A stretch of 64,000 nt of DNA from Vulcanimicrobiota bacterium (lineage in GTDB: Bacteria > Vulcanimicrobiota > Vulcanimicrobiia > Vulcanimicrobiales > Vulcanimicrobiaceae), in assembly GCA_027306785.1 (NCBI GenBank), contig DAHUZB010000017.1, forward strand, positions 46,197 to 110,196. The letters run 5' to 3'. Of this stretch, positions 1-64,000 are shown piece by piece. A program made the translations under genes and the position numbers. Numbering within the stretch: the first letter of the stretch is position 1; each line of letters opens with the position of its first letter. The notes under the pieces were generated by a model. The model saw only the letters and a program-made list of their open reading frames with translations, searched no databases and was not told the origin of the DNA.

Positions 1-1152
1 TTCGGCAAAACGCGCCGCGAACGCGCCGTTCGCCGCGTCCGCCCGCGGCACGACGCCGTCGTTGTATTTTTGCAGCATCGAGAGCGATCGGCGAACCAGA
101 TTGCCGAGATCGTTGCCGAGATCACTGTTGTGACGTTGCGCGATCTTCGCTTCGGAGTACGAGAAGTCGCTGCCGAACGGCGCTTCGCGCAGCAGAAAAT
201 AACGCAGCGAATCGGCGCCGAAGCGTTCGGCGAGCGCGAACGGATCGACCGCGTTCCCCATGCTCTTGCCCATCTTCTGCCCGTCGACCGTGATCCAGCC
301 GTGCGCGAAGACGAGTTCCGGGGCCGCTTCGCCGAGCGCCCACAGCACCGCGGGCCAGATGATCGTGTGGAAGCGCGCGATCTCTTTGCCGATCAACTGC
401 ACCGATGCGGGCCACAGCGAACGAAAACGGGCATCGTCTTCCGACCAGCCGATCGCGGTGATGTAGTTGAGCAGCGCGTCGAACCAGACGTAGATCACGC
501 CGCCTTCGTTCGGAATCGGGATACCCCAGTCGAAGTTGGTGCGCGAGATCGAGAAGTCTTCGAGTCCCTCTTCGAGGATCGCCGTCATCTCGTTGTAGAC
601 GCTCTGCGGACGCACCCACTGCGGGTTGTTCTTAAAGTGCTCGAGCAGGCGGTCGCGATACTTCGAGAGCCGGAAGAACCAATCGTCTTCCGAGATCCAC
701 TGCACCTCGCGTCCGCAGGTGGGGCATTTGCCGTCGACGAGCTTCGATTCGAGCCAGAACGTCTCGTCGGAGACGCAGTACCAGCCCTCGTATTTGCCGA
801 GATACACGTCGCCGCTCTCGCGCAGGCGTTCGAACACGCGTTGCACCTTCGTTTCGTGGCGCGGCTGCGTGGTGCGGATGAAATCGTCGTACTCCACGTG
901 GTACGCGGCGAAGAGCGATTGCCAGCGCGGCACGAGTTCGTCGCACCACTGCTGCGGCGTCTTACCGTGCTCGGCCGCCGCATTCGCGACTTTCTGCCCG
1001 TGCTCGTCGGTGCCGGTGAGGAAGAACGCCGGCCCCGCGGTGCGTGCGGTGCGGGCGAGCACGTCCGCCACGACGGTCGTGTAGGCGTGACCGATGTGCG
1101 GATTCCCCGAAATGTAATAGATCGGCGTGGTGACGTAGTACGAGCGCTTCAT
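1..1152 (-). CDS. metG: Methionyl-tRNA synthetase, C-terminal part beyond the window
   Basis: Charges tRNA-Met with methionine in the cytoplasm. Translating the minus strand from the ATG at 1152 gives an N-terminus starting MKRSYYVTTPIYYISGNPHI, the class I synthetase opening with an HIGH box (HIGH reads PHIGH). It continues with GTDEHGQ and a zinc-knuckle-like C-P-T-C-G segment. The KMSKS loop reads KMGKS near nucleotide 270, a conservative variant. The reading frame stays open to base 1, so the anticodon-binding C-terminus lies outside. The start overlaps the rsmI stop as ATGA, so the two are probably translationally coupled. The long plus-strand open frame over this region is an antisense shadow. 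Confidence 0.95.
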   Translation of the reverse strand, partial: MKRSYYVTTPIYYISGNPHIGHAYTTVVADVLARTARTAGPAFFLTGTDEHGQKVANAAAEHGKTPQQWCDELVPRWQSLFAAYHVEYDDFIRTTQPRHETKVQRVFERLRESGDVYLGKYEGWYCVSDETFWLESKLVDGKCPTCGREVQWISEDDWFFRLSKYRDRLLEHFKNNPQWVRPQSVYNEMTAILEEGLEDFSISRTNFDWGIPIPNEGGVIYVWFDALLNYITAIGWSEDDARFRSLWPASVQLIGKEIARFHTIIWPAVLWALGEAAPELVFAHGWITVDGQKMGKSMGNAVDPFALAERFGADSLRYFLLREAPFGSDFSYSEAKIAQRHNSDLGNDLGNLVRRSLSMLQKYNDGVVPRADAANGAFAARFAE

Positions 1153-2027
1153 TCGGAGGCTGAATGTTCGCTAGCGGGTCCGTCGCCCATGCTGCGCGCT
1201 CGGCGGCGCTCCGAGGCACGCGCGTAGAGCGCGCGGCGATCCCCCGCGCCCGCGTCGGCGAGGGCGCGCGCGATCTCCTTGGCCCCGCGCCCTTCGTCGA
1301 TCAGGGCGTCGATCCGAGCATCGAGGTCGGAGTCGGATGCGCCGTTCGGCACGGGCGGGGCGAGGCGGTAGGGCGCGATCGCAAAGGCGATCTCGCCGCG
1401 GATCGGCTCCTCGAGCGCGGCGTCGATCTCGGCGGGTGTGCCCGCGATCTGCTGCTCGAAGCGCTTCGTATACTCGCGGAGCAAAAACACGGAGGCATCG
1501 GGAGCAATGCGAGCAAGCTCGTGCAGGGTCGCGCGGATGCGCTGCGGCGATTCGTACCAGATGGTGGTCGCCTCGTGAGCGAAAGCCCGCGCGAACGCCT
1601 CTCGACGTCCGGCCGCGTTGCGCGGCGGAAAGCCTTCGAAGCAGAAGCGCCGCAGCGGAAAGCCGGAGAGCACCGCGACGCCGAGCGCCGCGCTCGGCCC
1701 GGGCAGCACCGTGAGCGCCACCCCGGCAGCCCGCGCCGCCGCCACCAACTCGGAGCCCGGATCGGAGATTCCCGGCATCCCCGCATCGGAGACCACCGCC
1801 ACGAGCTCCGTCGCCGCGCGATCCAAAATGCCACCGGTCACCGCCGCCGCGTTCTGTTCGCGATAGCTCCAGAGCTCTTTCGGACCGATGCCGAGCGCGT
1901 GCAGCAGCTTGCGCGCCACGCGCGTGTCTTCGGCTACGATGAGGCGCGCTTCGCCGAGGACCTCTCGCGCGCGCACGGTGATATCACCGAGATTTCCAAG
2001 CGGCGTCGGTACGAACACGAGCGGCAT
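1149..2027 (-). CDS. rsmI: 16S rRNA 2'-O-ribose C1402 methyltransferase RsmI
   Basis: SAM-dependent tetrapyrrole-methylase-fold enzyme that modifies C1402 of 16S rRNA in the decoding centre. The N-terminus from the chosen ATG reads MPLVFVPTPLGNLGDIT, the family signature, followed by VAEDTRVARKLL and a SDAGMPGISDPG motif typical of RsmI. Length is about 292 residues, normal for the family. An upstream in-frame ATG at 2060 would add 11 residues without homology support; neither start has a strong Shine-Dalgarno site. It overlaps metG by 4 bp, so rsmI-metG form an operon. Confidence 0.9.
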   Translation of the reverse strand: MPLVFVPTPLGNLGDITVRAREVLGEARLIVAEDTRVARKLLHALGIGPKELWSYREQNAAAVTGGILDRAATELVAVVSDAGMPGISDPGSELVAAARAAGVALTVLPGPSAALGVAVLSGFPLRRFCFEGFPPRNAAGRREAFARAFAHEATTIWYESPQRIRATLHELARIAPDASVFLLREYTKRFEQQIAGTPAEIDAALEEPIRGEIAFAIAPYRLAPPVPNGASDSDLDARIDALIDEGRGAKEIARALADAGAGDRRALYARASERRRARSMGDGPASEHSASE

Positions 2028-2126
2028 CCGTTTGCGGTTCGCCGCGGTCGCGTACATCACCCCGACCGGAACGACGCAGCCGTTTGCACGAAGGTGGCGG
2101 CGTGTGCACGCTCGTAGAGCGAGAAG

Positions 2127-2603
2127 GTGAAGCTCCGCTTGCGCGCCGGTATCGTATACGCGGCACTCGCCCTCGTCTTGGCCGCGTGTACGCCGCCGTA
2201 CACCGCTCCGATGGCACCCGTTGCGTCACCGACGCCGTCGCCGACCGCATCACCGACGCCGTCGCCGACCGCGTCACCCACGGCAACGCCGACGCCGTCA
2301 CCGACGGCTTCGCCCACGCCGTCGCCGGGAGCCGTCGTGCTCGCGCCGAGCAGCGTCAACTTTACGTCGGTCGGAGCGAGCTACGCGCAGACGGTCGTTG
2401 TGAGTCAAGCGCACTTCACCGGGAGTTTTACGGCTGTTACGACGACGTGCGGCGGTATCGCAACGATCTCGCCGAGCAGCGGCACCTCCTTCACTGTGAC
2501 GCCGGTCGCGGCCGGGAGCTGCTCGTTTACGATGTCGGGCGGAGGCGGCCTGAGCGCGACACTTTCGGTCGGCGTAACGACGACCAGCGTGGGAGGATCG
2601 TAA
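2127..2603 (+). CDS. Lipoprotein with Ser/Pro/Thr repeat linker
   Basis: The 158-residue product opens with a lipoprotein signal peptide and lipobox LAAC (Cys21). A low-complexity linker of PTPSPTAS-type units follows (residues 34-68), then an Ig-like beta-rich domain (about 69-158) that resembles bacterial surface Ig-like modules (VNFTSVGASYAQTVVVSQ). The linker probably spaces the domain from the membrane. The TAA stop overlaps the ATG of the next gene (TAATG), so both should be co-translated. Function unknown; a surface or adhesive role is inferred. Confidence 0.75.
   Translation: MKLRLRAGIVYAALALVLAACTPPYTAPMAPVASPTPSPTASPTPSPTASPTATPTPSPTASPTPSPGAVVLAPSSVNFTSVGASYAQTVVVSQAHFTGSFTAVTTTCGGIATISPSSGTSFTVTPVAAGSCSFTMSGGGGLSATLSVGVTTTSVGGS
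2226..2330 (+). repeat. In-frame tandem repeat encoding (SPTP/SPTA)n
   Basis: Degenerate short tandem repeats built on accgacgccgtcgcc-like units encode the Ser/Pro/Thr linker of the lipoprotein. Units of 12-24 bp recur with few changes, so slippage-driven length variation is plausible. Confidence 0.7.
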
Positions 2604-4984
2604 TGCGGCGAATCATGTCTGCTGCCGCGCTGGCGGCGCTGGTACTCAGTGCGTGCGGTGGCGGCGGCTCGGTAAATCGGGCGGGCACGGGGCTTCCGCC
2701 GATCGGTGCGCCCGCGCCGACATCGCCGAGTCAAGAGATGAGCGTGAGTTTCCGCATCGTCGTGCCTTCGGCGTCAACGAGCGCGGCGCAGGCGCGGCAT
2801 GCGGCGTATGTTTCGCCCTCGACGCAATCGGCGACGATCGCGGTCGGCGCCGCGACCTCCACGGTAAACTGCACGAGCGTGTGCAGCGGCACGGTGAACG
2901 CGCCGATCGGCAACGATACGTTTACCATCAAACTTTTCAGCGGTGTGAACGGGGGCGGGAGCTTGCTCTCCACCGGATCGCTCACGCAAGCGATCGTGGC
3001 CAATCAAGCCAATCAGGTTAACGCAACGGTCAACGGCGTCGTCGCGTCGCTCGTGCTGACCGGGCCGACCGTTACGCCCGGAGCGGCCGGTTCGGCGACA
3101 CTCGCCTTCGCTGCACGGGACGCGCAGGGCAACACGATCGTGGGTCCCGGCACGTATGTTGATGCAAACGGAAATCCGCTCACGATCACGATCTCCGATC
3201 CCGACACCTCGGGTTCGTGTCTGACGACATCGAACTGCAGTCCGTCCGGTTCGGCGAGCTCGCTCGCGCTGAGCGCGCCGCCGAGCTCGAACGTTGCGCT
3301 GAAATGGGATGGGAGCTTCGATACCAATCCCACGCTGACGGTGAGCGCGGCGTGCGTACCCGCAGCGGTGAATTGCGCGGCGCCCGCCTCGCAGCAGGCG
3401 GCGGTGCGCTTTCCGCCGCCGACGCTTACGGCGCTGAGCGCGTGGTCGGGAACGACCGGCGCGGGCACGGTGAGCGAAACGCTCACCGGCACGAATTTCG
3501 TGGCGGGGTCGACCACCGTTGCTGCCGGAACCGGGATCACGGTCGGCAGCGTGAACGTCACGAATGCAACCACGCTAACCGCTACGTTTAACATCGCCGG
3601 CGCGAGCTTCGGGACGCACCCGATCGCGGTGCAGACCGGCGCCGGAACCAGCGGTGCGCAGCTCTTCGCGGTCGGAGCGTCGTCGATTCAGGTCACGCTC
3701 TGCACCGACGCCAACCCCGGCAACCCTCCCGGACAAGGGGTGGGCACGAGCAGCCCGTACGATTTACGCGGGGCGATCGAGGCCGCGGATCAGACGAGCG
3801 GCGCACTCATCACCTTTGCACTCTCCGGCTGCGCGACGCCGAACACGATCGTTCTTGCGGGTCCGCTGCCACCGATCACGGCGAATACGATCATCGACGG
3901 CGGCTCCTACGGCGACGTGATCGTGAGCGGTGCGAATACCTACCGGGCGTTTTGGGTGAGCAGCGGCACGGTGACGCTCGAAAACCTCGAGATCGAAGAT
4001 GCGAGCGCGCAGGGTGGGGCCGGCGGTGGCACGGCTACGGGCTCCGGCGGCGGCGGGGGGGCGGGACTCGGCGCCGGGCTCTTCGTCGCCGGCGGCTCGG
4101 TCGAGGCGATCGACGATTTCTTCTTGGATGACACCGTGAAGGGCGGCAACGGCGGCAGCGCCTTTGGTGGTAGCGGCGGCGGCGGAGGCGGCGGCGGTTT
4201 GGCTGGCGCGGGCGGAAACCAAGCGAGCTTCGCCGGCGGTGGCGGCGGCGGGCTTTTGGGCCCGGGCGTAACGTCTTCGGGATCAACAGGCGGCACGGGC
4301 GGGTCGGGGTTTGTGGTTTGCACCGACAACCTTGGCGGTGCATCGGGAGGTGGGCCAGGGTCGCCGGGCGGCTCGTCGTTGACCAGCGGGTGCGGAGGCG
4401 GCGGCGGCAGCGGCGGCGGCAGCAGCATTACGAACGGCCTTGTCGGCGGCGCCGGCGGAAGTGGGGCTTTCGGAGGCGGCGGCGGCGGCGGCGGTCCCGG
4501 GGGCGCCGGTAGCGGCGTCAGCGGCGCCGGGGGGGCTGGTGGAACGGGTGGCTTCGGCGGTGGTGGCGGCGCCGGCGGCAACGGCGGCGCGGGCAGCCCC
4601 TCCGCCGATAGCGCCGGCGGCGCCGGCGGCGCGGGGGGCGGCGGCGGGGGCGACTCCGACCAGGGCACGGGCGTCCCCGCCCCCGGGACCGGCGGTGTTC
4701 TCTCCCAATCCGTCGCAGGCGGCAATGGGTACTACGATGGCAGCGGCGGAGGCGGCGCAGCGGCTGGTCCGGCAGTCTTCGTCTACGCGGGGACCCTTGC
4801 CACCGTCGACAGCGGCGCAAGCGGTTGCGCAGCCACACCGGGCGCCGCAGGCGGCGCGGGATCCACCAGCGGGGGCGCCGATGCAACGCCGGTCTTCAAT
4901 TACGGCGGAAGTGTCAACGGCGTCGCGGTGACCGCTCCGAACGGCGGTCCGGTCGCGAGCGCGCTCGGTAGCACCGCGCCGTAG
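2603..4984 (+). CDS. Large lipoprotein: IPT-like domain, beta-helix start and glycine-rich C-terminus
   Basis: About 793 residues from ATG 2603, preceded by a good GGGAGG ribosome site. The N-terminus MRRIMSAAALAALVLSACGG has a lipobox with Cys18. Residues about 280-355 look like an IPT/TIG fold (LTGTNFVAGSTTV). Residues about 355-470 match the start of a choice-of-anchor/right-handed beta-helix surface protein (DLRGAIEAAD, then TIIDGG). From about residue 473 nearly everything is Gly/Ala/Ser in GGAGGTGG-like strings, reminiscent of PE_PGRS or autotransporter glycine-rich passengers. It lies in an operon with the preceding lipoprotein. A surface role is inferred. The proline-rich antisense frame is a shadow. 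Confidence 0.8.
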   Translation: MRRIMSAAALAALVLSACGGGGSVNRAGTGLPPIGAPAPTSPSQEMSVSFRIVVPSASTSAAQARHAAYVSPSTQSATIAVGAATSTVNCTSVCSGTVNAPIGNDTFTIKLFSGVNGGGSLLSTGSLTQAIVANQANQVNATVNGVVASLVLTGPTVTPGAAGSATLAFAARDAQGNTIVGPGTYVDANGNPLTITISDPDTSGSCLTTSNCSPSGSASSLALSAPPSSNVALKWDGSFDTNPTLTVSAACVPAAVNCAAPASQQAAVRFPPPTLTALSAWSGTTGAGTVSETLTGTNFVAGSTTVAAGTGITVGSVNVTNATTLTATFNIAGASFGTHPIAVQTGAGTSGAQLFAVGASSIQVTLCTDANPGNPPGQGVGTSSPYDLRGAIEAADQTSGALITFALSGCATPNTIVLAGPLPPITANTIIDGGSYGDVIVSGANTYRAFWVSSGTVTLENLEIEDASAQGGAGGGTATGSGGGGGAGLGAGLFVAGGSVEAIDDFFLDDTVKGGNGGSAFGGSGGGGGGGGLAGAGGNQASFAGGGGGGLLGPGVTSSGSTGGTGGSGFVVCTDNLGGASGGGPGSPGGSSLTSGCGGGGGSGGGSSITNGLVGGAGGSGAFGGGGGGGGPGGAGSGVSGAGGAGGTGGFGGGGGAGGNGGAGSPSADSAGGAGGAGGGGGGDSDQGTGVPAPGTGGVLSQSVAGGNGYYDGSGGGGAAAGPAVFVYAGTLATVDSGASGCAATPGAAGGAGSTSGGADATPVFNYGGSVNGVAVTAPNGGPVASALGSTAP

Positions 4985-4986
4985 CG

Positions 4987-6216
4987 CTACGACGACGTGC
5001 GCAGCACGGACCAGATCTGCGAGAGCTTCGGGGTGCGGCCGTAGAGCAGCATCCCGACGCGGTAGATGCGGCCCGCGATGATCGCGATCACATAGAGCGC
5101 GGCGAGGTTGACCGCGAGCGACCCGGCGATTTGCCAGAGCGGCACGTTGCTCACCGCGATGCGCGCGAACATGACGAAGGGCGCGAGGAACGGCACGAAC
5201 GAGGTGATCACCGCGAAGGGTGCGTCGGGTGAGCCGAGCGCGCCCATCGCGATGAAGAGCGCCGCGATCACCGGAATCACGAGCGGGCCGCTAACGCTAC
5301 CGAGATCCTCGGTGCGATTGATGAGCGAGGCGAAGGCGGCGAAGACCGTCGAGACTTGCAGCATGCCGATCGCGAAGAAGACGAGGAAGCCGATCAGCAC
5401 CGCCGGGGTGATGACGTTGAACAGGCCCGCGAGCGAGAAGATATTGTCGCCCGATGGGGCCGCGCCGCTGCCCGCACCCGGGGAGCCGGTGAGGACCGCC
5501 GCGACGATCCAGATCACCATCTGCAGCAGCGCGAGCGTGGCGCCCGCGAGAATCTTGCCCGCAAGCAGTGCCGACGGATTCACCGACGCGACCAGCAACT
5601 CGGCGATGCGCGTCGTCTTCTCTTCGGCGACCGAGCTCATCACGATCTGACTGTTGAGCAGGATCAGCATGTACAAGAAAAAGATCAGCGTGTAGGCCAC
5701 GGCGCGCGCGGCGAACGCTTCGTTCGCGTTCGCGAATTTGGAAGCGACGGGTTTGATCGCGATCGGCATCGCGGTGAGCGCGGCGACATCCGCGGTGCTT
5801 TTGTGTAGCGCGTCTTGCAGCAAAAGCGGCGTGAGCATGCGGTTGATGTCTTTGTTGTCCACGCTACCGGGATCGTGCGAGAAGACGGTGAGCGCGAGCT
5901 TCGTCCCTTGCTCGGTGAAAACGAAGGCCGAGGAGGCATGGTGAGCGTTCAACGTGTGCTCGTCGATCGTCTGCATCGGCAACTCGCCCTTGATCTTGTA
6001 ATCCTTCGCGAGCAGCGGCTTGACGCGATCGAGCAACTTGGCGTCGCCGACGAGCACGATCGCGTTCGATCCGGTGAAGGCTTTGTCCAGCAGCGCGGGC
6101 ATGCGCGTGATGAACATGATGCCGAGCACGCCGATCAGCAGACCGATCAGGAACGGACGTGACGTGATGCGGCGCTGGAGTTCGGCCGCGAAGACGGTGC
6201 CGAGGTCGTTGATCAT
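4987..6216 (-). CDS. ABC-2 type transporter permease (NatB-like)
   Basis: About 409 residues from the ATG at 6216, which overlaps the stop of the ATPase gene as ATGA. The N-terminal segment FLIGLLIGVLGIMFITRMPA is a first membrane helix. A large soluble extracytoplasmic region of about 150 residues follows, then a cluster of five to six helices in the C-terminal half, including MSSVAEEKTTRIAELLVASV, the ABC_membrane_3/NatB signature. It forms the membrane half of an exporter with the upstream ATPase. Substrate unknown; NatAB relatives export Na+ or drugs. It converges on the glycine-rich lipoprotein gene with 2 bp between stops. Confidence 0.85.
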   Translation of the reverse strand: MINDLGTVFAAELQRRITSRPFLIGLLIGVLGIMFITRMPALLDKAFTGSNAIVLVGDAKLLDRVKPLLAKDYKIKGELPMQTIDEHTLNAHHASSAFVFTEQGTKLALTVFSHDPGSVDNKDINRMLTPLLLQDALHKSTADVAALTAMPIAIKPVASKFANANEAFAARAVAYTLIFFLYMLILLNSQIVMSSVAEEKTTRIAELLVASVNPSALLAGKILAGATLALLQMVIWIVAAVLTGSPGAGSGAAPSGDNIFSLAGLFNVITPAVLIGFLVFFAIGMLQVSTVFAAFASLINRTEDLGSVSGPLVIPVIAALFIAMGALGSPDAPFAVITSFVPFLAPFVMFARIAVSNVPLWQIAGSLAVNLAALYVIAIIAGRIYRVGMLLYGRTPKLSQIWSVLRTSS

Positions 6217-7115
6217 GCGGTGGTCTCTCCGATCGCGTGCAAGTAGATCTCGTGGAGCGAGGGTTCGATCGATTCGAAGCGCGTGACGGGCGCGACGGCG
6301 ACGAGTGATTTCAGCAGCGAGGCGAAATCGGTGCCGGCGGGGACTTCGTATTCGATCGTGCCGTCCATTCGCGCGAGCGGCCGGGCGCCCGAGATCGCCG
6401 CAAACGGCGCGTGCAGCGCGTCGTCGGCCGGGGCCACGCGCACCACGCGCGTGGGCCATGCCGCTCGCAATTGCGCGAGCGTGCCGCCGACGCGATTCGC
6501 ACCGCTCGCGATGATCGCGAACTCGCTGCAGAGCTCTTCCAGCTGCCACATCTGATGGCTGGAGAGCACGAGCGTGGTTCCGGCCGCCTTCAACTCGTGA
6601 AGCACCGAGATCAGGACCTCGGCGTTGACCGGATCGAGACCGGAGAACGGCTCGTCGAGCACGAGCAACTGCGGCTGATGCACGGCGGCGCAGGCCACCT
6701 GCACCTTCTGCTGATTGCCCTTCGAGAGCTCCGAACAGGGGCGCGCCGCGTACTGCTTGAGGCCGAGGCGTTCGATCCACCAATCGGCGCGTTTACCGAT
6801 CGCGGGCTCGCGCATGCCGTGGAGCTTGCCGAAATAGATGATTTGGTCGCGCACCTTCATCTTGCCGTAGATGCCGCGCTCTTCGGGCAGATAGCCGAAA
6901 TGACGGCGGCTCTCCGAGGTGATCGGGGAGCCGTTCCAGCGAATCGTGCCGCCGTCGGGGGTGAGGATGCCGAGAATCATGCGCATCGTGGTGGTCTTGC
7001 CGGCGCCGTTGGGACCGAGCAAGCCGAACGTCACGCCGTCGTTGATGGAGAAGCTGACGTCGCTGACGGCACGCACGGTACCGAACTCTTTGCGAACGTG
7101 ATCGACTTCGAGCAT
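6213..7115 (-). CDS. ABC transporter ATP-binding protein (NatA-like)
   Basis: About 300 residues from ATG 7115, preceded by GGGAAGAGG as ribosome site. Walker A GPNGAGKTTT, signature LSKGNQQK, Walker B LLVLDEPFSGLDP and a switch His in LSSHQM are all intact. A C-terminal extension of about 80 residues is typical of DUF4162-type ABC-2 ATPases such as NatA. It is coupled to the permease by a 4-bp overlap and together they form a complete exporter. Confidence 0.92.
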   Translation of the reverse strand: MLEVDHVRKEFGTVRAVSDVSFSINDGVTFGLLGPNGAGKTTTMRMILGILTPDGGTIRWNGSPITSESRRHFGYLPEERGIYGKMKVRDQIIYFGKLHGMREPAIGKRADWWIERLGLKQYAARPCSELSKGNQQKVQVACAAVHQPQLLVLDEPFSGLDPVNAEVLISVLHELKAAGTTLVLSSHQMWQLEELCSEFAIIASGANRVGGTLAQLRAAWPTRVVRVAPADDALHAPFAAISGARPLARMDGTIEYEVPAGTDFASLLKSLVAVAPVTRFESIEPSLHEIYLHAIGETTA

Positions 7116-7168
7116 GGTCGCCTCTTCCCGAGAGGGTTGCTCGCTTCTTGCATCGGAAGACGGGACGA

Positions 7169-8164
7169 GTGAGCGATTTGCTGCCGGTACCGGTCGAGAG
7201 CACGCCCGGCGGCGCCGTGCTGCTCTACGAGAGCGCGAACGGCGCCGTGCATGCGTCGCTGCGCTTCGCGGGGCTGCGTGCGAACGGCGCGCGCTTTGCA
7301 CTCGGCGCGATCAACGGCACGCGCGAACCGCTGCTCGTCACGTTCTACGCGCACGCGCGCGGCGGCGCCGAGGTGCCGATCGCGCCGTACTCGCTCTGGG
7401 TCGATGCGCAGACGCACGCGCAGATGGAGATTCCGATTCCTTGGCTCGCGCTACTCGGCGCGCGGGCGCTCTCGGCGCGGCTGCAGGGGCGCAACGTGCA
7501 TCAGCGCGTCGAGGCCGCCATGCCGCGCCTGCGCTCGCCGCTCTGGTTTTTCGCAGGCGCGGCGGCGGTGGCGCTCGGTGTCGCGGTGCTCGCCGCGTTG
7601 CAGCCGCGGGTGCGCGCGTTCGACGTGCCCGCGCGCGCGGTCGCCGGTGCGACGGTGACGATTCGGTACGCAACGAGTGGTACGGGGCGCCGGATCTGGG
7701 AACTCGACGATCTCGCGGGGACGCGTATCGCGGGGGGCACGCTCGCGGACGCGGGCGGCAATCTCGTGGTGAACGCGCCCGCGAGCGACCGCGTGCGCGC
7801 CTACGTGCTGCGTCTTCGCGAGCGCGGGGCGTTCGGCGAGGCGATCGCCGCGCGCCCCTTCGTGGTGGAGACGCCGGCGCCGCCCATCGCGCCGCCGCGC
7901 ATCACCGCGTTCGCGCTCGATGCATCGCGCGTGCCCGACGGCGGCACGGTGGTGGCGCGCTATCGCATCGATGCGCAGAGCGGCGACGTGCTCGCAAGCG
8001 ATGCGCAGGGCACGATTTGGGCCGAGGCGCCGACCAATCCGCGGGGCATCACGCGGCTTACCCTGCCGCGTTTCGGTCGCGCGAAGGAGCTGCAGATTCG
8101 ATTAGTCGTTCGGCGCGGGCGACAACTCGCCGCGAGCGGGATCGGGCTCGAGGTCACGCCGTAG
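7169..8164 (+). CDS. Single-pass membrane protein of unknown function
   Basis: About 331 residues from GTG 7169 (a TTG at 7148 is an alternative). The N-terminal 125 residues have no signal peptide. One clear membrane helix follows (SPLWFFAGAAAVALGVAVLA), then about 190 extracytoplasmic residues with two Ig-like beta-rich repeats: each begins with a Pro-rich stretch and contains VTIRYAT or VVARYRID. I do not recognise a family. It diverges from the ABC exporter with a 53-bp gap and overlaps the next gene tail-to-tail by 63 bp. Confidence 0.65.
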   Translation: MSDLLPVPVESTPGGAVLLYESANGAVHASLRFAGLRANGARFALGAINGTREPLLVTFYAHARGGAEVPIAPYSLWVDAQTHAQMEIPIPWLALLGARALSARLQGRNVHQRVEAAMPRLRSPLWFFAGAAAVALGVAVLAALQPRVRAFDVPARAVAGATVTIRYATSGTGRRIWELDDLAGTRIAGGTLADAGGNLVVNAPASDRVRAYVLRLRERGAFGEAIAARPFVVETPAPPIAPPRITAFALDASRVPDGGTVVARYRIDAQSGDVLASDAQGTIWAEAPTNPRGITRLTLPRFGRAKELQIRLVVRRGRQLAASGIGLEVTP

Positions 8165-9514
8165 CGAGAGCGCCCACATCGCGAGCGCGCCCGCCGCGAA
8201 GCCCACGTAATACGAGAGATCGCCGAACTGCGGAAACGCCCGCGCGAGCGGTCCGGTGAACCAGGCCTGATTCCAGAACGGAATCGAGGCCGCGAGACCC
8301 ACGAGCCAGGCGATGAATCCCGGGCGCCAGGCGGGCATGCGCTCGGGATCGCGATCGCCGCCGCGCGCGAGTATCCAATCGATCAGCACCACGGCTGCCC
8401 ACGGCGAGGCCCAGTACGAGAGCAGCAGCAAAAAGTTGGTGTAGAGTTCGGCCGTCTCGCGCGGATGGCCGCCGCCGCTTGCGAGCAGGGCTCCGATGAT
8501 GCCCACCGCTCCGGCCGCGAGCGCGCGCTTCACGCGCACGTTGAACGCCACGAGCGCGGCGAGCGCGCCCGAGTAGAGGTTCATGCAGTTCGCGGTGAGC
8601 GTGCCGAGCACGACCGTGGCGAGCACGAGTTTTGCGAGGATGCCCGATCCGAGTAACTGCGCGATCGCCTCGGTCGGCAGCGCGTTCGCGAGATTCATGC
8701 GGGTGGCGCTCACCGTCGCGGCACCGAGGATCTCGAGCGCGATGCACGGCAGCGCGCAGCCGATGAAGGCGTAGAACCAGACCGCGCGCGGATTGCTCGC
8801 GCGCGGGAGATAGCGCGAGTAATCCGATGCGCACGGCACCCAGCCGGTGGCGTACGAAAACGCAAGCGCCGTCGCATAGATGAAGCCCGCCGCCGCGCCG
8901 CCGAACGCGAAGGGCGCGTGCGAATCGAACGGGGCGTTCCAGTGCGCGCGGGCGATCGTCACCGCGCCGAGCAGCACGAATCCGGCCGCCAAGAGCAGCA
9001 CGCTCGCGCGTTCGAATGCGTGAATGAGGTTGTAGCCGTAGACGGCGAGCGCGATCTGCAGCAGCAGCATGATCGCGAGCGCGAGCAGGTAGCCGATGCC
9101 CGCGATCGTCTGCAGCGCGTAGGCGCCGAAGACCGTGTTGATCGCGAACCAGCCGATGCCCGCGAGAAAGCTCAGCGCGGCGGGGGCGGTATTGCCGAGG
9201 CGTCCGAACGCGAGACGCGACGCGACCATTTGCGGCACGCCGTAGCGTGGGCCGAAGGTCCCGAGTATTCCGAGCAACGCGAAGCCGGCGATATTCCCGA
9301 GCACGATCCCGATCGCGGCCGCGCGCAGGTCCGTTCCGTACAACGCGGTAACGAAGACACCGACCATCCAGGTCGCGATCTCGGCATTGGCCGAGAACCA
9401 GACGCCGAAGAGGTCGCGCGGCGATCCGTGACGCTGCTCGTCACCGACCGCTTCGATCCCCGTCGGCTCGACTTCGAGTACCTGATCTCGATACACCGTA
9501 GAGGAGGTAGTCAT
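8102..9514 (-). CDS. NCS1-family purine/cytosine permease-like transporter
   Basis: 470 residues with about 12 hydrophobic helices. The N-terminal cytoplasmic tail leads into SPRDLFGVWFSANAEIATW, then GTFGPRYGVPQMVASRLAFG, both typical of nucleobase:cation symporter-1 proteins (CodB/FCY2 type). It probably imports cytosine, purines or related compounds with H+ or Na+. It starts at an ATG whose CAT overlaps the ATG of the divergent small membrane protein. Its 3' end overlaps the neighbouring gene by 63 bp. Substrate cannot be told from sequence. Confidence 0.85.
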   Translation of the reverse strand: MTTSSTVYRDQVLEVEPTGIEAVGDEQRHGSPRDLFGVWFSANAEIATWMVGVFVTALYGTDLRAAAIGIVLGNIAGFALLGILGTFGPRYGVPQMVASRLAFGRLGNTAPAALSFLAGIGWFAINTVFGAYALQTIAGIGYLLALAIMLLLQIALAVYGYNLIHAFERASVLLLAAGFVLLGAVTIARAHWNAPFDSHAPFAFGGAAAGFIYATALAFSYATGWVPCASDYSRYLPRASNPRAVWFYAFIGCALPCIALEILGAATVSATRMNLANALPTEAIAQLLGSGILAKLVLATVVLGTLTANCMNLYSGALAALVAFNVRVKRALAAGAVGIIGALLASGGGHPRETAELYTNFLLLLSYWASPWAAVVLIDWILARGGDRDPERMPAWRPGFIAWLVGLAASIPFWNQAWFTGPLARAFPQFGDLSYYVGFAAGALAMWALSLRRDLEPDPARGELSPAPND

Positions 9515-9806
9515 GATTCCCGTCCTTGCAGATACCTCGGTCGATCAAACCGCCTTCGCGGCGATGAGCGCGATGTTCGGCGTGATCGCCATCGTCGGCC
9601 TCGCGTTCATCGCCTTTACCATCTGGCTCTTTTGGCGCATCTTCACCAAAGCCGGGATGAACGGCGCGCTCGCGCTGTTGAACTTGATTCCGTCATTCGG
9701 ACTCTTGATCTGTCTTCTGATCCTCGCCTTCAGCACGTGGCCGACCGAGATGCAGCAGCAGCCCGCGGGCGGCTCGCCGTACGGCGGACCGCCTATGGCG
9801 ACGTAA
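9513..9806 (+). CDS. Small two-helix membrane protein
   Basis: 97 residues with two strong hydrophobic segments (about 18-45 and 52-72) and a Gly/Pro-rich tail GGSPYGGPPMAT. A good ribosome site (GAGGAGG) precedes the ATG. The start codon shares the tetranucleotide CATG with the divergent NCS1 permease start. Function unknown. Confidence 0.7.
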   Translation: MIPVLADTSVDQTAFAAMSAMFGVIAIVGLAFIAFTIWLFWRIFTKAGMNGALALLNLIPSFGLLICLLILAFSTWPTEMQQQPAGGSPYGGPPMAT

Positions 9807-11232
9807 GCTCCGCGATCCAGCGCTCCACGGCGTCCGCGCGGGACGGGAGGATCGCCGAGAGATTCTCTCGTCCGCTCGCGGTGACGACGATGTCGTCTTC
9901 GATGCGTACGCCGATACCGCGGAAGCGCTCAGGCACGGTCGCGTCGTCGGGCTGGAAGTAGAGCCCGGGTTCGACGGTGAGCACCATGCCTTCGCGCAGC
10001 GCGCCGTAGCGATAGTGTTCGGCGCGCGCCGCAGCGCAGTCGTGCACGTCGAGACCGAGCATGTGGCTCACGTTGTGCAGCGTGTAGCGCCGGTAGTATT
10101 GCCGTTCGGGATCGAGTGCTTCGTCGAGCGAGACGCGCAGGATGCCGAGGTCGATCAGGCCCTCCGCGAGCACGCGCATGGCCCGGCGGTTCGGTTCCAA
10201 GAAGTCGACGCCGGGTGCGACCGCGTCGATGCCGATGCGTTGGGCTTCGAGCACGACGTCGTAGACGGCGCGTTGTTCGGGCGTGTAGCGGCCGGAGATC
10301 GGCAGCGTGCGCGTGATGTCGGCGGTATAGAGCGAGTCGCACTCCACGCCCGCGTCGAGTAGGAGCAGCGCGCGCGATTCGACGGCGCCGTCGTTGCGGT
10401 TCCAATGCAGCGTGCAGGCGTGATGTCCGGCCGCCGCGATGGTGAGATAGCCCACGTCGTTTGCTTCGATGCGCGCGCGGCTCCAGAACGCGGCTTCGAT
10501 CTCGCGTTCGCTCTTCACGCGCGGAAAGAGGCGGATCGCGTCTTCGAATCCGCGCTTGGTGATCTCGCAGGCTTTGCGCAACTCGGCGATCTCGTACTCG
10601 TCTTTGATCAAGCGCATTTCGGAACTGCGCACGGCGAGTTCTCGATCGGCATCGGTGCCGGCGCGCATGGCGTCGAGCGCGTGATTGTGTCCGCGCAGCA
10701 CCGCGACCGGAACCTTCGACGCGTAGAGGTCGTGCAGGTACGCATCGATCTCGCGCAGCGGCGCGGTGCGATCGACGCCGTAATACGCGAGGCTCTCGTC
10801 GAGTCCGCGATGGCGGCCAACCCAGAGTTCGCCGTGCACGCGATCGGTGAAGAATTCCGCGGTGCCGCGATTGTGTTCCGGGCAGAAGAGCAGCGTGCGA
10901 TGGGCGGCGCCGTCGGGCTCCATCACGAGCAGCGCGCCGGGCTCGCCGTCTCCCATGAAATACACGAAGTCGGTGGACGGGCGGAAACGGAAGTTGGTGT
11001 CGTTCGCGCGCACGTGCTCTTGCCCGGCGGGAATGACGAGCGTCACGCCCGGATACGCGCGCGAGAGTGCTTCGCGTCGCGAGCGCAGACGCGCGAGCTG
11101 CGGATGCGTCGCGCGTTCGGCGGGCACGTCGATCCAATCGCGCGCCATGAACGCGACGAGCGCGGCGGGGGTATCGGGATCGTGGCTTGCTTTGCTGGTA
11201 TCGGGACGTTGCTGCAGTTCTTCGGCGGCCAT
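9793..11232 (-). CDS. pepP: Xaa-Pro aminopeptidase, M24B family
   Basis: Cytoplasmic metallopeptidase releasing N-terminal residues before proline. The 479-residue product has an N-terminal creatinase-like domain (about 40-190) and a pita-bread catalytic domain. Metal ligands are visible: Asp in LLLDAGVECDS and TADITRTLP, His in HMLGLDVHD, Glu in LTVEPGLYF and RIEDDIVV. Length is slightly above E. coli PepP (441) because of an N-terminal extension. It overlaps the preceding small gene tail-to-tail by 14 bp. Confidence 0.9.
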   Translation of the reverse strand: MAAEELQQRPDTSKASHDPDTPAALVAFMARDWIDVPAERATHPQLARLRSRREALSRAYPGVTLVIPAGQEHVRANDTNFRFRPSTDFVYFMGDGEPGALLVMEPDGAAHRTLLFCPEHNRGTAEFFTDRVHGELWVGRHRGLDESLAYYGVDRTAPLREIDAYLHDLYASKVPVAVLRGHNHALDAMRAGTDADRELAVRSSEMRLIKDEYEIAELRKACEITKRGFEDAIRLFPRVKSEREIEAAFWSRARIEANDVGYLTIAAAGHHACTLHWNRNDGAVESRALLLLDAGVECDSLYTADITRTLPISGRYTPEQRAVYDVVLEAQRIGIDAVAPGVDFLEPNRRAMRVLAEGLIDLGILRVSLDEALDPERQYYRRYTLHNVSHMLGLDVHDCAAARAEHYRYGALREGMVLTVEPGLYFQPDDATVPERFRGIGVRIEDDIVVTASGRENLSAILPSRADAVERWIAELTSP

Positions 11233-11327
11233 GAGACGGGCTTCGCGTTACGCCGTCGCCGAACCCTCGAACGCAAGCCCGACGAAACTCACAGGCCGGC
11301 TCAAGACGTCGGGTGTTCACTCAAGTC

Positions 11328-11813
11328 ATGAAGGTACAAACACTCGCACTCATCGCGGCGATCGCGGCTGCGCCCTTGAGTGCGCTCGCTCAGCAGCCGC
11401 CGCCGCCCGGAGGCCCGGGAATGGGCTCCGGCATGCACCGCCCTTCGGCCCAAGAGCGGCAGAAGTTCGAAGCGCTCCACGCGCAGGCGCGCAGCAAGGC
11501 GCTCGCCGCGCTCACGCCCGCGCACCGGGCGCTGCTCTCGCAGGTGGTCGGCGGCCTCGCCGTCGCGTCCGACCCCGACTATCGCGCCGCCGCGCGGCGT
11601 ATCGATGACGCACTCTCGGCATCGGAAAAAACGCAGGTGCTCGGCGTGCGCGACGAGCTCCGAAAAGAGATGACGGCGATGATGGGGAGCAATCGCCCGC
11701 AGGGCGGACCGCCGGGACATCCAATGGGCCACGGTAGTCGAATGAACGATCCGGGAGCCTTTTTGCTGATGCTCTCGTCGCATCCGATGGGAGGACCGCC
11801 GCCGCATCCATGA
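11328..11813 (+). CDS. Secreted Pro/Gly/Met/His-rich protein
   Basis: About 161 residues from ATG 11328 with a Sec signal peptide (MKVQTLALIAAIAAAPLSALA). An acidic/basic helical core follows (ALAALTPAHRALLSQVVGGL) and both ends are rich in Pro, Gly, Met and His (GGPGMGSGMH, GHPMGHGSRM, HPMGGPPPHP). The layout resembles small periplasmic CpxP/Spy-like or metal-binding proteins, but this is not certain. Its TGA overlaps the next ATG, so it is coupled to the DUF202 gene. Confidence 0.65.
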   Translation: MKVQTLALIAAIAAAPLSALAQQPPPPGGPGMGSGMHRPSAQERQKFEALHAQARSKALAALTPAHRALLSQVVGGLAVASDPDYRAAARRIDDALSASEKTQVLGVRDELRKEMTAMMGSNRPQGGPPGHPMGHGSRMNDPGAFLLMLSSHPMGGPPPHP

Positions 11814-12187
11814 ACGAAGCGCATACCGATCTCCGCGGGAGCGACGTGCTCGCGAACGAGCGCACCTTTCTCGCCTACGTTCGCACCGCGCTCGCGATGA
11901 TCGGATTCGGCTTCGTGATCGCCCGCTTCGGGCTGTTCGTGGAAGAGATCGCGGCCGTCGCGCACCTGCGCGTGACGGCCCCGCATCTCTCCACGAGTTT
12001 CGGCATCGTGATGGCCCTCTTCGGCGTCACCGTCGCCGGCATCGGCGTGGTGCGCTACGTCGCGACCGCCGATGCGTTGCGGCGCGGCGAGGTGCGCGCG
12101 TTACCGTATGCGCTCGCCTACGGCTTCTCGGTCGCGATCGTGGCGGTCGGGCTGATCGTCGCGCTGCTGCTGCTCGCCTACCGCTAG
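11810..12187 (+). CDS. DUF202 (YidH-like) membrane protein
   Basis: 125 residues. The soluble start contains LANERTFLAYVRTALAMIGFG, the DUF202 signature, followed by three hydrophobic helices. Members are inner-membrane proteins of unknown function. The start overlaps the preceding stop (ATGA). The TAG stop overlaps the convergent nadC stop inside CTAG. Confidence 0.85.
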   Translation: MNEAHTDLRGSDVLANERTFLAYVRTALAMIGFGFVIARFGLFVEEIAAVAHLRVTAPHLSTSFGIVMALFGVTVAGIGVVRYVATADALRRGEVRALPYALAYGFSVAIVAVGLIVALLLLAYR

Positions 12188-13044
12188 AGTTCGATATCGA
12201 GACCGAGATCGAGCGCGGGTGCGCCGTGCGTGAGGTAGCCCACGCTGATCAGATCGACGCCGCTCTCGGCGACGGCGCGAATCGTCTCGGGGCGAATGCC
12301 GCCGCTCGCTTCGGTGAACACGCGCCCGTTCACGAGTTCCACCGCTTCGCGTAACTGCGCGGGCGTCATGTTGTCGAGCAGCACCGCGTCGATGCGCTCG
12401 TTCAGCGCTTCGCGCAGTTGCTCGAGCGTGTCGACCTCGACCTCGATCTTCACCATGTGTCCGGCGTGCGCGCGCGCACGCGCGACCGCTTCGCGGATCG
12501 AGCCTGCGAGCGCGAGGTGATTATCTTTGATGAGCACGGCGTCGTCCAAGCCGAACCGGTGATTGCTCCCGCCGCCGCAGCGCACCGCGTATTTTTCGAG
12601 CGCGCGCAATCCGGGCGTGGTCTTGCGCGTATCGACCACGTGCGCGCGCGTGCCCGCGACCAGGTCGACGAGCGCGCGCGTGGCGGTCGCGATTCCCGAA
12701 AGGCGACAGAGCAGATTCAGGCAGGTGCGTTCGCCGGTGAGCAGCGCGCGCGCCGGGCCTTCGAGTTCGGCAACCGTCGCGCCGCGTTCCACATGCGCGC
12801 CGTCGCGCACGCGGATGGTGGTGCGCACAGCGCCGGGTGCGAGCAGATCGAACGCGAGCAGCGCGGCGTCGAGGCCCGCCACGATGCCGGGAGCGCGCGC
12901 GGCGAGCACCGCGCGCGCGGCGCGGTCGGCGGGAACGATCGCGTCGGTCGTGAGATCGTTGCCGTGCGCGAGATCTTCGAGGAGCGCCGTACGCACCAGC
13001 GGTTCGACGACGATGCGCTGCGGACGATGCCCGGCGTCGTTCAT
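12184..13044 (-). CDS. nadC: Nicotinate-nucleotide pyrophosphorylase (carboxylating)
   Basis: Converts quinolinate and PRPP to nicotinate mononucleotide in de novo NAD synthesis. About 286 residues from ATG 13044, which overlaps the nadA TGA. Motifs include [54 protein letters not shown] and SGGIRPE, all characteristic of NadC with quinolinate- and phosphate-binding residues intact. It forms an operon with nadA; no nadB is seen next to it. Confidence 0.95.
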
Positions 13045-14045
13045 CGGCTGTACGCGAGCATGCGCTCGACGGCGGCGCGGGCGCGCTCGGCGACCGAAGG
13101 ATCGACCGTCACTTCGTACTCCATCGCTTCGAGCGAGTGCAGAATCTTCGGCAGCGTATTGCGCTTCATGTGCGGACACAGGTTGCACGGGCGCACGAAC
13201 TCGACGTCGGGATACACGCCCGCCACGTTGTCGGCCATCGAGCACTCGGTGATCAGCAGCACGCGCGCGCCGCGATGCGCGCCGACGTCGTCCAGCATGC
13301 CCTGCGTGGAGCCCACGTAGTCGGCTTCGGCGAGCACGTCGGGCGGGCATTCGGGGTGCGCGAGAATGCGTAGGCCGGGATCATCGTCGCGATACGCGCG
13401 CAACTGCGCGCCGGTAAAGCGTTCGTGTACTTCGCAGTGCCCTTTCCACGCGATGATCTCGGTCGTCGTCTTCGATGCGACGTACTTGGCGAGATACTCG
13501 TCGGGCAAGAAGATCACGCGCGGAACGCCGAGCGCTTCGACGATCTTTATCGCGTTGCCGCTTGTCACGCAGACGTCGGATTCGGCCTTCACCGCCGCCG
13601 AGGTATTCACGTAGGTGACGACCGGCACGTCGGGGTAGCGTTCGCGCAGCAGCCGCACGTCGGCCGCGGTGATCGAATCGGCGAGCGAGCAGCCCGCCCG
13701 TAGATCCGGCACGAGCACGGTCTTGCTCGGGTTGACGAGCTTAGCGGTCTCGGCCATGAAGTGCACGCCGCAGAGCACGATCACGTCGGCGTCGGTCTCG
13801 GCCGCCTTCATCGCAAGCGCAAGCGAGTCGCCCACGATGTCCGCGACGGTGTGATAGATCTCGGGCACCTGGTAGTTGTGCGCCAAAATCACCGCGTTGC
13901 GCTCGCGTTTGAGGCGGTTGATCGCCGCGACGTAGGGCGCGTGGAGCGGCCACTCGACGCGCGGAATCACGTTCGCGACGCGTTCGAAGATCGGCGACGT
14001 CTCGCGTTCGACGTCGGGGTCGTAGGGCAGTTCGATCGTGCTCAT
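13041..14045 (-). CDS. nadA: Quinolinate synthase
   Basis: [4Fe-4S] enzyme condensing iminoaspartate with dihydroxyacetone phosphate to quinolinate. About 334 residues from ATG 14045. Conserved NadA blocks are present: [42 protein letters not shown] and [10 protein letters not shown]. The probable cluster ligands are Cys92, Cys204 and Cys290. It is first in the nadA-nadC operon. The gap to the divergent MscS gene (63 bp) carries a small palindrome CCTGC-C-GCAGG at 14089-14099. Confidence 0.95.
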
Positions 14046-14108
14046 GGGGTCGATTCGCGGTCTTGCGGTTGGAGGGCCGTGGACCCTGCCTGCCGCAGGT
14101 TGTGAGTG

Positions 14109-15821
14109 ATGCGGAAGCTCCGTCACCTTCTCATACCCGTCATCGCGGCCGCGGTTTGCGCGATCGCGGCGCCCGCGCACGCGCAGGTGCTCGGCCGCGC
14201 GCTGCCCTCGCCCGGCGTGCTCGGCGGGGTGGCCGTGCCGGGCATCGTGCAATCGGGACTCTTCGTCACCGCGCCGGTCACGGTGGACGGCGCACCCGTC
14301 TTTCGGATCGCGGCGCTCGCGAGCCCGCCGCCGGGCAGTCTGCCGATCGACACGCGGGTGCTGCTGGTGGAGAACGCGATCAGTCAGCTGCTCGCCGTCG
14401 ATGCCAAGGGCGCGACCTTGTACGATCCGCAGAGCTTCAAGATCGGGATCGAGCGCGAGGCGTCGCAATACGCGCTGAGCGCCTACGACGACAAGCATCC
14501 GACGCCCGTCGATATCGTGACGATCACCTCGGTCGACGCGCAGTACCTGCGCATGCCGGAGCACGACGTGGCGCTCCAGTGGCAGGCCGCGCTCGAACCG
14601 GCGCTCGTGCACGCGCTGCAGAAGCGTCAACCGGCGCAGATTCGACGCAGCGCGCGGGACGTGACGCGCGGCGCGATACTGCTCGCGGCGATCACGGCGG
14701 GTCTCTTCGCACTCTGGGCGCTGCTCGCGGCGCGGGCGCGTCGGCTGCGGCGCAAGATCGAAGAGCGCGAGGCGCAGGCGCAGAGCGCATCCGACGACGG
14801 CGACGCGGCGACCGAGCGGCGTCGTACGCTCGCGCTCGCGGTGCGCGTGGCTCAGCCCGAATCGCAACTGCGCGCCGTCGGCGCGCTGATGAGCACGATC
14901 GTGTGGCTCGGCGGCATCGTATGGCTCGTCGCGATCACGTGGGCGATGCTGCTCTTTCCGCAGACGACGCCGATCGGGCAGTTCGTCATCCGCGCGGCGA
15001 GCGGAATTCTCGCGGTGTGGATCGGCGCGTTCATCGTGGACCGCGTGCTCGAAGTCGCGATCGCGCGCTTCGCGATCCTCTACGCGCGGCGCGGACTCTC
15101 GAGCGAAGAACGGGCGCGGCATCTGCTGCGTGCGCCGACGATTTCGCGCGCGCTGGGCGGCTTCAAAACCTGGCTCGTGCTCTTCGTCGCGCTGCTCGCG
15201 TCGCTCGGCGTGCTGAACATTCCGGTCGCGTCGGTGGTGACGATCGGCGGCATCGCGGCCCTCGCGGTCGGCTTCGCGGCGCAGAGTTTGGTGCGCGATA
15301 TCCTCAACGGAATGCTCGTGCTCTTCGAAGATCAATACGTGGTCGGCGACTACGTGATGATCGGCGATTACAACGGCGTGGTGGAGAGCCTCACGCTGCG
15401 GGTGGTACAGATTCGTGACGGCAAGGGCAACCTGATCACGATTCCGCACAGCGCGGTGACGCAGGTGGTCAACGCCTCGCGCACCTGGTCGCGCGTGGAT
15501 TATCGCGTCGCGATCGACGCCGACGCCGACGTGGCGCGCGGGCTCGAGGTGGTGCGCGGCGCGCTCGAAGCCTTTGCCGAAGACGACGCCTGGCGCGACG
15601 CGGTGCACGACCCGTACGAATGGGTGGGCGTGGAGAGCGTTTCGCGTAACGGCATCGTGCTGCGCGCATCGATTCGCACCGCGCCGCTGCGCCAGTTCGA
15701 AGTGCGACGCGCGATCAACCGTCGCATGCTCGACGCGCTGCGAGCCGCCGAGATCAAACTCGGACTCGATACGCTCGGCGTGCCCACGCCCGCCGTCTAC
15801 GCGAGCCCGGATCCGATTTGA
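14109..15821 (+). CDS. MscS-family mechanosensitive channel
   Basis: About 570 residues. A Sec signal peptide is followed by a periplasmic domain of about 150 residues, then a helix at about 185-210, a charged linker, and three to four helices ending in the pore-lining helix ([20 protein letters not shown]). The beta domain reads [21 protein letters not shown], then [14 protein letters not shown], the MscS signature. It gates ions and solutes during osmotic shock. A GTG three bases upstream is an alternative start. The TGA overlaps the ATG of the next gene by one base. Confidence 0.88.
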
Positions 15822-16138
15822 TGCTTGCCGCCGTGCTGCTCGCTCAGAGCATCCTCGCCTCGCCCGCGCCGCTCCCCACGCGCATGCTGCTCGTGCTCAA
15901 CACCAGCGGCGATCCGGTCCTCACCCTGCGCATCGGGGATGCACAAGCGCAACGGTGGGGACACGATGTGCTCGGCTTCGACGGCGCGATCGACGTGGGG
16001 CGCGGACGCGAACTACGCGTGCCCGTCGACCGCGCGCAGTGCGTGCGCGACCTGCAGGTGAGCTTTCTCGATCGCGCGCCGATCGTGATCCCGCACGTGA
16101 ACCTTTGCACCGCAGCGCGCGTGGATATCGGAGCCTGA
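15821..16138 (+). CDS. Small exported protein, unknown
   Basis: About 105 residues with a short N-terminal hydrophobic export signal ([17 protein letters not shown]). A compact beta-rich domain follows with two cysteines (RAQCVRDLQ and [10 protein letters not shown]) that could form a disulphide. It lies in a tight operon between the MscS gene (1-bp overlap) and the PDZ sensor (1-bp gap). No family recognised. Confidence 0.6.
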
Positions 16139-16139
16139 C

Positions 16140-17876
16140 GTGAAGGTACTCGGCCGCGTCGTGCTCGCGCTCGTGACCGCGATGATTCTCGCGGTCTTTT
16201 ATCCGCCGCTCGGCCATACCGATTATGCGGGCACGTGGGGCGACGGCACCTACGGCGTCTCGCTCGGCCGCGGCTTCGGTTCGCGCGTCACGCGCGTCGA
16301 ATCGGGCTCTCCGGCGCAGCGTGCAGGCGTGCGCCCGGGCGATCGCGTGGTGATGAAACCGTTCTCGCCGGAGCCGCTCTTTTTGGCCTTTCCGCGCGTC
16401 GGCGAACGCGGAACGTTTCTCTTGGAGCATCCGGACGGCACGCAATTTCGCGTCTCGCTCGTCGCCGTACCGGTGCCGCGCTTCACGAATGCCGATCGCA
16501 TCTCGGGCGTGCTCGCGATCGTGCCCGCGACGATCTTTTTGGGGATCGCCTTCGCGCTCGTCTTTCTGCGACCGAGCGTGATGACGTGGAGCTTTTTCGG
16601 TTACGCCGCGGGCTACTTTTCGACCGGCCCGTCGTTCGAATACTTTCACTCGCTCCTTGCACCGGGCGCCTTCACCGTGCTCGCCTACGTGCTCACGGTC
16701 GTGTTCGGAAACTTCTCGGTGCTGCTATTGCTGCCGTTCATCATACGCTTTCCCGACGATCGTCTCTCGGGATTTCGGCGCTCGCTCGAGCGCGGGGCGT
16801 GGTGCGCGATCGCGCTCGCCTTCGCGGCGTACTCCTGGCAGTGGTACGTGTTGTGGCGCACCGGCACCGAGCCGTTCACGGCGCTCTTCAATACGTGGAT
16901 ACCGCTCGCGAGCTTCGGCGCCGCGACGTTTTTACTCGCGAAGAAGTACGGCTACGCCGAGCCGCAGACGCGTCAGCGTTTCGCCTTTCTGATTATCGGC
17001 TTGGTGGTCTCGTTTATCGCCTACGCGCTCTACTTCGTTCCCGGGGTTCCGTTCCGGGTCGCGCAGATCGTCGGCTACGGGGTGGTGATCATGCCGCTCT
17101 GCGTCGCGTATGCCGTGCTGCGCCATCGCGTGCTCGACGTCAACTTCGTGCTCAACCGCGCGCTCGCATACGGTGTGCTCTCCGTGCTCGTGATCGCGTT
17201 CGTCTCGTTGTTGGATTGGTTCTTTTCGCGGATCGTCTCGGAGCAGCACCTTGCGATCGTGGCCGAATTGGGCGTGACGATCGCGATCGGGTTCCTGCTC
17301 GATCGGATCAACAAGCTCGTCGAACGCGTGGTGGAGACGGTCTTCTTTCGCAAGCGGCGCGCGGCCGAGCACTACGTGCGGCGCGCGGCCCAGGCGCTGC
17401 CGTACGCGACCGACGAACGCGCCGTGAACGAGGGCTTGGTCGACGTGCCGGTCGAGGCGTTTCACCTGGCGGGTGCGGCGCTCTACCGCCTCTCGGCCGA
17501 TCGCTCGCGCTTCGAAGGCGCCGCCACGTCGGCGAATACCACGCTCGCACCGGCGGGGTTCGAGCGTAACGATCTGCTGGTGCGCATGCTGCAGGCCGAC
17601 GAAGAACGCGTGTGGTTGGAAGATCTTCGCGCGCATCTCGATGCCGAGAATTCCCGCATCTACGTGCTCGCGGTTCCGATCACCGTGCGTCACGAATTGG
17701 TCTCGTTCGTGCTGTACGGCGCTCATCGCAACGGCGCGCAGCTCGACCCGGAAGAGGTCGAGCTGCTCGAAGAGCTCGCGCGCGAGGCGTCGCGCGCGTA
17801 CGATCACATCGAAGCGGTGCGCACGCGCGAGCGCTTCGCCGCGCTCACCATGCAGCCGTCGCGAGGAACCGCGTAA
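16140..17876 (+). CDS. PDZ-multi-TM-GAF sensor-like membrane protein without output domain
   Basis: 578 residues from GTG 16140. An N-terminal helix leads into an extracytoplasmic PDZ domain (about 45-115; GSPAQRAGVRPGDRVV). Seven or eight helices span about 118-400, and a cytoplasmic GAF-like domain occupies about 410-570 (VEAFHLAGAALYRLS). The layout matches the sensory part of a membrane histidine kinase, but no H-box or ATPase domain follows the GAF region, so it may signal through a partner. It is the last gene of the MscS operon and overlaps the convergent hydrolase by 32 bp. Confidence 0.7.
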   Translation: MKVLGRVVLALVTAMILAVFYPPLGHTDYAGTWGDGTYGVSLGRGFGSRVTRVESGSPAQRAGVRPGDRVVMKPFSPEPLFLAFPRVGERGTFLLEHPDGTQFRVSLVAVPVPRFTNADRISGVLAIVPATIFLGIAFALVFLRPSVMTWSFFGYAAGYFSTGPSFEYFHSLLAPGAFTVLAYVLTVVFGNFSVLLLLPFIIRFPDDRLSGFRRSLERGAWCAIALAFAAYSWQWYVLWRTGTEPFTALFNTWIPLASFGAATFLLAKKYGYAEPQTRQRFAFLIIGLVVSFIAYALYFVPGVPFRVAQIVGYGVVIMPLCVAYAVLRHRVLDVNFVLNRALAYGVLSVLVIAFVSLLDWFFSRIVSEQHLAIVAELGVTIAIGFLLDRINKLVERVVETVFFRKRRAAEHYVRRAAQALPYATDERAVNEGLVDVPVEAFHLAGAALYRLSADRSRFEGAATSANTTLAPAGFERNDLLVRMLQADEERVWLEDLRAHLDAENSRIYVLAVPITVRHELVSFVLYGAHRNGAQLDPEEVELLEELAREASRAYDHIEAVRTRERFAALTMQPSRGTA

Positions 17877-18768
17877 TCGCCGCGTCGACGGCTTTGGGCT
17901 GATCGAGCATCGCGAAGTGACGCGCCGGGACGATCGGCTCCACGCTCACCCGCGGCGCGCCGCCGAGCAGCATGCGATAGAAGGCGAGCGTTTGGGCCTG
18001 CGTGTACGGGCCGCCCGGTGCGTAGGGCATCAACTCGAGCACGGGAATCGTGATCCGCGAGAGCTGCGGCCGCAGATCGTCGTCGAGGTCGACCCGTAGC
18101 CATGCGGCGGCGGCCTTGGGATCGCTCGCGGCTTCGCGTTGCGCGGCGGCGTCGACGAGGTTCGCGCGCAGGGTCATCCGCTTCATCATCGTCTCTTCAT
18201 AGGCGAGAAACTGCGCGTGCGTCGCGGCGGCGATCTGCGCGCTCATCGCGGCGGCGTTCGTGGCGCGCTGCTCGGGCGTCATCGCGGCCATCGCGGGAAA
18301 GACCGGCAGTCCGTCGAGCGCGACGATGCCCGCGAGGCGATCGGGATGCGCTTGCGCGAGCGCGAAGACGAGCGTGCCGCCGAGGCTATGCCCGACGACG
18401 ACCGGTTTCGTTACGTGCTCCCGCGCGAGGAAACGGTAGAAATCACTCGTGAACGACGCGATGAGGTCACGGTGCGGCACGTAAGGGCGTCCGTCGAAGC
18501 CGTCGAGGGTGAGCGCGTAGACGGTATACGACGGCGAGAAGTGCGCGATCGCGTCGGCCCAGGCCCACGGCCCGCAGGTGAGCCCGGGAATGAAGACGAT
18601 CGCGTGCGGGCCCGATCCGTAGCGATCGACGTGCAGCGTGCCGACATCGAACGATGCCGCGGGCGCGGGAAGCGTCGGCAGCGCGTCGGCGCGCGCGGCA
18701 ACGGGTACGAACGAGACGAGTGAAACCAGGCATGCTGCGCCGAGCAGCATGCGAACGATGCGGTTCAT
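17845..18768 (-). CDS. Exported alpha/beta-hydrolase
   Basis: 307 residues with a Sec signal peptide (about 1-27). The fold shows the oxyanion segment FIPGLTCGPWAW, the nucleophile elbow GHSLGG and a C-terminal His in ARHFAMLDQP. An acid residue precedes it, so the triad is plausible. Probably a periplasmic esterase or hydrolase; substrate unknown. It lies 28 bp downstream of the small-membrane-protein operon and could be its last gene. Confidence 0.82.
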   Translation of the reverse strand: MNRIVRMLLGAACLVSLVSFVPVAARADALPTLPAPAASFDVGTLHVDRYGSGPHAIVFIPGLTCGPWAWADAIAHFSPSYTVYALTLDGFDGRPYVPHRDLIASFTSDFYRFLAREHVTKPVVVGHSLGGTLVFALAQAHPDRLAGIVALDGLPVFPAMAAMTPEQRATNAAAMSAQIAAATHAQFLAYEETMMKRMTLRANLVDAAAQREAASDPKAAAAWLRVDLDDDLRPQLSRITIPVLELMPYAPGGPYTQAQTLAFYRMLLGGAPRVSVEPIVPARHFAMLDQPKAVDAAITRFLATAAW

Positions 18769-18796
18769 GTGAAACTCCCTTAAAAGGCGGTCGTGG

Positions 18797-19144
18797 TTAC
18801 TGCGCCCTTCTGCGCAGAATCCACACGCTCGCGAAGAGCGCGAGGAACGGAACGCAAAAGGTTACCTTGGGCGCTGCGTGCGGTAGCCGGTCGACGGCCG
18901 CGAGATCATTGAGGCCGAGGAACAAGACCGTGCTCGCGAGCGCGATGCCGCACGCTTGCAGAAAGACCAGACGCTGCAGTTCGTCCCAGGTCGCGAGAGC
19001 GAGATGCGCGTCCGCCGCGAGCATGACAAGAATCCACAGCGGGATGACGGCGACGGCGCTCGCTGCGCGAAAACGATCGTAGGCGTGAAACGAAGCGCCG
19101 GTGCTGGTCGGATCAATGGAGCTTTTCGGGTGCAGCCGATACAT
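18797..19144 (-). CDS. Small membrane protein
   Basis: About 115 residues from ATG 19144 with an AAGGAA ribosome site. Three hydrophobic helices are visible (about 28-45, 60-77, 90-108), ending in the basic tail RRRAQ. It sits 11 bp after the XRE regulator gene in the same operon. No family recognised. Confidence 0.65.
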   Translation of the reverse strand: MYRLHPKSSIDPTSTGASFHAYDRFRAASAVAVIPLWILVMLAADAHLALATWDELQRLVFLQACGIALASTVLFLGLNDLAAVDRLPHAAPKVTFCVPFLALFASVWILRRRAQ

Positions 19145-19155
19145 CGATGGTTCCT

Positions 19156-19365
19156 TTACGGCGCGGCGTCGACGGATGCGGGATCGAAGACATCCTCGAC
19201 GGTGCATGCGAAGACGCGGGCGATTTTGAACGCGAGGGTGAGGCTGGGCGCGTACTTGCCCGCTTCGAGCGCGACGATCGTTTGACGCGACACGCCCACG
19301 AGATCGGCGAGATCGGCTTGCGAAAAATCACGTTCGGCGCGCAGCACTTTGATGCGATTCTTCAA
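19156..19365 (-). CDS. Small XRE-family transcriptional regulator
   Basis: 69 residues from a TTG start whose TTGA overlaps the stop of the upstream membrane-protein gene. The helix-turn-helix reads FSQADLADLVGVSRQTIVAL, followed by KYAPSLTLAFKIARVF and an EDVF tail, the YozG/Cro type that often sits beside small multi-TM proteins. The family usually represses its own operon. A palindromic operator upstream of this operon (20206-20232) is the obvious target. Confidence 0.85.
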   Translation of the reverse strand: MKNRIKVLRAERDFSQADLADLVGVSRQTIVALEAGKYAPSLTLAFKIARVFACTVEDVFDPASVDAAP

Positions 19366-19763
19366 CGGTACCGCGCTCTGATGATGAACGCCGCGATGAT
19401 CCAGACCGCCATGAACGTCGACCACGTTACCCATGCGGAGGGGTGCGGCAGCAGATGCGGTCCTTCGGCGAAGCCGTACGTCGCGGCGAGCAGCGCGGTG
19501 ATCCCGCCCGCGACGGCGGCGGATTCGACGAGCAGCATCCGCGCGAACTCGTCGGTTCCGCGCAGCATGCGCAGCATCGCGGCGAACACGTAGAGCAGCG
19601 GGAGTGCCGGCGCGAGCGCGGCCACGGTAAGCCACGGCTGCGCGAGCTCGGCGAGTACGGTGCGTGTCGCGATGAGCACGACGACGTAGGCTGCCATCCC
19701 GATCGAAAGTTCGACGACGTAGCGTCGGGCCGCGCGTACCGTGGGGTTCTTCTCGGAAGCCAT
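19362..19763 (-). CDS. Small four-helix membrane protein, paralogue B
   Basis: About 133 residues from ATG 19763, with four hydrophobic helices. It is clearly paralogous to the adjacent upstream gene: QPWLTVAALAPALPLLY and TDEF followed by EGPHLLPHPSA recur there with few changes. The pair looks like a tandem duplication. Coupled to the XRE gene by a TTGA overlap. Confidence 0.75.
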   Translation of the reverse strand: MASEKNPTVRAARRYVVELSIGMAAYVVVLIATRTVLAELAQPWLTVAALAPALPLLYVFAAMLRMLRGTDEFARMLLVESAAVAGGITALLAATYGFAEGPHLLPHPSAWVTWSTFMAVWIIAAFIIRARYR

Positions 19764-19771
19764 GAAGCGCC

Positions 19772-20170
19772 TTAGCGGGCCCGCGCCTTGATCGTGAACA
19801 TCGCGGCGAGCCACAGCACCATGAAGACCGCGAAATCGATCAATGCGGAAGGCTGCGGCAGCATGCCGGGCCCTTCGCCCAGGCCGTAGCCCACGGCGAG
19901 CACCGCGGTGACACCGCCCGCGAACGCGGCTGCGTCGACGATCATCTTGCGCTTGAACTCATCGGTCTCCCCGAGAAAGCGCGCGATCGCCGAGAAGGCG
20001 TAGAGGAGCGGCAACGCGGGCGCGACCGCCGAGACGGTGAGCCACGGCTGCGGCAGCGCGGCGAAGAGCACGCGGCCGAGCAGGAGTACGAAGTAGACGG
20101 CAAGCGCCGCGATCATCCGGAGCACAAAGCGGCGATAGGCAAGGTTGGTCGGGTTCTGCGGGCTAGTCAT
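19772..20170 (-). CDS. Small four-helix membrane protein, paralogue A
   Basis: About 132 residues from ATG 20170, with four helices and the shared blocks QPWLTVSAVAPALPLLY, GETDEF and EGPGMLPQPSA. First gene of the operon. The promoter predicted at 20177-20205 would start transcription at about the ATG, so the message may be leaderless; no Shine-Dalgarno site is present. Such proteins, paired with small XRE regulators, are common, but their role is unknown. Confidence 0.75.
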   Translation of the reverse strand: MTSPQNPTNLAYRRFVLRMIAALAVYFVLLLGRVLFAALPQPWLTVSAVAPALPLLYAFSAIARFLGETDEFKRKMIVDAAAFAGGVTAVLAVGYGLGEGPGMLPQPSALIDFAVFMVLWLAAMFTIKARAR

Positions 20171-20176
20171 GGCAGA

Positions 20177-20232
20177 AATGTAAGGCAGAGGCGTCAATAT
20201 GTCAAGTATACGCGACATAATGTCGTGTATAC
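20177..20232 (-). promoter_or_regulatory. Promoter with XRE-type palindromic operator
   Basis: On the minus strand a -35 box TTGACA (20200-20205) and a -10 box TACATT (20177-20182) are separated by 17 bp. Directly upstream lies a 27-bp palindrome: GTATACGCGACAT at 20206-20218, one central base, and ATGTCGTGTATAC at 20220-20232, with one mismatch. TGTCAAGTATAC (20200-20211) also recurs as TGTCGTGTATAC (20221-20232), exactly 21 bp apart, so three half-sites lie on one DNA face. Binding would block the -35 box. Confidence 0.75.
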
Positions 20233-20359
20233 CATTCCGCTTGGCAGGCCTACCGACACCTTGGCCGCAACTATCGTCGGGTCATCGGGGTCACTATGTT
20301 CGGCTATCGACCCCATCCCATAGCCAAGCTCTGTTTGTAGAAGGTGAGAAGTTTCGTTC

Positions 20360-20914
20360 ATGTTGGCGCAAGTCGGTAAACCCGCACCCGATTTCAAGCT
20401 CGCGAGCACCAAGGACGCGACCGGAGCCAAGGATCTCGGCAAGGAGATCAAGCTCTCGGATTATCGCGGCAAGTGGCTCGTGTTCTTCTTTTATCCGCTC
20501 GATTTCACGTTCGTCTGCCCGACCGAGATCACGGCGCTCTCGGATCGCTACGCCGAATTCAAAGAGTTCGATTGCGAGATTCTCGGCTGCTCCGTTGACT
20601 CGGTGTTCAGCCATTGGGCGTGGCTGAATACGCCGCGTGAGAAGAACGGCATCCACGGAACGCAGTATCCGCTGGTTTCGGACTTCACCAAGGAAGTCGC
20701 GCGTGCGTACGGCGTGCTCGATGAAGCAAGCGGCGTCGCGCAGCGCGGCCTGTTCATCATCGATCCCGAAGGCGTGCTCAAGTATGCGGTCGTGACCGAC
20801 GACAACGTCGGCCGCAGCGTGGAAGAGACGCTTCGCGTGCTGCAGGCGCTTCAGACCGGCGGTCTCTGCCCGGCTGAGTGGAAGCCCGGCAAGCAGCTGC
20901 TGACGAAGGCGTAA
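20360..20914 (+). CDS. Typical 2-Cys peroxiredoxin (AhpC/Prx1)
   Basis: Reduces hydrogen peroxide and organic peroxides. The 184-residue product carries the peroxidatic site DFTFVCPTE and the resolving Cys in GGLCPAEWKPG near the C-terminus, as in typical 2-Cys Prx. Other conserved parts include VFFFYPLD and GVAQRGLFIIDPEG. It is followed directly (no gap) by a thioredoxin-like gene that is the likely reductant. Confidence 0.95.
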   Translation: MLAQVGKPAPDFKLASTKDATGAKDLGKEIKLSDYRGKWLVFFFYPLDFTFVCPTEITALSDRYAEFKEFDCEILGCSVDSVFSHWAWLNTPREKNGIHGTQYPLVSDFTKEVARAYGVLDEASGVAQRGLFIIDPEGVLKYAVVTDDNVGRSVEETLRVLQALQTGGLCPAEWKPGKQLLTKA

Positions 20915-21388
20915 ATGGCACTTCGCATGCGCAGCCCCCTCCCGTCGTTCGAGGGGGCTGCCGCGTGGGTCAACGGCCCGGTGAAGGCCGATGAACTGCG
21001 CGGTCTACCCGTCGTCGTCTCGTTCTGGTCGAAGAGCTGCTACATCTGCCACGACACCGCGGAGCAGTTCGCGCAGTGGCGCGAGAAGTTCGCGCAGCAC
21101 GGCGTGGCCTTCGTCGCGGTGCATCAGCCGCGCTCGGAAGACGAGCTCGACGTCGAAGCGGTCACCAAAGACGCGCTCGAAGAGATGAAGCTTACCCAGC
21201 CCTGCGCGATCGACAACGAGCATACGCTCGTGGATCGCTTCGAGAATCAGTTCGTGCCCGCGTTCTACGTGTTCAACCGCAAACACGAATTGCGTCACTT
21301 TCAGGCGGGCGGCAAAGGCTTCGACCGCATCGAGGCGGCGATCCAACGCGTCCTCGATGAATTGGCCGACGAGGAAGAGCTCGACTAA
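20915..21388 (+). CDS. Thioredoxin/TlpA-like protein with CxxC
   Basis: 157 residues with a thioredoxin fold. The segment VVSFWSKSCYICHDT holds a CYIC redox motif in the usual place, and the cis-Pro strand is FVPAFYVFNR. No signal peptide, so it is cytoplasmic. Its ATG follows the peroxiredoxin stop with no gap, suggesting that it recycles the peroxiredoxin disulphide or works beside it. Confidence 0.85.
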   Translation: MALRMRSPLPSFEGAAAWVNGPVKADELRGLPVVVSFWSKSCYICHDTAEQFAQWREKFAQHGVAFVAVHQPRSEDELDVEAVTKDALEEMKLTQPCAIDNEHTLVDRFENQFVPAFYVFNRKHELRHFQAGGKGFDRIEAAIQRVLDELADEEELD

Positions 21389-21420
21389 CTCGCACCGTGG
21401 CGTCTACGCGCCGAGGAGTA

Positions 21421-21456
21421 ACGAAGGCCGCGAGCATTCACGCTCGCGGCCTTCGT
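21421..21456. terminator. Perfect 15-bp hairpin between convergent genes
   Basis: ACGAAGGCCGCGAGC (21421-21435) pairs exactly with GCTCGCGGCCTTCGT (21442-21456) over a 6-nt loop. It sits between the stops of the redox gene (plus) and the DUF5916 gene (minus) and probably ends both transcripts. No clear U-run follows on either side. Confidence 0.7.
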
Positions 21457-21474
21457 CGTATCTTCGCAGAGGCG

Positions 21475-23514
21475 TTACGTGCCCTTGTCGGCGCCCGCGT
21501 AGAAGATCCATTTCACGAGCGCTTGCGGCAGAGTAGAGAGCGTATTGGGATTGCCGTAGGCGACGTAGAGCTCGCTGTGGGCGAGTCGTGCGTGGAACGA
21601 GAGCGCGAGATTGGTGCAGCTGCCGATACACGATCCGCCGCCGTTGGGATCGGGCGGTGTGCCGACCACTTTGCGTACGCCGAGCGCGAACGACATATTC
21701 GATCCGAGTTGCAGCGTGTAGCCCACGCGTTCGAACCACTGCACGTTCGCACTACCCGGCAGCCACTGCGATGTGCTGTCGAGATCGAAGCTCAGTGCAC
21801 CGCGCGGTCCCACCTTGAGCGTGGTGCTACGCGTCCACGAATCCAGACGCCCGAGGCCGTAGCGGCCGGTGTTGTACGAGATCGTCGTCTCGTTCGCCGC
21901 GTTTCCGTGACAATCGATACAGCCGGTGTTGTTGGTCTGCGTGCCGCTGTTGAAGGTGATCTGCGCACCCTGCTGGTTGACCGGCGTCATGATGCCGTTG
22001 ATGCGCAGATAGCTCGCGCCGGTCGTCAGGAAGAGATCCACGCGTTTGCGCGTGAGGAGATCGAGTCCGATCCAGTTGTCGGTTTGGTTATACGCACCGT
22101 CGCTTCCATGATAGCGATCGACGATAGCGGAGAGTTCGACGTCGGCGATGGGCGAGCGCGGCGCAAACGTCCAGATTTTCTTCGAGAAGAGGCCGTACCC
22201 GGCGGCGCCGGGGAGTTGGATGAAGCCGTCGGCGGGATTGTAGTAGGTGCCGATCTTGCGGACCGATCCCCAGATCGAAAAGTCGGAGCTGTACCAGCCG
22301 CCGCCGCCGTCGTAGCGCTGCGCCTGATCGCCGCGCAGCACATTCGTACCACTGTCGCTGCCGTAGTTGAAGTAGAACGACGTATGCTTGTGATCGCCGT
22401 AGGCGACGCCCGCGGTATTCACATCGTCGTGTAGCCCCGGGAGATCGACCGCGACGCGCTGATCGGAGACCACCCACCGCGTATCGGGCGACTTGTACGA
22501 CACCGAGGTCGCCTGATCGTTGCGCTGCTCGCCGACCGCGTCGAACGCACCGAAACTGATCGGCCCCTGTACGCCTTCGACGGCGTACCCGTCGCGCGGC
22601 GTCGGAATGGCGGGCGTGTAGAGTTCGGTGATGCTCGGGCACGCATCGCAATCGAAGCGACCGTAGAAACTCGACCCCTGCGTAAAGAACGGACGTACTT
22701 CGCTATAGTACCGGGCGTACACGCTCGGCGAGATCGATTGCTGATCGAGCTCCACGTTCGAAAAGTCGGGATGGAAGGTGGCGTAGAGCGAGGCGGTCGG
22801 CGTGATCGGCAGCGAAAGATCGGCCCCGGTTCGCGTGGTCGATCCGCCGATGCTCGGGGCCGCGGCGGTGCCGAGCAGATAGGTGGCGAGCCGCGGTTGC
22901 GGCCGCGCCGCGACCGCAACGTCCATATCCAGCTTGCCCGCGTAGGTGAAGTCGTCGGGGTTGGTTTGCGCGGCGCCGTGCGTCCAGACTTGCTCTTCGC
23001 TCGTCGCCTGAATCACGCGCACGAACTGCGCTTCCCACACGCCCTTCCCGGCGCCGCGCAGGGCCGAGAGCGGGATGCGCATCGTCACGCGGTAGCCGTG
23101 CTTCGTGCGCGTTCCTTCGGAGTACCAGGAGGGCGCGTACGCGGAGTTTTCGCTCGACGACTGATAGTGCGTGCCGTTCGGCGTGGAGATGAAGCTGTAG
23201 CGGTACCCCTCTTCGCCTCTCGGCCAGAGATCGACCCAGACTTCGTCGTCGGTATCTTGCCCCACGTCGTCGGTGTGTTGCAGCGCGTGAATCGGCTCGC
23301 GCTGCACCGCATGGAATCGCACCGTGAGCGTGCGGCCGTCGCTCGAAACGCGCACGGTGGTCGGTTCGGACGCCGGGCGCTGATGCTGCACGTCCCAGCC
23401 GAGGGTGAGCGGTGCGCTCGTGCGCGCATTCACGGCGACGATCTCGCTTGCGCGTACGGCGGTTGGGCAGGTCGCGATCAGCAGCGCGGCGGCCAAAAGC
23501 GGGCGCGCGTTCAT
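21475..23514 (-). CDS. DUF5916 outer-membrane barrel with N-terminal CBM9-like domain
   Basis: About 679 residues from ATG 23514, which overlaps the stop of the pentapeptide gene (ATGA). A signal peptide comes first. Residues about 30-215 form a carbohydrate-binding-family-9/DOMON-like domain. The remainder is the DUF5916 region, recognised by FHPDFSNVELDQQSISPSVYARYYSEVRPFF, quoted here only in part as PDFSNVELD and RPFFTQGSSFY. C-terminal strands alternate polar and hydrophobic residues as in outer-membrane barrels. A CIDCHG (Cys-x-x-Cys-His) motif occurs near 21910. It could be a haem site or chance, since typical DUF5916 proteins lack one. Function unknown. Confidence 0.8.
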   Translation of the reverse strand: MNARPLLAAALLIATCPTAVRASEIVAVNARTSAPLTLGWDVQHQRPASEPTTVRVSSDGRTLTVRFHAVQREPIHALQHTDDVGQDTDDEVWVDLWPRGEEGYRYSFISTPNGTHYQSSSENSAYAPSWYSEGTRTKHGYRVTMRIPLSALRGAGKGVWEAQFVRVIQATSEEQVWTHGAAQTNPDDFTYAGKLDMDVAVAARPQPRLATYLLGTAAAPSIGGSTTRTGADLSLPITPTASLYATFHPDFSNVELDQQSISPSVYARYYSEVRPFFTQGSSFYGRFDCDACPSITELYTPAIPTPRDGYAVEGVQGPISFGAFDAVGEQRNDQATSVSYKSPDTRWVVSDQRVAVDLPGLHDDVNTAGVAYGDHKHTSFYFNYGSDSGTNVLRGDQAQRYDGGGGWYSSDFSIWGSVRKIGTYYNPADGFIQLPGAAGYGLFSKKIWTFAPRSPIADVELSAIVDRYHGSDGAYNQTDNWIGLDLLTRKRVDLFLTTGASYLRINGIMTPVNQQGAQITFNSGTQTNNTGCIDCHGNAANETTISYNTGRYGLGRLDSWTRSTTLKVGPRGALSFDLDSTSQWLPGSANVQWFERVGYTLQLGSNMSFALGVRKVVGTPPDPNGGGSCIGSCTNLALSFHARLAHSELYVAYGNPNTLSTLPQALVKWIFYAGADKGT

Positions 23515-24305
23515 CGGAGCACGGCGCCCGCGAGCGACGAGTTGCTCTTGCTCCGCAGCGTTGCGGGATCGATCGGCGAGCAGACATCGCGCCCGCGCAG
23601 GTGATCGCAGGTGAGCGCGCCGCGGAAATTCGCGCCCGCCACGTTCGCGCCGCGCAGGTCGACGCAATGCACCCCTTCGCGCAGCAGCGTGTCGTCGGAT
23701 TCACGTAGGTTGTGCCAACAGAGGGTGGCGCCGCCGAAGTTCGCGTTGCGCAGATCCGCATTCGAAAAATCGAGGCCGGTCAGGTTGGCGTGTCGGAAGC
23801 TCGTGCCGGCCGCGTCGGCGTGCGAGAGATTGCCGCCGATCATCGTGATGCCGTCGAGATTGCGGGCGTGGAGGTCCACGCCGCTCGCGTCGCAGCCGGT
23901 GCAGTGGTCGAGCAGGCCGCGCAGCGACGCGTTGCTCATTGCGCCGATCTTCACCTCGATGTCGGCGCCGATCAAACGCGTGTGGCCGAAGATCGCGCCG
24001 TCGAGATCGGCGCCGTCGAGATCGCAGCCGGTGAGATCGGCCCCGCGCAAATCGGCGCCGCGAAGATCGGCATCGCGCAGGTTCGATCCGGTGAAACGAG
24101 CGTCGCGCAGATCGGCGTTGCGCAGATTCGCACCGTCGAGATCGGCGCCCATGTAGGTTGCGTGTTCCAGATTCGCGCCGTGCAAATCGGCGCCGGCGAG
24201 ATCGCAACCGAGGCAGTGGGCGGGAGCGTCGGCGCGGGCCGACGGCATCCACACGGATGCGGCGAGGAGCAGTATGCCGAGAAGGACGTGTGTGAAGCGG
24301 CGCAT
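23511..24305 (-). CDS. Secreted pentapeptide-repeat protein
   Basis: About 264 residues from ATG 24305, with a Sec signal peptide (about 1-25). Pentapeptide repeats A(D/N)LxG run through most of the mature part, for example NADLRDARFTGSNLRDADL, forming a right-handed quadrilateral beta-helix. Two C-x-G-C elements (Cys31/Cys34 and Cys135/Cys138) precede repeat blocks with the pattern C-x-G-C-x4/5-DLH. The same element appears in the repeat domain of the upstream M56 protein. It is coupled to the DUF5916 gene by ATGA. A 104-bp gap separates it from the M56 gene and carries a GCATGCC/GGCATGC hairpin at 24351-24368. Role unknown; a partner or decoy of the sensor is possible. Confidence 0.82.
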   Translation of the reverse strand: MRRFTHVLLGILLLAASVWMPSARADAPAHCLGCDLAGADLHGANLEHATYMGADLDGANLRNADLRDARFTGSNLRDADLRGADLRGADLTGCDLDGADLDGAIFGHTRLIGADIEVKIGAMSNASLRGLLDHCTGCDASGVDLHARNLDGITMIGGNLSHADAAGTSFRHANLTGLDFSNADLRNANFGGATLCWHNLRESDDTLLREGVHCVDLRGANVAGANFRGALTCDHLRGRDVCSPIDPATLRSKSNSSLAGAVLR

Positions 24306-24409
24306 GAGGGCGATTCCTTTCCGAGATTCGTGCAAAGGGATGCCCGGGACGCATGCCGTGGGGCATGCGATCGAGGGCGAGTGGAGGGGCGGCTAGCGGT
24401 TAGCCGAGA

Positions 24410-26344
24410 TCAGCGCAGGATGGCATGCGAGAGATCGCTGCCGGAGAGTTGTACGTGCGAGAGATCGACGCCGCGCAGATCCACGCCGTCGAAGGTACAG
24501 CCCATGAAGGACGCGCCGTCGAGATGCGCGCCGCGTAGCGAGGCTCCGGTGAAGTTCACGCCGTCGAAGCTCGCATTGCGCAGGTCGGCGCCGGCGAGAT
24601 CGGCGCCGCGAAGGTTTGCGCCGATGAGATGAACGCCGCGCAGATCGACGCCGTGCAGATCGGCGTGGGCAAAGCTACAGCCGAGGCATGCCAGGAGCAC
24701 GTTACGTGCCTGCGTCGGCGGCAACTGGGAGATGTCGATGTCGCAGCCGTTCAGGTGCGCGCCGGTGAGATCGACGCCCGCGAGGCGAGCGCCGTGCATG
24801 TTGCAGCCGATCAGCGACGCGTTGCGGAACGAGACGTCGCGCAGATCGGCGTCGTGGAAATTGACGCCGTTGAGACGCGTGTTGTCGAAGTTCGCTCCGC
24901 GAAGATGCGCGTAGGCGAAATCGGTAGCGGTGAGCGATTGACCGCTGAAGTCCCGCCCGTCGAGGTGCGCCCGGCTGAAATTGCAGCCGTTGCAGCCGCG
25001 CTCTACCTGCGCGATGCGCACCTGTGGCACGTGAATCGGCGGAACGTGCACGGCAATGTGCTCGCTCGGAATCGCGATCGTCTTTGCCGGTATTGCGAGT
25101 GCGGGGATGCGAATGTGCTGCGCGGGAATGGTCACGCGGATGTCGTGCGCCGGCACGCTGCGTGCGGGAGCCGGCGAGGGGTGTGCCGTGATGCGAGCGA
25201 CCGGCTCGGGTGTGGCGGGAGCCGTGGGCGTTGCGGCAATCGCCGGGAGCGTGAACGCGATGCTCGGCGTGACCATGCGCAGTACCGCGATCACCGCGAC
25301 GAGCCCCGCGATCACGGCGGTCGCCGTGCTCGGCGTGATGCTGCGGCCGATCGCGCGCCCGCTGCGCAGCAGTCGCTCGATGCGAATCGAGATGTTTTTG
25401 CGCGTCACGAAGACGCCCGGAGCGGGCAACGGCGCATGCGGCCACGCCGTCATCTCCGCCATCTTGGTAAGGCAGAAGGCGTAGGGTTTGGCGGCGCCGG
25501 TGAGTTCGAGCACGAAATCGTCGCAGGCGACCTCGCGTTCCACATCCATCTGACGCCCGATGAACCACGCGGCCGGGTTGTAGAGCATCAGCGCGCAGAG
25601 CAGACGCTGCAGACCGTTCGACCAGTCGTCGCCGCGCAGCAGATGCGCGAGTTCGTGCAGGCAGATCTGATCGATCTCGCTCGTATCGAGCGCGTTCACG
25701 AGATGCTGCGGCAACAGGATCATCGCATCGAAGAGGCCGATCGCGACCGGCACTTCGATCTCGTCGGAGACGCAGATGCGCACGTCGCGCTCGCCTTTGC
25801 CGACGCGCTGCCACGCGTTCATCGTCTCACGGTGCTCCACCCCGAGCGGAAGCGCGTCGTTCTTCAAGCGTTCCAATTGCCGCAGGGCGACGAGTAGCCG
25901 TACCACGACGACGAGCGCGGCGACGGCCCAGAGCGCGAAGATGATGCTCGCGATCGCGCTCGGCACCGCGAATGCGAGGTGCCACGCGCGCGGCGCGGGT
26001 GACGATGCGGAGGATGTGGGCGGCGCGCTCTCGCGATGCGTGGCCGATGCGGCGCGAGCCGATATCGATGCAGCGGCGTGCGTCGTGCGTGCGGCGTGTA
26101 CGGTGACCGTGGATGCGGCGGCCGGGGGCGCGGTGACGCTGATGCGGGTGAGGCTGGTGGCGATCGGGGTGACGAAAAGCGCGATGAGCGCGAGGCTCCA
26201 CGCCGCGTAGCGCGTGCTCGCGTTCGCTTTGGGAAAGAGACGTAGCGCGAGCGCGGTCACGCCCGCGATGAGCGCGCCTTGCCACAGGCTGTTAAAGAGG
26301 ATCGCGGCGCCCAGATGCGCGGCGTCGGCGAATGCGCTTGCCAT
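24410..26344 (-). CDS. BlaR1/MecR1-like M56 protease fused to a pentapeptide-repeat domain
   Basis: 644 residues. The N-terminal part is a BlaR1/MecR1-type membrane metalloprotease: helices near 12-30, 45-62 and 122-150, then a cytoplasmic zincin with HELAH at 230-234 and EVACDD at 271-276, and a last helix near 335-355. In BlaR1 a penicillin-binding sensor follows. Here a Pro/Ala/Ile-rich linker (about 370-448) leads to about 195 residues of pentapeptide repeats (450-644) on the outer side. The repeat domain has Cys pairs at 451/454 and 553/556. The gene sits 3 bp after a BlaI-type repressor gene, so proteolytic derepression on an external signal is the natural model. The signal is unknown. 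Confidence 0.85.
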   Translation of the reverse strand: MASAFADAAHLGAAILFNSLWQGALIAGVTALALRLFPKANASTRYAAWSLALIALFVTPIATSLTRISVTAPPAAASTVTVHAARTTHAAASISARAASATHRESAPPTSSASSPAPRAWHLAFAVPSAIASIIFALWAVAALVVVVRLLVALRQLERLKNDALPLGVEHRETMNAWQRVGKGERDVRICVSDEIEVPVAIGLFDAMILLPQHLVNALDTSEIDQICLHELAHLLRGDDWSNGLQRLLCALMLYNPAAWFIGRQMDVEREVACDDFVLELTGAAKPYAFCLTKMAEMTAWPHAPLPAPGVFVTRKNISIRIERLLRSGRAIGRSITPSTATAVIAGLVAVIAVLRMVTPSIAFTLPAIAATPTAPATPEPVARITAHPSPAPARSVPAHDIRVTIPAQHIRIPALAIPAKTIAIPSEHIAVHVPPIHVPQVRIAQVERGCNGCNFSRAHLDGRDFSGQSLTATDFAYAHLRGANFDNTRLNGVNFHDADLRDVSFRNASLIGCNMHGARLAGVDLTGAHLNGCDIDISQLPPTQARNVLLACLGCSFAHADLHGVDLRGVHLIGANLRGADLAGADLRNASFDGVNFTGASLRGAHLDGASFMGCTFDGVDLRGVDLSHVQLSGSDLSHAILR

Positions 26345-26347
26345 GAG

Positions 26348-26734
26348 TTAGGCCTGCTCCTCGTAGCGGTCGATGAGCGCGCGCAGTTGGTCGAGCTCTT
26401 CGCGCGAGGGCTTTTCGCGTTCGATCAATCGCAGCGCGAGAGCGCTTCCGCTATCGCCGAAGAAGCGCGAGATCACGTGCTTGATCGCCGATTGCTCGGC
26501 GCTCGCGCGCTCCATCAGCGGACGGTAGATGTAGGCGCGACCCCCCGTCTCTTCGTGCGCGACGTGTCCTTTGGTTTCCAGAATGCGCAGCGTGGTGAGC
26601 ACGGTGTTGTACGCGATCGGCGGCGGCGGGAGCGCTTCGGTGATCTCGGCGACGGTCGCGCGTTCGAGACGCCACAGCACCTCCATCACGCGCAGCTCGG
26701 CGTCGGTCAGGGTCGGAGATTTTTTCCTTGCCAC
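26348..26734 (-). CDS. BlaI/MecI/CopY-family repressor
   Basis: About 128 residues from GTG 26734, with GGAGGG 5 bp upstream. The winged helix reads LTDAELRVMEVLWRLERATV, then AYNTVLTTLRILETKGHVAH, the BlaI signature. The C-terminal dimerisation region ends in a helix with DQLRALIDRYEEQA. Such repressors are inactivated by cleavage by a BlaR1-type protease. The adjacent M56 gene supplies one. Two CTAATTCTTTA(G/A) operators flank its own promoter, so autoregulation is likely. Confidence 0.9.
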   Translation of the reverse strand: MARKKSPTLTDAELRVMEVLWRLERATVAEITEALPPPPIAYNTVLTTLRILETKGHVAHEETGGRAYIYRPLMERASAEQSAIKHVISRFFGDSGSALALRLIEREKPSREELDQLRALIDRYEEQA

Positions 26735-26765
26735 GGTACCCTCCAGCCGCCATCCGGCAGCATCT

Positions 26766-26822
26766 ACTAATTCTTTAGGAGTACCATAGCCCGCCGCGTT
26801 CGGGTTGTCAACTAATTCTTTA
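26766..26822 (-). promoter_or_regulatory. BlaI-type promoter with twin operators
   Basis: The minus strand has TTGACA (26806-26811), a 17-bp spacer and TATGGT (26783-26788), a near-consensus promoter for the repressor-M56-pentapeptide operon. The 12-mer ACTAATTCTTTA appears at 26766-26777 and again at 26811-26822. Each contains CTAA-TTCT-TTA(G/A), a small dyad. One copy overlaps the -35 box and the other covers the predicted transcription start. The copies are AT-rich against a GC-rich background. Confidence 0.78.
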
Positions 26823-26920
26823 AGATATACCGGTCGAGCGACGGGACGGCGCGTTATTTCGCCGTCGGGGCGGGGTATCGAGGGGCGGTGAACGCTCACC
26901 GTCCTCGAGGAGGTTACCCC

Positions 26921-27148
26921 ATGCAGAAATGGTTCGGTGGACTCATCATCGTCGGCGCCTTTGCGCTCGCTGCCGGGATCGGCGGCATTGCCAGGGCCCA
27001 GCAGCCCGTGCCTACCGCCTGCCCGAGCACGAGCCCCTCGGCGCTCGGCGCACAAGCAACCCCGGAGCCGACGGAGTGCCCCTCCACCTCACCCGAACCC
27101 GGATCGCCCGCGCCCGAACCCACGGGCACGATGCACCCGGCGTTCTAG
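26921..27148 (+). CDS. Small secreted Pro/Ser/Thr-rich protein
   Basis: About 75 residues from ATG 26921, preceded by GAGGAGG. A signal peptide (MQKWFGGLIIVGAFALAAGI) is followed by a low-complexity mature part with the repeated element ECPSTSP/ACPSTSP and PEP-rich tail; two Cys lie in the repeated element. No family recognised. It diverges from the BlaI operon. Confidence 0.6.
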   Translation: MQKWFGGLIIVGAFALAAGIGGIARAQQPVPTACPSTSPSALGAQATPEPTECPSTSPEPGSPAPEPTGTMHPAF

Positions 27149-27157
27149 TCGGCCGGT

Positions 27158-27207
27158 AGGTTGGGGAGGCACGCGCGCGCAACAAGCGCGGCGTGCCTCC
27201 CCAACCT
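27158..27207 (+). promoter_or_regulatory. Perfect 17-bp hairpin covering the TfuA start codon
   Basis: AGGTTGGGGAGGCACGC (27158-27174) pairs without mismatch with GCGTGCCTCCCCAACCT (27191-27207) over a 16-nt loop that can itself pair further. It begins 9 nt after the upstream stop, so it may terminate that transcript, but no U-run follows. The 3' arm contains the only plausible TfuA start (GTG 27193). The 5' arm contains GGGGAGG, a Shine-Dalgarno-like string. Folding would therefore limit TfuA translation. Confidence 0.65.
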
Positions 27208-27852
27208 GCTCGGCTTGCGGTCTTCTGCGGGCCATCGCTTCCCGCATCGGATCGCGTCATTGCGCCGTGGATCAGCTATTTGCCGCCCGCGGCACGCGGT
27301 GACGTCGAGCGCGCTGCGCTCGAATTCGACGCCGTGCTGCTGATCGACGGCGTGTTCCATCACGATCTCGCGCCGTCACCCAAAGAATGCTACGCCGCGC
27401 TCGCGCACGCACGCATGTACGGCGCATCGAGCATGGGCGCGTTGCGCGCCGCGGAGTGCGCCCCCTATGGTTTTACACCGCTCGGCGCGATCGCGCGCTG
27501 GTACGCCTACGATGTGATCGACGGCGACGACGAAGTCGCGGTGCTGACGAACCCGAGCACGCACGACGCCCTCACGGTGCCGGTCGTGAACGTGCGCTAC
27601 GTGGCGCGCCTCGCGCATCGGCGCGGCATCATGACGACCGCCGAGCGCGACGATTTCGTACGCCGAGCCCGCTCCGTTTTTTATATGGATCGAACCTGGG
27701 ATGACGTCATCGACGCGGCACCCGCGCACGCGCGCACGGCCGTCGCGACGATCGCCGCAGCCGAAGGCGACCTCAAACGCCACGATGCCCGCTTCGCGCT
27801 GCGGTCTGTACTGCGGCGGCAGGAGGGCATGGCGGCCGACGGAATAGGGTAG
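27193..27852 (+). CDS. tfuA: TfuA-like protein, YcaO partner
   Basis: 219 residues matching the TfuA core domain. FCGPSLP (11-17) and PPAARGDV are near the N-terminus. IDGVF (51-55), GASSMGALRAAE (77-88) and GDDEVAV (111-117) follow, in the family order. TfuA proteins assist YcaO enzymes, and the known pairs install thioamides in peptides (thioviridamide type, thiovarsolins) or in methyl-CoM reductase. Start GTG 27193 is needed to keep the N-terminal strand and lies inside a strong hairpin. It heads the RiPP cluster; the precursor gene follows after 47 bp, a gap with a small CCGAGG/CCTCGG hairpin at 27858-27872. Confidence 0.88.
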   Translation: MPPQPARLAVFCGPSLPASDRVIAPWISYLPPAARGDVERAALEFDAVLLIDGVFHHDLAPSPKECYAALAHARMYGASSMGALRAAECAPYGFTPLGAIARWYAYDVIDGDDEVAVLTNPSTHDALTVPVVNVRYVARLAHRRGIMTTAERDDFVRRARSVFYMDRTWDDVIDAAPAHARTAVATIAAAEGDLKRHDARFALRSVLRRQEGMAADGIG

Positions 27853-27899
27853 GCCTGCCGAGGGTTCCTCGGTGTGTGTCGTTTAGCCGGGGAGTATCG

Positions 27900-28367
27900 A
27901 TGCCAGACTATTCGGAAATGTCCATCGCCTTTTTGCAGAAGCTTCGCGCTTCGCAAGAGCTTGCCACCGAGTTTTTCCGCCTTCGTAACGATGGGACCAC
28001 GCTGTCGCGGTTTGTCCGCGAGACATTGGGTCTCGCCGACGCTCTGACGCACGACGATCTCGCCGCGATGGAAGCGGCCCTTGCACCGCACATCGACGCT
28101 GGTATTTCCGCGGCATTTGCCACAGGTGCCGGATCTGCGGGTCATGTCGGCATGGCGTTCGTCGTACAGAGCGACGCGCCGAGCCACGTTGGCGAGGGTT
28201 TCGTGGTGCAGCACGACGCGCCGAGTCATGTTGGCTCGGGCTTCGTGGTTCAGGGCGATGCACCGAGTCATGTTGGCTCGGGCTTCGTGGTGCAGAACGA
28301 TGCGCCGAGTCACGTCGGCATGGCGTTTGTTGTGCAAAAAAGCGGCGGCAAGCCTGAGGCAGCGTAA
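27900..28367 (+). CDS. Multi-core RiPP precursor peptide with five repeats
   Basis: 155 residues from ATG 27900, with GGGGAG 6 nt upstream. Residues 1-81 form a leader. Its first part (MSIAFLQKLRASQELATEFF and LTHDDLAAMEAALA) resembles Nif11-type leaders. Residues 82-146 contain five copies of HVG(M/E/S)(A/G)FVVQ, separated by four spacers xDAPS (x = S, H, G, N), an exact 14-residue period. A short tail KSGGKPEAA ends the protein. The cores hold no Cys or Ser except in variants. Backbone chemistry (thioamide), His or Gln changes or methylation is therefore more likely than azoles. It lies between tfuA and two ycaO genes. Precursor role is inferred from the repeats and the context. Confidence 0.85.
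   Translation: MPDYSEMSIAFLQKLRASQELATEFFRLRNDGTTLSRFVRETLGLADALTHDDLAAMEAALAPHIDAGISAAFATGAGSAGHVGMAFVVQSDAPSHVGEGFVVQHDAPSHVGSGFVVQGDAPSHVGSGFVVQNDAPSHVGMAFVVQKSGGKPEAA
28143..28337 (+). repeat. Five in-frame 42-bp core repeats
   Basis: Core units begin at 28143, 28185, 28227, 28269 and 28311. Each has 27 bp encoding HVGxxFVVQ, and the first four are followed by 15 bp encoding xDAPS. Units 3 and 4 are almost identical, pointing to recent duplication. The first and last units share the variant HVGMAFVVQ. Confidence 0.9.
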
Positions 28368-28400
28368 ATCCGCTTCTCTAAATAGACGTGTCAACTTATG

Positions 28401-28425
28401 CGAGTCGCGGGTCATCTGCGGCTCG
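28401..28425 (+). terminator. Hairpin after the precursor gene, possible attenuator
   Basis: CGAGTCGC (28401-28408) pairs with GCGGCTCG (28418-28425) with one G-U wobble, loop 9 nt, followed by TGTTTCATTC. It lies in the 80-bp gap between precursor and first ycaO. A weak terminator here would give more precursor than enzyme transcript, as is usual in RiPP clusters. Confidence 0.4.
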
Positions 28426-28447
28426 TGTTTCATTCAGCGAATCGTCA

Positions 28448-29725
28448 ATGACAAATCCGTTCTCCGAACGCGCACCGATCTCGTTCCCGGCGTCGCCGAA
28501 AACTGCTGGTAGCGCCGACCGCTGTGTGCCGCTCACACGGACGTACGCGTTGTTGCCGGAACTGCGCCGCCGCTATGGAATCACACGGGTCGGCGATACC
28601 ACGCTGCTCGATCGCACGGGTTTTCCTACCTACTGCGCGATCGTCCCGGAGTCTCCCGATCTCATTAGTGTATACAATGGCAAAGGGCGCACGCATCAGG
28701 CGGCTGCCGTAAGCGCTGTTATGGAGGCTGTGGAGCGTCAGATCGCTGCTGCCGCTCCGCTCGATCGCATCCGCATGCCGGTGCACGAGCTCCTTTTGTA
28801 CCTCGATCTCGACACTCTCGGGCTTTATCCGGGTGCTCGCGACCTTGAGACCGAAGTCGTTGCCGGCACTGACCTTGTGTCTGGTGCGGTCATCCCAGTA
28901 CCGCTTGCGTTGGTACAGTGCCCTTGGTATGGCGAGCGCCTTTTTCCAAGCGCTAGCAGCAATGGCCTCGCGTCGGGCAATACCGTTGCTGAAGCAACGT
29001 ATCACGCACTAACCGAAATCGTCGAGCGACACATTTGGTCGCTGTTTTATGTGCGCTCTCAACTCGTTCCGCGATTCTATCTCGGGGCCGGCTCCGGCGA
29101 CATCGCGCATGCGAAAGAGATTCGTCGGCCGACAGGGGTTTCGGTACTTGACGATATGCTCGGCCAGATCGATGAAACCGGTATGGGTATCCGACTTCTC
29201 GCACTAGAGGAGCCCGGACTTCCTATCGTCGTGCTCGCATCATTGACGGAATCCGATACCACGCCACCTCTTGCGCACACCGGCGTGGGATGCTCTCTGT
29301 CTCCCGCCCACGCAGCGGAGCGTGCGTTGACCGAGTGCGTGCAGAGTCGCGTAATCGACATCCAGGCTGCCCGCGAGGACATTCTCCGCCACGACGAGCC
29401 CGAGGGCATCATGGGATCGCACGCGCGCCGAAAGCTCTCGCTGCCGAAGGGTCGTTGGTATCACGATCTACCGACTGCGAGCGTGGAAATTGCCGAGATC
29501 GACGACCTTATGAGCGGCGATATTGCCGTAGATATCGAAACGATCGTGCGCGGCATGACTGCGTACGGCATCCACCAGATCGCGGTTGTAGATCTGTCGC
29601 CAAAAGATCTCCCGATATCGGTGGTGCGAGTCGTGGCACCTCTCGCCGAAACGACGACGATCGATCGTCGCATCGGTCCTCTTGCACGACGTGAATTCAA
29701 CCCCTTCTACGTGCGCGGCGCGTAA
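28448..29725 (+). CDS. ycaO: YcaO cyclodehydratase/thioamidase 1
   Basis: About 425 residues from ATG 28448. YcaO enzymes use ATP to activate a peptide-bond oxygen. ATP/Mg motifs are intact: NGKG (77-80), SAVMEAVER (89-97), SSNGLASGN (170-178) and TEIVER (189-194). ITRVGDTTLLDRTGFPTYCA near the N-terminus is shared with the second YcaO of the cluster, so they are paralogues. The C-terminus ends NPFYVRGA, lacking the PxPxP tail of azoline YcaOs, which fits the TfuA-linked class. Third codon positions look less GC-biased than in neighbours, which suggests a different history. Likely substrate: the multi-core precursor just upstream. Confidence 0.9.
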   Translation: MTNPFSERAPISFPASPKTAGSADRCVPLTRTYALLPELRRRYGITRVGDTTLLDRTGFPTYCAIVPESPDLISVYNGKGRTHQAAAVSAVMEAVERQIAAAAPLDRIRMPVHELLLYLDLDTLGLYPGARDLETEVVAGTDLVSGAVIPVPLALVQCPWYGERLFPSASSNGLASGNTVAEATYHALTEIVERHIWSLFYVRSQLVPRFYLGAGSGDIAHAKEIRRPTGVSVLDDMLGQIDETGMGIRLLALEEPGLPIVVLASLTESDTTPPLAHTGVGCSLSPAHAAERALTECVQSRVIDIQAAREDILRHDEPEGIMGSHARRKLSLPKGRWYHDLPTASVEIAEIDDLMSGDIAVDIETIVRGMTAYGIHQIAVVDLSPKDLPISVVRVVAPLAETTTIDRRIGPLARREFNPFYVRGA

Positions 29726-29792
29726 TACATAGTCCATCGTACCCATCGCTGCAGGCGAGCTGTCGCCATGACGCTAATGATTCGCGGCGACC

Positions 29793-30620
29793 GTGGCACA
29801 GAGCGAGCAGATCAAAGCCCTCCTTCACGCGCATCACGAGCGCTTCACCGGTTCCACGGGGCGTCTGTTCAGCGCATTTCTCAGCGACGCCGGGCTGACA
29901 TCGTATGCCACCCTTGCCGCAGTGCTCGATGTGCGCGCGGGGCAGTCGGTCCTCGATATCGGCTGCGGCGACGGCGTGCTGCTGGCGTCCATTTTCGATC
30001 GTGAACCCGGCGTGTCGCTGCACGGGCTCGACGCCTCCGGTGCGGAGCTGGCGCTCGCGCGAGAGCGCGTTCCAGGCGCCGCCCTCGTGCAGGGCGATTG
30101 CACCGAGCGTCTGCCCTATCCCGACGCGGTGTTCGACGCCGTCGCGTCTCATCTCGTGCTGATGCTCGTCGGCGATATCGAGACGACGTTTGCCGAGGTT
30201 CGCCGCGTCGCAAAGCCCGGCGCGGCGTTCGCCTTCATCTACGACGATTTGGCAAGCGATGCGGACGGCGTCTATGCCGACTTGATGCGCACGGGGGTCG
30301 TCGCCGGCTTGGGCGAGTCTCCTTCGCACTTCCGCCAAGCAGCCGACCCTCGTCTGTACGATCACGAGGCGTTACGCGAGCTCTGCGCTCGCCACGATCT
30401 CGAGATCGCGGAGCATCGCCGTTTTCGCGTCTCACGCGAGATTACGTGCGATGACGATGCTTGGGCGCTCCTTGCGACGAGCTACCCCTTGGGTCGCCTC
30501 GACGACGAAGCGCGCGCACGCGCGCGTACCGCGGTGCTGGGGCGTTTTCGCGAACGGTTCGGAGCCTCGGCCGCCGTCGCGCTCCCGCTGCAACTGATCA
30601 AAGCGTATAGAGCGTCGTGA
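29793..30620 (+). CDS. Class I SAM-dependent methyltransferase of the RiPP cluster
   Basis: 275 residues from GTG 29793. The SAM-binding motif I VLDIGCGDG lies at 53-61; an acidic residue ends strand 2 (HGLDAS) and motif II-IV follows as DAVASHLVLML. The family is the UbiE/Methyltransf_11 type. It is embedded between two ycaO genes and its TGA overlaps the GTG of the second (GTGA), so it probably tailors the modified peptide (N-, O- or S-methylation). Substrate inferred from context only. Confidence 0.85.
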   Translation: MAQSEQIKALLHAHHERFTGSTGRLFSAFLSDAGLTSYATLAAVLDVRAGQSVLDIGCGDGVLLASIFDREPGVSLHGLDASGAELALARERVPGAALVQGDCTERLPYPDAVFDAVASHLVLMLVGDIETTFAEVRRVAKPGAAFAFIYDDLASDADGVYADLMRTGVVAGLGESPSHFRQAADPRLYDHEALRELCARHDLEIAEHRRFRVSREITCDDDAWALLATSYPLGRLDDEARARARTAVLGRFRERFGASAAVALPLQLIKAYRAS

Positions 30621-31855
30621 GGTTCCTTCCCGCGCGCGAACCGAAAGCACCGGGCATGCGCGATCGCGCGGTAACGGTGCAGCGCACCCTCGCCGCCGCG
30701 GAGGGCTTTCGTCGACGCTTCGGCATCACGCGCGTGGGCGAAACTACGCTGCTCGATCGCACGGGGATTCCGAACTATTGCGCGATCGTGCCGAATTCAT
30801 GCGATGTGCTCGGCGTCTATAACGGCAAAGGGCGCACACCGGACGAGGCGCGCGTGAGCGCGATGATGGAGGCCGTCGAACGACAGGTCGCGGCGAACGT
30901 CGAACTGCCAACGCAGCATCGCACGCTCGGCGAGGTGCTCTCGCGGCTCGATCTCGCGCCGCTGGAACTGCTGCCGATCGATCCGGCTGATTCGCTTGAA
31001 TGTGTCGACGGCGTCGATATCATGAGCGGTGAAGCCGTGCCGGTTCCGCTTGCGCTCGTACGCTTTCCCTGGCGCGGAAAACGCCTGTTGAAACGGAGTA
31101 GCACGAACGGGTTGGCCTCGGGGAACACGCCTGCCGAAGCGGTGTACCACGCGCTGACGGAGATGATCGAGCGGCATCTCTGGTCGCTCTACGTCGTGCG
31201 CTGCGAGATTCTTCCGCGCTACTATCGAGGCGACGCAGCGGCCGATCTTCCGCGCGCTCGCGCACTTCGCTTTCCGACCGGCGATGCGGTCATCGACGAA
31301 TTGCACGACCGTATCCTCGCGAGCGGCCTCACGCTGCGCGTCTCGATGCTAGAAGAGGATCCGTTCGTCCCCGCGGCGCTCGCCTGCGTGGTTGAACCCC
31401 ATTCCGATCCGCCGATGGCGCACATCGGCCTTGGCGCTTCATTATCGACGGCGCATGCCGTGGAACGGGCGTTGAACGAGGTTGTGCAGAGCCGCGTCGT
31501 CGACGTGCAAGCCGCCCGCGAAGATATTCAGCGCGCCGATGAAGAGGGCGGCAACACGCACGCCAAGCGCATATCGGAACTCCCGAAAAACCGTTGGTAC
31601 GTCGATTTGGCTGCTCCGTCGGTTGCCTTGGACGAATTACCCGAGCTCTCAAGCGACGATATCGTTCGGGATGTCGATACGCTCACGCAACAGATGCGAG
31701 CCGCCGGGATAACGCAGTGCGTCGCCGTGCCGCTACTGCAAGAACAAGGTCTGAGCGTGGTGCGCATATGTGCGCCGCGCTTTGAAACGTCGGCGGTTGA
31801 CGGTCGATTGGGACCGATCGCCCTCGCCGAACTCAATCCACTCGCTCCCGTATGA
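30617..31855 (+). CDS. ycaO: YcaO cyclodehydratase/thioamidase 2
   Basis: 412 residues from GTG 30617, coupled to the methyltransferase (GTGA); ATG 30656 is an alternative. ATP-binding motifs are intact: NGKG (69-72), SAMMEAVER (81-89), NGLASGN (164-170) and TEMIER (181-186). Overall organisation matches the first YcaO, including GITRVGETTLLDRTGIPNYC and RLGPIALAELNP at the end. With one TfuA and two YcaOs, division of labour is likely: different cores, different residues, or a heteromeric complex. Confidence 0.9.
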   Translation: MRFLPAREPKAPGMRDRAVTVQRTLAAAEGFRRRFGITRVGETTLLDRTGIPNYCAIVPNSCDVLGVYNGKGRTPDEARVSAMMEAVERQVAANVELPTQHRTLGEVLSRLDLAPLELLPIDPADSLECVDGVDIMSGEAVPVPLALVRFPWRGKRLLKRSSTNGLASGNTPAEAVYHALTEMIERHLWSLYVVRCEILPRYYRGDAAADLPRARALRFPTGDAVIDELHDRILASGLTLRVSMLEEDPFVPAALACVVEPHSDPPMAHIGLGASLSTAHAVERALNEVVQSRVVDVQAAREDIQRADEEGGNTHAKRISELPKNRWYVDLAAPSVALDELPELSSDDIVRDVDTLTQQMRAAGITQCVAVPLLQEQGLSVVRICAPRFETSAVDGRLGPIALAELNPLAPV

Positions 31856-31867
31856 AGGTGACCACAG

Positions 31868-32158
31868 ATGCAGGACCACGAACACCAAGCCGCCGCCGCC
31901 AAGATCGTCGCCGCCGTCAAGAACAACAGGAACGGAGCCTACGACGAATGGGTCTCGAGCGGTTCCGATCTCAAGAGCAAGGACGCGCAAGCGGCGTTCA
32001 TCCAGAAGCACGCCGGCCTCGCCGCAACGCCGAGCGCCGGCGATATGAATGCGATCTACGGGCACGTCAAGGATTCGCTTCAAAGCGACGTGAGTGCCAT
32101 CGCCGCGAAGAACCCAGGCGCAAATACCGTTGGGAGCTTTTGCTTAGCTGAGGAATAG
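31868..32158 (+). CDS. Candidate second RiPP precursor (single core, Cys-containing)
   Basis: 96 residues, AAGGTG ribosome site, 12 bp after the second ycaO. The first about 80 residues are helical and charged (AAAAKIVAAVKNNRNGAYDEW, given in part), leader-like. The end reads GANTVGSFCLAEE. TVGSFCLAE aligns loosely with the repeated core HVGSGFVVQ of the first precursor: both begin x-V-G-S and have Phe then hydrophobics. The only Cys is in this tail. It might instead be an accessory protein; precursor status is inferred. Confidence 0.6.
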   Translation: MQDHEHQAAAAKIVAAVKNNRNGAYDEWVSSGSDLKSKDAQAAFIQKHAGLAATPSAGDMNAIYGHVKDSLQSDVSAIAAKNPGANTVGSFCLAEE

Positions 32159-32159
32159 A

Positions 32160-34745
32160 TTACGAAGCCGAGGGGCTGTTTGCGACATACCACACTGCGA
32201 CCTGGGATCGAGCGCCGACATTCAGCTTGTTGAATATGTTCGAGACATGCCCCTCGACGGTTCGCTCGCTGAGTACAAGGCGCTCGGCGATCTCTTTGTT
32301 GGTGAGGCCTTCTGATACAAAGCGGGCGACTTCGCGCTCACGCCGGGAGAGAGCAGCGAGAATGCCGGCGGGCGACGGCCGTTCGTCATGAATGACTGAT
32401 TCCGTGGCCCTGGCGAGGTTGGCGAAGAACGGCGACGACAGCATCTGAAAGGCTCTCTCCGTATGCGCTACCTTTTGGTTCTCCGACTGTAAAGCGAGAA
32501 AATGGCGCGCCTCTAAGCTTGCTAGATCGTGATGGGCGACGGACCACGGATAGCGGTCGCGAGGTAAGCAACCATCGGCGATATGCCGCAAGAGGTCGGT
32601 TCTATTGCATCTCTGGGCCGCGCGCACGATCATCGTGGGTATCCAGAATATCTGCGGTTCAAACGGCTGTGATGCCAAGCGGAGTGCTGCCTCCGTAAAG
32701 CGGTTGGCACGCTGGGCGTCGTTCGAAAGTGCGGCGGCTGCACAGAGCAGTGGTAGCAGCACCGGCGTTTCTAATGTATGCAAGCCGATCTCCGCTTCAT
32801 GCTCGATAGCGCGAAGAATCACCGGTGGCGGAGCGTTTCCCGACAATACGCTCGCCGCACCGGAGATTCCGAGGAAAATGCGGCGAGAAAATGGGCCCAG
32901 CTCTCTCTCGAAATGCTCCTCGATCCGCTCGATCGCGTCCTTTGGCGAGTTCGACGCGAGAAGCGACATAGCTTCGATGTGCATGCGAATGTTTTCTCGT
33001 GGAGGCAGATGCGATAGCGCATTCGCGAGGTTAGTCCCGACGCAACCTTGATAGTGAAAGTGGAAAAGTGCATCACCTGCGTTGATCATGACGTTCATGA
33101 CTTTGGGGGCGCCATGTCGCTCGACGAGTGTTCGAGCTCGATCTCGTTGCTCGATCCATCCGCTTGCATCGCCGATGCGGGCTCTCAGCTGGCCTTGAAA
33201 CACATGTGCGCGGATATCGAAGATCGGATTTTCGTCGATATTTGCGAGCTCCCTTAGGTACGATTCGAATTGTGTGGAATCGTTGACGGCGAATGCCGCG
33301 TATAGCTTTGCGCCGATTATGTGGCCACGATCGAGTGAGTCGACAAGCAACTCGTCATACTGCCGAACCGCGTTCCAAAATTCAGCGCGCCCGCCGATGT
33401 GCCAAAGATTGAATAGCAACTGAGCCGCGAGTTGTCCGAGTCCCTTTTTCCAGCCTGCACGCGTAGCGCGGCTGAGGGCCTCACGGCAGACGATGATCGC
33501 ATCGCCGCCGTTCGTCGCATTTTGAATCAGCGATAGGCGCTCGTAGTAGCGAAGAGATTGCTCGCTGAACGGCGTGAGATCGATGATGCGCCTCAAGGCG
33601 TTTGAGACAACGTGAAATAACGATTCACTTTCCGCATCTTCGGCGATGCGATGCAGGTACGTCAGCTCTAAATCCCGTTCGCCGCAAGCGGCCGCTTGTT
33701 CGGCGAGACGTTCGAGGCGTTCGACGCTTTGCTGCGGGAGCGACTCGATCGCTGCGATGATGCGCTTGCGGTACGGGATGTCGATCGGAAGCGTTTCGCG
33801 CACGCTTTGCATCACCGTCAGATGCACGAAGCGTAGGCTCGTGCTGTCTTGCACCAAATAGGTTCCCGATGCTTCGCGGATGAGCGCAAGCAGCTCATCT
33901 TGAGGCCACATGGCGCCGAGGATCGGCAATTCGATGGGATCACCGATCAGCGCGCAAATTTGTAGGAACTCACGCAAGGCCGGTTTCAGGCGCGCAATCG
34001 TGGCCGCGACGATGGATCGCGCCGAGGCGGCGACTTCGTCGGCGGTGAGATGCGCGTGATCGTCGGAGAGTGAGGCGATCGTGGTGATATCGATCGCACG
34101 GCCGCGCGCATGGTGCACGACGGCGCGGATCACCTCGTCCGCGGCGGTGGGCATCAGCGTTCGCGCGAGCCGCTCCGCGGCCGACGCGGTGAATTCGCGG
34201 ACGAGGATGGTTTCGTCGATGTACTCGAATGCCGGCTCCGAGTCTTCGTCGCTGCGGTCAACCAGCATGAGCACCAACGGGCGATCCGCGTAGAACTGAA
34301 TCGCGCGCAGCAGGAGGGCGCCCGATTCGCGATCGGCCCACTGTGCGTCGTCGATCACGAGCACCAGCGGGCGATCGAGCAGCACCGCTTCGACAAGGCG
34401 GAAAAACGCGGAATCGAAAGCGGCCGTGTCGGCGGTCTCGCGTAACGCGCCTTCGAGGCCTGACGTATAACGCGGCGCCTCGTCGCTGAGCGTTCGGATC
34501 GTCTCTTCGGCGAGTCGGCGGGCAACGATCAGCGGCAGCGTGGCCTGGATACGATGAGCGGCCACGAGCGGGGCTATCCATCCCTCGGCCTGAGCGGCGT
34601 CCCGGGCCGCTCCTGCAAGGGCGGTCTTGCCGTTGCCGCTCGCGCCGGTGATGCGGAGAACTCGGGCGACGCGTTGCGTTTTTGCTTGGTCGAGAAAGCG
34701 GGCGATCCGCCGCAGTTCCTCGTCACGCCCGATGATGGTACCCAC
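32160..34745 (-). CDS. LuxR-type LAL regulator (ATPase plus C-terminal HTH)
   Basis: About 861 residues from GTG 34745. Walker A GASGNGKT (34-41) follows a GRDEELRRI start, and Walker B is LVLVIDDAQWAD. A long alpha-helical TPR-like middle leads to a LuxR helix-turn-helix in the last 65 residues: LSRREREVARFVSEGLTNKE, then RTVEGHVSNIFNKL. Such large activators often control secondary-metabolite clusters. It converges on the RiPP genes with one base between stops and is the likely cluster regulator. The 3' half looks more AT-rich than the 5' half. Confidence 0.9.
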   Translation of the reverse strand: MGTIIGRDEELRRIARFLDQAKTQRVARVLRITGASGNGKTALAGAARDAAQAEGWIAPLVAAHRIQATLPLIVARRLAEETIRTLSDEAPRYTSGLEGALRETADTAAFDSAFFRLVEAVLLDRPLVLVIDDAQWADRESGALLLRAIQFYADRPLVLMLVDRSDEDSEPAFEYIDETILVREFTASAAERLARTLMPTAADEVIRAVVHHARGRAIDITTIASLSDDHAHLTADEVAASARSIVAATIARLKPALREFLQICALIGDPIELPILGAMWPQDELLALIREASGTYLVQDSTSLRFVHLTVMQSVRETLPIDIPYRKRIIAAIESLPQQSVERLERLAEQAAACGERDLELTYLHRIAEDAESESLFHVVSNALRRIIDLTPFSEQSLRYYERLSLIQNATNGGDAIIVCREALSRATRAGWKKGLGQLAAQLLFNLWHIGGRAEFWNAVRQYDELLVDSLDRGHIIGAKLYAAFAVNDSTQFESYLRELANIDENPIFDIRAHVFQGQLRARIGDASGWIEQRDRARTLVERHGAPKVMNVMINAGDALFHFHYQGCVGTNLANALSHLPPRENIRMHIEAMSLLASNSPKDAIERIEEHFERELGPFSRRIFLGISGAASVLSGNAPPPVILRAIEHEAEIGLHTLETPVLLPLLCAAAALSNDAQRANRFTEAALRLASQPFEPQIFWIPTMIVRAAQRCNRTDLLRHIADGCLPRDRYPWSVAHHDLASLEARHFLALQSENQKVAHTERAFQMLSSPFFANLARATESVIHDERPSPAGILAALSRREREVARFVSEGLTNKEIAERLVLSERTVEGHVSNIFNKLNVGARSQVAVWYVANSPSAS

Positions 34746-34835
34746 GGTTGCTAGCTTACGCGCCGAAACCAGGTATTTCCCCGGATGGGGAGCGGGGGGC
34801 GGGCGCGGTAGGCTGTGGGCATGGAGGAACGGGAC

Positions 34836-35180
34836 ATGTACGCACAGGCGCTGCGCTTCGACGAATTCAACGGCTCTTTGGAGGGCAGAAGGCGAGCAGG
34901 AGTACCCTACTGTTTCATCCTCGATGAGGCCTATCAGGTCGTGATGGCGGGTCCCTCGGGGGGCACCGATCCCCTTGCGCCGATGTACGACGCGAATTCG
35001 GAGATCAACGTGCTCCCAGGTCCGATCGATCGCGTGGTGCGCGCCCTGACCGCCACCTGGCGCTCGTCGCGTACGGCCTCCAGCGCGACGGCAGCGGTGA
35101 GCGATCTGCAGGTCACCGTCGCGCCGCTCCACGGCAACGAGGGGCGCCGGATCGCGGTTTTCGTGCAGCGCGGCGACTAG
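34836..35180 (+). CDS. Stand-alone PAS-like domain protein
   Basis: About 114 residues from ATG 34836, which has GGAGG 8 nt upstream (an ATG at 34821 lacks this). The segment GVPYCFILDEAYQVVMAGPS and the end VTVAPLHGNEGRRIAVFVQR resemble the sensor PAS unit that precedes LuxR helix-turn-helix domains, but no DNA-binding domain follows. It diverges from the LAL gene, so it might be a detached sensor for it. Function unproven. Confidence 0.55.
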   Translation: MYAQALRFDEFNGSLEGRRRAGVPYCFILDEAYQVVMAGPSGGTDPLAPMYDANSEINVLPGPIDRVVRALTATWRSSRTASSATAAVSDLQVTVAPLHGNEGRRIAVFVQRGD

Positions 35181-35221
35181 CCGAGGGAAGATTCCGCAAG
35201 CGTCCGCACAATTGAACGCGG

Positions 35222-37216
35222 GTGCAAGAACAAGCGACCCCCCGCGTCGATCGCCGCGTCGAGCTGACCCTGCGCGGTCTCTTCCTCGGCGGCTTGATCA
35301 CCCTGGTCTTTACCGCAGCGAACGTCTATCTCGGCCTCAAGGTCGGATTGACGTTCGCTTCGTCTATTCCGGCGGCCGTCATCTCGATGGCGGTGCTGCG
35401 CGGCTTCAAAGACTCCACGATCTACGAGAACAACATCGTGCAGACCGTCGCGTCGGCGGCGGGCACGCTGTCGTCGGTCATTTTCGTGCTGCCCGGCCTC
35501 GTGATGGTGAGCTGGTGGACGGGCTTCCCGTTCTGGGAATCGTTCGGCATCTGTGCGGTCGGAGGCATCTTGGGCGTGATGTACAGCGTGCCGCTGCGGC
35601 GCGCGCTCGTGACCAACTCCGATCTGCCCTACCCCGAAGGCGTGGCCGCGGCCGAAGTGCTGCGCGTCGGCGCGGGTTCGCATAACGAAGAAGCGGCAGC
35701 CGAGAACAAACTCGGACTCGTCGCGCTGGTCGTGAGTTCGCTCGTCTCCGCGTTCTTTCAAGTGCTCGAAGGCCTCAAGCTCTTCGCTTCGGAGTTCGAT
35801 GCGTATTTTCGCGCCGGTTCGGTGACGACGGGCATGGGCTTCGGCATGTCGCTCGCGCTCGTCGGCGCGGGGCATCTGATCGGCCTCACCGTCGGCCTCG
35901 CGATCTTCGCGGGTTTGATGATCGCGTGGGGCGTCGCGGTGCCGATTCTGACGGCGCTGCATCCGATGGCGGGCTCGGCGGTCGACGTGGCGGGCGCGAT
36001 TTGGTCGCACTACGTGCGCTTCATCGGCGCGGGCACGATCGGCGCCGCCGCGATCTGGACGCTCGGCAAACTCGTCGCGCCGGTCGTTTCGGGCGTGAGC
36101 TCGGCGATGGCCGCGCAGCGCCGACGCAAGAGCGAAGGGCACGAATCGCTGCCGATCACCGAACGCGATCTGCCGATCGGCATGGTCGCGGGGATCTCGC
36201 TCGTCTGTCTGATTCCGATGGTGATTCTGCTCGCCGCATTCCTCGCGGGCGGCGTGCTGCAAGCGATGATGCTGCCGCTCGTGCTCGGCGCGCTCGTCTA
36301 CATCGTGCTCGCGGGCTTCTTGGTCGCCACCGCAACGGGCTACATGGCGGGGCTGATCGGCTCGTCCAACTCGCCGGTCTCGGGGATGGCGATTCTCTCG
36401 GTCGTCGGCGCCGCGCTCTTGCTCGTGCTGCTCGCCGGAAACGCGGCCCCCGCCGCAAAACCCGCGCTCGTCGCCTATGCGCTCTTCGTCACCGCGCTGC
36501 TCATCAACGTCGCCACCATCTCGAACGACAATCTGCAAGATCTCAAAACGGGGCAGTTGGTGGAGGCGACGCCGTGGCGTCAGCAGGTCGCGCTGATCGT
36601 CGGCGTGATCTTCGGGGCGATCATCATTCCGCCGGTGCTCAATGCGCTCAACTCCGCCTACGGCTTCGGCACCGGCGCGCACGCACTGCCCGCACCGCAA
36701 GCCGTGCTCATCTCAACGCTCGCCAAAGGCGTGATCGAAGGCAAGATCGACTGGTCGCTGATCGGCATCGGCGCGCTCGTGGGCGCGCTCATCATCGCGA
36801 TCGACGAGATCGGCGGTATGACCAAGAAGTTCCGCCTGCCGCCGCTCGCCGTGGGGCTCGGCATCTATCTGCCCGCATCGGCAACGGCGCCCGCCGTGGT
36901 CGGCGCGGTCTTCGGCGCGCTCTACAACCGCTGGGTGAAATCGCGCCCTAACGCCGATGCTGCGCGCCGTCTCGGCGTGCTGGTCGCATCGGGCATGATC
37001 GTAGGCGAAAGCATTTGGGGCGTGGTCTATGCGGGCGTCATCGTCGCCGCGCAAAAAGGCCTCATCCACGTGCCCGATCCGTCGCAACCGATCGCGATCG
37101 TCGGCAACGCCTTCGCGCCGGCGGCGTCGGCGCTCGCGGGCATCGCGTTTCTGGTGGTGCCGTTCCTACTGTATCGCTGGATCGGCAACCGCGCGAAGCG
37201 TCTCGGTCCGACGTGA
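35222..37216 (+). CDS. OPT-family oligopeptide transporter
   Basis: 664 residues from GTG 35222 with about 14 to 16 hydrophobic helices. Family blocks are present: LTLRGLFLGGLITLVFTAAN, NVYLGLKVGLTFASSIPAA, NNIVQTVASAAGTLSS and SDLPYPEGVAAAEVL. OPT proteins take up peptides or metal chelates with protons. Its location just outside the RiPP cluster makes a role in peptide handling possible but unproven. The 3' end overlaps the next gene by 51 bp. Confidence 0.92.
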   Translation: MQEQATPRVDRRVELTLRGLFLGGLITLVFTAANVYLGLKVGLTFASSIPAAVISMAVLRGFKDSTIYENNIVQTVASAAGTLSSVIFVLPGLVMVSWWTGFPFWESFGICAVGGILGVMYSVPLRRALVTNSDLPYPEGVAAAEVLRVGAGSHNEEAAAENKLGLVALVVSSLVSAFFQVLEGLKLFASEFDAYFRAGSVTTGMGFGMSLALVGAGHLIGLTVGLAIFAGLMIAWGVAVPILTALHPMAGSAVDVAGAIWSHYVRFIGAGTIGAAAIWTLGKLVAPVVSGVSSAMAAQRRRKSEGHESLPITERDLPIGMVAGISLVCLIPMVILLAAFLAGGVLQAMMLPLVLGALVYIVLAGFLVATATGYMAGLIGSSNSPVSGMAILSVVGAALLLVLLAGNAAPAAKPALVAYALFVTALLINVATISNDNLQDLKTGQLVEATPWRQQVALIVGVIFGAIIIPPVLNALNSAYGFGTGAHALPAPQAVLISTLAKGVIEGKIDWSLIGIGALVGALIIAIDEIGGMTKKFRLPPLAVGLGIYLPASATAPAVVGAVFGALYNRWVKSRPNADAARRLGVLVASGMIVGESIWGVVYAGVIVAAQKGLIHVPDPSQPIAIVGNAFAPAASALAGIAFLVVPFLLYRWIGNRAKRLGPT

Positions 37217-38455
37217 TTCGGCCTCGCTCTTGATCTGCTGCAAGAGCACGATACGAATCAACTCGATGCCGGGCGCGGCAAGCGCCCAGTAGCGGCGAAA
37301 GCGCGCGCGACTCTTCGCATCGGTGGTGAGCACGCGGGTCTCGGTGCGCGCTTCGCACCGGTCGGCGCCGCGCTCGTCGATGCGCAACGTGAACGCGATC
37401 TTCGCGTAGCCGGGTTCGTTGAAGCGCACGAACTCGTCGCGCGGCAGGCCGCGGAAGTCGGCGTCGGGGCGCCACGGTCGCGTAACCGAAGCGAACACCA
37501 ACTCGCGTCCCGGCGATTCGGCAACGAGCGTCCAGCCGAGCGCCGCGATGCGCTCCACGAGCCCGTTCGGCAGGCTAAATTCCGCGTGCTGCGCGCGCAG
37601 CACCACTTCGCGTAGGCGGAAGAGCGCGCGTACGATCGGTGATCGCTCGAGCTCGGTCGTGCGCATCGCGTCGAAGGTGACGGCGGCGGGCGCCTCTACG
37701 ATCGTGTGATAGCGAAGCGCGAGATCGTACGTCGGCAGCACCTCCGCGAGCAGCGAATCCTCGCCCGCGGTGCGTCCGTAGCGCAGCCACGCCGTCACCG
37801 CCGCGGCGGCGTACGCGCCGCCCGCCGCCGCAACGCCCGCGAGCGCGAGCGCGGCGCGCGGCAAGCGCGCATGCGGCCGTTCGCCGTCGTGCTCCGCGAG
37901 CGTGCGCAGTTCGTTCAGCAGCGTCTCCACGCGTGCGGGCGCAAGCTCGAAGGCACCGCCGATCAGCGTATCGTGGATCGGACCGAAACCGACCATCGCC
38001 AAATTGCGGCGCAGCGTGCGCAGCGAGGTCGCGCCCATCGCGCGATACACCATCGCGGGCATGCCCATCGTCACCACGACGCGCGCCGACTTGCCGGTGA
38101 GCAACGGCTTGGGAAAGCCGCCCGAGGCGCCGTACGTCATCGCGAAGCCGGGGCGAAACACATGCTCGATCAGCGCCTTCAACATTGCGGGCGCATCGCC
38201 CATCCACAGCGGAAAGAAGAGCGCGACGTGATCGCAGCCCGCGATCGCCTCCTGCACGCGCGCGGCGGCTTCAGGCGGGCGCCCGTGCAAAAACTCCTCG
38301 GGCGAGCGTAGAAAGGTGAGATCGAGCGTGGCGAGCGTGACGCGATGCACGTCGTGACCGAGCATGCGTGCGTGCGTTTCGTAGGCATCGGCGAGCGCAT
38401 GGGTGAGATGCGGCTGCGCGTCGGGATGACCGTCGATGATCGTGAAGCGTGCCAT
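37166..38455 (-). CDS. Flavodoxin-fold quinone reductase fused to a SRPBCC-like domain
   Basis: 429 residues. Residues 1-195 match the NQO1/MdaB flavodoxin-2 family (FTIIDGHPDAQPHLTHALAD, FPLWMGDAPAMLKALIEHVF, TYGASGG), which reduces quinones with NAD(P)H through FMN. A hydrophobic stretch (about 200-225) could be a membrane anchor. Residues 240-429 look like a START/SRPBCC ligand-binding domain (YHTIVEAPAAVTFDAMRT). The joining of these two parts is unusual. The gene overlaps the OPT gene tail-to-tail by 51 bp. Confidence 0.75.
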   Translation of the reverse strand: MARFTIIDGHPDAQPHLTHALADAYETHARMLGHDVHRVTLATLDLTFLRSPEEFLHGRPPEAAARVQEAIAGCDHVALFFPLWMGDAPAMLKALIEHVFRPGFAMTYGASGGFPKPLLTGKSARVVVTMGMPAMVYRAMGATSLRTLRRNLAMVGFGPIHDTLIGGAFELAPARVETLLNELRTLAEHDGERPHARLPRAALALAGVAAAGGAYAAAAVTAWLRYGRTAGEDSLLAEVLPTYDLALRYHTIVEAPAAVTFDAMRTTELERSPIVRALFRLREVVLRAQHAEFSLPNGLVERIAALGWTLVAESPGRELVFASVTRPWRPDADFRGLPRDEFVRFNEPGYAKIAFTLRIDERGADRCEARTETRVLTTDAKSRARFRRYWALAAPGIELIRIVLLQQIKSEAESRRTETLRAVADPAIQ

Positions 38456-38483
38456 ACGCGTAGCGTACGCGCCGCTTGCGAAG

Positions 38484-40925
38484 CTACGATGAAGCGCGAC
38501 CGGCGCGAAAGAAGATCAGCTTGCCGAGTTCGATGAGCCCGAGATAGAGCACGACGATCGCGGCGAGCAGCGCGAAGAACGCGGGCGGAAGCGCGGTGAA
38601 ACCGAGCAACCCCGCGAACGGCAGGTACGGCGCGAGCGCACCGAGCGCGACCATGGTGAGCGTGGCGAGCGTCAGCGCGCGGCTCGGACGGCTGCGCACG
38701 AACGGCACGCGTCGCGTGCGAATCACGAAGATCGCAAGCGACTGGGTGGCGAGCGACTCCACGAACCAGCCCGTGCGAAAGAGCGGCGCGTGCGCGTGAA
38801 AGAGGGCGAGCATCGCCGCGAACGTGGCGAAGTCGAAGAGCGACGAGAGCGGGCCGAAGAGCAGCATGAAGCGGCGAATGAACGCGGCATCCCAGTGCGC
38901 GGGTCGGCGTAACTGCTCCTCGTCCACGCGATCGGTCGGGATCGTCATCTCGCTCGCGTCGTAGAGCAGATTGTTCAGCAGAATCTGCGAGGGCAGCATC
39001 GGAAGGAACGGCAGGAAGAGCGACGCGCCCGCCGCGCTGAACATATTTCCGAAGTTCGACGAGGTGCCCATCAGCACGTACTTGATCGTGTTGGCGAAGA
39101 TGCGGCGCCCCTCCACCACGCCGTCGGCGAGCACGCCGAGATCGTTGTCGAGCAACACGATATCCGCCGCTTCCTTCGCAACGTCCACGGCGGTATCGAC
39201 CGAGATGCCCACGTCGGCTTCGTGTAAGGCGACCGCATCGTTCACGCCGTCGCCGAGAAACCCCACGTCGCATCCGGCCGCGCGTTGCGCGCGAATGATG
39301 CGGGCCTTCTGCAGCGGCGTCACGCGCGCGAAGAGCGTCGTACGGGCGAGCGCCGCCCCCAAATCCTCGTCGCTCATCGCATCGAGCTGTGCGCCGGTCA
39401 GCGTGCCGTCGACCGCGAGGCCGACGCGCTCGCACACATGGCGCGCGGTCATCTCGCTGTCGCCGGTCACGATTTTGATCGCCACGTCCAGATCGCGCAA
39501 TCGCGCGATGCTCGCGCGTGCATCGGCTTTCGGTTCATCGGAAAAACAGAGCATCGCGAGCGGCCGTAGCTCCGTCACCTCGCGTGCTTCGAGCGTCGCA
39601 CGCTCGTCCGAGGGTCCGACGGCGAGCGCGAGCACCCGCGCACCGCTCGCGAGCGCACGGTCGCGAACGGCGAGAAGCGCGGGGTCGGCCTGCGCGCAGC
39701 GCGCGAGTACCGCTTCGGGCGCGCCCTTGCAGATGAGGATCGTTTCGCCGTTCGGGGTGCGCGCGCGCACGGCCGAAAAGCGGAGATCGTAATTGAACGG
39801 CAGCCGTGCCGTCACGCGGTAGGCGGCCGCGCGCTCGCGCGATGAGGTGCGCGCGTCGTTCCACAAGGCGGCGTCGAGCGCGTTCCCGCTCACCACCACG
39901 CCGTCGCGCAGCACGGCGTCGTTACAGACGAGCGCGAACTCGATCGCCGTGCCCTCGGCGGGACCGTCGGCCGAGAACGCGTCGCCGAAGCGGATGCGCC
40001 CTTCGGTCAGCGTGCCCGTCTTGTCGGTGAAGAGCACCTCCATGTTGCCGAGATCCTCGATACCGACCAGCCGCTTTACGATCACGCGTCGGCGCGCGAG
40101 GGCACGCGCGCCGACGGAGAGGCTGATCGTGACGATCGCGGGCAGCAGTTGCGGCGTGAGCCCGATCGCGATCGCAAGCGCGAAGAGCAGCGATTCGAGC
40201 GGCGAGTGGCGTAGCAACGCGTTGAGCGCGAAGATCGCCGCGGCAAGTACGGTGGTGACGTGCACGAGCAACATCGAGAAGTTGCGCAGCCCGAGTTCGA
40301 ACACGGTCTGCGGCGGCGGATGCGCGAGCTCCCGAGCGATGCCGCCGAAGCGCGTGGTGCGACCCGTCGCCGTCACGACCGCGCTCGCCGCACCGCTCAC
40401 CACGCTCGTGCCGAGATAGGCTTCGGAACGCGCCGTCTTTTCGACGGGCAGCGATTCGCCGGTGAGCGCGGATTCGTCGCAGGCGAAATCGACCGCGCTC
40501 ATCACGACGACGTCGGCGGGCACGGCGTCGCCCGCGGCGAGTGCGATCAGGTCCCCGGGAACCAGCTCCCGCGCGTCGATCTCGCGCGGTACGCCGGAGC
40601 GAGTGACGAGCGCGCGTCGCTGCACGCGAGCGCGTAGTTCCGCCACGGCGCGCGTCGCGCGATAATCGTCGAAGAAGCTGAGTCCCACGCTCAGTGCCAC
40701 GATGGCGAGAATAATCGCGGCATCGGAGCGTTCGCGGAACACGAGCGAAAGCAGCGCGGTGCCGAGCAGCAGGATCAAAAACGGGTTGGCGAGTTCGCGC
40801 GCGAGCACGCGCCACGCGCTCGGCCCGCGCGCAGCGATCTCGTTCGGTCCCGTCTCGCGCAGACGGCGTAGCGCCTCTTCCTCGGAGAGGCCGCTCGATA
40901 CATCGTGCTCGATCGTCGTGCTCAT
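38484..40925 (-). CDS. mgtA: MgtA/MgtB-type Mg2+-importing P-type ATPase
   Basis: 813 residues with a P-type ATPase layout: N-terminal cation-ATPase domain, actuator motif TGES (155-158), phosphorylation site DKTGTLT with Asp301, and hinge GDGVNDAVAL. The M4 motif GLTPQLLPAIVTISLSVGA (from 255) is the P3B signature of MgtA-type magnesium transporters (GLTPEMLP in E. coli). The family imports Mg2+ when it is scarce. I saw no M-box in the short upstream gap (115 bp). Confidence 0.88.
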   Translation of the reverse strand: MSTTIEHDVSSGLSEEEALRRLRETGPNEIAARGPSAWRVLARELANPFLILLLGTALLSLVFRERSDAAIILAIVALSVGLSFFDDYRATRAVAELRARVQRRALVTRSGVPREIDARELVPGDLIALAAGDAVPADVVVMSAVDFACDESALTGESLPVEKTARSEAYLGTSVVSGAASAVVTATGRTTRFGGIARELAHPPPQTVFELGLRNFSMLLVHVTTVLAAAIFALNALLRHSPLESLLFALAIAIGLTPQLLPAIVTISLSVGARALARRRVIVKRLVGIEDLGNMEVLFTDKTGTLTEGRIRFGDAFSADGPAEGTAIEFALVCNDAVLRDGVVVSGNALDAALWNDARTSSRERAAAYRVTARLPFNYDLRFSAVRARTPNGETILICKGAPEAVLARCAQADPALLAVRDRALASGARVLALAVGPSDERATLEAREVTELRPLAMLCFSDEPKADARASIARLRDLDVAIKIVTGDSEMTARHVCERVGLAVDGTLTGAQLDAMSDEDLGAALARTTLFARVTPLQKARIIRAQRAAGCDVGFLGDGVNDAVALHEADVGISVDTAVDVAKEAADIVLLDNDLGVLADGVVEGRRIFANTIKYVLMGTSSNFGNMFSAAGASLFLPFLPMLPSQILLNNLLYDASEMTIPTDRVDEEQLRRPAHWDAAFIRRFMLLFGPLSSLFDFATFAAMLALFHAHAPLFRTGWFVESLATQSLAIFVIRTRRVPFVRSRPSRALTLATLTMVALGALAPYLPFAGLLGFTALPPAFFALLAAIVVLYLGLIELGKLIFFRAGRASS

Positions 40926-41040
40926 GCGCGCGCTCCGTCTCGCCTGCTTGTGCTACCCGCATCGTAGCGCGAAATCGGGCTCCCGGCATGGGCCGACGGA
41001 CCGCAAGGCGCGCGCTCCGAGCACGCAGAAGCGCCCCCGC

Positions 41041-41604
41041 GTGATACGCCGTATCGTCCTCATGCTCGTCGCCGCCTTTGTCGTGCTCTTCGCGGCCGGT
41101 GTGCTTTCGGCCGGAACGGCCTGTGCGCACGATCCGCGCTTTGCCTGCTCGCCGCGCGGGGCCGATCGTCCGATCCGCATCGCGGACCCGACGAAGTCGT
41201 GGGCGTTCTACGGCGACCTCGGCCCGCGCGAGCTCGACCGGTATGTCTTCGAGGTGAAGCGGGCTGCGGCGATTCCGGCGAATCTGCTCGTCGACGTGCG
41301 CGACGCCGCCAACCCGGCGCGGCCGGTCGCGGTGGTCGCGAATGCGCGCGGCACAACGGTCGCCACGCTCGATCTGCGCGCCCCCGTGCGGTTCTACGAG
41401 CCGTTCTCGCACGTGCATTACCTGAGCAGCCCCGTCGAACGGCTTGCGCTGCAGCCGGGACGCTATACGATCGACGTCACCATGCACGGCGGCACGGCGC
41501 CGCAGCGTTACACGCTCGCCGTCGGTGCCGACGAACGCTTCGGCCTAACCGAGATCCCCTTCGTGCTCGGTGCGATCTACCGCATTCACAACCGCAAGTT
41601 CTGA
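41041..41604 (+). CDS. Exported protein, unknown
   Basis: About 187 residues from GTG 41041 with an N-terminal hydrophobic export segment (RRIVLMLVAAFVVLFAAGVL). Two Cys follow (TACAHDPRFACS). The mature part has a beta-sandwich look, as in proteins with a C-terminal pre-peptidase or DOMON-like fold (WAFYGDLGPRELDRYVFEVK, LQPGRYTIDV). It overlaps the convergent membrane-protein gene by 60 bp. No firm family. Confidence 0.6.
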   Translation: MIRRIVLMLVAAFVVLFAAGVLSAGTACAHDPRFACSPRGADRPIRIADPTKSWAFYGDLGPRELDRYVFEVKRAAAIPANLLVDVRDAANPARPVAVVANARGTTVATLDLRAPVRFYEPFSHVHYLSSPVERLALQPGRYTIDVTMHGGTAPQRYTLAVGADERFGLTEIPFVLGAIYRIHNRKF

Positions 41605-42306
41605 ACCGAGACGCTCGCCGACGCAGAGCGAGGCGCCCGCGATCAGCAGCGTCAGCGCGCCTTCCGACCAATCGAGGTGGGCGTTCGGCTGCGCGATCAT
41701 TCGTGGTATCCATACCAGCAGCGCGAAGACACCAGTCATCAGCGCCATCGAGCGCGCGGCGAGCGCGGCGCGGCGATCGATCAGCAACGCCACGGCCGCG
41801 AGCGCGAAAGCGAGCGTGGTCGCGGCCGCCCAGAATACGCCGCCCGGCGGCAGCCACGCGGGCACGAGCTGCGCGGTAAAGCGGAAGTACACGATCTGCG
41901 CTACCGCAAACGAGATCGCCGAACACGCGAGCCCAATGCGCGCGATCGCGCTCCGCGAGAGCAGCGCGAGCGCGCCGCTCAGGAGCGATACCTGCTCGAA
42001 GAAGCTGTCGTATGCATCGAAGCTCCGGGGTGCATGCGCGATCGCGCTTGCGCAGACCAGCGCAAAGACCGCGTAGACCACCGCGAGCAGCACGGCTCCG
42101 GCGCGTACGGTTCGCGGAACCGCGAGGGCGATGCCGCCGACGATCTGCGCGAGCATGAGCACGTCGCCCGCGATCGAGCCGAACGGCATGCCTCGGATTC
42201 GGAAGAGCGTCTGCCATGTCTGCGGGTCGTGCCATGCGAGGGCGATCGCGCCGAAAAAGATCGCGGCGCCACCGAAAAGCGCCCGCCCGGCCGTTGCGGA
42301 ACTCAT
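41545..42306 (-). CDS. Multi-pass membrane protein, unknown
   Basis: About 253 residues from ATG 42306 with about seven hydrophobic helices and short loops. The first half (MPFGSIAGDVLMLAQIVGGIALAV, shortened) resembles DoxX-like small quinone-linked proteins, though weakly. It diverges from the ECF sigma gene by 73 bp. Confidence 0.65.
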   Translation of the reverse strand: MSSATAGRALFGGAAIFFGAIALAWHDPQTWQTLFRIRGMPFGSIAGDVLMLAQIVGGIALAVPRTVRAGAVLLAVVYAVFALVCASAIAHAPRSFDAYDSFFEQVSLLSGALALLSRSAIARIGLACSAISFAVAQIVYFRFTAQLVPAWLPPGGVFWAAATTLAFALAAVALLIDRRAALAARSMALMTGVFALLVWIPRMIAQPNAHLDWSEGALTLLIAGASLCVGERLGSELAVVNAVDRTEHEGDLG

Positions 42307-42379
42307 GCCCGGGCAACGTACGTACGGATTCGGGCGTGACCGTAATAAACGTAAGGGGCGTCGCGTACTAGGCGATAGA

Positions 42380-42883
42380 ATGCATATCCGCATCGAACAT
42401 CGCCTTTTCGACACCCTCTTCGAGGACGAGTACCGCGGCGTGCTCGCGCTCGCACAGCGCATCGTCGGACCCGCCGCGGCGGAAGACGTGGTGCAAGACG
42501 CGTTTGCGCGCCTGCTCGGCGCCCGGATCGAAGATGCAGTCCACGCGCGGCATTGGCTCTATCGCACGGTCCTGCACCGCGCGCTCGATACGATTCGCCG
42601 CGCGAAATCCCGCCGCGAGCGCGAGGTGTTGATCCCCGATCCCGCGCAGCCGCCCGAACCGAGCGAACTCGTCGAACAACGCGAGACCCGCGATCGCGTT
42701 CGTCGGGCGCTCGCGCGTCTGCGCCCGCTCTACGGAGCCGCGCTCTCGCTGCGTCATAGCGGCTTCAGTTACAAAGAGATTGCCCTGATGCTCGATGTCC
42801 CTACCGAACGCGTCGGCGTGTTGCTGATGCGCGCGGAGGCAGCCCTGAAGAAGGAGTTCCGTCATGTCGAATCATCTCGCTAG
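42380..42883 (+). CDS. ECF-type RNA polymerase sigma factor
   Basis: 167 residues. Region 2 contains YRGVLALAQRIVGPAAAEDV and VVQDAFARLL. Region 4 reads SGFSYKEIALMLDVPTERVG. The size and two-domain layout are those of group 4 sigma factors. The ATG at 42380 has no strong ribosome site. The stop overlaps the anti-sigma gene by 20 bp, so they are co-expressed and the sigma is probably held by its product. Confidence 0.92.
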   Translation: MHIRIEHRLFDTLFEDEYRGVLALAQRIVGPAAAEDVVQDAFARLLGARIEDAVHARHWLYRTVLHRALDTIRRAKSRREREVLIPDPAQPPEPSELVEQRETRDRVRRALARLRPLYGAALSLRHSGFSYKEIALMLDVPTERVGVLLMRAEAALKKEFRHVESSR

Positions 42884-44000
42884 CGCGGTTCTGCGTCGCT
42901 ACGTCGACGAACCCGAGATTCTACTCTCCTACGAAAAGGAGCATCTGCTGCAATGCGGCGCGTGCCGCGCGGCGTTCGAGACGATTCGCGAACAAGCGCG
43001 CGATGCGGAGCGCATCCTGGCGCGTGATTGCTCGAGCCCGAATCTGAAGCAAGCGCGCGCGGAGATCGCGCGTCGGGCCGCATCGCTGCGCGAACCGCTC
43101 GAGACGGCACCGCGTTCGGCGCGCTTCGTCGACGTGCGCCGGCTCATCGGGGCCGCGGCGGCGGTCGCGGTCGTGCTGCTCTTCTCGTATGCGCCGTTCC
43201 GCGCGTATGCCGAGAACTTTTTGACCATCTTCGAACCGCACACGCTCGCACCGATCTCCCTCACCGCAGCCGACGTGCGCAGTCTGCAAGATATCCCGCA
43301 GCTCCGGGAGATCGGCCGGGTGAGCACGTCGAAACGCGTGCATTCGCACCGGTTCGCATCGCTCGCGGCGGCCGAACGCTTCGCGCGGGTGCCGATCGCG
43401 CATCCCGGCTATCTTCCGGCCTCGCTGCCGCGGGTGGAAGCGTATCTGGTAACGCCGCCGAGCACGGTGCGTTTCACCTTCGATGCGCGTAAGGCGCGGG
43501 CGAGCGCGGCGCGCAAACACCTGGTGATTCCGCCCGCTCCCGCCGGCGTCGACGGCGCGACGCTGAGCGCAACCACCGGACCGCTCGTCGTGGAATTCTA
43601 CGGTGCGCTGCCGTCGAAGGGGCACGAGCATCCCGATCGGGATGGATTCCCGCAGAATCAGGTTATCGTCGCGCAGGCGCCGGTGCCCGCGGTGCACGCC
43701 ACATCGGGCGACATGCACGCGGTGGAATCGTATCTGCTCTCGCTGCCGAACGTTCCCGCCGACGTGAAGGAGCAGATTCGCGCGATCGAGGATCCGCAGG
43801 GAACGCTGCCGGTGCCGGTCTCGGTCGACAAGAACACGGCACGCCGGATTACGGTCAATGGATCGCCCGGATTGCTGATCGGCGACGATACGGGCATCGG
43901 CGCCGTCGTTGTCTGGCTCTCGCACGGCATCTTCTACTCGGTCGCGGGCGGCTTCACCGCCGACGACGTGAGCAAGATCGCCGCATCGATGGGAACCTAA
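42864..44000 (+). CDS. Membrane anti-sigma factor with zinc-finger motif
   Basis: 378 residues. The cytoplasmic start has a ZAS-like motif H27-x3-C31-x2-C34 (EHLLQCGACRAAF). One membrane helix (about 92-110) and a large extracytoplasmic domain of about 260 residues follow, similar to DUF4367-type sensor domains (AHPGYLPASLPRVEAYLV). It should bind the upstream sigma factor and release it upon an envelope signal. ABC genes follow directly, possibly the regulated output. Confidence 0.85.
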   Translation: MSNHLASAVLRRYVDEPEILLSYEKEHLLQCGACRAAFETIREQARDAERILARDCSSPNLKQARAEIARRAASLREPLETAPRSARFVDVRRLIGAAAAVAVVLLFSYAPFRAYAENFLTIFEPHTLAPISLTAADVRSLQDIPQLREIGRVSTSKRVHSHRFASLAAAERFARVPIAHPGYLPASLPRVEAYLVTPPSTVRFTFDARKARASAARKHLVIPPAPAGVDGATLSATTGPLVVEFYGALPSKGHEHPDRDGFPQNQVIVAQAPVPAVHATSGDMHAVESYLLSLPNVPADVKEQIRAIEDPQGTLPVPVSVDKNTARRITVNGSPGLLIGDDTGIGAVVVWLSHGIFYSVAGGFTADDVSKIAASMGT

Positions 44001-44008
44001 TCGAACCC

Positions 44009-44893
44009 GTGTACGCCATCGAAACGCGCGACCTCACCAAACGCTACGGATCGCGCGCCGCCGTCGACAACCTCACCGTGCGCATCGCGCGCGGTGAGGT
44101 CTTCGGATTTCTCGGGCAGAACGGCGCGGGTAAAACGACCGCGGTGAAGATGCTCGTCGGTTTGGTGCATCCGACCTCGGGCGACGCGGCGCTGCTCGGC
44201 GAGCCGCTCGGATCGCTCGCGGCCCGGCGCAAGATCGGCTACCTACCCGAACTGTTTCGGTATCAGCCGTGGCTGACGCCGCGCGAACTGCTCGGGTGGC
44301 ACGCGTCGGTGCTCCGAGTCGAGCGCCGCTCGCGCCGACGCGCGATCGACGACGTGCTCGAACGCGTGGGCCTCGCACGACGCGCGGACGATCGGATCGG
44401 CACGTTTTCCAAAGGCATGCAGCAACGCTTCGGCATTGCGGTCGCCATCGTGGGCGCACCCGAACTCGTCATCCTCGACGAACCGACCTCGGCGCTCGAT
44501 CCCATCGGCCGCGCCGAGGTGCGCGCGCTCGTGCTCGATCTGAAGGCACGCGGCATCACGGTCTTTCTGAATTCGCATCTGCTGACCGAGGTGGAGTCGG
44601 TCTGCGATTCGATCGCGGTGATCAACGACGGGCGCATCCGCGCGACGGGCTCGATCGACGAACTGCTGGGGCGCCCGGCGGTGCGCATCGGATTCGCCGA
44701 CGGGTCGTCGGTACTGGTGGAAGACGCGCCGCCCGCGGAGATTCCCGCGATCGTGGCGGCGTACGTGGGGCGCGGCGCGCAGATCCTCTCGGTCGCCCCG
44801 GTGCGACAATCACTCGAAGAACGCTTTCTCGAAATCGTCAGGAGCGATACCGGTGTTCAACCTGCTCTCGATCGCATCACTCACGCTTCGTGA
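44009..44893 (+). CDS. ABC transporter ATP-binding protein
   Basis: 294 residues from GTG 44009. Walker A GQNGAGKTT, signature FSKGMQQRF, Walker B ELVILDEPTSALDP and the His switch LNSHL are intact. The ABC-2 exporter type. It overlaps the permease by 41 bp and follows the anti-sigma gene by 8 bp, so the four genes 42380-45704 form one operon. Confidence 0.9.
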   Translation: MYAIETRDLTKRYGSRAAVDNLTVRIARGEVFGFLGQNGAGKTTAVKMLVGLVHPTSGDAALLGEPLGSLAARRKIGYLPELFRYQPWLTPRELLGWHASVLRVERRSRRRAIDDVLERVGLARRADDRIGTFSKGMQQRFGIAVAIVGAPELVILDEPTSALDPIGRAEVRALVLDLKARGITVFLNSHLLTEVESVCDSIAVINDGRIRATGSIDELLGRPAVRIGFADGSSVLVEDAPPAEIPAIVAAYVGRGAQILSVAPVRQSLEERFLEIVRSDTGVQPALDRITHAS

Positions 44894-45704
44894 GGCCTCG
44901 CGTCGCCGTTTGGTCGTCACGGCGGCGATTGCGACGCTGGTGCTCGTCGCGCTCACCGGCTTCGGGTTCCACGCCCTCGCGGCGATGCACGGTCGCGACG
45001 GCCGTCCGGTGGATCATCACGTCGTGCTCACCGCGGCGAGCGGACTCGAGACCGCGATGGCCTTCATGTTCAGCTTCATCCTCGCGCTCGGCGCCGCATT
45101 TTTGGGCGCGCTCTCGCTCGGCAGCGAGATCGAGAACGGCACGCTGCTCGCGATGCTGCCGCGTCCGATCCGACGTATCGAGGTGCTGCTCGGAAAGTGG
45201 CTCGGCAACGCGATCTTGATCGCGTGCTACGCGGTGGGGACCGCGCTGCTCGAGTTTGCGGTGGTGCGCGCGATTACGGGCTATCTTCCGCCGCACATCG
45301 TCGCCGCGATCGCGCTGCTCGTTGCGCAGGCGCTCGTGATGCTCACGATCACGCTCGCGGTCAGCGTTCGCCTTCCGGCGATCGCATCGGGCTTCGTTAC
45401 GCTCGTGCTCTTCGGGATCGCCTGGATGGCCGGCATCGTGGGGAGCATCGCGACCGCCATGCACAACGATGCGCTACGCCGGGCGACGACCGCGGTGAGC
45501 CTCGTGATTCCGAGCGACGGCCTGTGGCGCGCCGCCGCCTTCATGATGCAGCCCGCGGTGCTGCGCGCGGCGGCGCCCGCGAATAGCGTCGATCCGCTCG
45601 TCCCGTCGACGGCGCCGCCGCTCGCATACTTCATCTGGTGTGCGCTGTGGCTCGCCGTGGTGCTCGCGGGCGGCGTGCGCTCGTTTCAGCAGCGGGATCT
45701 GTAA
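44853..45704 (+). CDS. ABC-2 type transporter permease
   Basis: 283 residues from GTG 44853 with six hydrophobic helices; LSLGSEIENGTLLAMLPRPI is the ABC2_membrane_2/NosY-type signature. It pairs with the ATPase just upstream. Substrate unknown; the operon with an envelope-stress sigma factor suggests export or membrane maintenance. Confidence 0.88.
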   Translation: MFNLLSIASLTLREASRRRLVVTAAIATLVLVALTGFGFHALAAMHGRDGRPVDHHVVLTAASGLETAMAFMFSFILALGAAFLGALSLGSEIENGTLLAMLPRPIRRIEVLLGKWLGNAILIACYAVGTALLEFAVVRAITGYLPPHIVAAIALLVAQALVMLTITLAVSVRLPAIASGFVTLVLFGIAWMAGIVGSIATAMHNDALRRATTAVSLVIPSDGLWRAAAFMMQPAVLRAAAPANSVDPLVPSTAPPLAYFIWCALWLAVVLAGGVRSFQQRDL

Positions 45705-45786
45705 GTCGCCGGGGAAAAGCGGAAAGCGGTTTCAGATTGCGCCTGCTCGGTTAAACTACGGCAAATGACGGCCGGGGGCTGCGGCC

Positions 45787-45807
45787 AACCCGCCCAATGA
45801 GCGGGTT
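45787..45807 (+). promoter_or_regulatory. Start-codon hairpin of the diguanylate cyclase gene
   Basis: AACCCGC (45787-45793) and GCGGGTT (45801-45807) form a perfect 7-bp stem, with the 7-nt loop CCAATGA holding the ATG at 45797. The 92-nt leader also carries a GGCC-rich hairpin. No Shine-Dalgarno site is visible before the ATG; ATG 45809 is an alternative start beyond the stem. Confidence 0.45.
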
Positions 45808-48085
45808 CATGCTCTCGATGGATTCGTTTCGGCGGCACGGCGGTCTCGGCGCGCTCCTACTGGCGGTGATCGTCGCCCTGATCGGGGTGCAGATTACGAT
45901 CGTCCAGGTGCGGTACCAGGCTAGCGCGGCCCTTCCGGCGCGGATCGCCGCGAGCGGCGATCGGATCGCGCTGGTCGAGCGCGTGCTGCTCGACGTCGTC
46001 GGGCCGAGCGCGGCGTCGAACGACGCGCGGGCGGCCCTCGCTGCGTTGCGCCGACGACAAGCCGCGCTCGGCGATCTGCGGGGAGCCGACCTACGCGCCT
46101 ACGACGCGTTTCTCGGCGCCGCGACGCGCGCGCTACGCGCGCCGCATGATGCGGTGACGCAGCGTCGGCTCGTGGAACACGGCCGGGCGCTCATCGCGGT
46201 GTACGACGCGGCCACCGCGGACGCCGTGAAACTCGACGTCGTGCATCGCAGCGCCGCGCGGATGTTCCTGATCGTCGAGGCGTTCATCGTGCTCGGCGCG
46301 GTGTTGCTCGTGTATCTGCTCGTGATACGACCGCGAGATCGCGCGATCGACGCCGCGATGCGCGATCTCGAGCTCCGGCGCAAGCGGTTTGCCGCGATGT
46401 TCGACAACTCCGCGGAGATGATGGCGATCTACGAACCGAACGGCAAGATCGTACGCGCCAACCCCAGTGCGATCGCGCGGCTGGGCTTCGATCGGTCGGT
46501 CGTGGGCGAGCACTATACGCTTCACATCGCCGCGGCCGAACGCGCGAGCGTCGCGGGGCACTTCGCGCAGGCGATCGGCGGGCGCGCCAACGAGTTCGAA
46601 ACGATCTTTCTCGATGCCGACGGCAACGAAGTTCCCGTCGTGTGCAATCTCTCCCCGGTGATCGTGGAAGAGGGAATCGCGGGCGTGGTCGGCGCCGCTC
46701 GCGATGCCACCGAACAGCGCTTTGCCGAAGCGGCGCTGCTGCGCAGTACCGAGCGATTTCGCTCGCTCTTCGAGTACAGCGTGCGACCGATTCTCGCGAT
46801 GACGACCGACGGCACGATCGCGAGCGCGAACGTGGCGTTCGAACGATTGAGCGGGTACGCCGGTGAAGAGCTTGTGGGCCGCTCCGCGCTGATGCTCGTT
46901 TCGGATGAACGGCGCGCGGTGACGGCCGAGCGACTGAAAGGATTCGCCGCGAATCCGCACGTGGTCTACGAAGGGCTCACGCGCGCGAAGGACGGTCAGG
47001 AGATACCGGTCGAGATCGAGATCTCCCCGATTCGTGTTCGTGACGAGATCGAGGGCTATTTCGTGAAGTATCGCGATCTCAGCGCGGATCGCGCGATCAG
47101 CCGCGCGATTGCAGGTAAAGACGATCGAATGCGCGCGCTCTATCGGGTGGCATCGTCCACGGAGAGCGCCACGGTGCAGATCGGCGACGCGCTCGCACTC
47201 GGCGCGCGCGGCCTGGACATGCAGTATGCCTACTTGGTCTCGATCGACGGACCCGACCTGATCGTCGAGCATCGGTTCGCGCCGGACGATCTGCTGCCGG
47301 TGGGATATCGCATGCGGCTCACGGAGGCGGTCGGCAAGCGACTGCGGGCGAGCTCCCGTGCGATCGCCGTCGATGACCTCACCACGGATCCGCACGTGAA
47401 CGATGCCGATCGCCGCGGGCTTCCCTGGAACTGCTTTATCGGAACGCGTTTGCTCAGCGGCGACCGGGTCAACGGCCTGATCATGTTCTTGAATCGCGCA
47501 CCGCGTACGGTGCCCTTCGATGACGTGGATCTGGACTTCGTCGATATCATGGGCACGATCCTGAGCGGCGCGATCGTGCGCGAGACGCGCGATCGAGAGC
47601 TGCGCGAGGTCGCCTTTCACGATCGCCTCACCGGCACGGTGAACCGACACGGTTTCGAGGATCACGTGGAGCGTGCGGTGGCGCAGGCATCGCGCACGCA
47701 CGGCACGTTCGCGCTGCACTTTCTGGATTTGAATCGCTTCAAAGCGGTGAACGACGAGCACGGCCACGAGGCGGGCGACGACGTGCTGCGCGAGGTGGGA
47801 CGACGACTGAACGCCGTGATGCGTGGAGACGATGTGGTGGCGCGGATCGGGGGCGACGAGTTTGCGGTGCTGGAACCGGATCTTGCGAACGATCCCGGCG
47901 GTACCGTCGTCGCGCGCCGTCTTGCGGCGGCGCTTGCGCAGCCGATGCGTCTCCCGAGCGGAGCGAGCGTGACGATCGATTGCAGTTTGGGGACCGCGGT
48001 CTATCCGCGCGACGGCGCCGGGCTCGCGGAGCTGCTGCAGTATGCCGATCGCGCGATGTACGCGATGAAACGCCGCGTGCGCTAA
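45797..48085 (+). CDS. PAS-PAS-GAF diguanylate cyclase
   Basis: 762 residues. Two helices (about 15-37 and 150-175) bracket an extracytoplasmic region. PAS domains follow at about 190-310 and 315-435, then a GAF domain (about 440-590). The GGDEF domain begins with HDRLTGTVNRHGFEDHVERA (shortened) and its active site is GGDEF at 685-689, so it should make c-di-GMP. An RxxD inhibitory site was not checked. No EAL domain. Confidence 0.92.
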   Translation: MSGFMLSMDSFRRHGGLGALLLAVIVALIGVQITIVQVRYQASAALPARIAASGDRIALVERVLLDVVGPSAASNDARAALAALRRRQAALGDLRGADLRAYDAFLGAATRALRAPHDAVTQRRLVEHGRALIAVYDAATADAVKLDVVHRSAARMFLIVEAFIVLGAVLLVYLLVIRPRDRAIDAAMRDLELRRKRFAAMFDNSAEMMAIYEPNGKIVRANPSAIARLGFDRSVVGEHYTLHIAAAERASVAGHFAQAIGGRANEFETIFLDADGNEVPVVCNLSPVIVEEGIAGVVGAARDATEQRFAEAALLRSTERFRSLFEYSVRPILAMTTDGTIASANVAFERLSGYAGEELVGRSALMLVSDERRAVTAERLKGFAANPHVVYEGLTRAKDGQEIPVEIEISPIRVRDEIEGYFVKYRDLSADRAISRAIAGKDDRMRALYRVASSTESATVQIGDALALGARGLDMQYAYLVSIDGPDLIVEHRFAPDDLLPVGYRMRLTEAVGKRLRASSRAIAVDDLTTDPHVNDADRRGLPWNCFIGTRLLSGDRVNGLIMFLNRAPRTVPFDDVDLDFVDIMGTILSGAIVRETRDRELREVAFHDRLTGTVNRHGFEDHVERAVAQASRTHGTFALHFLDLNRFKAVNDEHGHEAGDDVLREVGRRLNAVMRGDDVVARIGGDEFAVLEPDLANDPGGTVVARRLAAALAQPMRLPSGASVTIDCSLGTAVYPRDGAGLAELLQYADRAMYAMKRRVR

Positions 48086-48090
48086 AAAAA

Positions 48091-48122
48091 ATCGGGGCGG
48101 CGGCTACTGCCGCCGCCCCGAT
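48091..48122 (-). terminator. Intrinsic terminator of the surface lipoprotein operon
   Basis: ATCGGGGCGGCGGC (48091-48104) pairs perfectly with GCCGCCGCCCCGAT (48109-48122), loop TACT. On the minus strand it is followed by a run of eight T (48083-48090 region), so it is a classic Rho-independent terminator for the minus-strand operon. The hairpin lies next to the diguanylate cyclase stop and may also stop plus-strand transcripts. Confidence 0.9.
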
Positions 48123-48132
48123 CGTCGCCCCT

Positions 48133-50226
48133 TTAGTGCGTACCGGGCAGCGTGATCTCACCTGCCCACGCGCTCGGGGCTTGGCCCGCGATCCCGTAGG
48201 TCGCGATCGTCTCGAGCTTCGAGCCGACGGTGATGATCGGCTGCGGTTGGAAACCGGCGACGGGGAGCGAGTACTCCTCGATCGCATCGGTCGTGGGATT
48301 GATCGATCCGACCAGCCCTTGTGCGCCGTTGAATTGGTTGCCGTTATCGGTGAACCAAATATTCCCGTCGGGTCCGACGGTAAGCGCAAACGGCTGCGGA
48401 TTGTGCTGCAGGCCTTGCGTATACATCGTCACCGCATGGGTGGCGATCGTGAACTTCCCGATTCCCGGGCTCGTCTGCGACAGATCGGTGAACCACATGT
48501 TGCCGTCGGGTCCCGCGATGATGTCGTTGGGTGAAGCGGCGCTCCCGTAGTTCCCGTTCCCCGCTTGGAGCGGATACTCGGTGATCGTGCCGTTCGCGAT
48601 GTTGAGCGTGCCGATCGCGGGCGCCGTCGAGCTCGTGTCGGTGAACCAGACGTTACCGTCGGGACCGAATGCGAGCGCATACGGGTTGGCGGTCGATCCC
48701 AGACCGTTCGTGTAGAACGTGAACTGTCCGGTCGTCAGGCTATACTCGCCGATGCCCGTCCCCGTCGAACCGGCGCTCAGCGTAAACCAGAGCGTGTTGT
48801 TGGGGCCGGCGGCGAGTCCGAACGAGTTCGATTGCGAATACGCGCCGGGCACATTGTAGCAACTGACGTTGTAATAGCCTTGGAAGTTCGCACCTTGGCA
48901 GAGTTGCGTCTGCGGATATCCGCTGATCACCCACCACGGATTGTTGTCGGGCCCGTTCGCGATCGCGAACACGCCGTCGGGCGTATTCTCCTGAATGGGC
49001 AACAGCGTGCCGGTTTGCGGATTGAAGTTGTAGACGCGCGAAGCGCCGTCGTCGCCGACGAAGTAGGAGATTCCGTCCGACGAGGGCGACATTGCCTGGC
49101 CGGTCCCTTGCACGTTCCACGTGGCCATCTTCAGCGGCGGATAGATCAGCACGACCGGAATCGTGGCTTTGAGCGAGCCCGCGGTGAGCGTCATCGTCGT
49201 CGTGCCGGTATAACTCCCGGGAGGCGGCGGTGAGATGCTGATCGTGGCGCTTCCGTTGGCCGTGGGCGTGATCGACGCCGTAGCGACCGCCGTGTTCGCG
49301 ACGCTGACGGCGAACTGTCCGGTAAAGCCGACCTCGGAGACGTGCACGCTGACCGGAGATCCGTCGAGCGCGACGATCGGCGCATTCGGCGTATAGGCAA
49401 GCGTTACGAAGTCGGCGGGCGCGGTTCCGATGGTCGATGTCGCGGCGACGATCTTCGCATCGGAGAGCGCTTTCGTACTGTCGAAGGTGAGTTGCACCGC
49501 CTCTCCCGGGTAGGTGACTTCGGGTTGCGTGAGCGTGAGCGCGTGGTTGGGGTCATTTTGAATCGAGAGCGCGATCGGTGATGCGAACGGGGTGTTTCCG
49601 ACGATCGTTGCGCCCGCCGCATCGAGCGCGGTCACGCTGATGGTATAGGTCTGCACGGTGCCGTCGGTCGGCGCCACGAGTCTCGTCGGTGCAATCGCGA
49701 CGCTGTTCACGACGCCGCCGAGCGAGATCGCGAGCGTGTTCGGTCCGCTTGCCGTGACGGGCGCACTCATCGTCGTGGTCGCGAGCGTGTTTCCCGTGCC
49801 GTCGGGCGATGCATAGGTGGAGATGCGAAACGCGACATTGAGGCCTGTCGGCGCGCTTGCGGTGATCGAGCAGGTGATGCCCGTCGATTGCGTGCCGGTG
49901 CATCCCGGCGCACCCGCGGCGACGGGTGCGACGGTGTCGGGCACGCTCACGCTATGCCCGTCGGCGCTCAAGACCGAGACGCGCACCGATCCGGTGTAGG
50001 GAGAGACGTATTGCGATCGCCGTGCCGCGACCGCCGCCGTGGGCGGCGGCGTCGGAACGACGATGCTGAAGGTGACACGCGCCGCGGATGCGGCCGTGCC
50101 GCCCGGTGAACCGGGCGTGGGCATCGACGACGGCATGACTGCATTGGATCCGCCGCCGCCGCAAGCGGTAAGCACGAGCGCCGCAAGCGCCACGATCGCG
50201 ATCGTGTTCAAGCCGACACGAGGCAT
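48133..50226 (-). CDS. Lipoprotein with Ig-like region and Vgb/NHL-type beta-propeller
   Basis: 697 residues. Lipobox LTACGGGG with Cys22. Residues about 50-330 are Ig-like beta domains. Residues about 340-690 contain repeated FGPDGNVWFTD, VGPDGNIWFTD and AGPDGNMWFTD units, the virginiamycin B lyase/NHL propeller pattern. It may bind or cleave a ligand at the surface; lyase activity is not implied. ATG overlaps the sedolisin stop by one base, and it is the last gene of the operon. Confidence 0.8.
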   Translation of the reverse strand: MPRVGLNTIAIVALAALVLTACGGGGSNAVMPSSMPTPGSPGGTAASAARVTFSIVVPTPPPTAAVAARRSQYVSPYTGSVRVSVLSADGHSVSVPDTVAPVAAGAPGCTGTQSTGITCSITASAPTGLNVAFRISTYASPDGTGNTLATTTMSAPVTASGPNTLAISLGGVVNSVAIAPTRLVAPTDGTVQTYTISVTALDAAGATIVGNTPFASPIALSIQNDPNHALTLTQPEVTYPGEAVQLTFDSTKALSDAKIVAATSTIGTAPADFVTLAYTPNAPIVALDGSPVSVHVSEVGFTGQFAVSVANTAVATASITPTANGSATISISPPPPGSYTGTTTMTLTAGSLKATIPVVLIYPPLKMATWNVQGTGQAMSPSSDGISYFVGDDGASRVYNFNPQTGTLLPIQENTPDGVFAIANGPDNNPWWVISGYPQTQLCQGANFQGYYNVSCYNVPGAYSQSNSFGLAAGPNNTLWFTLSAGSTGTGIGEYSLTTGQFTFYTNGLGSTANPYALAFGPDGNVWFTDTSSTAPAIGTLNIANGTITEYPLQAGNGNYGSAASPNDIIAGPDGNMWFTDLSQTSPGIGKFTIATHAVTMYTQGLQHNPQPFALTVGPDGNIWFTDNGNQFNGAQGLVGSINPTTDAIEEYSLPVAGFQPQPIITVGSKLETIATYGIAGQAPSAWAGEITLPGTH

Positions 50227-52334
50227 TACTGTCCCTCCGTGGTGAGGATGGCATCGATGAGATGAGCCGCGAACGGAACACCGAGCCCCGTCACGAGATC
50301 GTAGCCGACGCCCGCGTTATATCCGGGATCGAGCGGCAGTCCGGGAAAGTACGGAGGCGGCCCGACGTCGATCGCGTTGTTTCCGAAGAGCACGTCGTAG
50401 AACGTCTTCGAGTACTGCGGCTGCAACGTGCCGTTCGCGTAGTATTGCGCGTAGAACAGCGGATTGGGATCGCCGAGACGATACGGATGCGCTCCGCTGC
50501 CTTTGGCGCTGCACGTTGCCGATTGACGGCACGCTTGCAGCACGAGCGCCCACATCGCCGCCGCTTCCGGTGCGGCGACGCTCGTGCCGCCGTACCCGCC
50601 CACGGCTTCGGGCCCGAGCGGCGGAGCATCGATCAATACGCTCACGCCCGTTTGCGGATCGCCTTCGAGCGAGATATCCGGAAGATTGCGCGTCTTCCCC
50701 ATCGCGCCGGGCAGGCCGTCCTGATAGGGCAGAATCGGAAAGTACGCCGAGACGCCGCCGGTCGAGCCGCCGGTACCGGCGCTCGTCTGTACGCCCCAGC
50801 CGGTGATTTGATTGACGAGATTGCCGAACTGATCCATCGGCGTCGTGACGCCGCCGACGGCGACCACGCTCGGGTCGCTGGCGGGATAGCTCACGCACGG
50901 ATCGTCGTAATACGGTTCGACGCCGCCGCCGTGCTTGCACATCTCGGCGCCGGTATCGCCGGTTGCGACGAAGACGGCGATCCCTTCGGCCGCCAACGCG
51001 GCGAATTCGGCGGGGCCGAATCCGTTCGTCGGGTTGTTCGGATCGAAATAGTACCCGGCCGCGCCGTACTCGCCGACGGACGGGTTGGCAAGTTCGGGGC
51101 TGCCGTAGCTGAGCGAGAGCACGTCGACTTTGTCGTCGGCGATCGCTTGTTGAATCTCATCGTCGCTGAGCGCGAGTCCGAGCGCGGGTGCGGCGGTGCC
51201 GCCGCCCGGACACGGCGTTCCCGCCGGGAGACTCGGCCCGCTTTCATAGCATTCGCCCGCATTGTATGCGAGGTAGTAGAGCACGCTGCTTCCAGGCGCG
51301 AGCGTGGCCGCTTGTTCGGTGTCGATCTGTGCTTCGACATCTTCGGGATTGCACGACGGCAGCGTTCCCGAGCAGGATGACGTTGCGGGCGGCGGCGTCG
51401 AGAGACCCGAGCTGTACGGGAACGTATCGGGCGGCGTGGCGCTCGGGTTGGGTGGCGGCGAGTTCAACGCGAGTCCCGCTGCGACGCCGGAATCGGTGGC
51501 GTCGACCTGCGTGACCGGAGCCGCCTGCACGTGAAACATCGAGGCGTACGCGGGAACATCGGCGGGAGAGAACGCGCCCGTACCGATGATGCCGATCGTG
51601 ATGCCGGCGCCGGTGTAGCCTTCCTTGTAGGCGCCGATGTAATCGAAGACGGCGCGAATCTGCGTCGGCGTATATCCGCCGATGATATTGTTTCCGGCGC
51701 GTGCGGGGGTGAACGAACGCGTCGCCGGCGGGAGCGAGACGAGATTGCTCACCATCGTCACGGCCAACGGGATTCCGAATGAGGGCGCGCTGACCGGCGC
51801 GATGAACGTGCTGCCCTTCGCGGAGCGGTACTCGCCGAAGGTGGTGTGAAACGCGCTTTGCAGTTGTGTCTGCGATCCCGCGACGAAGAGCGAAAGGCGT
51901 TGCGGCCATCCGCCGACGTGCAGGCCGAAACCGGAGAAGTATTTTGCGACCGCGGCGTAGTCACTCTGCGTTGCGCCGAAGCGCGCGCCGATCTCGTCGG
52001 GTGTCAAGAACTGTCGATAGAGCGGCGAATGCGGATCGGATGCCGAGCGCGCGTAGCTCACGAGTCCCGCGCCGTTTTGCATGCGCACCGCGACATTCAC
52101 GCCCATGGCGGAGAAGTGCGCGGGGCCTACATAGACGGCGCCCTTGAGCGCGCCGTTGCCCCACGCGAACGTTGACGGCGCGGAGGCGCCCGCCGCCGGC
52201 GGCACGGCCGGCAGCCCGCTCGTCGGAATCGCGGCCGATGCGCCGCCCGCGCCGCCGCCGCCGCACGCGGAGAGCAGAAGAGAAAGGCTCGACGCTGCGG
52301 CGAGCGCCGAGAGTGAGAGACGCGAACGGCTCAT
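50226..52334 (-). CDS. Lipoprotein sedolisin (S53 serine-carboxyl peptidase)
   Basis: About 702 residues from ATG 52334. A lipoprotein signal with Cys24 is followed by a Pro-kumamolisin activation domain (about 55-215) and a peptidase domain. Catalytic residues are visible: Glu334 and Asp338 (EAQID), Asp460 (ATGDTGA) and Ser585 (GGTSVAAPE), the complete Ser-Glu-Asp set. Sedolisins work at acid pH outside the cell. A Cys-rich insert at about 320-375 is extra. It is coupled on both sides (ATGA and TAATG). Confidence 0.9.
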   Translation of the reverse strand: MSRSRLSLSALAAASSLSLLLSACGGGGAGGASAAIPTSGLPAVPPAAGASAPSTFAWGNGALKGAVYVGPAHFSAMGVNVAVRMQNGAGLVSYARSASDPHSPLYRQFLTPDEIGARFGATQSDYAAVAKYFSGFGLHVGGWPQRLSLFVAGSQTQLQSAFHTTFGEYRSAKGSTFIAPVSAPSFGIPLAVTMVSNLVSLPPATRSFTPARAGNNIIGGYTPTQIRAVFDYIGAYKEGYTGAGITIGIIGTGAFSPADVPAYASMFHVQAAPVTQVDATDSGVAAGLALNSPPPNPSATPPDTFPYSSGLSTPPPATSSCSGTLPSCNPEDVEAQIDTEQAATLAPGSSVLYYLAYNAGECYESGPSLPAGTPCPGGGTAAPALGLALSDDEIQQAIADDKVDVLSLSYGSPELANPSVGEYGAAGYYFDPNNPTNGFGPAEFAALAAEGIAVFVATGDTGAEMCKHGGGVEPYYDDPCVSYPASDPSVVAVGGVTTPMDQFGNLVNQITGWGVQTSAGTGGSTGGVSAYFPILPYQDGLPGAMGKTRNLPDISLEGDPQTGVSVLIDAPPLGPEAVGGYGGTSVAAPEAAAMWALVLQACRQSATCSAKGSGAHPYRLGDPNPLFYAQYYANGTLQPQYSKTFYDVLFGNNAIDVGPPPYFPGLPLDPGYNAGVGYDLVTGLGVPFAAHLIDAILTTEGQ

Positions 52335-53725
52335 CGCACACCTCGAGGTAGTCTGGTGATGAAGGTTGTGAACGCCTTGATGAAGGCGAGTGCGCGATCG
52401 CGACGCAGGTGCGCGACGTGCGCCTCGAAGCGCATGTGCGCCGCCGCGATCGCGGCGTTCGAGAGTGGCGCGATTCGTGCCATGGCGCCGGATCGGCGAG
52501 CGGCGTCGGTGGGAGCTGCACCGCCGGTGAGGCCGAGCGTCTCGACCGTCGTGTTCGTTTGATACGGCTTCGGTACGTAGGTCGGATCCGCCGACGAGGA
52601 GATGATGAACTGCTGGTCGCCGTTGAAGTCGTAGAACGTGTTCTGCGTATCGCTCATCTGCAGGCACACGGCGCCGACCGTGGGTACACGGTATGCATCG
52701 AAGGTCTGCGTGTCGGTATATCCGAGCACGGTGTCGGTACGCGCAATCGTTCGTTGGGTTACGATGGCGGTGGCGGCGACCGTCGCGGGAACGTTGCAGG
52801 CGGGCGGAATCGATTGCGGTCCGAGGACGGTATCGCTTTCGTGATAGAGCGACGCCGGTACGGGATACCACGCGCCGACCGTTCCGCTCTGAACCGGCAT
52901 CGCGGTCGGTCCCGGGTTCGGCGCGGTATAGACCGCGTACGGCAGCAGATAGGTCCCGTTGTAGAGCGGCTTCGGCGTGGAGAACACGATCGCGCCGGCA
53001 CCGGCGACGTTCGTGATCGAACCGCTTCCGTCGGCGTTCTGCGTGGTGATGCTCTGGCCGCGATCGTAACCGGGCGGGTACGTGGTGGTCTGCGTGTACG
53101 ATCCGTCGGCGGCGTAGACGGTCTTGCTGAAGATCGCGCTTCCGTTCGCGTCGGTCGCATCGTTTTCGTAGACCGTCATCGCGGGATCGTTCGTCCACGA
53201 CGCGCCGGTTTTTTCGGGGAGTTCACCGATCGTTTGCGGTGCCGCGAACAAATAGGTGAGCGTATTGCCGTTCTCGTCGGCCCAGGTCGAGCCGTATTCG
53301 AAGAGCGTGGTGCTGCCGTCGGGCGCGGGCGACGAGAGCGCAACGTAGGTGTCCGTCTGCGAACTCGAGGTCTTGAGCGCAGAGGTGTCGGTTTCGGCGA
53401 CGGAATCATCGTAGAGTCCGCTTGCGCCGTTGAACGTCTGAGCGTCTTTGAGCGTTCCGTTCTGTACGACGGTGACGACGCTCGTCGACGTGGGCATGGG
53501 CGCGGGCAGCAGTCGCAGCTGTGTCGCGGTCATGCTTCCGTTGTAGGTGAAGCTCTGGCCGGGACCGACCGGGATTTCAGAGCCGGGAGTGGGCGTAGGG
53601 GTCGGTGCTGCGCTCGTTATCGGCAGCGGTGCGGTAGGCGAGCTCGTTCCCGAGCCGCCCCCGCACGCGGCAAGTGCGATAACACACGCGCAACAGAAAA
53701 GCGCAAGAGAACCACGTCGTAGCAC
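52331..53725 (-). CDS. Surface lipoprotein, unknown
   Basis: About 464 residues from GTG 53725 (AGAGG upstream; a TTG at 53767 is possible). Lipobox LAACGGGS with Cys21, then a Pro/Thr linker (PTPTPTPGSE) and a long beta-rich domain with many Thr, Ser, Tyr. The C-terminus has a charged helical segment. No family recognised. First gene of the three-gene operon ending at the 48091 terminator; its stop overlaps the sedolisin start. Confidence 0.7.
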   Translation of the reverse strand: MLRRGSLALFCCACVIALAACGGGSGTSSPTAPLPITSAAPTPTPTPGSEIPVGPGQSFTYNGSMTATQLRLLPAPMPTSTSVVTVVQNGTLKDAQTFNGASGLYDDSVAETDTSALKTSSSQTDTYVALSSPAPDGSTTLFEYGSTWADENGNTLTYLFAAPQTIGELPEKTGASWTNDPAMTVYENDATDANGSAIFSKTVYAADGSYTQTTTYPPGYDRGQSITTQNADGSGSITNVAGAGAIVFSTPKPLYNGTYLLPYAVYTAPNPGPTAMPVQSGTVGAWYPVPASLYHESDTVLGPQSIPPACNVPATVAATAIVTQRTIARTDTVLGYTDTQTFDAYRVPTVGAVCLQMSDTQNTFYDFNGDQQFIISSSADPTYVPKPYQTNTTVETLGLTGGAAPTDAARRSGAMARIAPLSNAAIAAAHMRFEAHVAHLRRDRALAFIKAFTTFITRLPRGVR

Positions 53726-53829
53726 GCAGGCCTTACCTCTTTTGAGAGCGTGAGAGTATGCCCGCAAGTATAGGAGCGGGTTACGCGCGTGCCATCCGTA
53801 CAGTACCTATGCCCCGCGGGGGCCCGTGG

Positions 53830-56535
53830 TTACAGGTTTTGCGGCAACTGCCAGCGCGAGCGGATACCGAACTTGCCGTAGACCACTTGCAGGTGGTGCT
53901 CGACCGTGCGCTCGCTGATTCCCAGGCGCTCGGCGATCCGCGCGTTGCTCAGGCCGTCGAGTGCCAATAATCCGACCTCGCGCTCGCGGACGGTGAGCGC
54001 GACCGCATGGCGGCTGGAGCGCTGCGCCGGGCGCAGCGCCGATCGCAACTTGTGCGCGTCGCGCGCGTCGCCGATACGGTCGTAGATGCGCAGCGCGTCG
54101 GCATGATCGCCCGCCACTTCGTGCGCTTGGGCTTCATAGTAGGGCCATCCGATCGCCGCGAAGCGCGTCGCCGCGCGCCGCCCGTGGGCCGCCGCCACGC
54201 GGCTTCGCCCGCGACGGCGTGCCACGAAGGCTTCGAAGAGATCGACGAACGCGTCGATCACGCGCTGATCGCCCTGCACGAGCGGCGGTTTGAGCATGCG
54301 TCGCGCGCGCGGTAGATCGGTTAAGGGACCGAATTGCGCGACGAGAACGGCGAGCGGATAGTGCCAGGTCGCGCCGGTGACCACCTGCAGCGCATCGTGA
54401 ACCAACGCGCTCGCCGCCTCGGCATCGCCCGTATGCCACCGGTGCAGCGCAAACGGTCCCACCAGCGCGAGGATGCGCTTGGGATCGCCGCTCTCGAACG
54501 CGTGCGCGAGCGTATCGCTGTCGAAGGCTTGCTCCAGCAGCGCGGCGTCGTCGAAGATCGAACCCAGCTCGACCATCGCGGCAACGCTGTAGAGCGCGTT
54601 GATGTCCGCGAGATCGGCGTCGAGCCGTCGCAGTTCGGTCAGGACCGCATGCGCCTCTTCGTTGCGGCCAACGCGCATCAATGCGCGCGCGTAGGATCCG
54701 AGCGCAAAATGCCGCCGCGCATCCGACGCGCTGTTGCGGGCCACGTCGCACGCGCGCTCCAGCATCTCGAGCGCGAGATCGTTGTGCGCGTGCAGGAGCG
54801 CCATATTTCCCAAATTGCACAGGAGCTGCGAATATAAGAGGGCGTTGCGCGCCTGCTGCATGTGCTCGATGCCGCGTCGAAAATCCGGTACCGCCGCATC
54901 GAACCCGTGCTCCGCCAGCACGATCAACGCGCGCTGTTGATAGAACATTCCGAGCGTTTCCGCATCTTCCACGGCGTGCTCGCGGGCGATGAGATCGAGC
55001 ACGCCGCGCGCGCCGTCGAGTCTTCCGCTGGTCCAATGGAGAAACGCGAGCTGTAAGAGCGCCCGCGCTTTCAGGGGATGATCGTGCGGAAGGTCGAGAC
55101 CGAGCACCTCATTCGCCATCGATTCGACTTCGTCGAACGTTCCCGCATCCCAGGAGAACATGCACTTCTGCAGCAGCGCTCTCGCCCACGTTTCGCGATC
55201 GTCGTCGAGTCCTTGAGCGAGGTACTCGTCGAGTGCCTCGATCGCTTCGCGCTCCATGCCCGCTTGGCCGAGTGCCTCGGCGCGCTTGAACAACAGCGAT
55301 CGCCGCGTTCGTTCTTCACGGCAGTCGCGCTGCGCGCGGCGATAGGCGGCCGCCGCTTCGATAAAGTCGCCGCGTTCCGCCGCCGCATCGCCCGCGCGCT
55401 GATCCCAGAGCGCGGCCGCATCGAGTTCTCGTGCGCCGCGCCACTGCTCGGCGACGGCGGCGTAGGCGATCGCATCGGCCGCCGAGCGCTGCAGGTAGAG
55501 CGCGGCGCGACGATGGTAGCCGAGTGCGAATGTGGTCGTCGTCTCGCTTTGAAGCGCGAGACGATGCAGCGGATTGACGAAGGCGAAGCGTTCCGAATCG
55601 AGCTCGTCGACGAGCCCCAGCAGCGCCGCCGCCTGGAGGGCTTCGCGCACGACCGAGGTGCGCTCGCGGGCTACGTGGGCGAGCGAACGAAGATCGAAGG
55701 TGGTGCCGAGCGCCGCGGCGACCAGCAGCAGCTGCTGCGTGTGCGGATCGAGCGCGGCCATGGTGCGGCGGATGCGCGTTCGGAGTGCCCGCGGTACGGC
55801 GACCTCGCCCGTGTCGCCGTCTTCGGTCGCCGCCCGGATCAGCGATTGCGCTACCGACGGATTCCCGTGGGCGAATTCGACGACGCGCGTGATGACCGTT
55901 CGCGAGAGCGACGGACCGTCGGGTTGAAAGCGCCGGATCATGCGGCGCATCGCTTCGCTCGGCAAGGGTGTGAGGCGCAACTCGTACGCATGAGCGCGCC
56001 CGAGCCGCTCGAAGGCTTCGTGCACTTCTACCGGCGCGGCCCCGATATCGGCGGTCAAGAGCAGGATCGTTCGCTGCGCGGCGGCGAGCTGCGCGAGCGC
56101 ATCGAGCGCCGGGGGCGTGGCGTGATGGGCATCTTCGAGCGCGATCGCGATGGCGCCCGTGCTTCTCACGCCGCGCATGCCGCGGCGCAGATAGGCGAAG
56201 GCGGTTCCCGCGTCGAGCGAGGCGGGCGGCTCGTCGTCGAGGAACGCGGAGAACGCTTCGCAGAGTTCGTGAAGCACGATTGCGGCATCGCGAACCGTCG
56301 GCGAGCAGCGAACGCGCACGACGAGCAACTCGCCCTCGAGCGAGCGAAAGAGCTCGTCGAGCAGGCGTGTCTTGCCGATGCCCGCTTCGCCGGTGACGAT
56401 CACGATGCATGAGCCGCCGCCGATCGCCTCTCGGGAACGTGCGCGAAGAAAGGCCAATTCTTCGCCGCGCCCGACGAAGATGTCGGATCGCAGCGGTGCG
56501 GAGATCATGCGCTCCGCCTGTTCGCGAGAAGGCAT
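53830..56535 (-). CDS. LuxR-type LAL regulator
   Basis: 901 residues. Walker A GEAGIGKT (49-56), an AAA/NACHT-like ATPase, a TPR-rich middle and a C-terminal LuxR helix-turn-helix (LTVREREVGLLALDGLSNAR, ISERTVEHHLQVVYGKFGI). It is organised like the regulator next to the RiPP cluster, but with little direct similarity in the middle. It lies 104 bp upstream of the lipoprotein operon on the same strand and may control it. Confidence 0.9.
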   Translation of the reverse strand: MPSREQAERMISAPLRSDIFVGRGEELAFLRARSREAIGGGSCIVIVTGEAGIGKTRLLDELFRSLEGELLVVRVRCSPTVRDAAIVLHELCEAFSAFLDDEPPASLDAGTAFAYLRRGMRGVRSTGAIAIALEDAHHATPPALDALAQLAAAQRTILLLTADIGAAPVEVHEAFERLGRAHAYELRLTPLPSEAMRRMIRRFQPDGPSLSRTVITRVVEFAHGNPSVAQSLIRAATEDGDTGEVAVPRALRTRIRRTMAALDPHTQQLLLVAAALGTTFDLRSLAHVARERTSVVREALQAAALLGLVDELDSERFAFVNPLHRLALQSETTTTFALGYHRRAALYLQRSAADAIAYAAVAEQWRGARELDAAALWDQRAGDAAAERGDFIEAAAAYRRAQRDCREERTRRSLLFKRAEALGQAGMEREAIEALDEYLAQGLDDDRETWARALLQKCMFSWDAGTFDEVESMANEVLGLDLPHDHPLKARALLQLAFLHWTSGRLDGARGVLDLIAREHAVEDAETLGMFYQQRALIVLAEHGFDAAVPDFRRGIEHMQQARNALLYSQLLCNLGNMALLHAHNDLALEMLERACDVARNSASDARRHFALGSYARALMRVGRNEEAHAVLTELRRLDADLADINALYSVAAMVELGSIFDDAALLEQAFDSDTLAHAFESGDPKRILALVGPFALHRWHTGDAEAASALVHDALQVVTGATWHYPLAVLVAQFGPLTDLPRARRMLKPPLVQGDQRVIDAFVDLFEAFVARRRGRSRVAAAHGRRAATRFAAIGWPYYEAQAHEVAGDHADALRIYDRIGDARDAHKLRSALRPAQRSSRHAVALTVREREVGLLALDGLSNARIAERLGISERTVEHHLQVVYGKFGIRSRWQLPQNL

Positions 56536-56625
56536 CGACTGCTGCGCCTTACGAGGGTGTTCGGAGAATGCCCGGCTCCGAATCGTTCGTTCCGCGCGGT
56601 ATTCCGCCTTCGCCGAGCCTCATAC

Positions 56626-56669
56626 GGCATCAGAGGCGAATCGGGGAGTGCCCGTTCGCCTCTGATGCC
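56626..56669. terminator. Perfect 15-bp hairpin downstream of the cupredoxin gene
   Basis: GGCATCAGAGGCGAA (56626-56640) pairs with TTCGCCTCTGATGCC (56655-56669), loop 14 nt. It lies between the cupredoxin stop and the LAL start on the same strand. It has no U-run, so it could be a terminator, a processing site or a protein-binding dyad. Confidence 0.5.
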
Positions 56670-56705
56670 TGCAACGAAGGATTGAACGCGGGGTAAGGAG
56701 TGGGG

Positions 56706-57071
56706 TTAGACGACGTTGATCGTGACCTCCATCTTGGCGTGGCTCAGGCCGCACGGAATCAGGCAGTGCAGCGTGTACGTTCCGGCCTTGGTCGGGGTGA
56801 ACGTCACGGTCTTGGTGCTGTCCGGAGTAATCATCGTGCTCGGAATGCCGAGCGCTTTCGAAGCGATTTCATGAACGCCGTCTTTTCCGACCAGCTTGAG
56901 TTCGACCGGCTGTCCCACTTTGACGGTGATCGCGTCGGGCGTGAAGAGTGCGGTCGACGAGGCGTTGATCGTGAAGACTTGCGGAGCGTTCGCGGCCGTC
57001 GCGGGAACCGAAGCGGCGGCGAAGATGAGCGTAAGCGCGGCTGCGGGGATGAGAGCAAGAAGACGTTTCAT
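56706..57071 (-). CDS. Small exported cupredoxin with CuA-type motif
   Basis: About 121 residues from ATG 57071 with a Sec signal peptide (1-26). The fold is a cupredoxin (FTPDAITVKVGQPVELKLV). His67, then C103-x3-C107-x3-H111-x2-M114 (CLIPCGLSHAKM) match the CuA centre of cytochrome oxidase subunit II and related proteins. It lacks a membrane anchor, so it is a soluble periplasmic protein, possibly an electron carrier or copper chaperone. Not linked to oxidase genes here. Confidence 0.85.
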   Translation of the reverse strand: MKRLLALIPAAALTLIFAAASVPATAANAPQVFTINASSTALFTPDAITVKVGQPVELKLVGKDGVHEIASKALGIPSTMITPDSTKTVTFTPTKAGTYTLHCLIPCGLSHAKMEVTINVV

Positions 57072-57269
57072 GTGGTGAGCATAGATGCGCGCGCGGAACG
57101 GAATGTGAACGTTCCGGGAACAAGTGCACACGACGTTGACATTCGTCGCAATGCAAAACATACGCGCGTTGTGAAAGCCGGCGACTCCGCGAAACGTCAC
57201 AACGATGCGTACGAAGATGTTGAACGCAATGGGCGGCGCCACGATCGATCGCGTCGCTCGGGAGGCCCC

Positions 57270-57977
57270 ATGAAGATCGCTCTCGTGTGTGCGGCCGCGA
57301 CGCTCGCGCTTTCGTGCTCCGGCGCGGCATTCGGCCGCGTGCCCTCGCCGAATCCCTACGCGACGATGGCCCCGCTCGCAAAATACCTCATACGCGACCG
57401 TAAGGCGGAGATCGCCTTGGCGCGTTCCGGGGGACCCTCGTCAATTTCCGACCGTGCGGAGGTGCTCGTGCTCACGAAGCGCGGCTACGTTGTCGCGGTC
57501 AAGGGAACAAACGGCTGGGTCTGCGCCGTCGAGCGTTCGTGGATGGCGGGGTTCGACGATCCGGAGTTTTGGAATTGGCGAGCACGCGGACCGGCGTGCT
57601 TCAATCCGCCTGCCGTACGGAGCGTACTTCCGCAGTACCTGACGATCACGCAATGGGTTCTCTCCGGTGCAACGCGCGAAGCGATCGCGGCCAAGGCGAA
57701 AACCGACTACGCGGATCATCGATTCGCCGACCCCGCATCGGGCTCGTTTGCGTTCATGCTCTCGAAAGAACAGTATCTGCTCGGCGCCGACGGACCGTGG
57801 CGCCCGCACATCATGCCGTTCGTCGCGTACGATCAGGTGCGCACGTGGGCGGCAGGCGTGAAAGGCTCGCCGATCCTCGCGCCGCCTCCGTCAGCCGGAT
57901 TCCGCCCATATCAGCCCGTAACGCTCGCCATTCCGGTCGCGCACTGGTCCGACGGCTCCAGCGCTCCGAAATCGTAA
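57270..57977 (+). CDS. Secreted protein, unknown
   Basis: About 235 residues from ATG 57270 with GGGAGG 5 nt upstream. Signal peptide, then segments AEVLVLTKRGYVVAVKGTNG and CAVERSWMAGFDDPEFWNW. Two Cys (CAVERS, ACFNPP). No family recognised; the composition suggests a compact exported domain. Confidence 0.65.
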   Translation: MKIALVCAAATLALSCSGAAFGRVPSPNPYATMAPLAKYLIRDRKAEIALARSGGPSSISDRAEVLVLTKRGYVVAVKGTNGWVCAVERSWMAGFDDPEFWNWRARGPACFNPPAVRSVLPQYLTITQWVLSGATREAIAAKAKTDYADHRFADPASGSFAFMLSKEQYLLGADGPWRPHIMPFVAYDQVRTWAAGVKGSPILAPPPSAGFRPYQPVTLAIPVAHWSDGSSAPKS

Positions 57978-58020
57978 GCACCGCAAAGTGAGCGGCCCGA
58001 GCACGGCGCGGAACCGTAAA

Positions 58021-58063
58021 TTGACCCTCTCGTAATTAACGTTTATGCTTTAAGTGTTAATTA
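58021..58063 (+). promoter_or_regulatory. Fic promoter with inverted-repeat operator
   Basis: TTGACC (58021-58026), 17-bp spacer, TATGCT (58044-58049). Perfect 8-bp arms TAATTAAC (58033-58040) and GTTAATTA (58056-58063) flank the -10 box, the second ending on the A of the ATG. Strikingly AT-rich against GC-rich surroundings. Predicted message start is near the ATG, so the leader is very short. Confidence 0.75.
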
Positions 58064-59376
58064 TGGCGGCTTACGAAGAACGCCCTTGGGCGCCAATTGA
58101 CACCCAAGGCGTGCCACGGTCCCAGCGTCGCTACGGGCGCTACCGTGCCTATGTGCCCGACCGACTCGTCGGGCGGCCCTTCGTGCTGCTCGGCTCCGCC
58201 GCGGCCGACGTTGCGGATGCGGAGCAGGCCATTCGTCGTCTGGATCAGCTCTCCACAAGTCTCACGAACACCGAAGCGCTCGCGCGCCTCCTCCTTCGGG
58301 CGGAATCGGTCGCCTCGTCGCGCATCGAAGGGCTCACAATCGACGTCAGGCGCCTCTTGCGGGCCGATTGGGCAGCGCGCAACGGCGTCGACCAAGCAGA
58401 CGTTACGGCGCGCGAGGTCCTGAACAACGTCGACGCGATGAATTACGCCATTGCCTCGGTCGGCGAAGGCAACGCGATCACGGTCCCGATCCTCATTGAG
58501 ACCCATCGCCTGTTGCTCGAGAACACCCCGCAACGGCGGCACGCCGGCATCATCCGCGACCGTCAAAATTGGATCGGCGGGAACGCGTATAGTCCGATGG
58601 GCGCAGACTTCGTCCCGCCATCGGCTGACCGCGTGCGCCCCTTGCTCGAAGATCTTTGCGCATTTTGCACTAGCGATACGTTGCCCGCGGTAGCGCAGGC
58701 GGCGATGGCGCACGCGCAATTCGAGACGATCCACCCCTTCGCTGATGGAAACGGCCGCATCGGCCGCGCCCTTATCCATCTCGTCCTGCGCCGACGCGGT
58801 GTTACCCGCAACGTGACGCCACCGCTGTCGCTCGTCCTTGCGACGCACGCCGACGACTATGTCGCAGGCTTGAGCGCCACGCGCTACGAGGGTCCTCCGG
58901 ATGCGGACGCCGCGATACTCGGGACGAACCGCTGGATGGAAACCTTCGCCGTCGCCGCGATCCGCGCGGTCGCCGATGCGACGGCCTTTGAAGATCGCAT
59001 CCGCACGCTGCAGGCGGCGTGGCGGGAGCGGCTTGCTCCCGTGCGCGCCAACTCGGCGACCGCGCTGCTGATCGAGGCTCTGCCGGGCGCTCCCGTAACG
59101 TCGCTCGCCGCGCTCACGACGTTGATCGATCGCGCGCTCCCGCGCGTGAGCCACGCGGTCGAGCGATTCGTCGCGGCGGGCATCCTGCGCCCGGTGAACG
59201 TCGGCCGACAGCGTGGGCAAGTCTACGAGGCGCACGAGGTCATTCACGAGTTCACCGCTCTCGAGCGCGGCCTCGCGTCCGTGAGCGGCGACACGAAGAT
59301 ATCCCCGCCGACGCGCCCCGTTCCGAAGCGCGCGGATGCAACGGATCGGCGCTCGCGAACCCGCGCACGCGGCTGA
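58063..59376 (+). CDS. Fic-family AMP-transferase (class II) with winged-helix C-terminus
   Basis: About 437 residues from ATG 58063. The catalytic motif HPFADGNGRIGR is intact at 224-235. The inhibitory helix motif SSRIEG at 85-90 shows a class II enzyme with built-in autoinhibition. It transfers AMP from ATP to target hydroxyls. The C-terminal part (about 345-405; ALPRVSHAVERFVAAGILRP) looks like a winged helix, which in relatives mediates autoregulation and fits the operator at the start. Target unknown. Confidence 0.92.
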   Translation: MAAYEERPWAPIDTQGVPRSQRRYGRYRAYVPDRLVGRPFVLLGSAAADVADAEQAIRRLDQLSTSLTNTEALARLLLRAESVASSRIEGLTIDVRRLLRADWAARNGVDQADVTAREVLNNVDAMNYAIASVGEGNAITVPILIETHRLLLENTPQRRHAGIIRDRQNWIGGNAYSPMGADFVPPSADRVRPLLEDLCAFCTSDTLPAVAQAAMAHAQFETIHPFADGNGRIGRALIHLVLRRRGVTRNVTPPLSLVLATHADDYVAGLSATRYEGPPDADAAILGTNRWMETFAVAAIRAVADATAFEDRIRTLQAAWRERLAPVRANSATALLIEALPGAPVTSLAALTTLIDRALPRVSHAVERFVAAGILRPVNVGRQRGQVYEAHEVIHEFTALERGLASVSGDTKISPPTRPVPKRADATDRRSRTRARG

Positions 59377-59561
59377 TTCTCGCGCGCATCAGCGGCGTGG
59401 CGACGACGAGCAAGGCCATTTTCACCATCGACGGAGCGTGCCATCGAAACGAAGGCGAAGCAAAGGCGTGCAGTCAGTTCCGGTTTTCACGTCTAAGCCG
59501 TCTGTACGACGAGCAGCCGGTGGGGGCGCGACGCTAGCGGCCCGACAGCGAGCGAAGCGTC

Positions 59562-60044
59562 TTATGGGTAGAGCGATCGGACGCTGCTCGACGCGCCGTC
59601 CGTCTCAACGATGACGGCTGCGTTCTCGTCGGTGCGATCTACGCGAATACCGTCGTCGTCCAACCTCCTAATCGTCGATGGAGCGGGGTGGCCGAAGAGA
59701 TTGTGGCGGCCGACGGAGATGAGTGCGTATCGGGGATGGACGGCGGCGATGAACTCCTGCGACGAACTGTACGCCGATCCGTGATGCCCGACCTTGAGCA
59801 CCGCCGAACCGAGGTCGATGCCTTCGCGCAAGAACCGTTGCTCCGCTTCTACGCCCGCGTCGCCGGTGAAGAGCATACGAAACGAACGGTATTGCAAGAC
59901 AAAGGCGACGGAGTTGTCGTTGAACTTCAAAAGCCACTTTATGATGTGCGCTCTCGACGGATCAGGAAGTCCCTTTAGCATCGCTTTGGCGTCGGCAAGC
60001 TCCCGTTGGACCCTTGCCTGGATTTCCTGAAACCGCCTACTCAT
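59562..60044 (-). pseudogene. Truncated ComEC/Rec2-type metallo-beta-lactamase fragment
   Basis: About 160 residues. The C-terminal half of a ComEC-like MBL domain is clear: NDNSVAFVLQY, FRMLFTGDAGVEAEQRFL, LKVGHHGSAYSSSQEF and FGHPAPSTIRRL. The N-terminal HxHxDH metal site is absent and the frame opens with an unrelated helix, so it is a remnant or a very divergent stand-alone protein. The 185 bp between it and fic hold nothing I recognise. Confidence 0.6.
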
Positions 60045-60183
60045 AACGAACAGGCGTTCGATGCGCCTCTGGCGCATGCTATCTTAGTGACGAATGCCCC
60101 GCTATCGCGCACGAGTTACTTCTACTCCACCTGTAACCTAGCCGGGCCAAAACGTCACTGCATTGTGTCTTGCGGCGGAGCCT

Positions 60184-61080
60184 CTAGCCCAGAATGATGC
60201 TCACCATCGTGGCAACCTCGTCGTCTGTCGGTTTCCGTTGCGTCTCGCGCAGATAGCCTTGTATTGCTTTCAGATAATTACTGACGCGCACCACTTGTAT
60301 TTTGCCATTGTCCTGGCCGAGGCGACGTGACGTTACGGTGATCTCGTAAACGCGCCCCGTACCCCTGCTATCGCCAATGTTGATTGAAATTGATTGTGGG
60401 CGTTGATCCTCTAGCTGGAGATGGAACTCTCGCTCGCTGGCCGTGTCAAACAGCAACCCCGCAATTGTGTGTCGGCCGACCCAATCCAGGCCTGCTGCTT
60501 CAAATTCCCGATACCTTTTCGTCGCCTCGGCGTTGGCTTCTGCGACTACCTCGGTTAGAAGCGTCAGGGGCAAATCTTTTGGCGTTTCAACGATGGTGAA
60601 ACGAACTGTCAATAGATCGTTCGCAATCCACCAGTCCACAGCCCAATCAAGGGTGTGCTCACAGTCACTGATTCGACTTTGATCCGGATTACTCACTGCC
60701 GCTATGGCATCAAGAACCGAACGCAATCCTTTTTCGTAGTCCTTTCGAAAATCGGCGAACAATTTGTCTCTGAGCAGCAATGGAATTTCGCAATCCTCAA
60801 CGAGGACCGGGAGTAGGAGCACTCGACGTTCATCAAGCTCCCGAACGAGCCCGGCCGAAAACTCTCTTTTGCACCACTCCGATTGAACAGATGCCTTTGA
60901 GAGAACAACCAGGATCGCGGATGAGTTTAGCAGCGCTTCCTGGACGCGTTGAACTATTGAGTCACCAACATTCAATTCCCAGCGGTCTATCCAAACGCTC
61001 GCGCGGTTCTTTACGACATCGGCGGCGAATTTATCAACGAAATCTGCATCTTCATGCGAGTAGCTAATAAAAATTGGCAT
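60184..61080 (-). CDS. TIR-domain protein
   Basis: 298 residues. The N-terminal TIR domain (1-140) reads FISYSHEDADFVDKFAADVV, VWIDRWELNVGDSI and SAILVVLSKASVQSEWCKRE, with probable catalytic Glu73 in SEWCKREF. Bacterial TIRs degrade NAD+ or make signals during phage infection. The C-terminal 150 residues are unrecognised (KDLPLTLLTEVVAEANAEAT) and might sense. Base composition is lower GC than the rest of the window. It follows the 299-residue gene by 2 bp. Confidence 0.85.
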   Translation of the reverse strand: MPIFISYSHEDADFVDKFAADVVKNRASVWIDRWELNVGDSIVQRVQEALLNSSAILVVLSKASVQSEWCKREFSAGLVRELDERRVLLLPVLVEDCEIPLLLRDKLFADFRKDYEKGLRSVLDAIAAVSNPDQSRISDCEHTLDWAVDWWIANDLLTVRFTIVETPKDLPLTLLTEVVAEANAEATKRYREFEAAGLDWVGRHTIAGLLFDTASEREFHLQLEDQRPQSISINIGDSRGTGRVYEITVTSRRLGQDNGKIQVVRVSNYLKAIQGYLRETQRKPTDDEVATMVSIILG

Positions 61081-61082
61081 AT

Positions 61083-61982
61083 CTAGTTGGCTCCAGGCAC
61101 GGAGCGCGGCGTCGCTGTGACCAAATATGAGTAGAGAGCGACCACGAGGTTTGCGGCAAACATGGCATCGTCGCGCTCAGATACGTCGAAGCCCTGGTGC
61201 ACCGGCTCCGAGGTCCAAGAAAATGCAGTTCTGATAGTCGCGCCAATCAACGCGAATGGATCGCTTTTGTCACGACTGCCTTTTATATAAGCCTGGAGCT
61301 CATCAACATACGGAGCAAACGGCTTTCCATTGCGCGGCAGACCAACGAGGACGCCGACTGACTCGGAGATACGCTCCAAAGCCGTACGGGACATGGTGAT
61401 GGATTGACCGTAGTGGCCTTCCCGAATTAGCACCGTAGAATTGGTTATTAGCTCAATGGCGCGTGCCCACGTTTCATTGGCAGCGGGCGGTGCCGGTAGC
61501 TCAATGATTCGAAACGGCGATGTGCCGAAGTTGTCGAGGACGCGCTTCCATGTATCGCGTGGAACCGTTAACGCCGGAACAAACGAACTCGTATAAAATG
61601 CCGGGGAGTTGTCGCTCCTGCTAGCCCCGACTGCGCGCAGTTGCAATCCAAACACCGGTTCTTGCGCGCGACGCCAAGCTTCGAGCGACGCTACTTGCTG
61701 GTCGGAGATAGGAGCGATGACCTGCGACGTACCGAGACCGACGACTTGCAAAGGGATACGAAGGCCCGATCCCTGGGTACCCCACCGAAGTTCGCCCTCC
61801 CATAGCCTGGGTTGTTCACGCGACTCCGGAAGAATTTGAAGTGGGATCCCTATTGTCGCCCCAAAAGCGTCGCGATTGCCGCGGATATTTTGCGCATCGA
61901 CTTCGATGGCGACTAACGAAAACGAGGGATTTTGATCGTTCTGAAAATCAATTCGCAAGATTCTGCTCCAGTTGAGTATCAC
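61083..61982 (-). CDS. Unknown protein in a TIR/helicase operon
   Basis: 299 residues, no signal peptide or membrane helices. The N-terminal half is beta-rich, with FQNDQNPSFSLVAIEVDAQN and GLRIPLQVVGLG. The C-terminal half is alpha-helical (WARAIELITNSTVLIREGHY, ALERISESVGVLVG, PYVDELQAYIKGS, shortened). The layout resembles abortive-infection effector/sensor proteins only vaguely. It lies 49 bp after the helicase and 2 bp before the TIR gene. Confidence 0.65.
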   Translation of the reverse strand: MILNWSRILRIDFQNDQNPSFSLVAIEVDAQNIRGNRDAFGATIGIPLQILPESREQPRLWEGELRWGTQGSGLRIPLQVVGLGTSQVIAPISDQQVASLEAWRRAQEPVFGLQLRAVGASRSDNSPAFYTSSFVPALTVPRDTWKRVLDNFGTSPFRIIELPAPPAANETWARAIELITNSTVLIREGHYGQSITMSRTALERISESVGVLVGLPRNGKPFAPYVDELQAYIKGSRDKSDPFALIGATIRTAFSWTSEPVHQGFDVSERDDAMFAANLVVALYSYLVTATPRSVPGAN

Positions 61983-62031
61983 CCTAGAGAGTAGCGCAGC
62001 AACAGTTATCCTTCATCGCGCCACCCCTACA

Positions 62032-63577
62032 TCAGCTTTTCCCCTCGCTTGTGAGATCACAGATAGTCCAACCTTGGCGCTCCAAAGCAAACCTTAAGGG
62101 CGCGGACGTTTGCGATGCTGCGGCCGCAAGGCACAGTAGATTGCTGGGTCGCGACATCGCGACAAAGAGCCTCCTACAATGCGTGACAAATCGACCACCG
62201 GATTTGCGTTCCCCGGTGGGGTCGGCGAGCAGCGGGAGGACTAAGCTCACGTCGTGTTCGTAGAATTGCGTTTCCAGAACGAGCGTTGCGTGGTGCGTCT
62301 GCCCTTTTACAGCGTGAATCGTTTCAATCTTCAGAGGGACCGGCAGCCCTTTATCATTCGGAATAGAAACGAGCGCTTCACTACCTTCGACATACTCGAG
62401 GTACTCGATCGCAGAGGCCGTTGGTGCTTTGCCAACTCTCCGCTCCAGAAAGGCGATAAGTGGGGCGACGGTCGCAGTCCAAGCACGCTCATCGTTCAAT
62501 TCGGCTGTCCAAAACGCGTCCAGAATGGCACCGAGCTCGCGCCTAGCCGTCCAGTCACGCATTATCTTCCCCACGACATCGGAAACGCTGGCACTTTCCA
62601 GCCAATTGCCGATTAGACGGCGTTGCGCGCCAAGCAGCTCAGCCGCCGCGAGTGACGAGTTGAGAGATCTCTGCGCGCGGGCTTGCGCAACGGCAACAAT
62701 GAGACGGTCCTTACTAACTCCTCGGGAGATGGTTATAGACCGTGGGTCCGCATAGTCCCCAAGCGAATGGGGAAACTTCCCACCGTTCTCAGATGCGCGC
62801 CTCCTCGTTCCGATTACTCTCACGACTGGCGATTCCGTTAAATGCTTCAACTCCTTCGCGGCCAGACCGGCGAACCGCGTAACAACTTGATCAACGGTTG
62901 ACTCGTCAAATAGGAAAATAGTGTGTTGCGAGTCTGGCGCGTCGTCTTCGCCGGAAATCACTTGCTGCCGCGGAGCCACAGCGGCGACATTCGCAGCAAT
63001 AAAAGCTCCGAAGCGGCGACTGCTACCCAAGTACAGGATCGGATCTCGGGGGAACGACGTTTCACACTCTTCGCCGGAGTCAAATTCGAATATCGCTTGG
63101 TTTATATCGCCAAATCTTTGAACTTCGACTCGATCTGGTGGAAAAATTCGCTCTAGTAAAAGTTCCTGACGCGAACTGGTATCCTGCATCTCATCCAAGA
63201 GAAGAACGTCAAAACGCCTCTGCAACGCTGCTGCGGCCCAGGAATAGTCATTCAGATAACGATTGGCAAAATAGTACATATCCCCATATCTAAATATGCC
63301 GCGTTTAGACACTGCCTTTTTCAGCGCCTTGAGTTCGCGATAGGTGTCCGATTCAAGATCTACGAGCTTAGTCTTGGCGCCCTTGAACGTAAGAGGGCCA
63401 CCGAGGTGATCATATTCGACCCCTTGATATGCCGACTTGATGCGCTGGCGCTTTAGCCAACCTTGCAGATTCCTATATTTGCCCTTTCTGTATTCATCAA
63501 AGGCCGCGATAGCAAATGCATCATCGTCTATCTGATTGACCGCTATTCCATGAGCGCGAAGGTAAGGCACAGAGAGG
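62032..63577 (-). pseudogene. UvrD/Rep-like helicase, N-terminus removed by an IS
   Basis: About 515 residues of superfamily 1 helicase remain. Motif II is FDVLLLDEMQDTSSRQ, motif III GDINQAIFEF, and motifs V/VI lie in IETIHAVKGQTHHATLVLET (shortened) and RRLFVAMSRPSNLLCLAA. Walker A and motif Ia should lie upstream of VPYLRAHGIAV, but the frame runs into the IS end there; the first 38 codons of the open frame (up to 63696) are IS sequence. The enzyme is probably dead unless the 5' part is re-joined outside the window. Confidence 0.8.
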
Positions 63578-63635
63578 TGGCCCCAGAAAACTGGACTGAC
63601 CGTTAAGTGGAGTCCTTGCCCTCTGCAGAGCGAAT

Positions 63636-63968
63636 ATGCCCTGCGATTGGAGCAAGAATTTGTCCAGACGACCCCGTCGTAACCACTCGCCGTCATTCAA
63701 GGCTAAGGTGGCACTCGCCGCCGTCAAAGGCGACCAGACCGTCGCCGAGATCGCGAGTCGCTATGATGTCCATCCCAACCAAGTCACGCAATGGAAAACG
63801 CAACTCCTGAACGGCGTGGCCAGCGTGTTCAGCGGCGCGAGCGAAGCCGCCGGGAAAGCCGAACCGGATATTCGAGCCCTGCATGCCAAGATTGGCCAGC
63901 AGGCGCTGGAGATCGATTTTTTAGAACACGCGCTCGGGCGTGTCGACGAGCCGAGCGCAAGACGATGA
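63636..63968 (+). CDS. IS3-family transposase OrfA
   Basis: Up to 110 residues; the family start would be a TTG at 63660 (GGAG upstream), giving RRNHSPSFKAKVALAAVKGD. The helix-turn-helix reads TVAEIASRYDVHPNQVTQWK, and a leucine-zipper-like helix follows (IGQQALEIDFLEHALG). It binds the IS ends and regulates transposition with OrfB. Confidence 0.88.
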   Translation: MPCDWSKNLSRRPRRNHSPSFKAKVALAAVKGDQTVAEIASRYDVHPNQVTQWKTQLLNGVASVFSGASEAAGKAEPDIRALHAKIGQQALEIDFLEHALGRVDEPSARR

Positions 63969-64000
63969 TTCAGCCCGAGCACGAGTTGCCGATCGTGCGT
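63965..64000 (+). CDS. IS3-family transposase OrfB, first codons
   Basis: Frame opens with MIQPEHELPIVR, the usual OrfB beginning, and overlaps the OrfA stop as ATGA. Only 12 codons are inside the window; the DDE integrase core lies beyond. Confidence 0.75.
   Translation, partial: MIQPEHELPIVR

Follow-up and report, generated by a model that had tools for sequence, protein, structure and literature searches.

A predicted TfuA/YcaO peptide locus with two YcaO proteins and a five-core precursor in a Vulcanimicrobiota bacterium

A single TfuA, two YcaO proteins and a peptide gene with five repeated cores stand together in the 64,000-nucleotide stretch of DNA analysed here (the window, to which all positions refer). 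This combination raises the question of which modification the enzymes would install, on which peptides, and how the second YcaO came to be there. The preferred answer, to which we give a probability of roughly 0.74, is that the cluster makes backbone-thioamidated peptides from two precursors with related leaders, one of them carrying five cores, by means of one TfuA, two YcaO proteins and a methyltransferase.

Genes of the locus and their peptide partners

Six close-packed genes, all on the + strand, occupy positions 27193–32158 in the order tfuA, repeat ORF, ycaO1, methyltransferase gene, ycaO2 and small ORF; the ORF positions and Pfam matches bear out the order and tight spacing given in the original prediction. 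The sole tfuA of the cluster (27193–27852, +) encodes a predicted sulfide-delivery partner of 219 aa (PF07812, E=3e-30; solved TfuA 6xp8, E=2.6e-25), with 82–83% identity to TfuA of the congeners. The repeat ORF (27900–28367, +), for which ATG 27900 is the best predicted start, encodes precursor 1 (155 aa; precursor profile E=4.5e-25), comprising a helical leader (residues ~1–75) followed by five cores. The ycaO1 gene (28388–29725, +; PF02624, E=1.6e-50; MJ1094 structure 6pe3, E=9.9e-28) encodes 445 aa from GTG 28388, but judging from the sequence it may start at ATG 28448 instead (425 aa). Downstream lie the genes for a class I SAM methyltransferase (29793–30620, +; 275 aa; PF08241, E=5.1e-18) and for YcaO2 (30617–31855, +; 412 aa; PF02624, E=2.5e-49). 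The small ORF (31868–32158, +) encodes precursor 2, a 96-aa peptide with one core and the end NTVGSFCLAEE (precursor profile E=7.9e-34), which has counterparts in congener loci L065 and L066.

No Pfam match was obtained for the repeat ORF or the small ORF, and no Pfam or NCBIfam family covers either precursor. With the repeat ORF alone as query, the only database relative retrieved was P0002 (96 aa), ending DAPSHVGFITGMQQNS. A first profile of the family was built from 12 precursor peptides. With a larger precursor profile, a search of 5.8 billion clusters yielded 27 proteins, all of 75–102 aa except the 155-aa protein of the window. The small gene proved to belong to this family too and encodes a second precursor, whose leader is related to that of precursor 1; the original prediction had recognized a small peptide gene at this place but missed its role and its leader. 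As regards Nif11-type leaders, one of 30 precursor members matched PF07862 (E=0.0089), with none of the others listed, and comparison of the precursor profile with a profile of seven Nif11 ORFs of the phylum gave a probability of 2.6%.

The linkage of precursors to YcaO was examined in 149 genomes of Eremiobacterota, the phylum in which its nearest relatives place the uncultivated host of the window. The 12-peptide profile matched 30 of them at E≤0.1 and 27 at E≤1e-6; eight of these 27 had contributed sequences to the profile and 19 had not. A profile built from ten YcaO proteins (threshold E≤0.001) matched 35 of the 149 genomes, namely the 27 with a strong precursor, genome G095 and seven distant ones. 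In each of the 27, the nearest listed precursor and the family YcaO share a contig, 19–4148 bp apart. G095, which fell below detection by the precursor profile, has a divergent precursor adjoining its YcaO, and thus all 28 genomes with a close YcaO have a precursor. The 21 named loci (L053–L073), which overlap in part with the 149 genomes, all match the precursor profile at E≤0.002.

This linkage bears on the idea that TfuA and YcaO act on a cellular protein and that the small ORFs are unrelated to them. McrA and uL16 are indeed modified by TfuA/YcaO or by YcaO alone, according to the available portions of PMC5589413 and PMC13063428. Yet the constant presence of the small-ORF family beside the family YcaO, together with the folded leader and variable tail of the structural model, makes such an arrangement extremely improbable. 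The locus is real and, as a predicted RiPP locus, well supported. Its family extends across the phylum, and it stands out by the five cores of precursor 1 and by having a second YcaO.

Core classes and the five-core repeat

Two core classes were recognized in the family, [D/N]APxHVGxxFxMQ and VVGxxCLAED, and the window has one of each. Among 50 distinct precursors, 25 are of the MQ type ([A]P.[H/T]VGxxxxMQ[Q/H]), 17 of the Cys type (VVGxxCLAED; one of these matches fits by accident) and eight of neither. The motif [V/I/L]G lies within the last 20 residues of 42 of the 50, Val-Gly being missing in eight, and the Gly of the core Val-Gly is nearly invariant across 30 aligned members.

In precursor 1, the repeat consists of five in-frame 42-nt units (28128–28337, +; AGSAGHVGMAFVVQ, SDAPSHVGEGFVVQ, HDAPSHVGSGFVVQ, GDAPSHVGSGFVVQ and NDAPSHVGMAFVVQ), whose regular spacing of 14 residues argues against a chance origin. 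Together with the PF07812 and two PF02624 matches, these units agree with the predicted TfuA/dual-YcaO cluster of RiPP type with a five-core precursor. Differences between units are mainly silent (mean pS 0.59, pN 0.175), which indicates that the repeated peptide is under constraint; the constraint falls on the core block and not on the linker. The units read DAPSHVGxxFVVQ, apart from the first, which lacks DAPS. Since APSHVG occurs in six single-core database relatives (P0002–P0007), DAPS is part of the core block rather than a spacer, and it is the whole block that was amplified. The division into a nonapeptide core HVGxxFVVQ and an xDAPS spacer, as originally proposed, has to be replaced by the conserved block [D/N]APxHVGxxFxMQ.

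Among the precursors read, five core copies occur in the window only and two in one relative (L057), all others having one. The expectation of a co-conserved repeat precursor beside homologous enzyme pairs was thus correct for the precursor family but not for the repeat. In locus L012, three precursor genes with one core each follow one another, which, with the two-core precursor of L057, shows that there is more than one way for cores to multiply; the one-, two- and five-core precursors and the L012 row together illustrate several routes of RiPP core multiplication.

The predicted structure of precursor 1 contains four helices within residues 4–74. Confidence is high in the leader (pLDDT ~90) and below 50 in residues 76–149 (overall mean 62.7), so that in this model the leader is folded and the core disordered. 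The helical leader would serve as the docking part, and proteases would cut the five-core chain into up to five peptides. A chain that stays uncut, giving one long multi-thioamidated product or releasing the last core alone, would be in keeping with the Pfam scan of the cluster and 20 flanking proteins, in which no protease or exporter gene is evident, and with a precursor family that has no known cleavage motif. It is nevertheless rather unlikely, because single-core relatives have exactly one block, at the C-terminus, and constraint on the block but not on the linker fits the repeated release of one product.

Predicted thioamidation and related systems

YcaO proteins are an ATP-using family of backbone-modifying enzymes, whose products include azol(in)es, amidines and thioamides. 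The nearest solved relative of both YcaO proteins of the window is MJ1094 (E=9.9e-28 and 5.8e-28) and that of TfuA is 6xp8, while the nearest family models for both enzyme types are those of the McrA-glycine thioamidation pair. Backbone thioamidation is for these reasons the best reading of the cluster. Against it, the window proteins score below the equivalog cut-offs of these McrA models (TIGR03266, 193.5 and 200.9 bits versus 365; NF033432, 149.8 versus 235.2).

The formation of azol(in)es or amidines by these YcaO proteins instead of thioamides would be compatible with the product range of the family and with the conserved Cys (VGxxC) of precursor 2 and its class. We consider it very unlikely: the YcaO partner is TfuA, often fused to YcaO, the SagD-type model (TIGR03604, E=1e-21 to 1e-22) matches much more weakly than the McrA-type one, and Pfam and family models found no azole-type partner (E1-like protein or dehydrogenase) among the six cluster genes. 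Moreover, precursor 1 has no Cys and three of its five HVGxxFVVQ nonamers also lack Ser and Thr, which leaves little for azole formation. An azol(in)e-type YcaO cluster was rejected on these same grounds.

Under the thioamidation reading, a thiocarboxylated carrier would give up its sulfide through the action of TfuA, and YcaO would spend ATP to swap a backbone oxygen for sulfur. The modification is likely to fall near the conserved Val-Gly of the core, judging from sequence conservation, with sulfur most probably placed at or beside this pair in each core. Each YcaO would have a substrate of its own, precursor 1 for YcaO1 and precursor 2 for YcaO2; TfuA would be common to both, and perhaps the methyltransferase too (methyltransferase-like genes are present in 13 of the 21 named loci). 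Sulfide delivery by a thiocarboxylated ThiS-like carrier and a TfuA hydrolase is described in the available part of PMC13063428.

As far as the accessible text of PMC5589413 goes, both tfuA and ycaO are required for the thioglycine of McrA in Methanosarcina acetivorans, some species make thioglycine without TfuA, and some methanogens have two ycaO genes and one tfuA, as does the window. Glycine is the target there, and the core Gly is conserved here. The two systems differ in that the methanogen target is a large enzyme subunit, whereas the window encodes dedicated precursors. With Gly-centred cores next to McrA-type enzymes, the locus would allow a direct test of whether thioglycine forms on short peptides.

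The thiovarsolins are a known case of repeated cores in TfuA-YcaO peptides, of which the window has a variant with another leader, other cores and a second YcaO. In the portion of PMC6511847 available, the thiovarsolin precursor family (Streptomyces varsoviensis and relatives) ranges from a non-repeating form in Asanoa ishikariensis to five imperfect repeats, and the thioamide has been shown; the window shares with these clusters YcaO, TfuA and a repeating precursor of up to five copies, its thioamide being predicted only. The thiovarsolin core is APR, and the clusters encode a heme-oxygenase-like VarO, an amidinotransferase and an ATP-grasp protein, none of which is among the Pfam hits of the window (for VarO, the cluster and 20 flanking proteins were scanned); neither APR nor GPR occurs in precursor 1. 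A thioamidated RiPP precursor with up to five repeats thus has a published precedent, one that the original prediction named. The YcaO of Asanoa hainanensis is only 35% identical, and further differences of the window are its two YcaO proteins, its methyltransferase and the distinct leader and core.

Thioviridamide-type thioamitides have a single Ala/Ser-rich core and extra tailoring genes. This identity was rejected for the window, in which the cores read HVGxxFVVQ and no such tailoring genes are among the Pfam hits.

Clusters of TfuA-YcaO type have been mined from the RefSeq genomes of April 2020 (PMC8120280); as far as the available text describes them, they resemble the window in adjacent ycaO and tfuA genes and in small ORFs for precursors, which in some cases are of the Nif11 type, and the main text of that paper does not mention Eremiobacter, WPS-2, "repeat" or "two YcaO". 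Candidatus Thioglobus has a dehydrazole cluster with two YcaO proteins, for which the authors propose that each precursor has its own YcaO and that a further enzyme is shared, but its chemistry is of the azole and dehydration kind and independent of TfuA (PMC10676384, in part). Other RiPPs have been reported from marine members of Eremiobacterota (PMC9259500), and clusters have been surveyed in glacier streams (PMC11834409); neither main text mentions "thioamid" or YcaO. The cluster had been put forward as undescribed-looking, and no description of it was seen among the papers listed by searches of open-licence literature, which gave no paper linking Eremiobacter with TfuA or Vulcanimicrobi with thioamid. 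It would add a predicted thioamidated peptide family that has a leader of its own and is distributed across a phylum represented here by metagenome assemblies only (21 of 21 named loci).

Two YcaO lineages and the surroundings of the cluster

The window places two YcaO lineages beside one TfuA. YcaO2 is the orthologue of the congeners' single family YcaO (79% identity to that of L065, 67% to that of L066) and groups with them at 100/99 and 100/100 in the tree without database proteins and at 100/99 in the tree with them. The nearest database protein to YcaO1 is P0029 (68% identity; 61–68% for P0029–P0034). More widely, the best 21 of 80 loci (536 confirmed) are 43–55% identical to YcaO1 and come from Eremiobacterota or "bacterium" MAGs; the remaining loci of the 80 show at most 35% identity and include Asanoa, Streptomyces, Granulicella, Actinomadura and archaea. 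In nine of the 21 named loci (L054–L062), TfuA and YcaO form one fused ORF. Two adjacent full-length family YcaO genes were not found with the YcaO profile in any other of the 149 genomes; G099 has two family YcaO proteins, on separate contigs.

Comparison of the window with L065 by blastn aligned 27229–27815 and 29729–32339 with 6459–7045 and 7094–9703, respectively. The intervening segment (27816–29728, +), which contains precursor 1 and ycaO1, spans 1913 bases in the window versus 48 in L065; the only other match, 28517–29388, pairs ycaO1 with the congener's single ycaO (63%). In L066, too, there is just a single YcaO and a single precursor. Since both known congeners lack precursor 1 and ycaO1, the 1.9 kb were probably inserted, and these two genes probably entered an older tfuA-methyltransferase-ycaO2-precursor 2 locus as one module, as the alignments suggest. 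Their absence from the congeners had escaped the original prediction. Elsewhere, an APSHVG precursor (P0006) and a protein of the YcaO1 lineage (P0037) are both assigned to a 3557-base JGI contig, while for a CLAED precursor (P0017) and a protein of the YcaO2 lineage (P0095) the contig given has 91015 bases; each pair likely shares one contig.

Precursor 1 and ycaO1 might instead be an old paralogous pair, retained in the window and lost from both congeners without any import. The tree without database proteins, which places YcaO1 as a weakly supported sister of the YcaO2 clade (86/83), agrees with this, and base composition discriminates little: GC3 is low in precursor 1 (0.67) and ycaO1 (0.63) relative to tfuA (0.79), the methyltransferase gene (0.76) and ycaO2 (0.71), but it is comparably low in the LuxR-type gene (0.68) and is therefore a weak sign of import. 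Such retention is doubtful, however, as it requires two losses versus one gain, and in the tree that includes further database proteins YcaO1 falls in a clade with P0029–P0039 (12 rows, support 94/90), apart from the YcaO2 clade. Two YcaO lineages with one TfuA constitute a natural test of which enzyme decides the substrate.

Tail-to-tail with precursor 2 lies a gene for an AAA_16/LuxR-type protein (32160–35132, −; PF00196, E=5.3e-19; PF13191, E=8.1e-19). The same arrangement with a precursor gene was found in 18 of the 21 named loci; of the other three, L053 stops at a contig edge, and no such gene is seen in L068 or L070. This makes a regulatory link likely, and from its position the gene is probably the cluster regulator. 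A far more speculative scheme, in which we place little confidence, combines these features into a new Eremiobacterota RiPP class, with thioglycine at each Val-Gly, precursor and YcaO cassettes plugged into a shared TfuA/methyltransferase locus, thioamidated peptides read as signals by the AAA/LuxR protein, and a dose raised by the five cores. Beyond the regulator gene, an OPT-family transporter is encoded (35222–37216, +; PF03169, E=9.3e-101); with such a gene near the cluster in five of the 21 named loci, it is possibly tied to it.

Core duplication in the relative locus L057

The relative locus L057 contains a two-core precursor gene (3144-3518, + strand), whose product carries the cores TPSAVGFFILMK and APTTLGFFFIMQQ. 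The core duplication in this precursor is apparently independent. The gene is adjoined by a second precursor gene (4700-4987), which encodes a single core.

Further YcaO genes in the genome and phylum

The genome harboring the cluster encodes a third YcaO (L016 7046-8545, + strand; G000:C33:240965-241918), which, as judged by family-model scores, is closer to the azole-type SagD model than to the thioamide type. Its score against TIGR03604 (187.7 bits) lies below the cut-off of 219.25. A Pfam scan revealed no match for the gene preceding it. In a different family within the phylum, a distant YcaO is immediately adjoined by a Nif11-type peptide (G045:C3:325832-327227).

Other genes of the window

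An ORF upstream of the cluster (24410-26344, - strand) combines an M56 peptidase of the BlaR1 type with a pentapeptide-repeat region in one fusion protein. It is flanked by a BlaI-type repressor (26348-27055) and by another ORF of pentapeptide-repeat-like sequence (23511-24335). Two AhpC/thioredoxin-like genes are located side by side (20360-21388, + strand), and were found again close to the cluster in 10/24 and 9/24 loci. An 855-aa ORF (13041-15608, - strand) ends in NadA (quinolinate synthase; final 290 residues); its initial 560 residues matched no Pfam family at E≤0.001.

The similarity of a second AAA_16/LuxR-type regulator (53830-56535, - strand) to that of the cluster is confined to the HTH part.

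The end of the window (59562-63696, - strand) resembles defence genes. This stretch encodes a GajB-type helicase (62032-63696; PADLOC E=2.2e-94, aligned from profile position 118 onward), an unassigned protein, a TIR-domain protein (60184-61080), and a small ORF with partial LmuA/Avs1a similarity.
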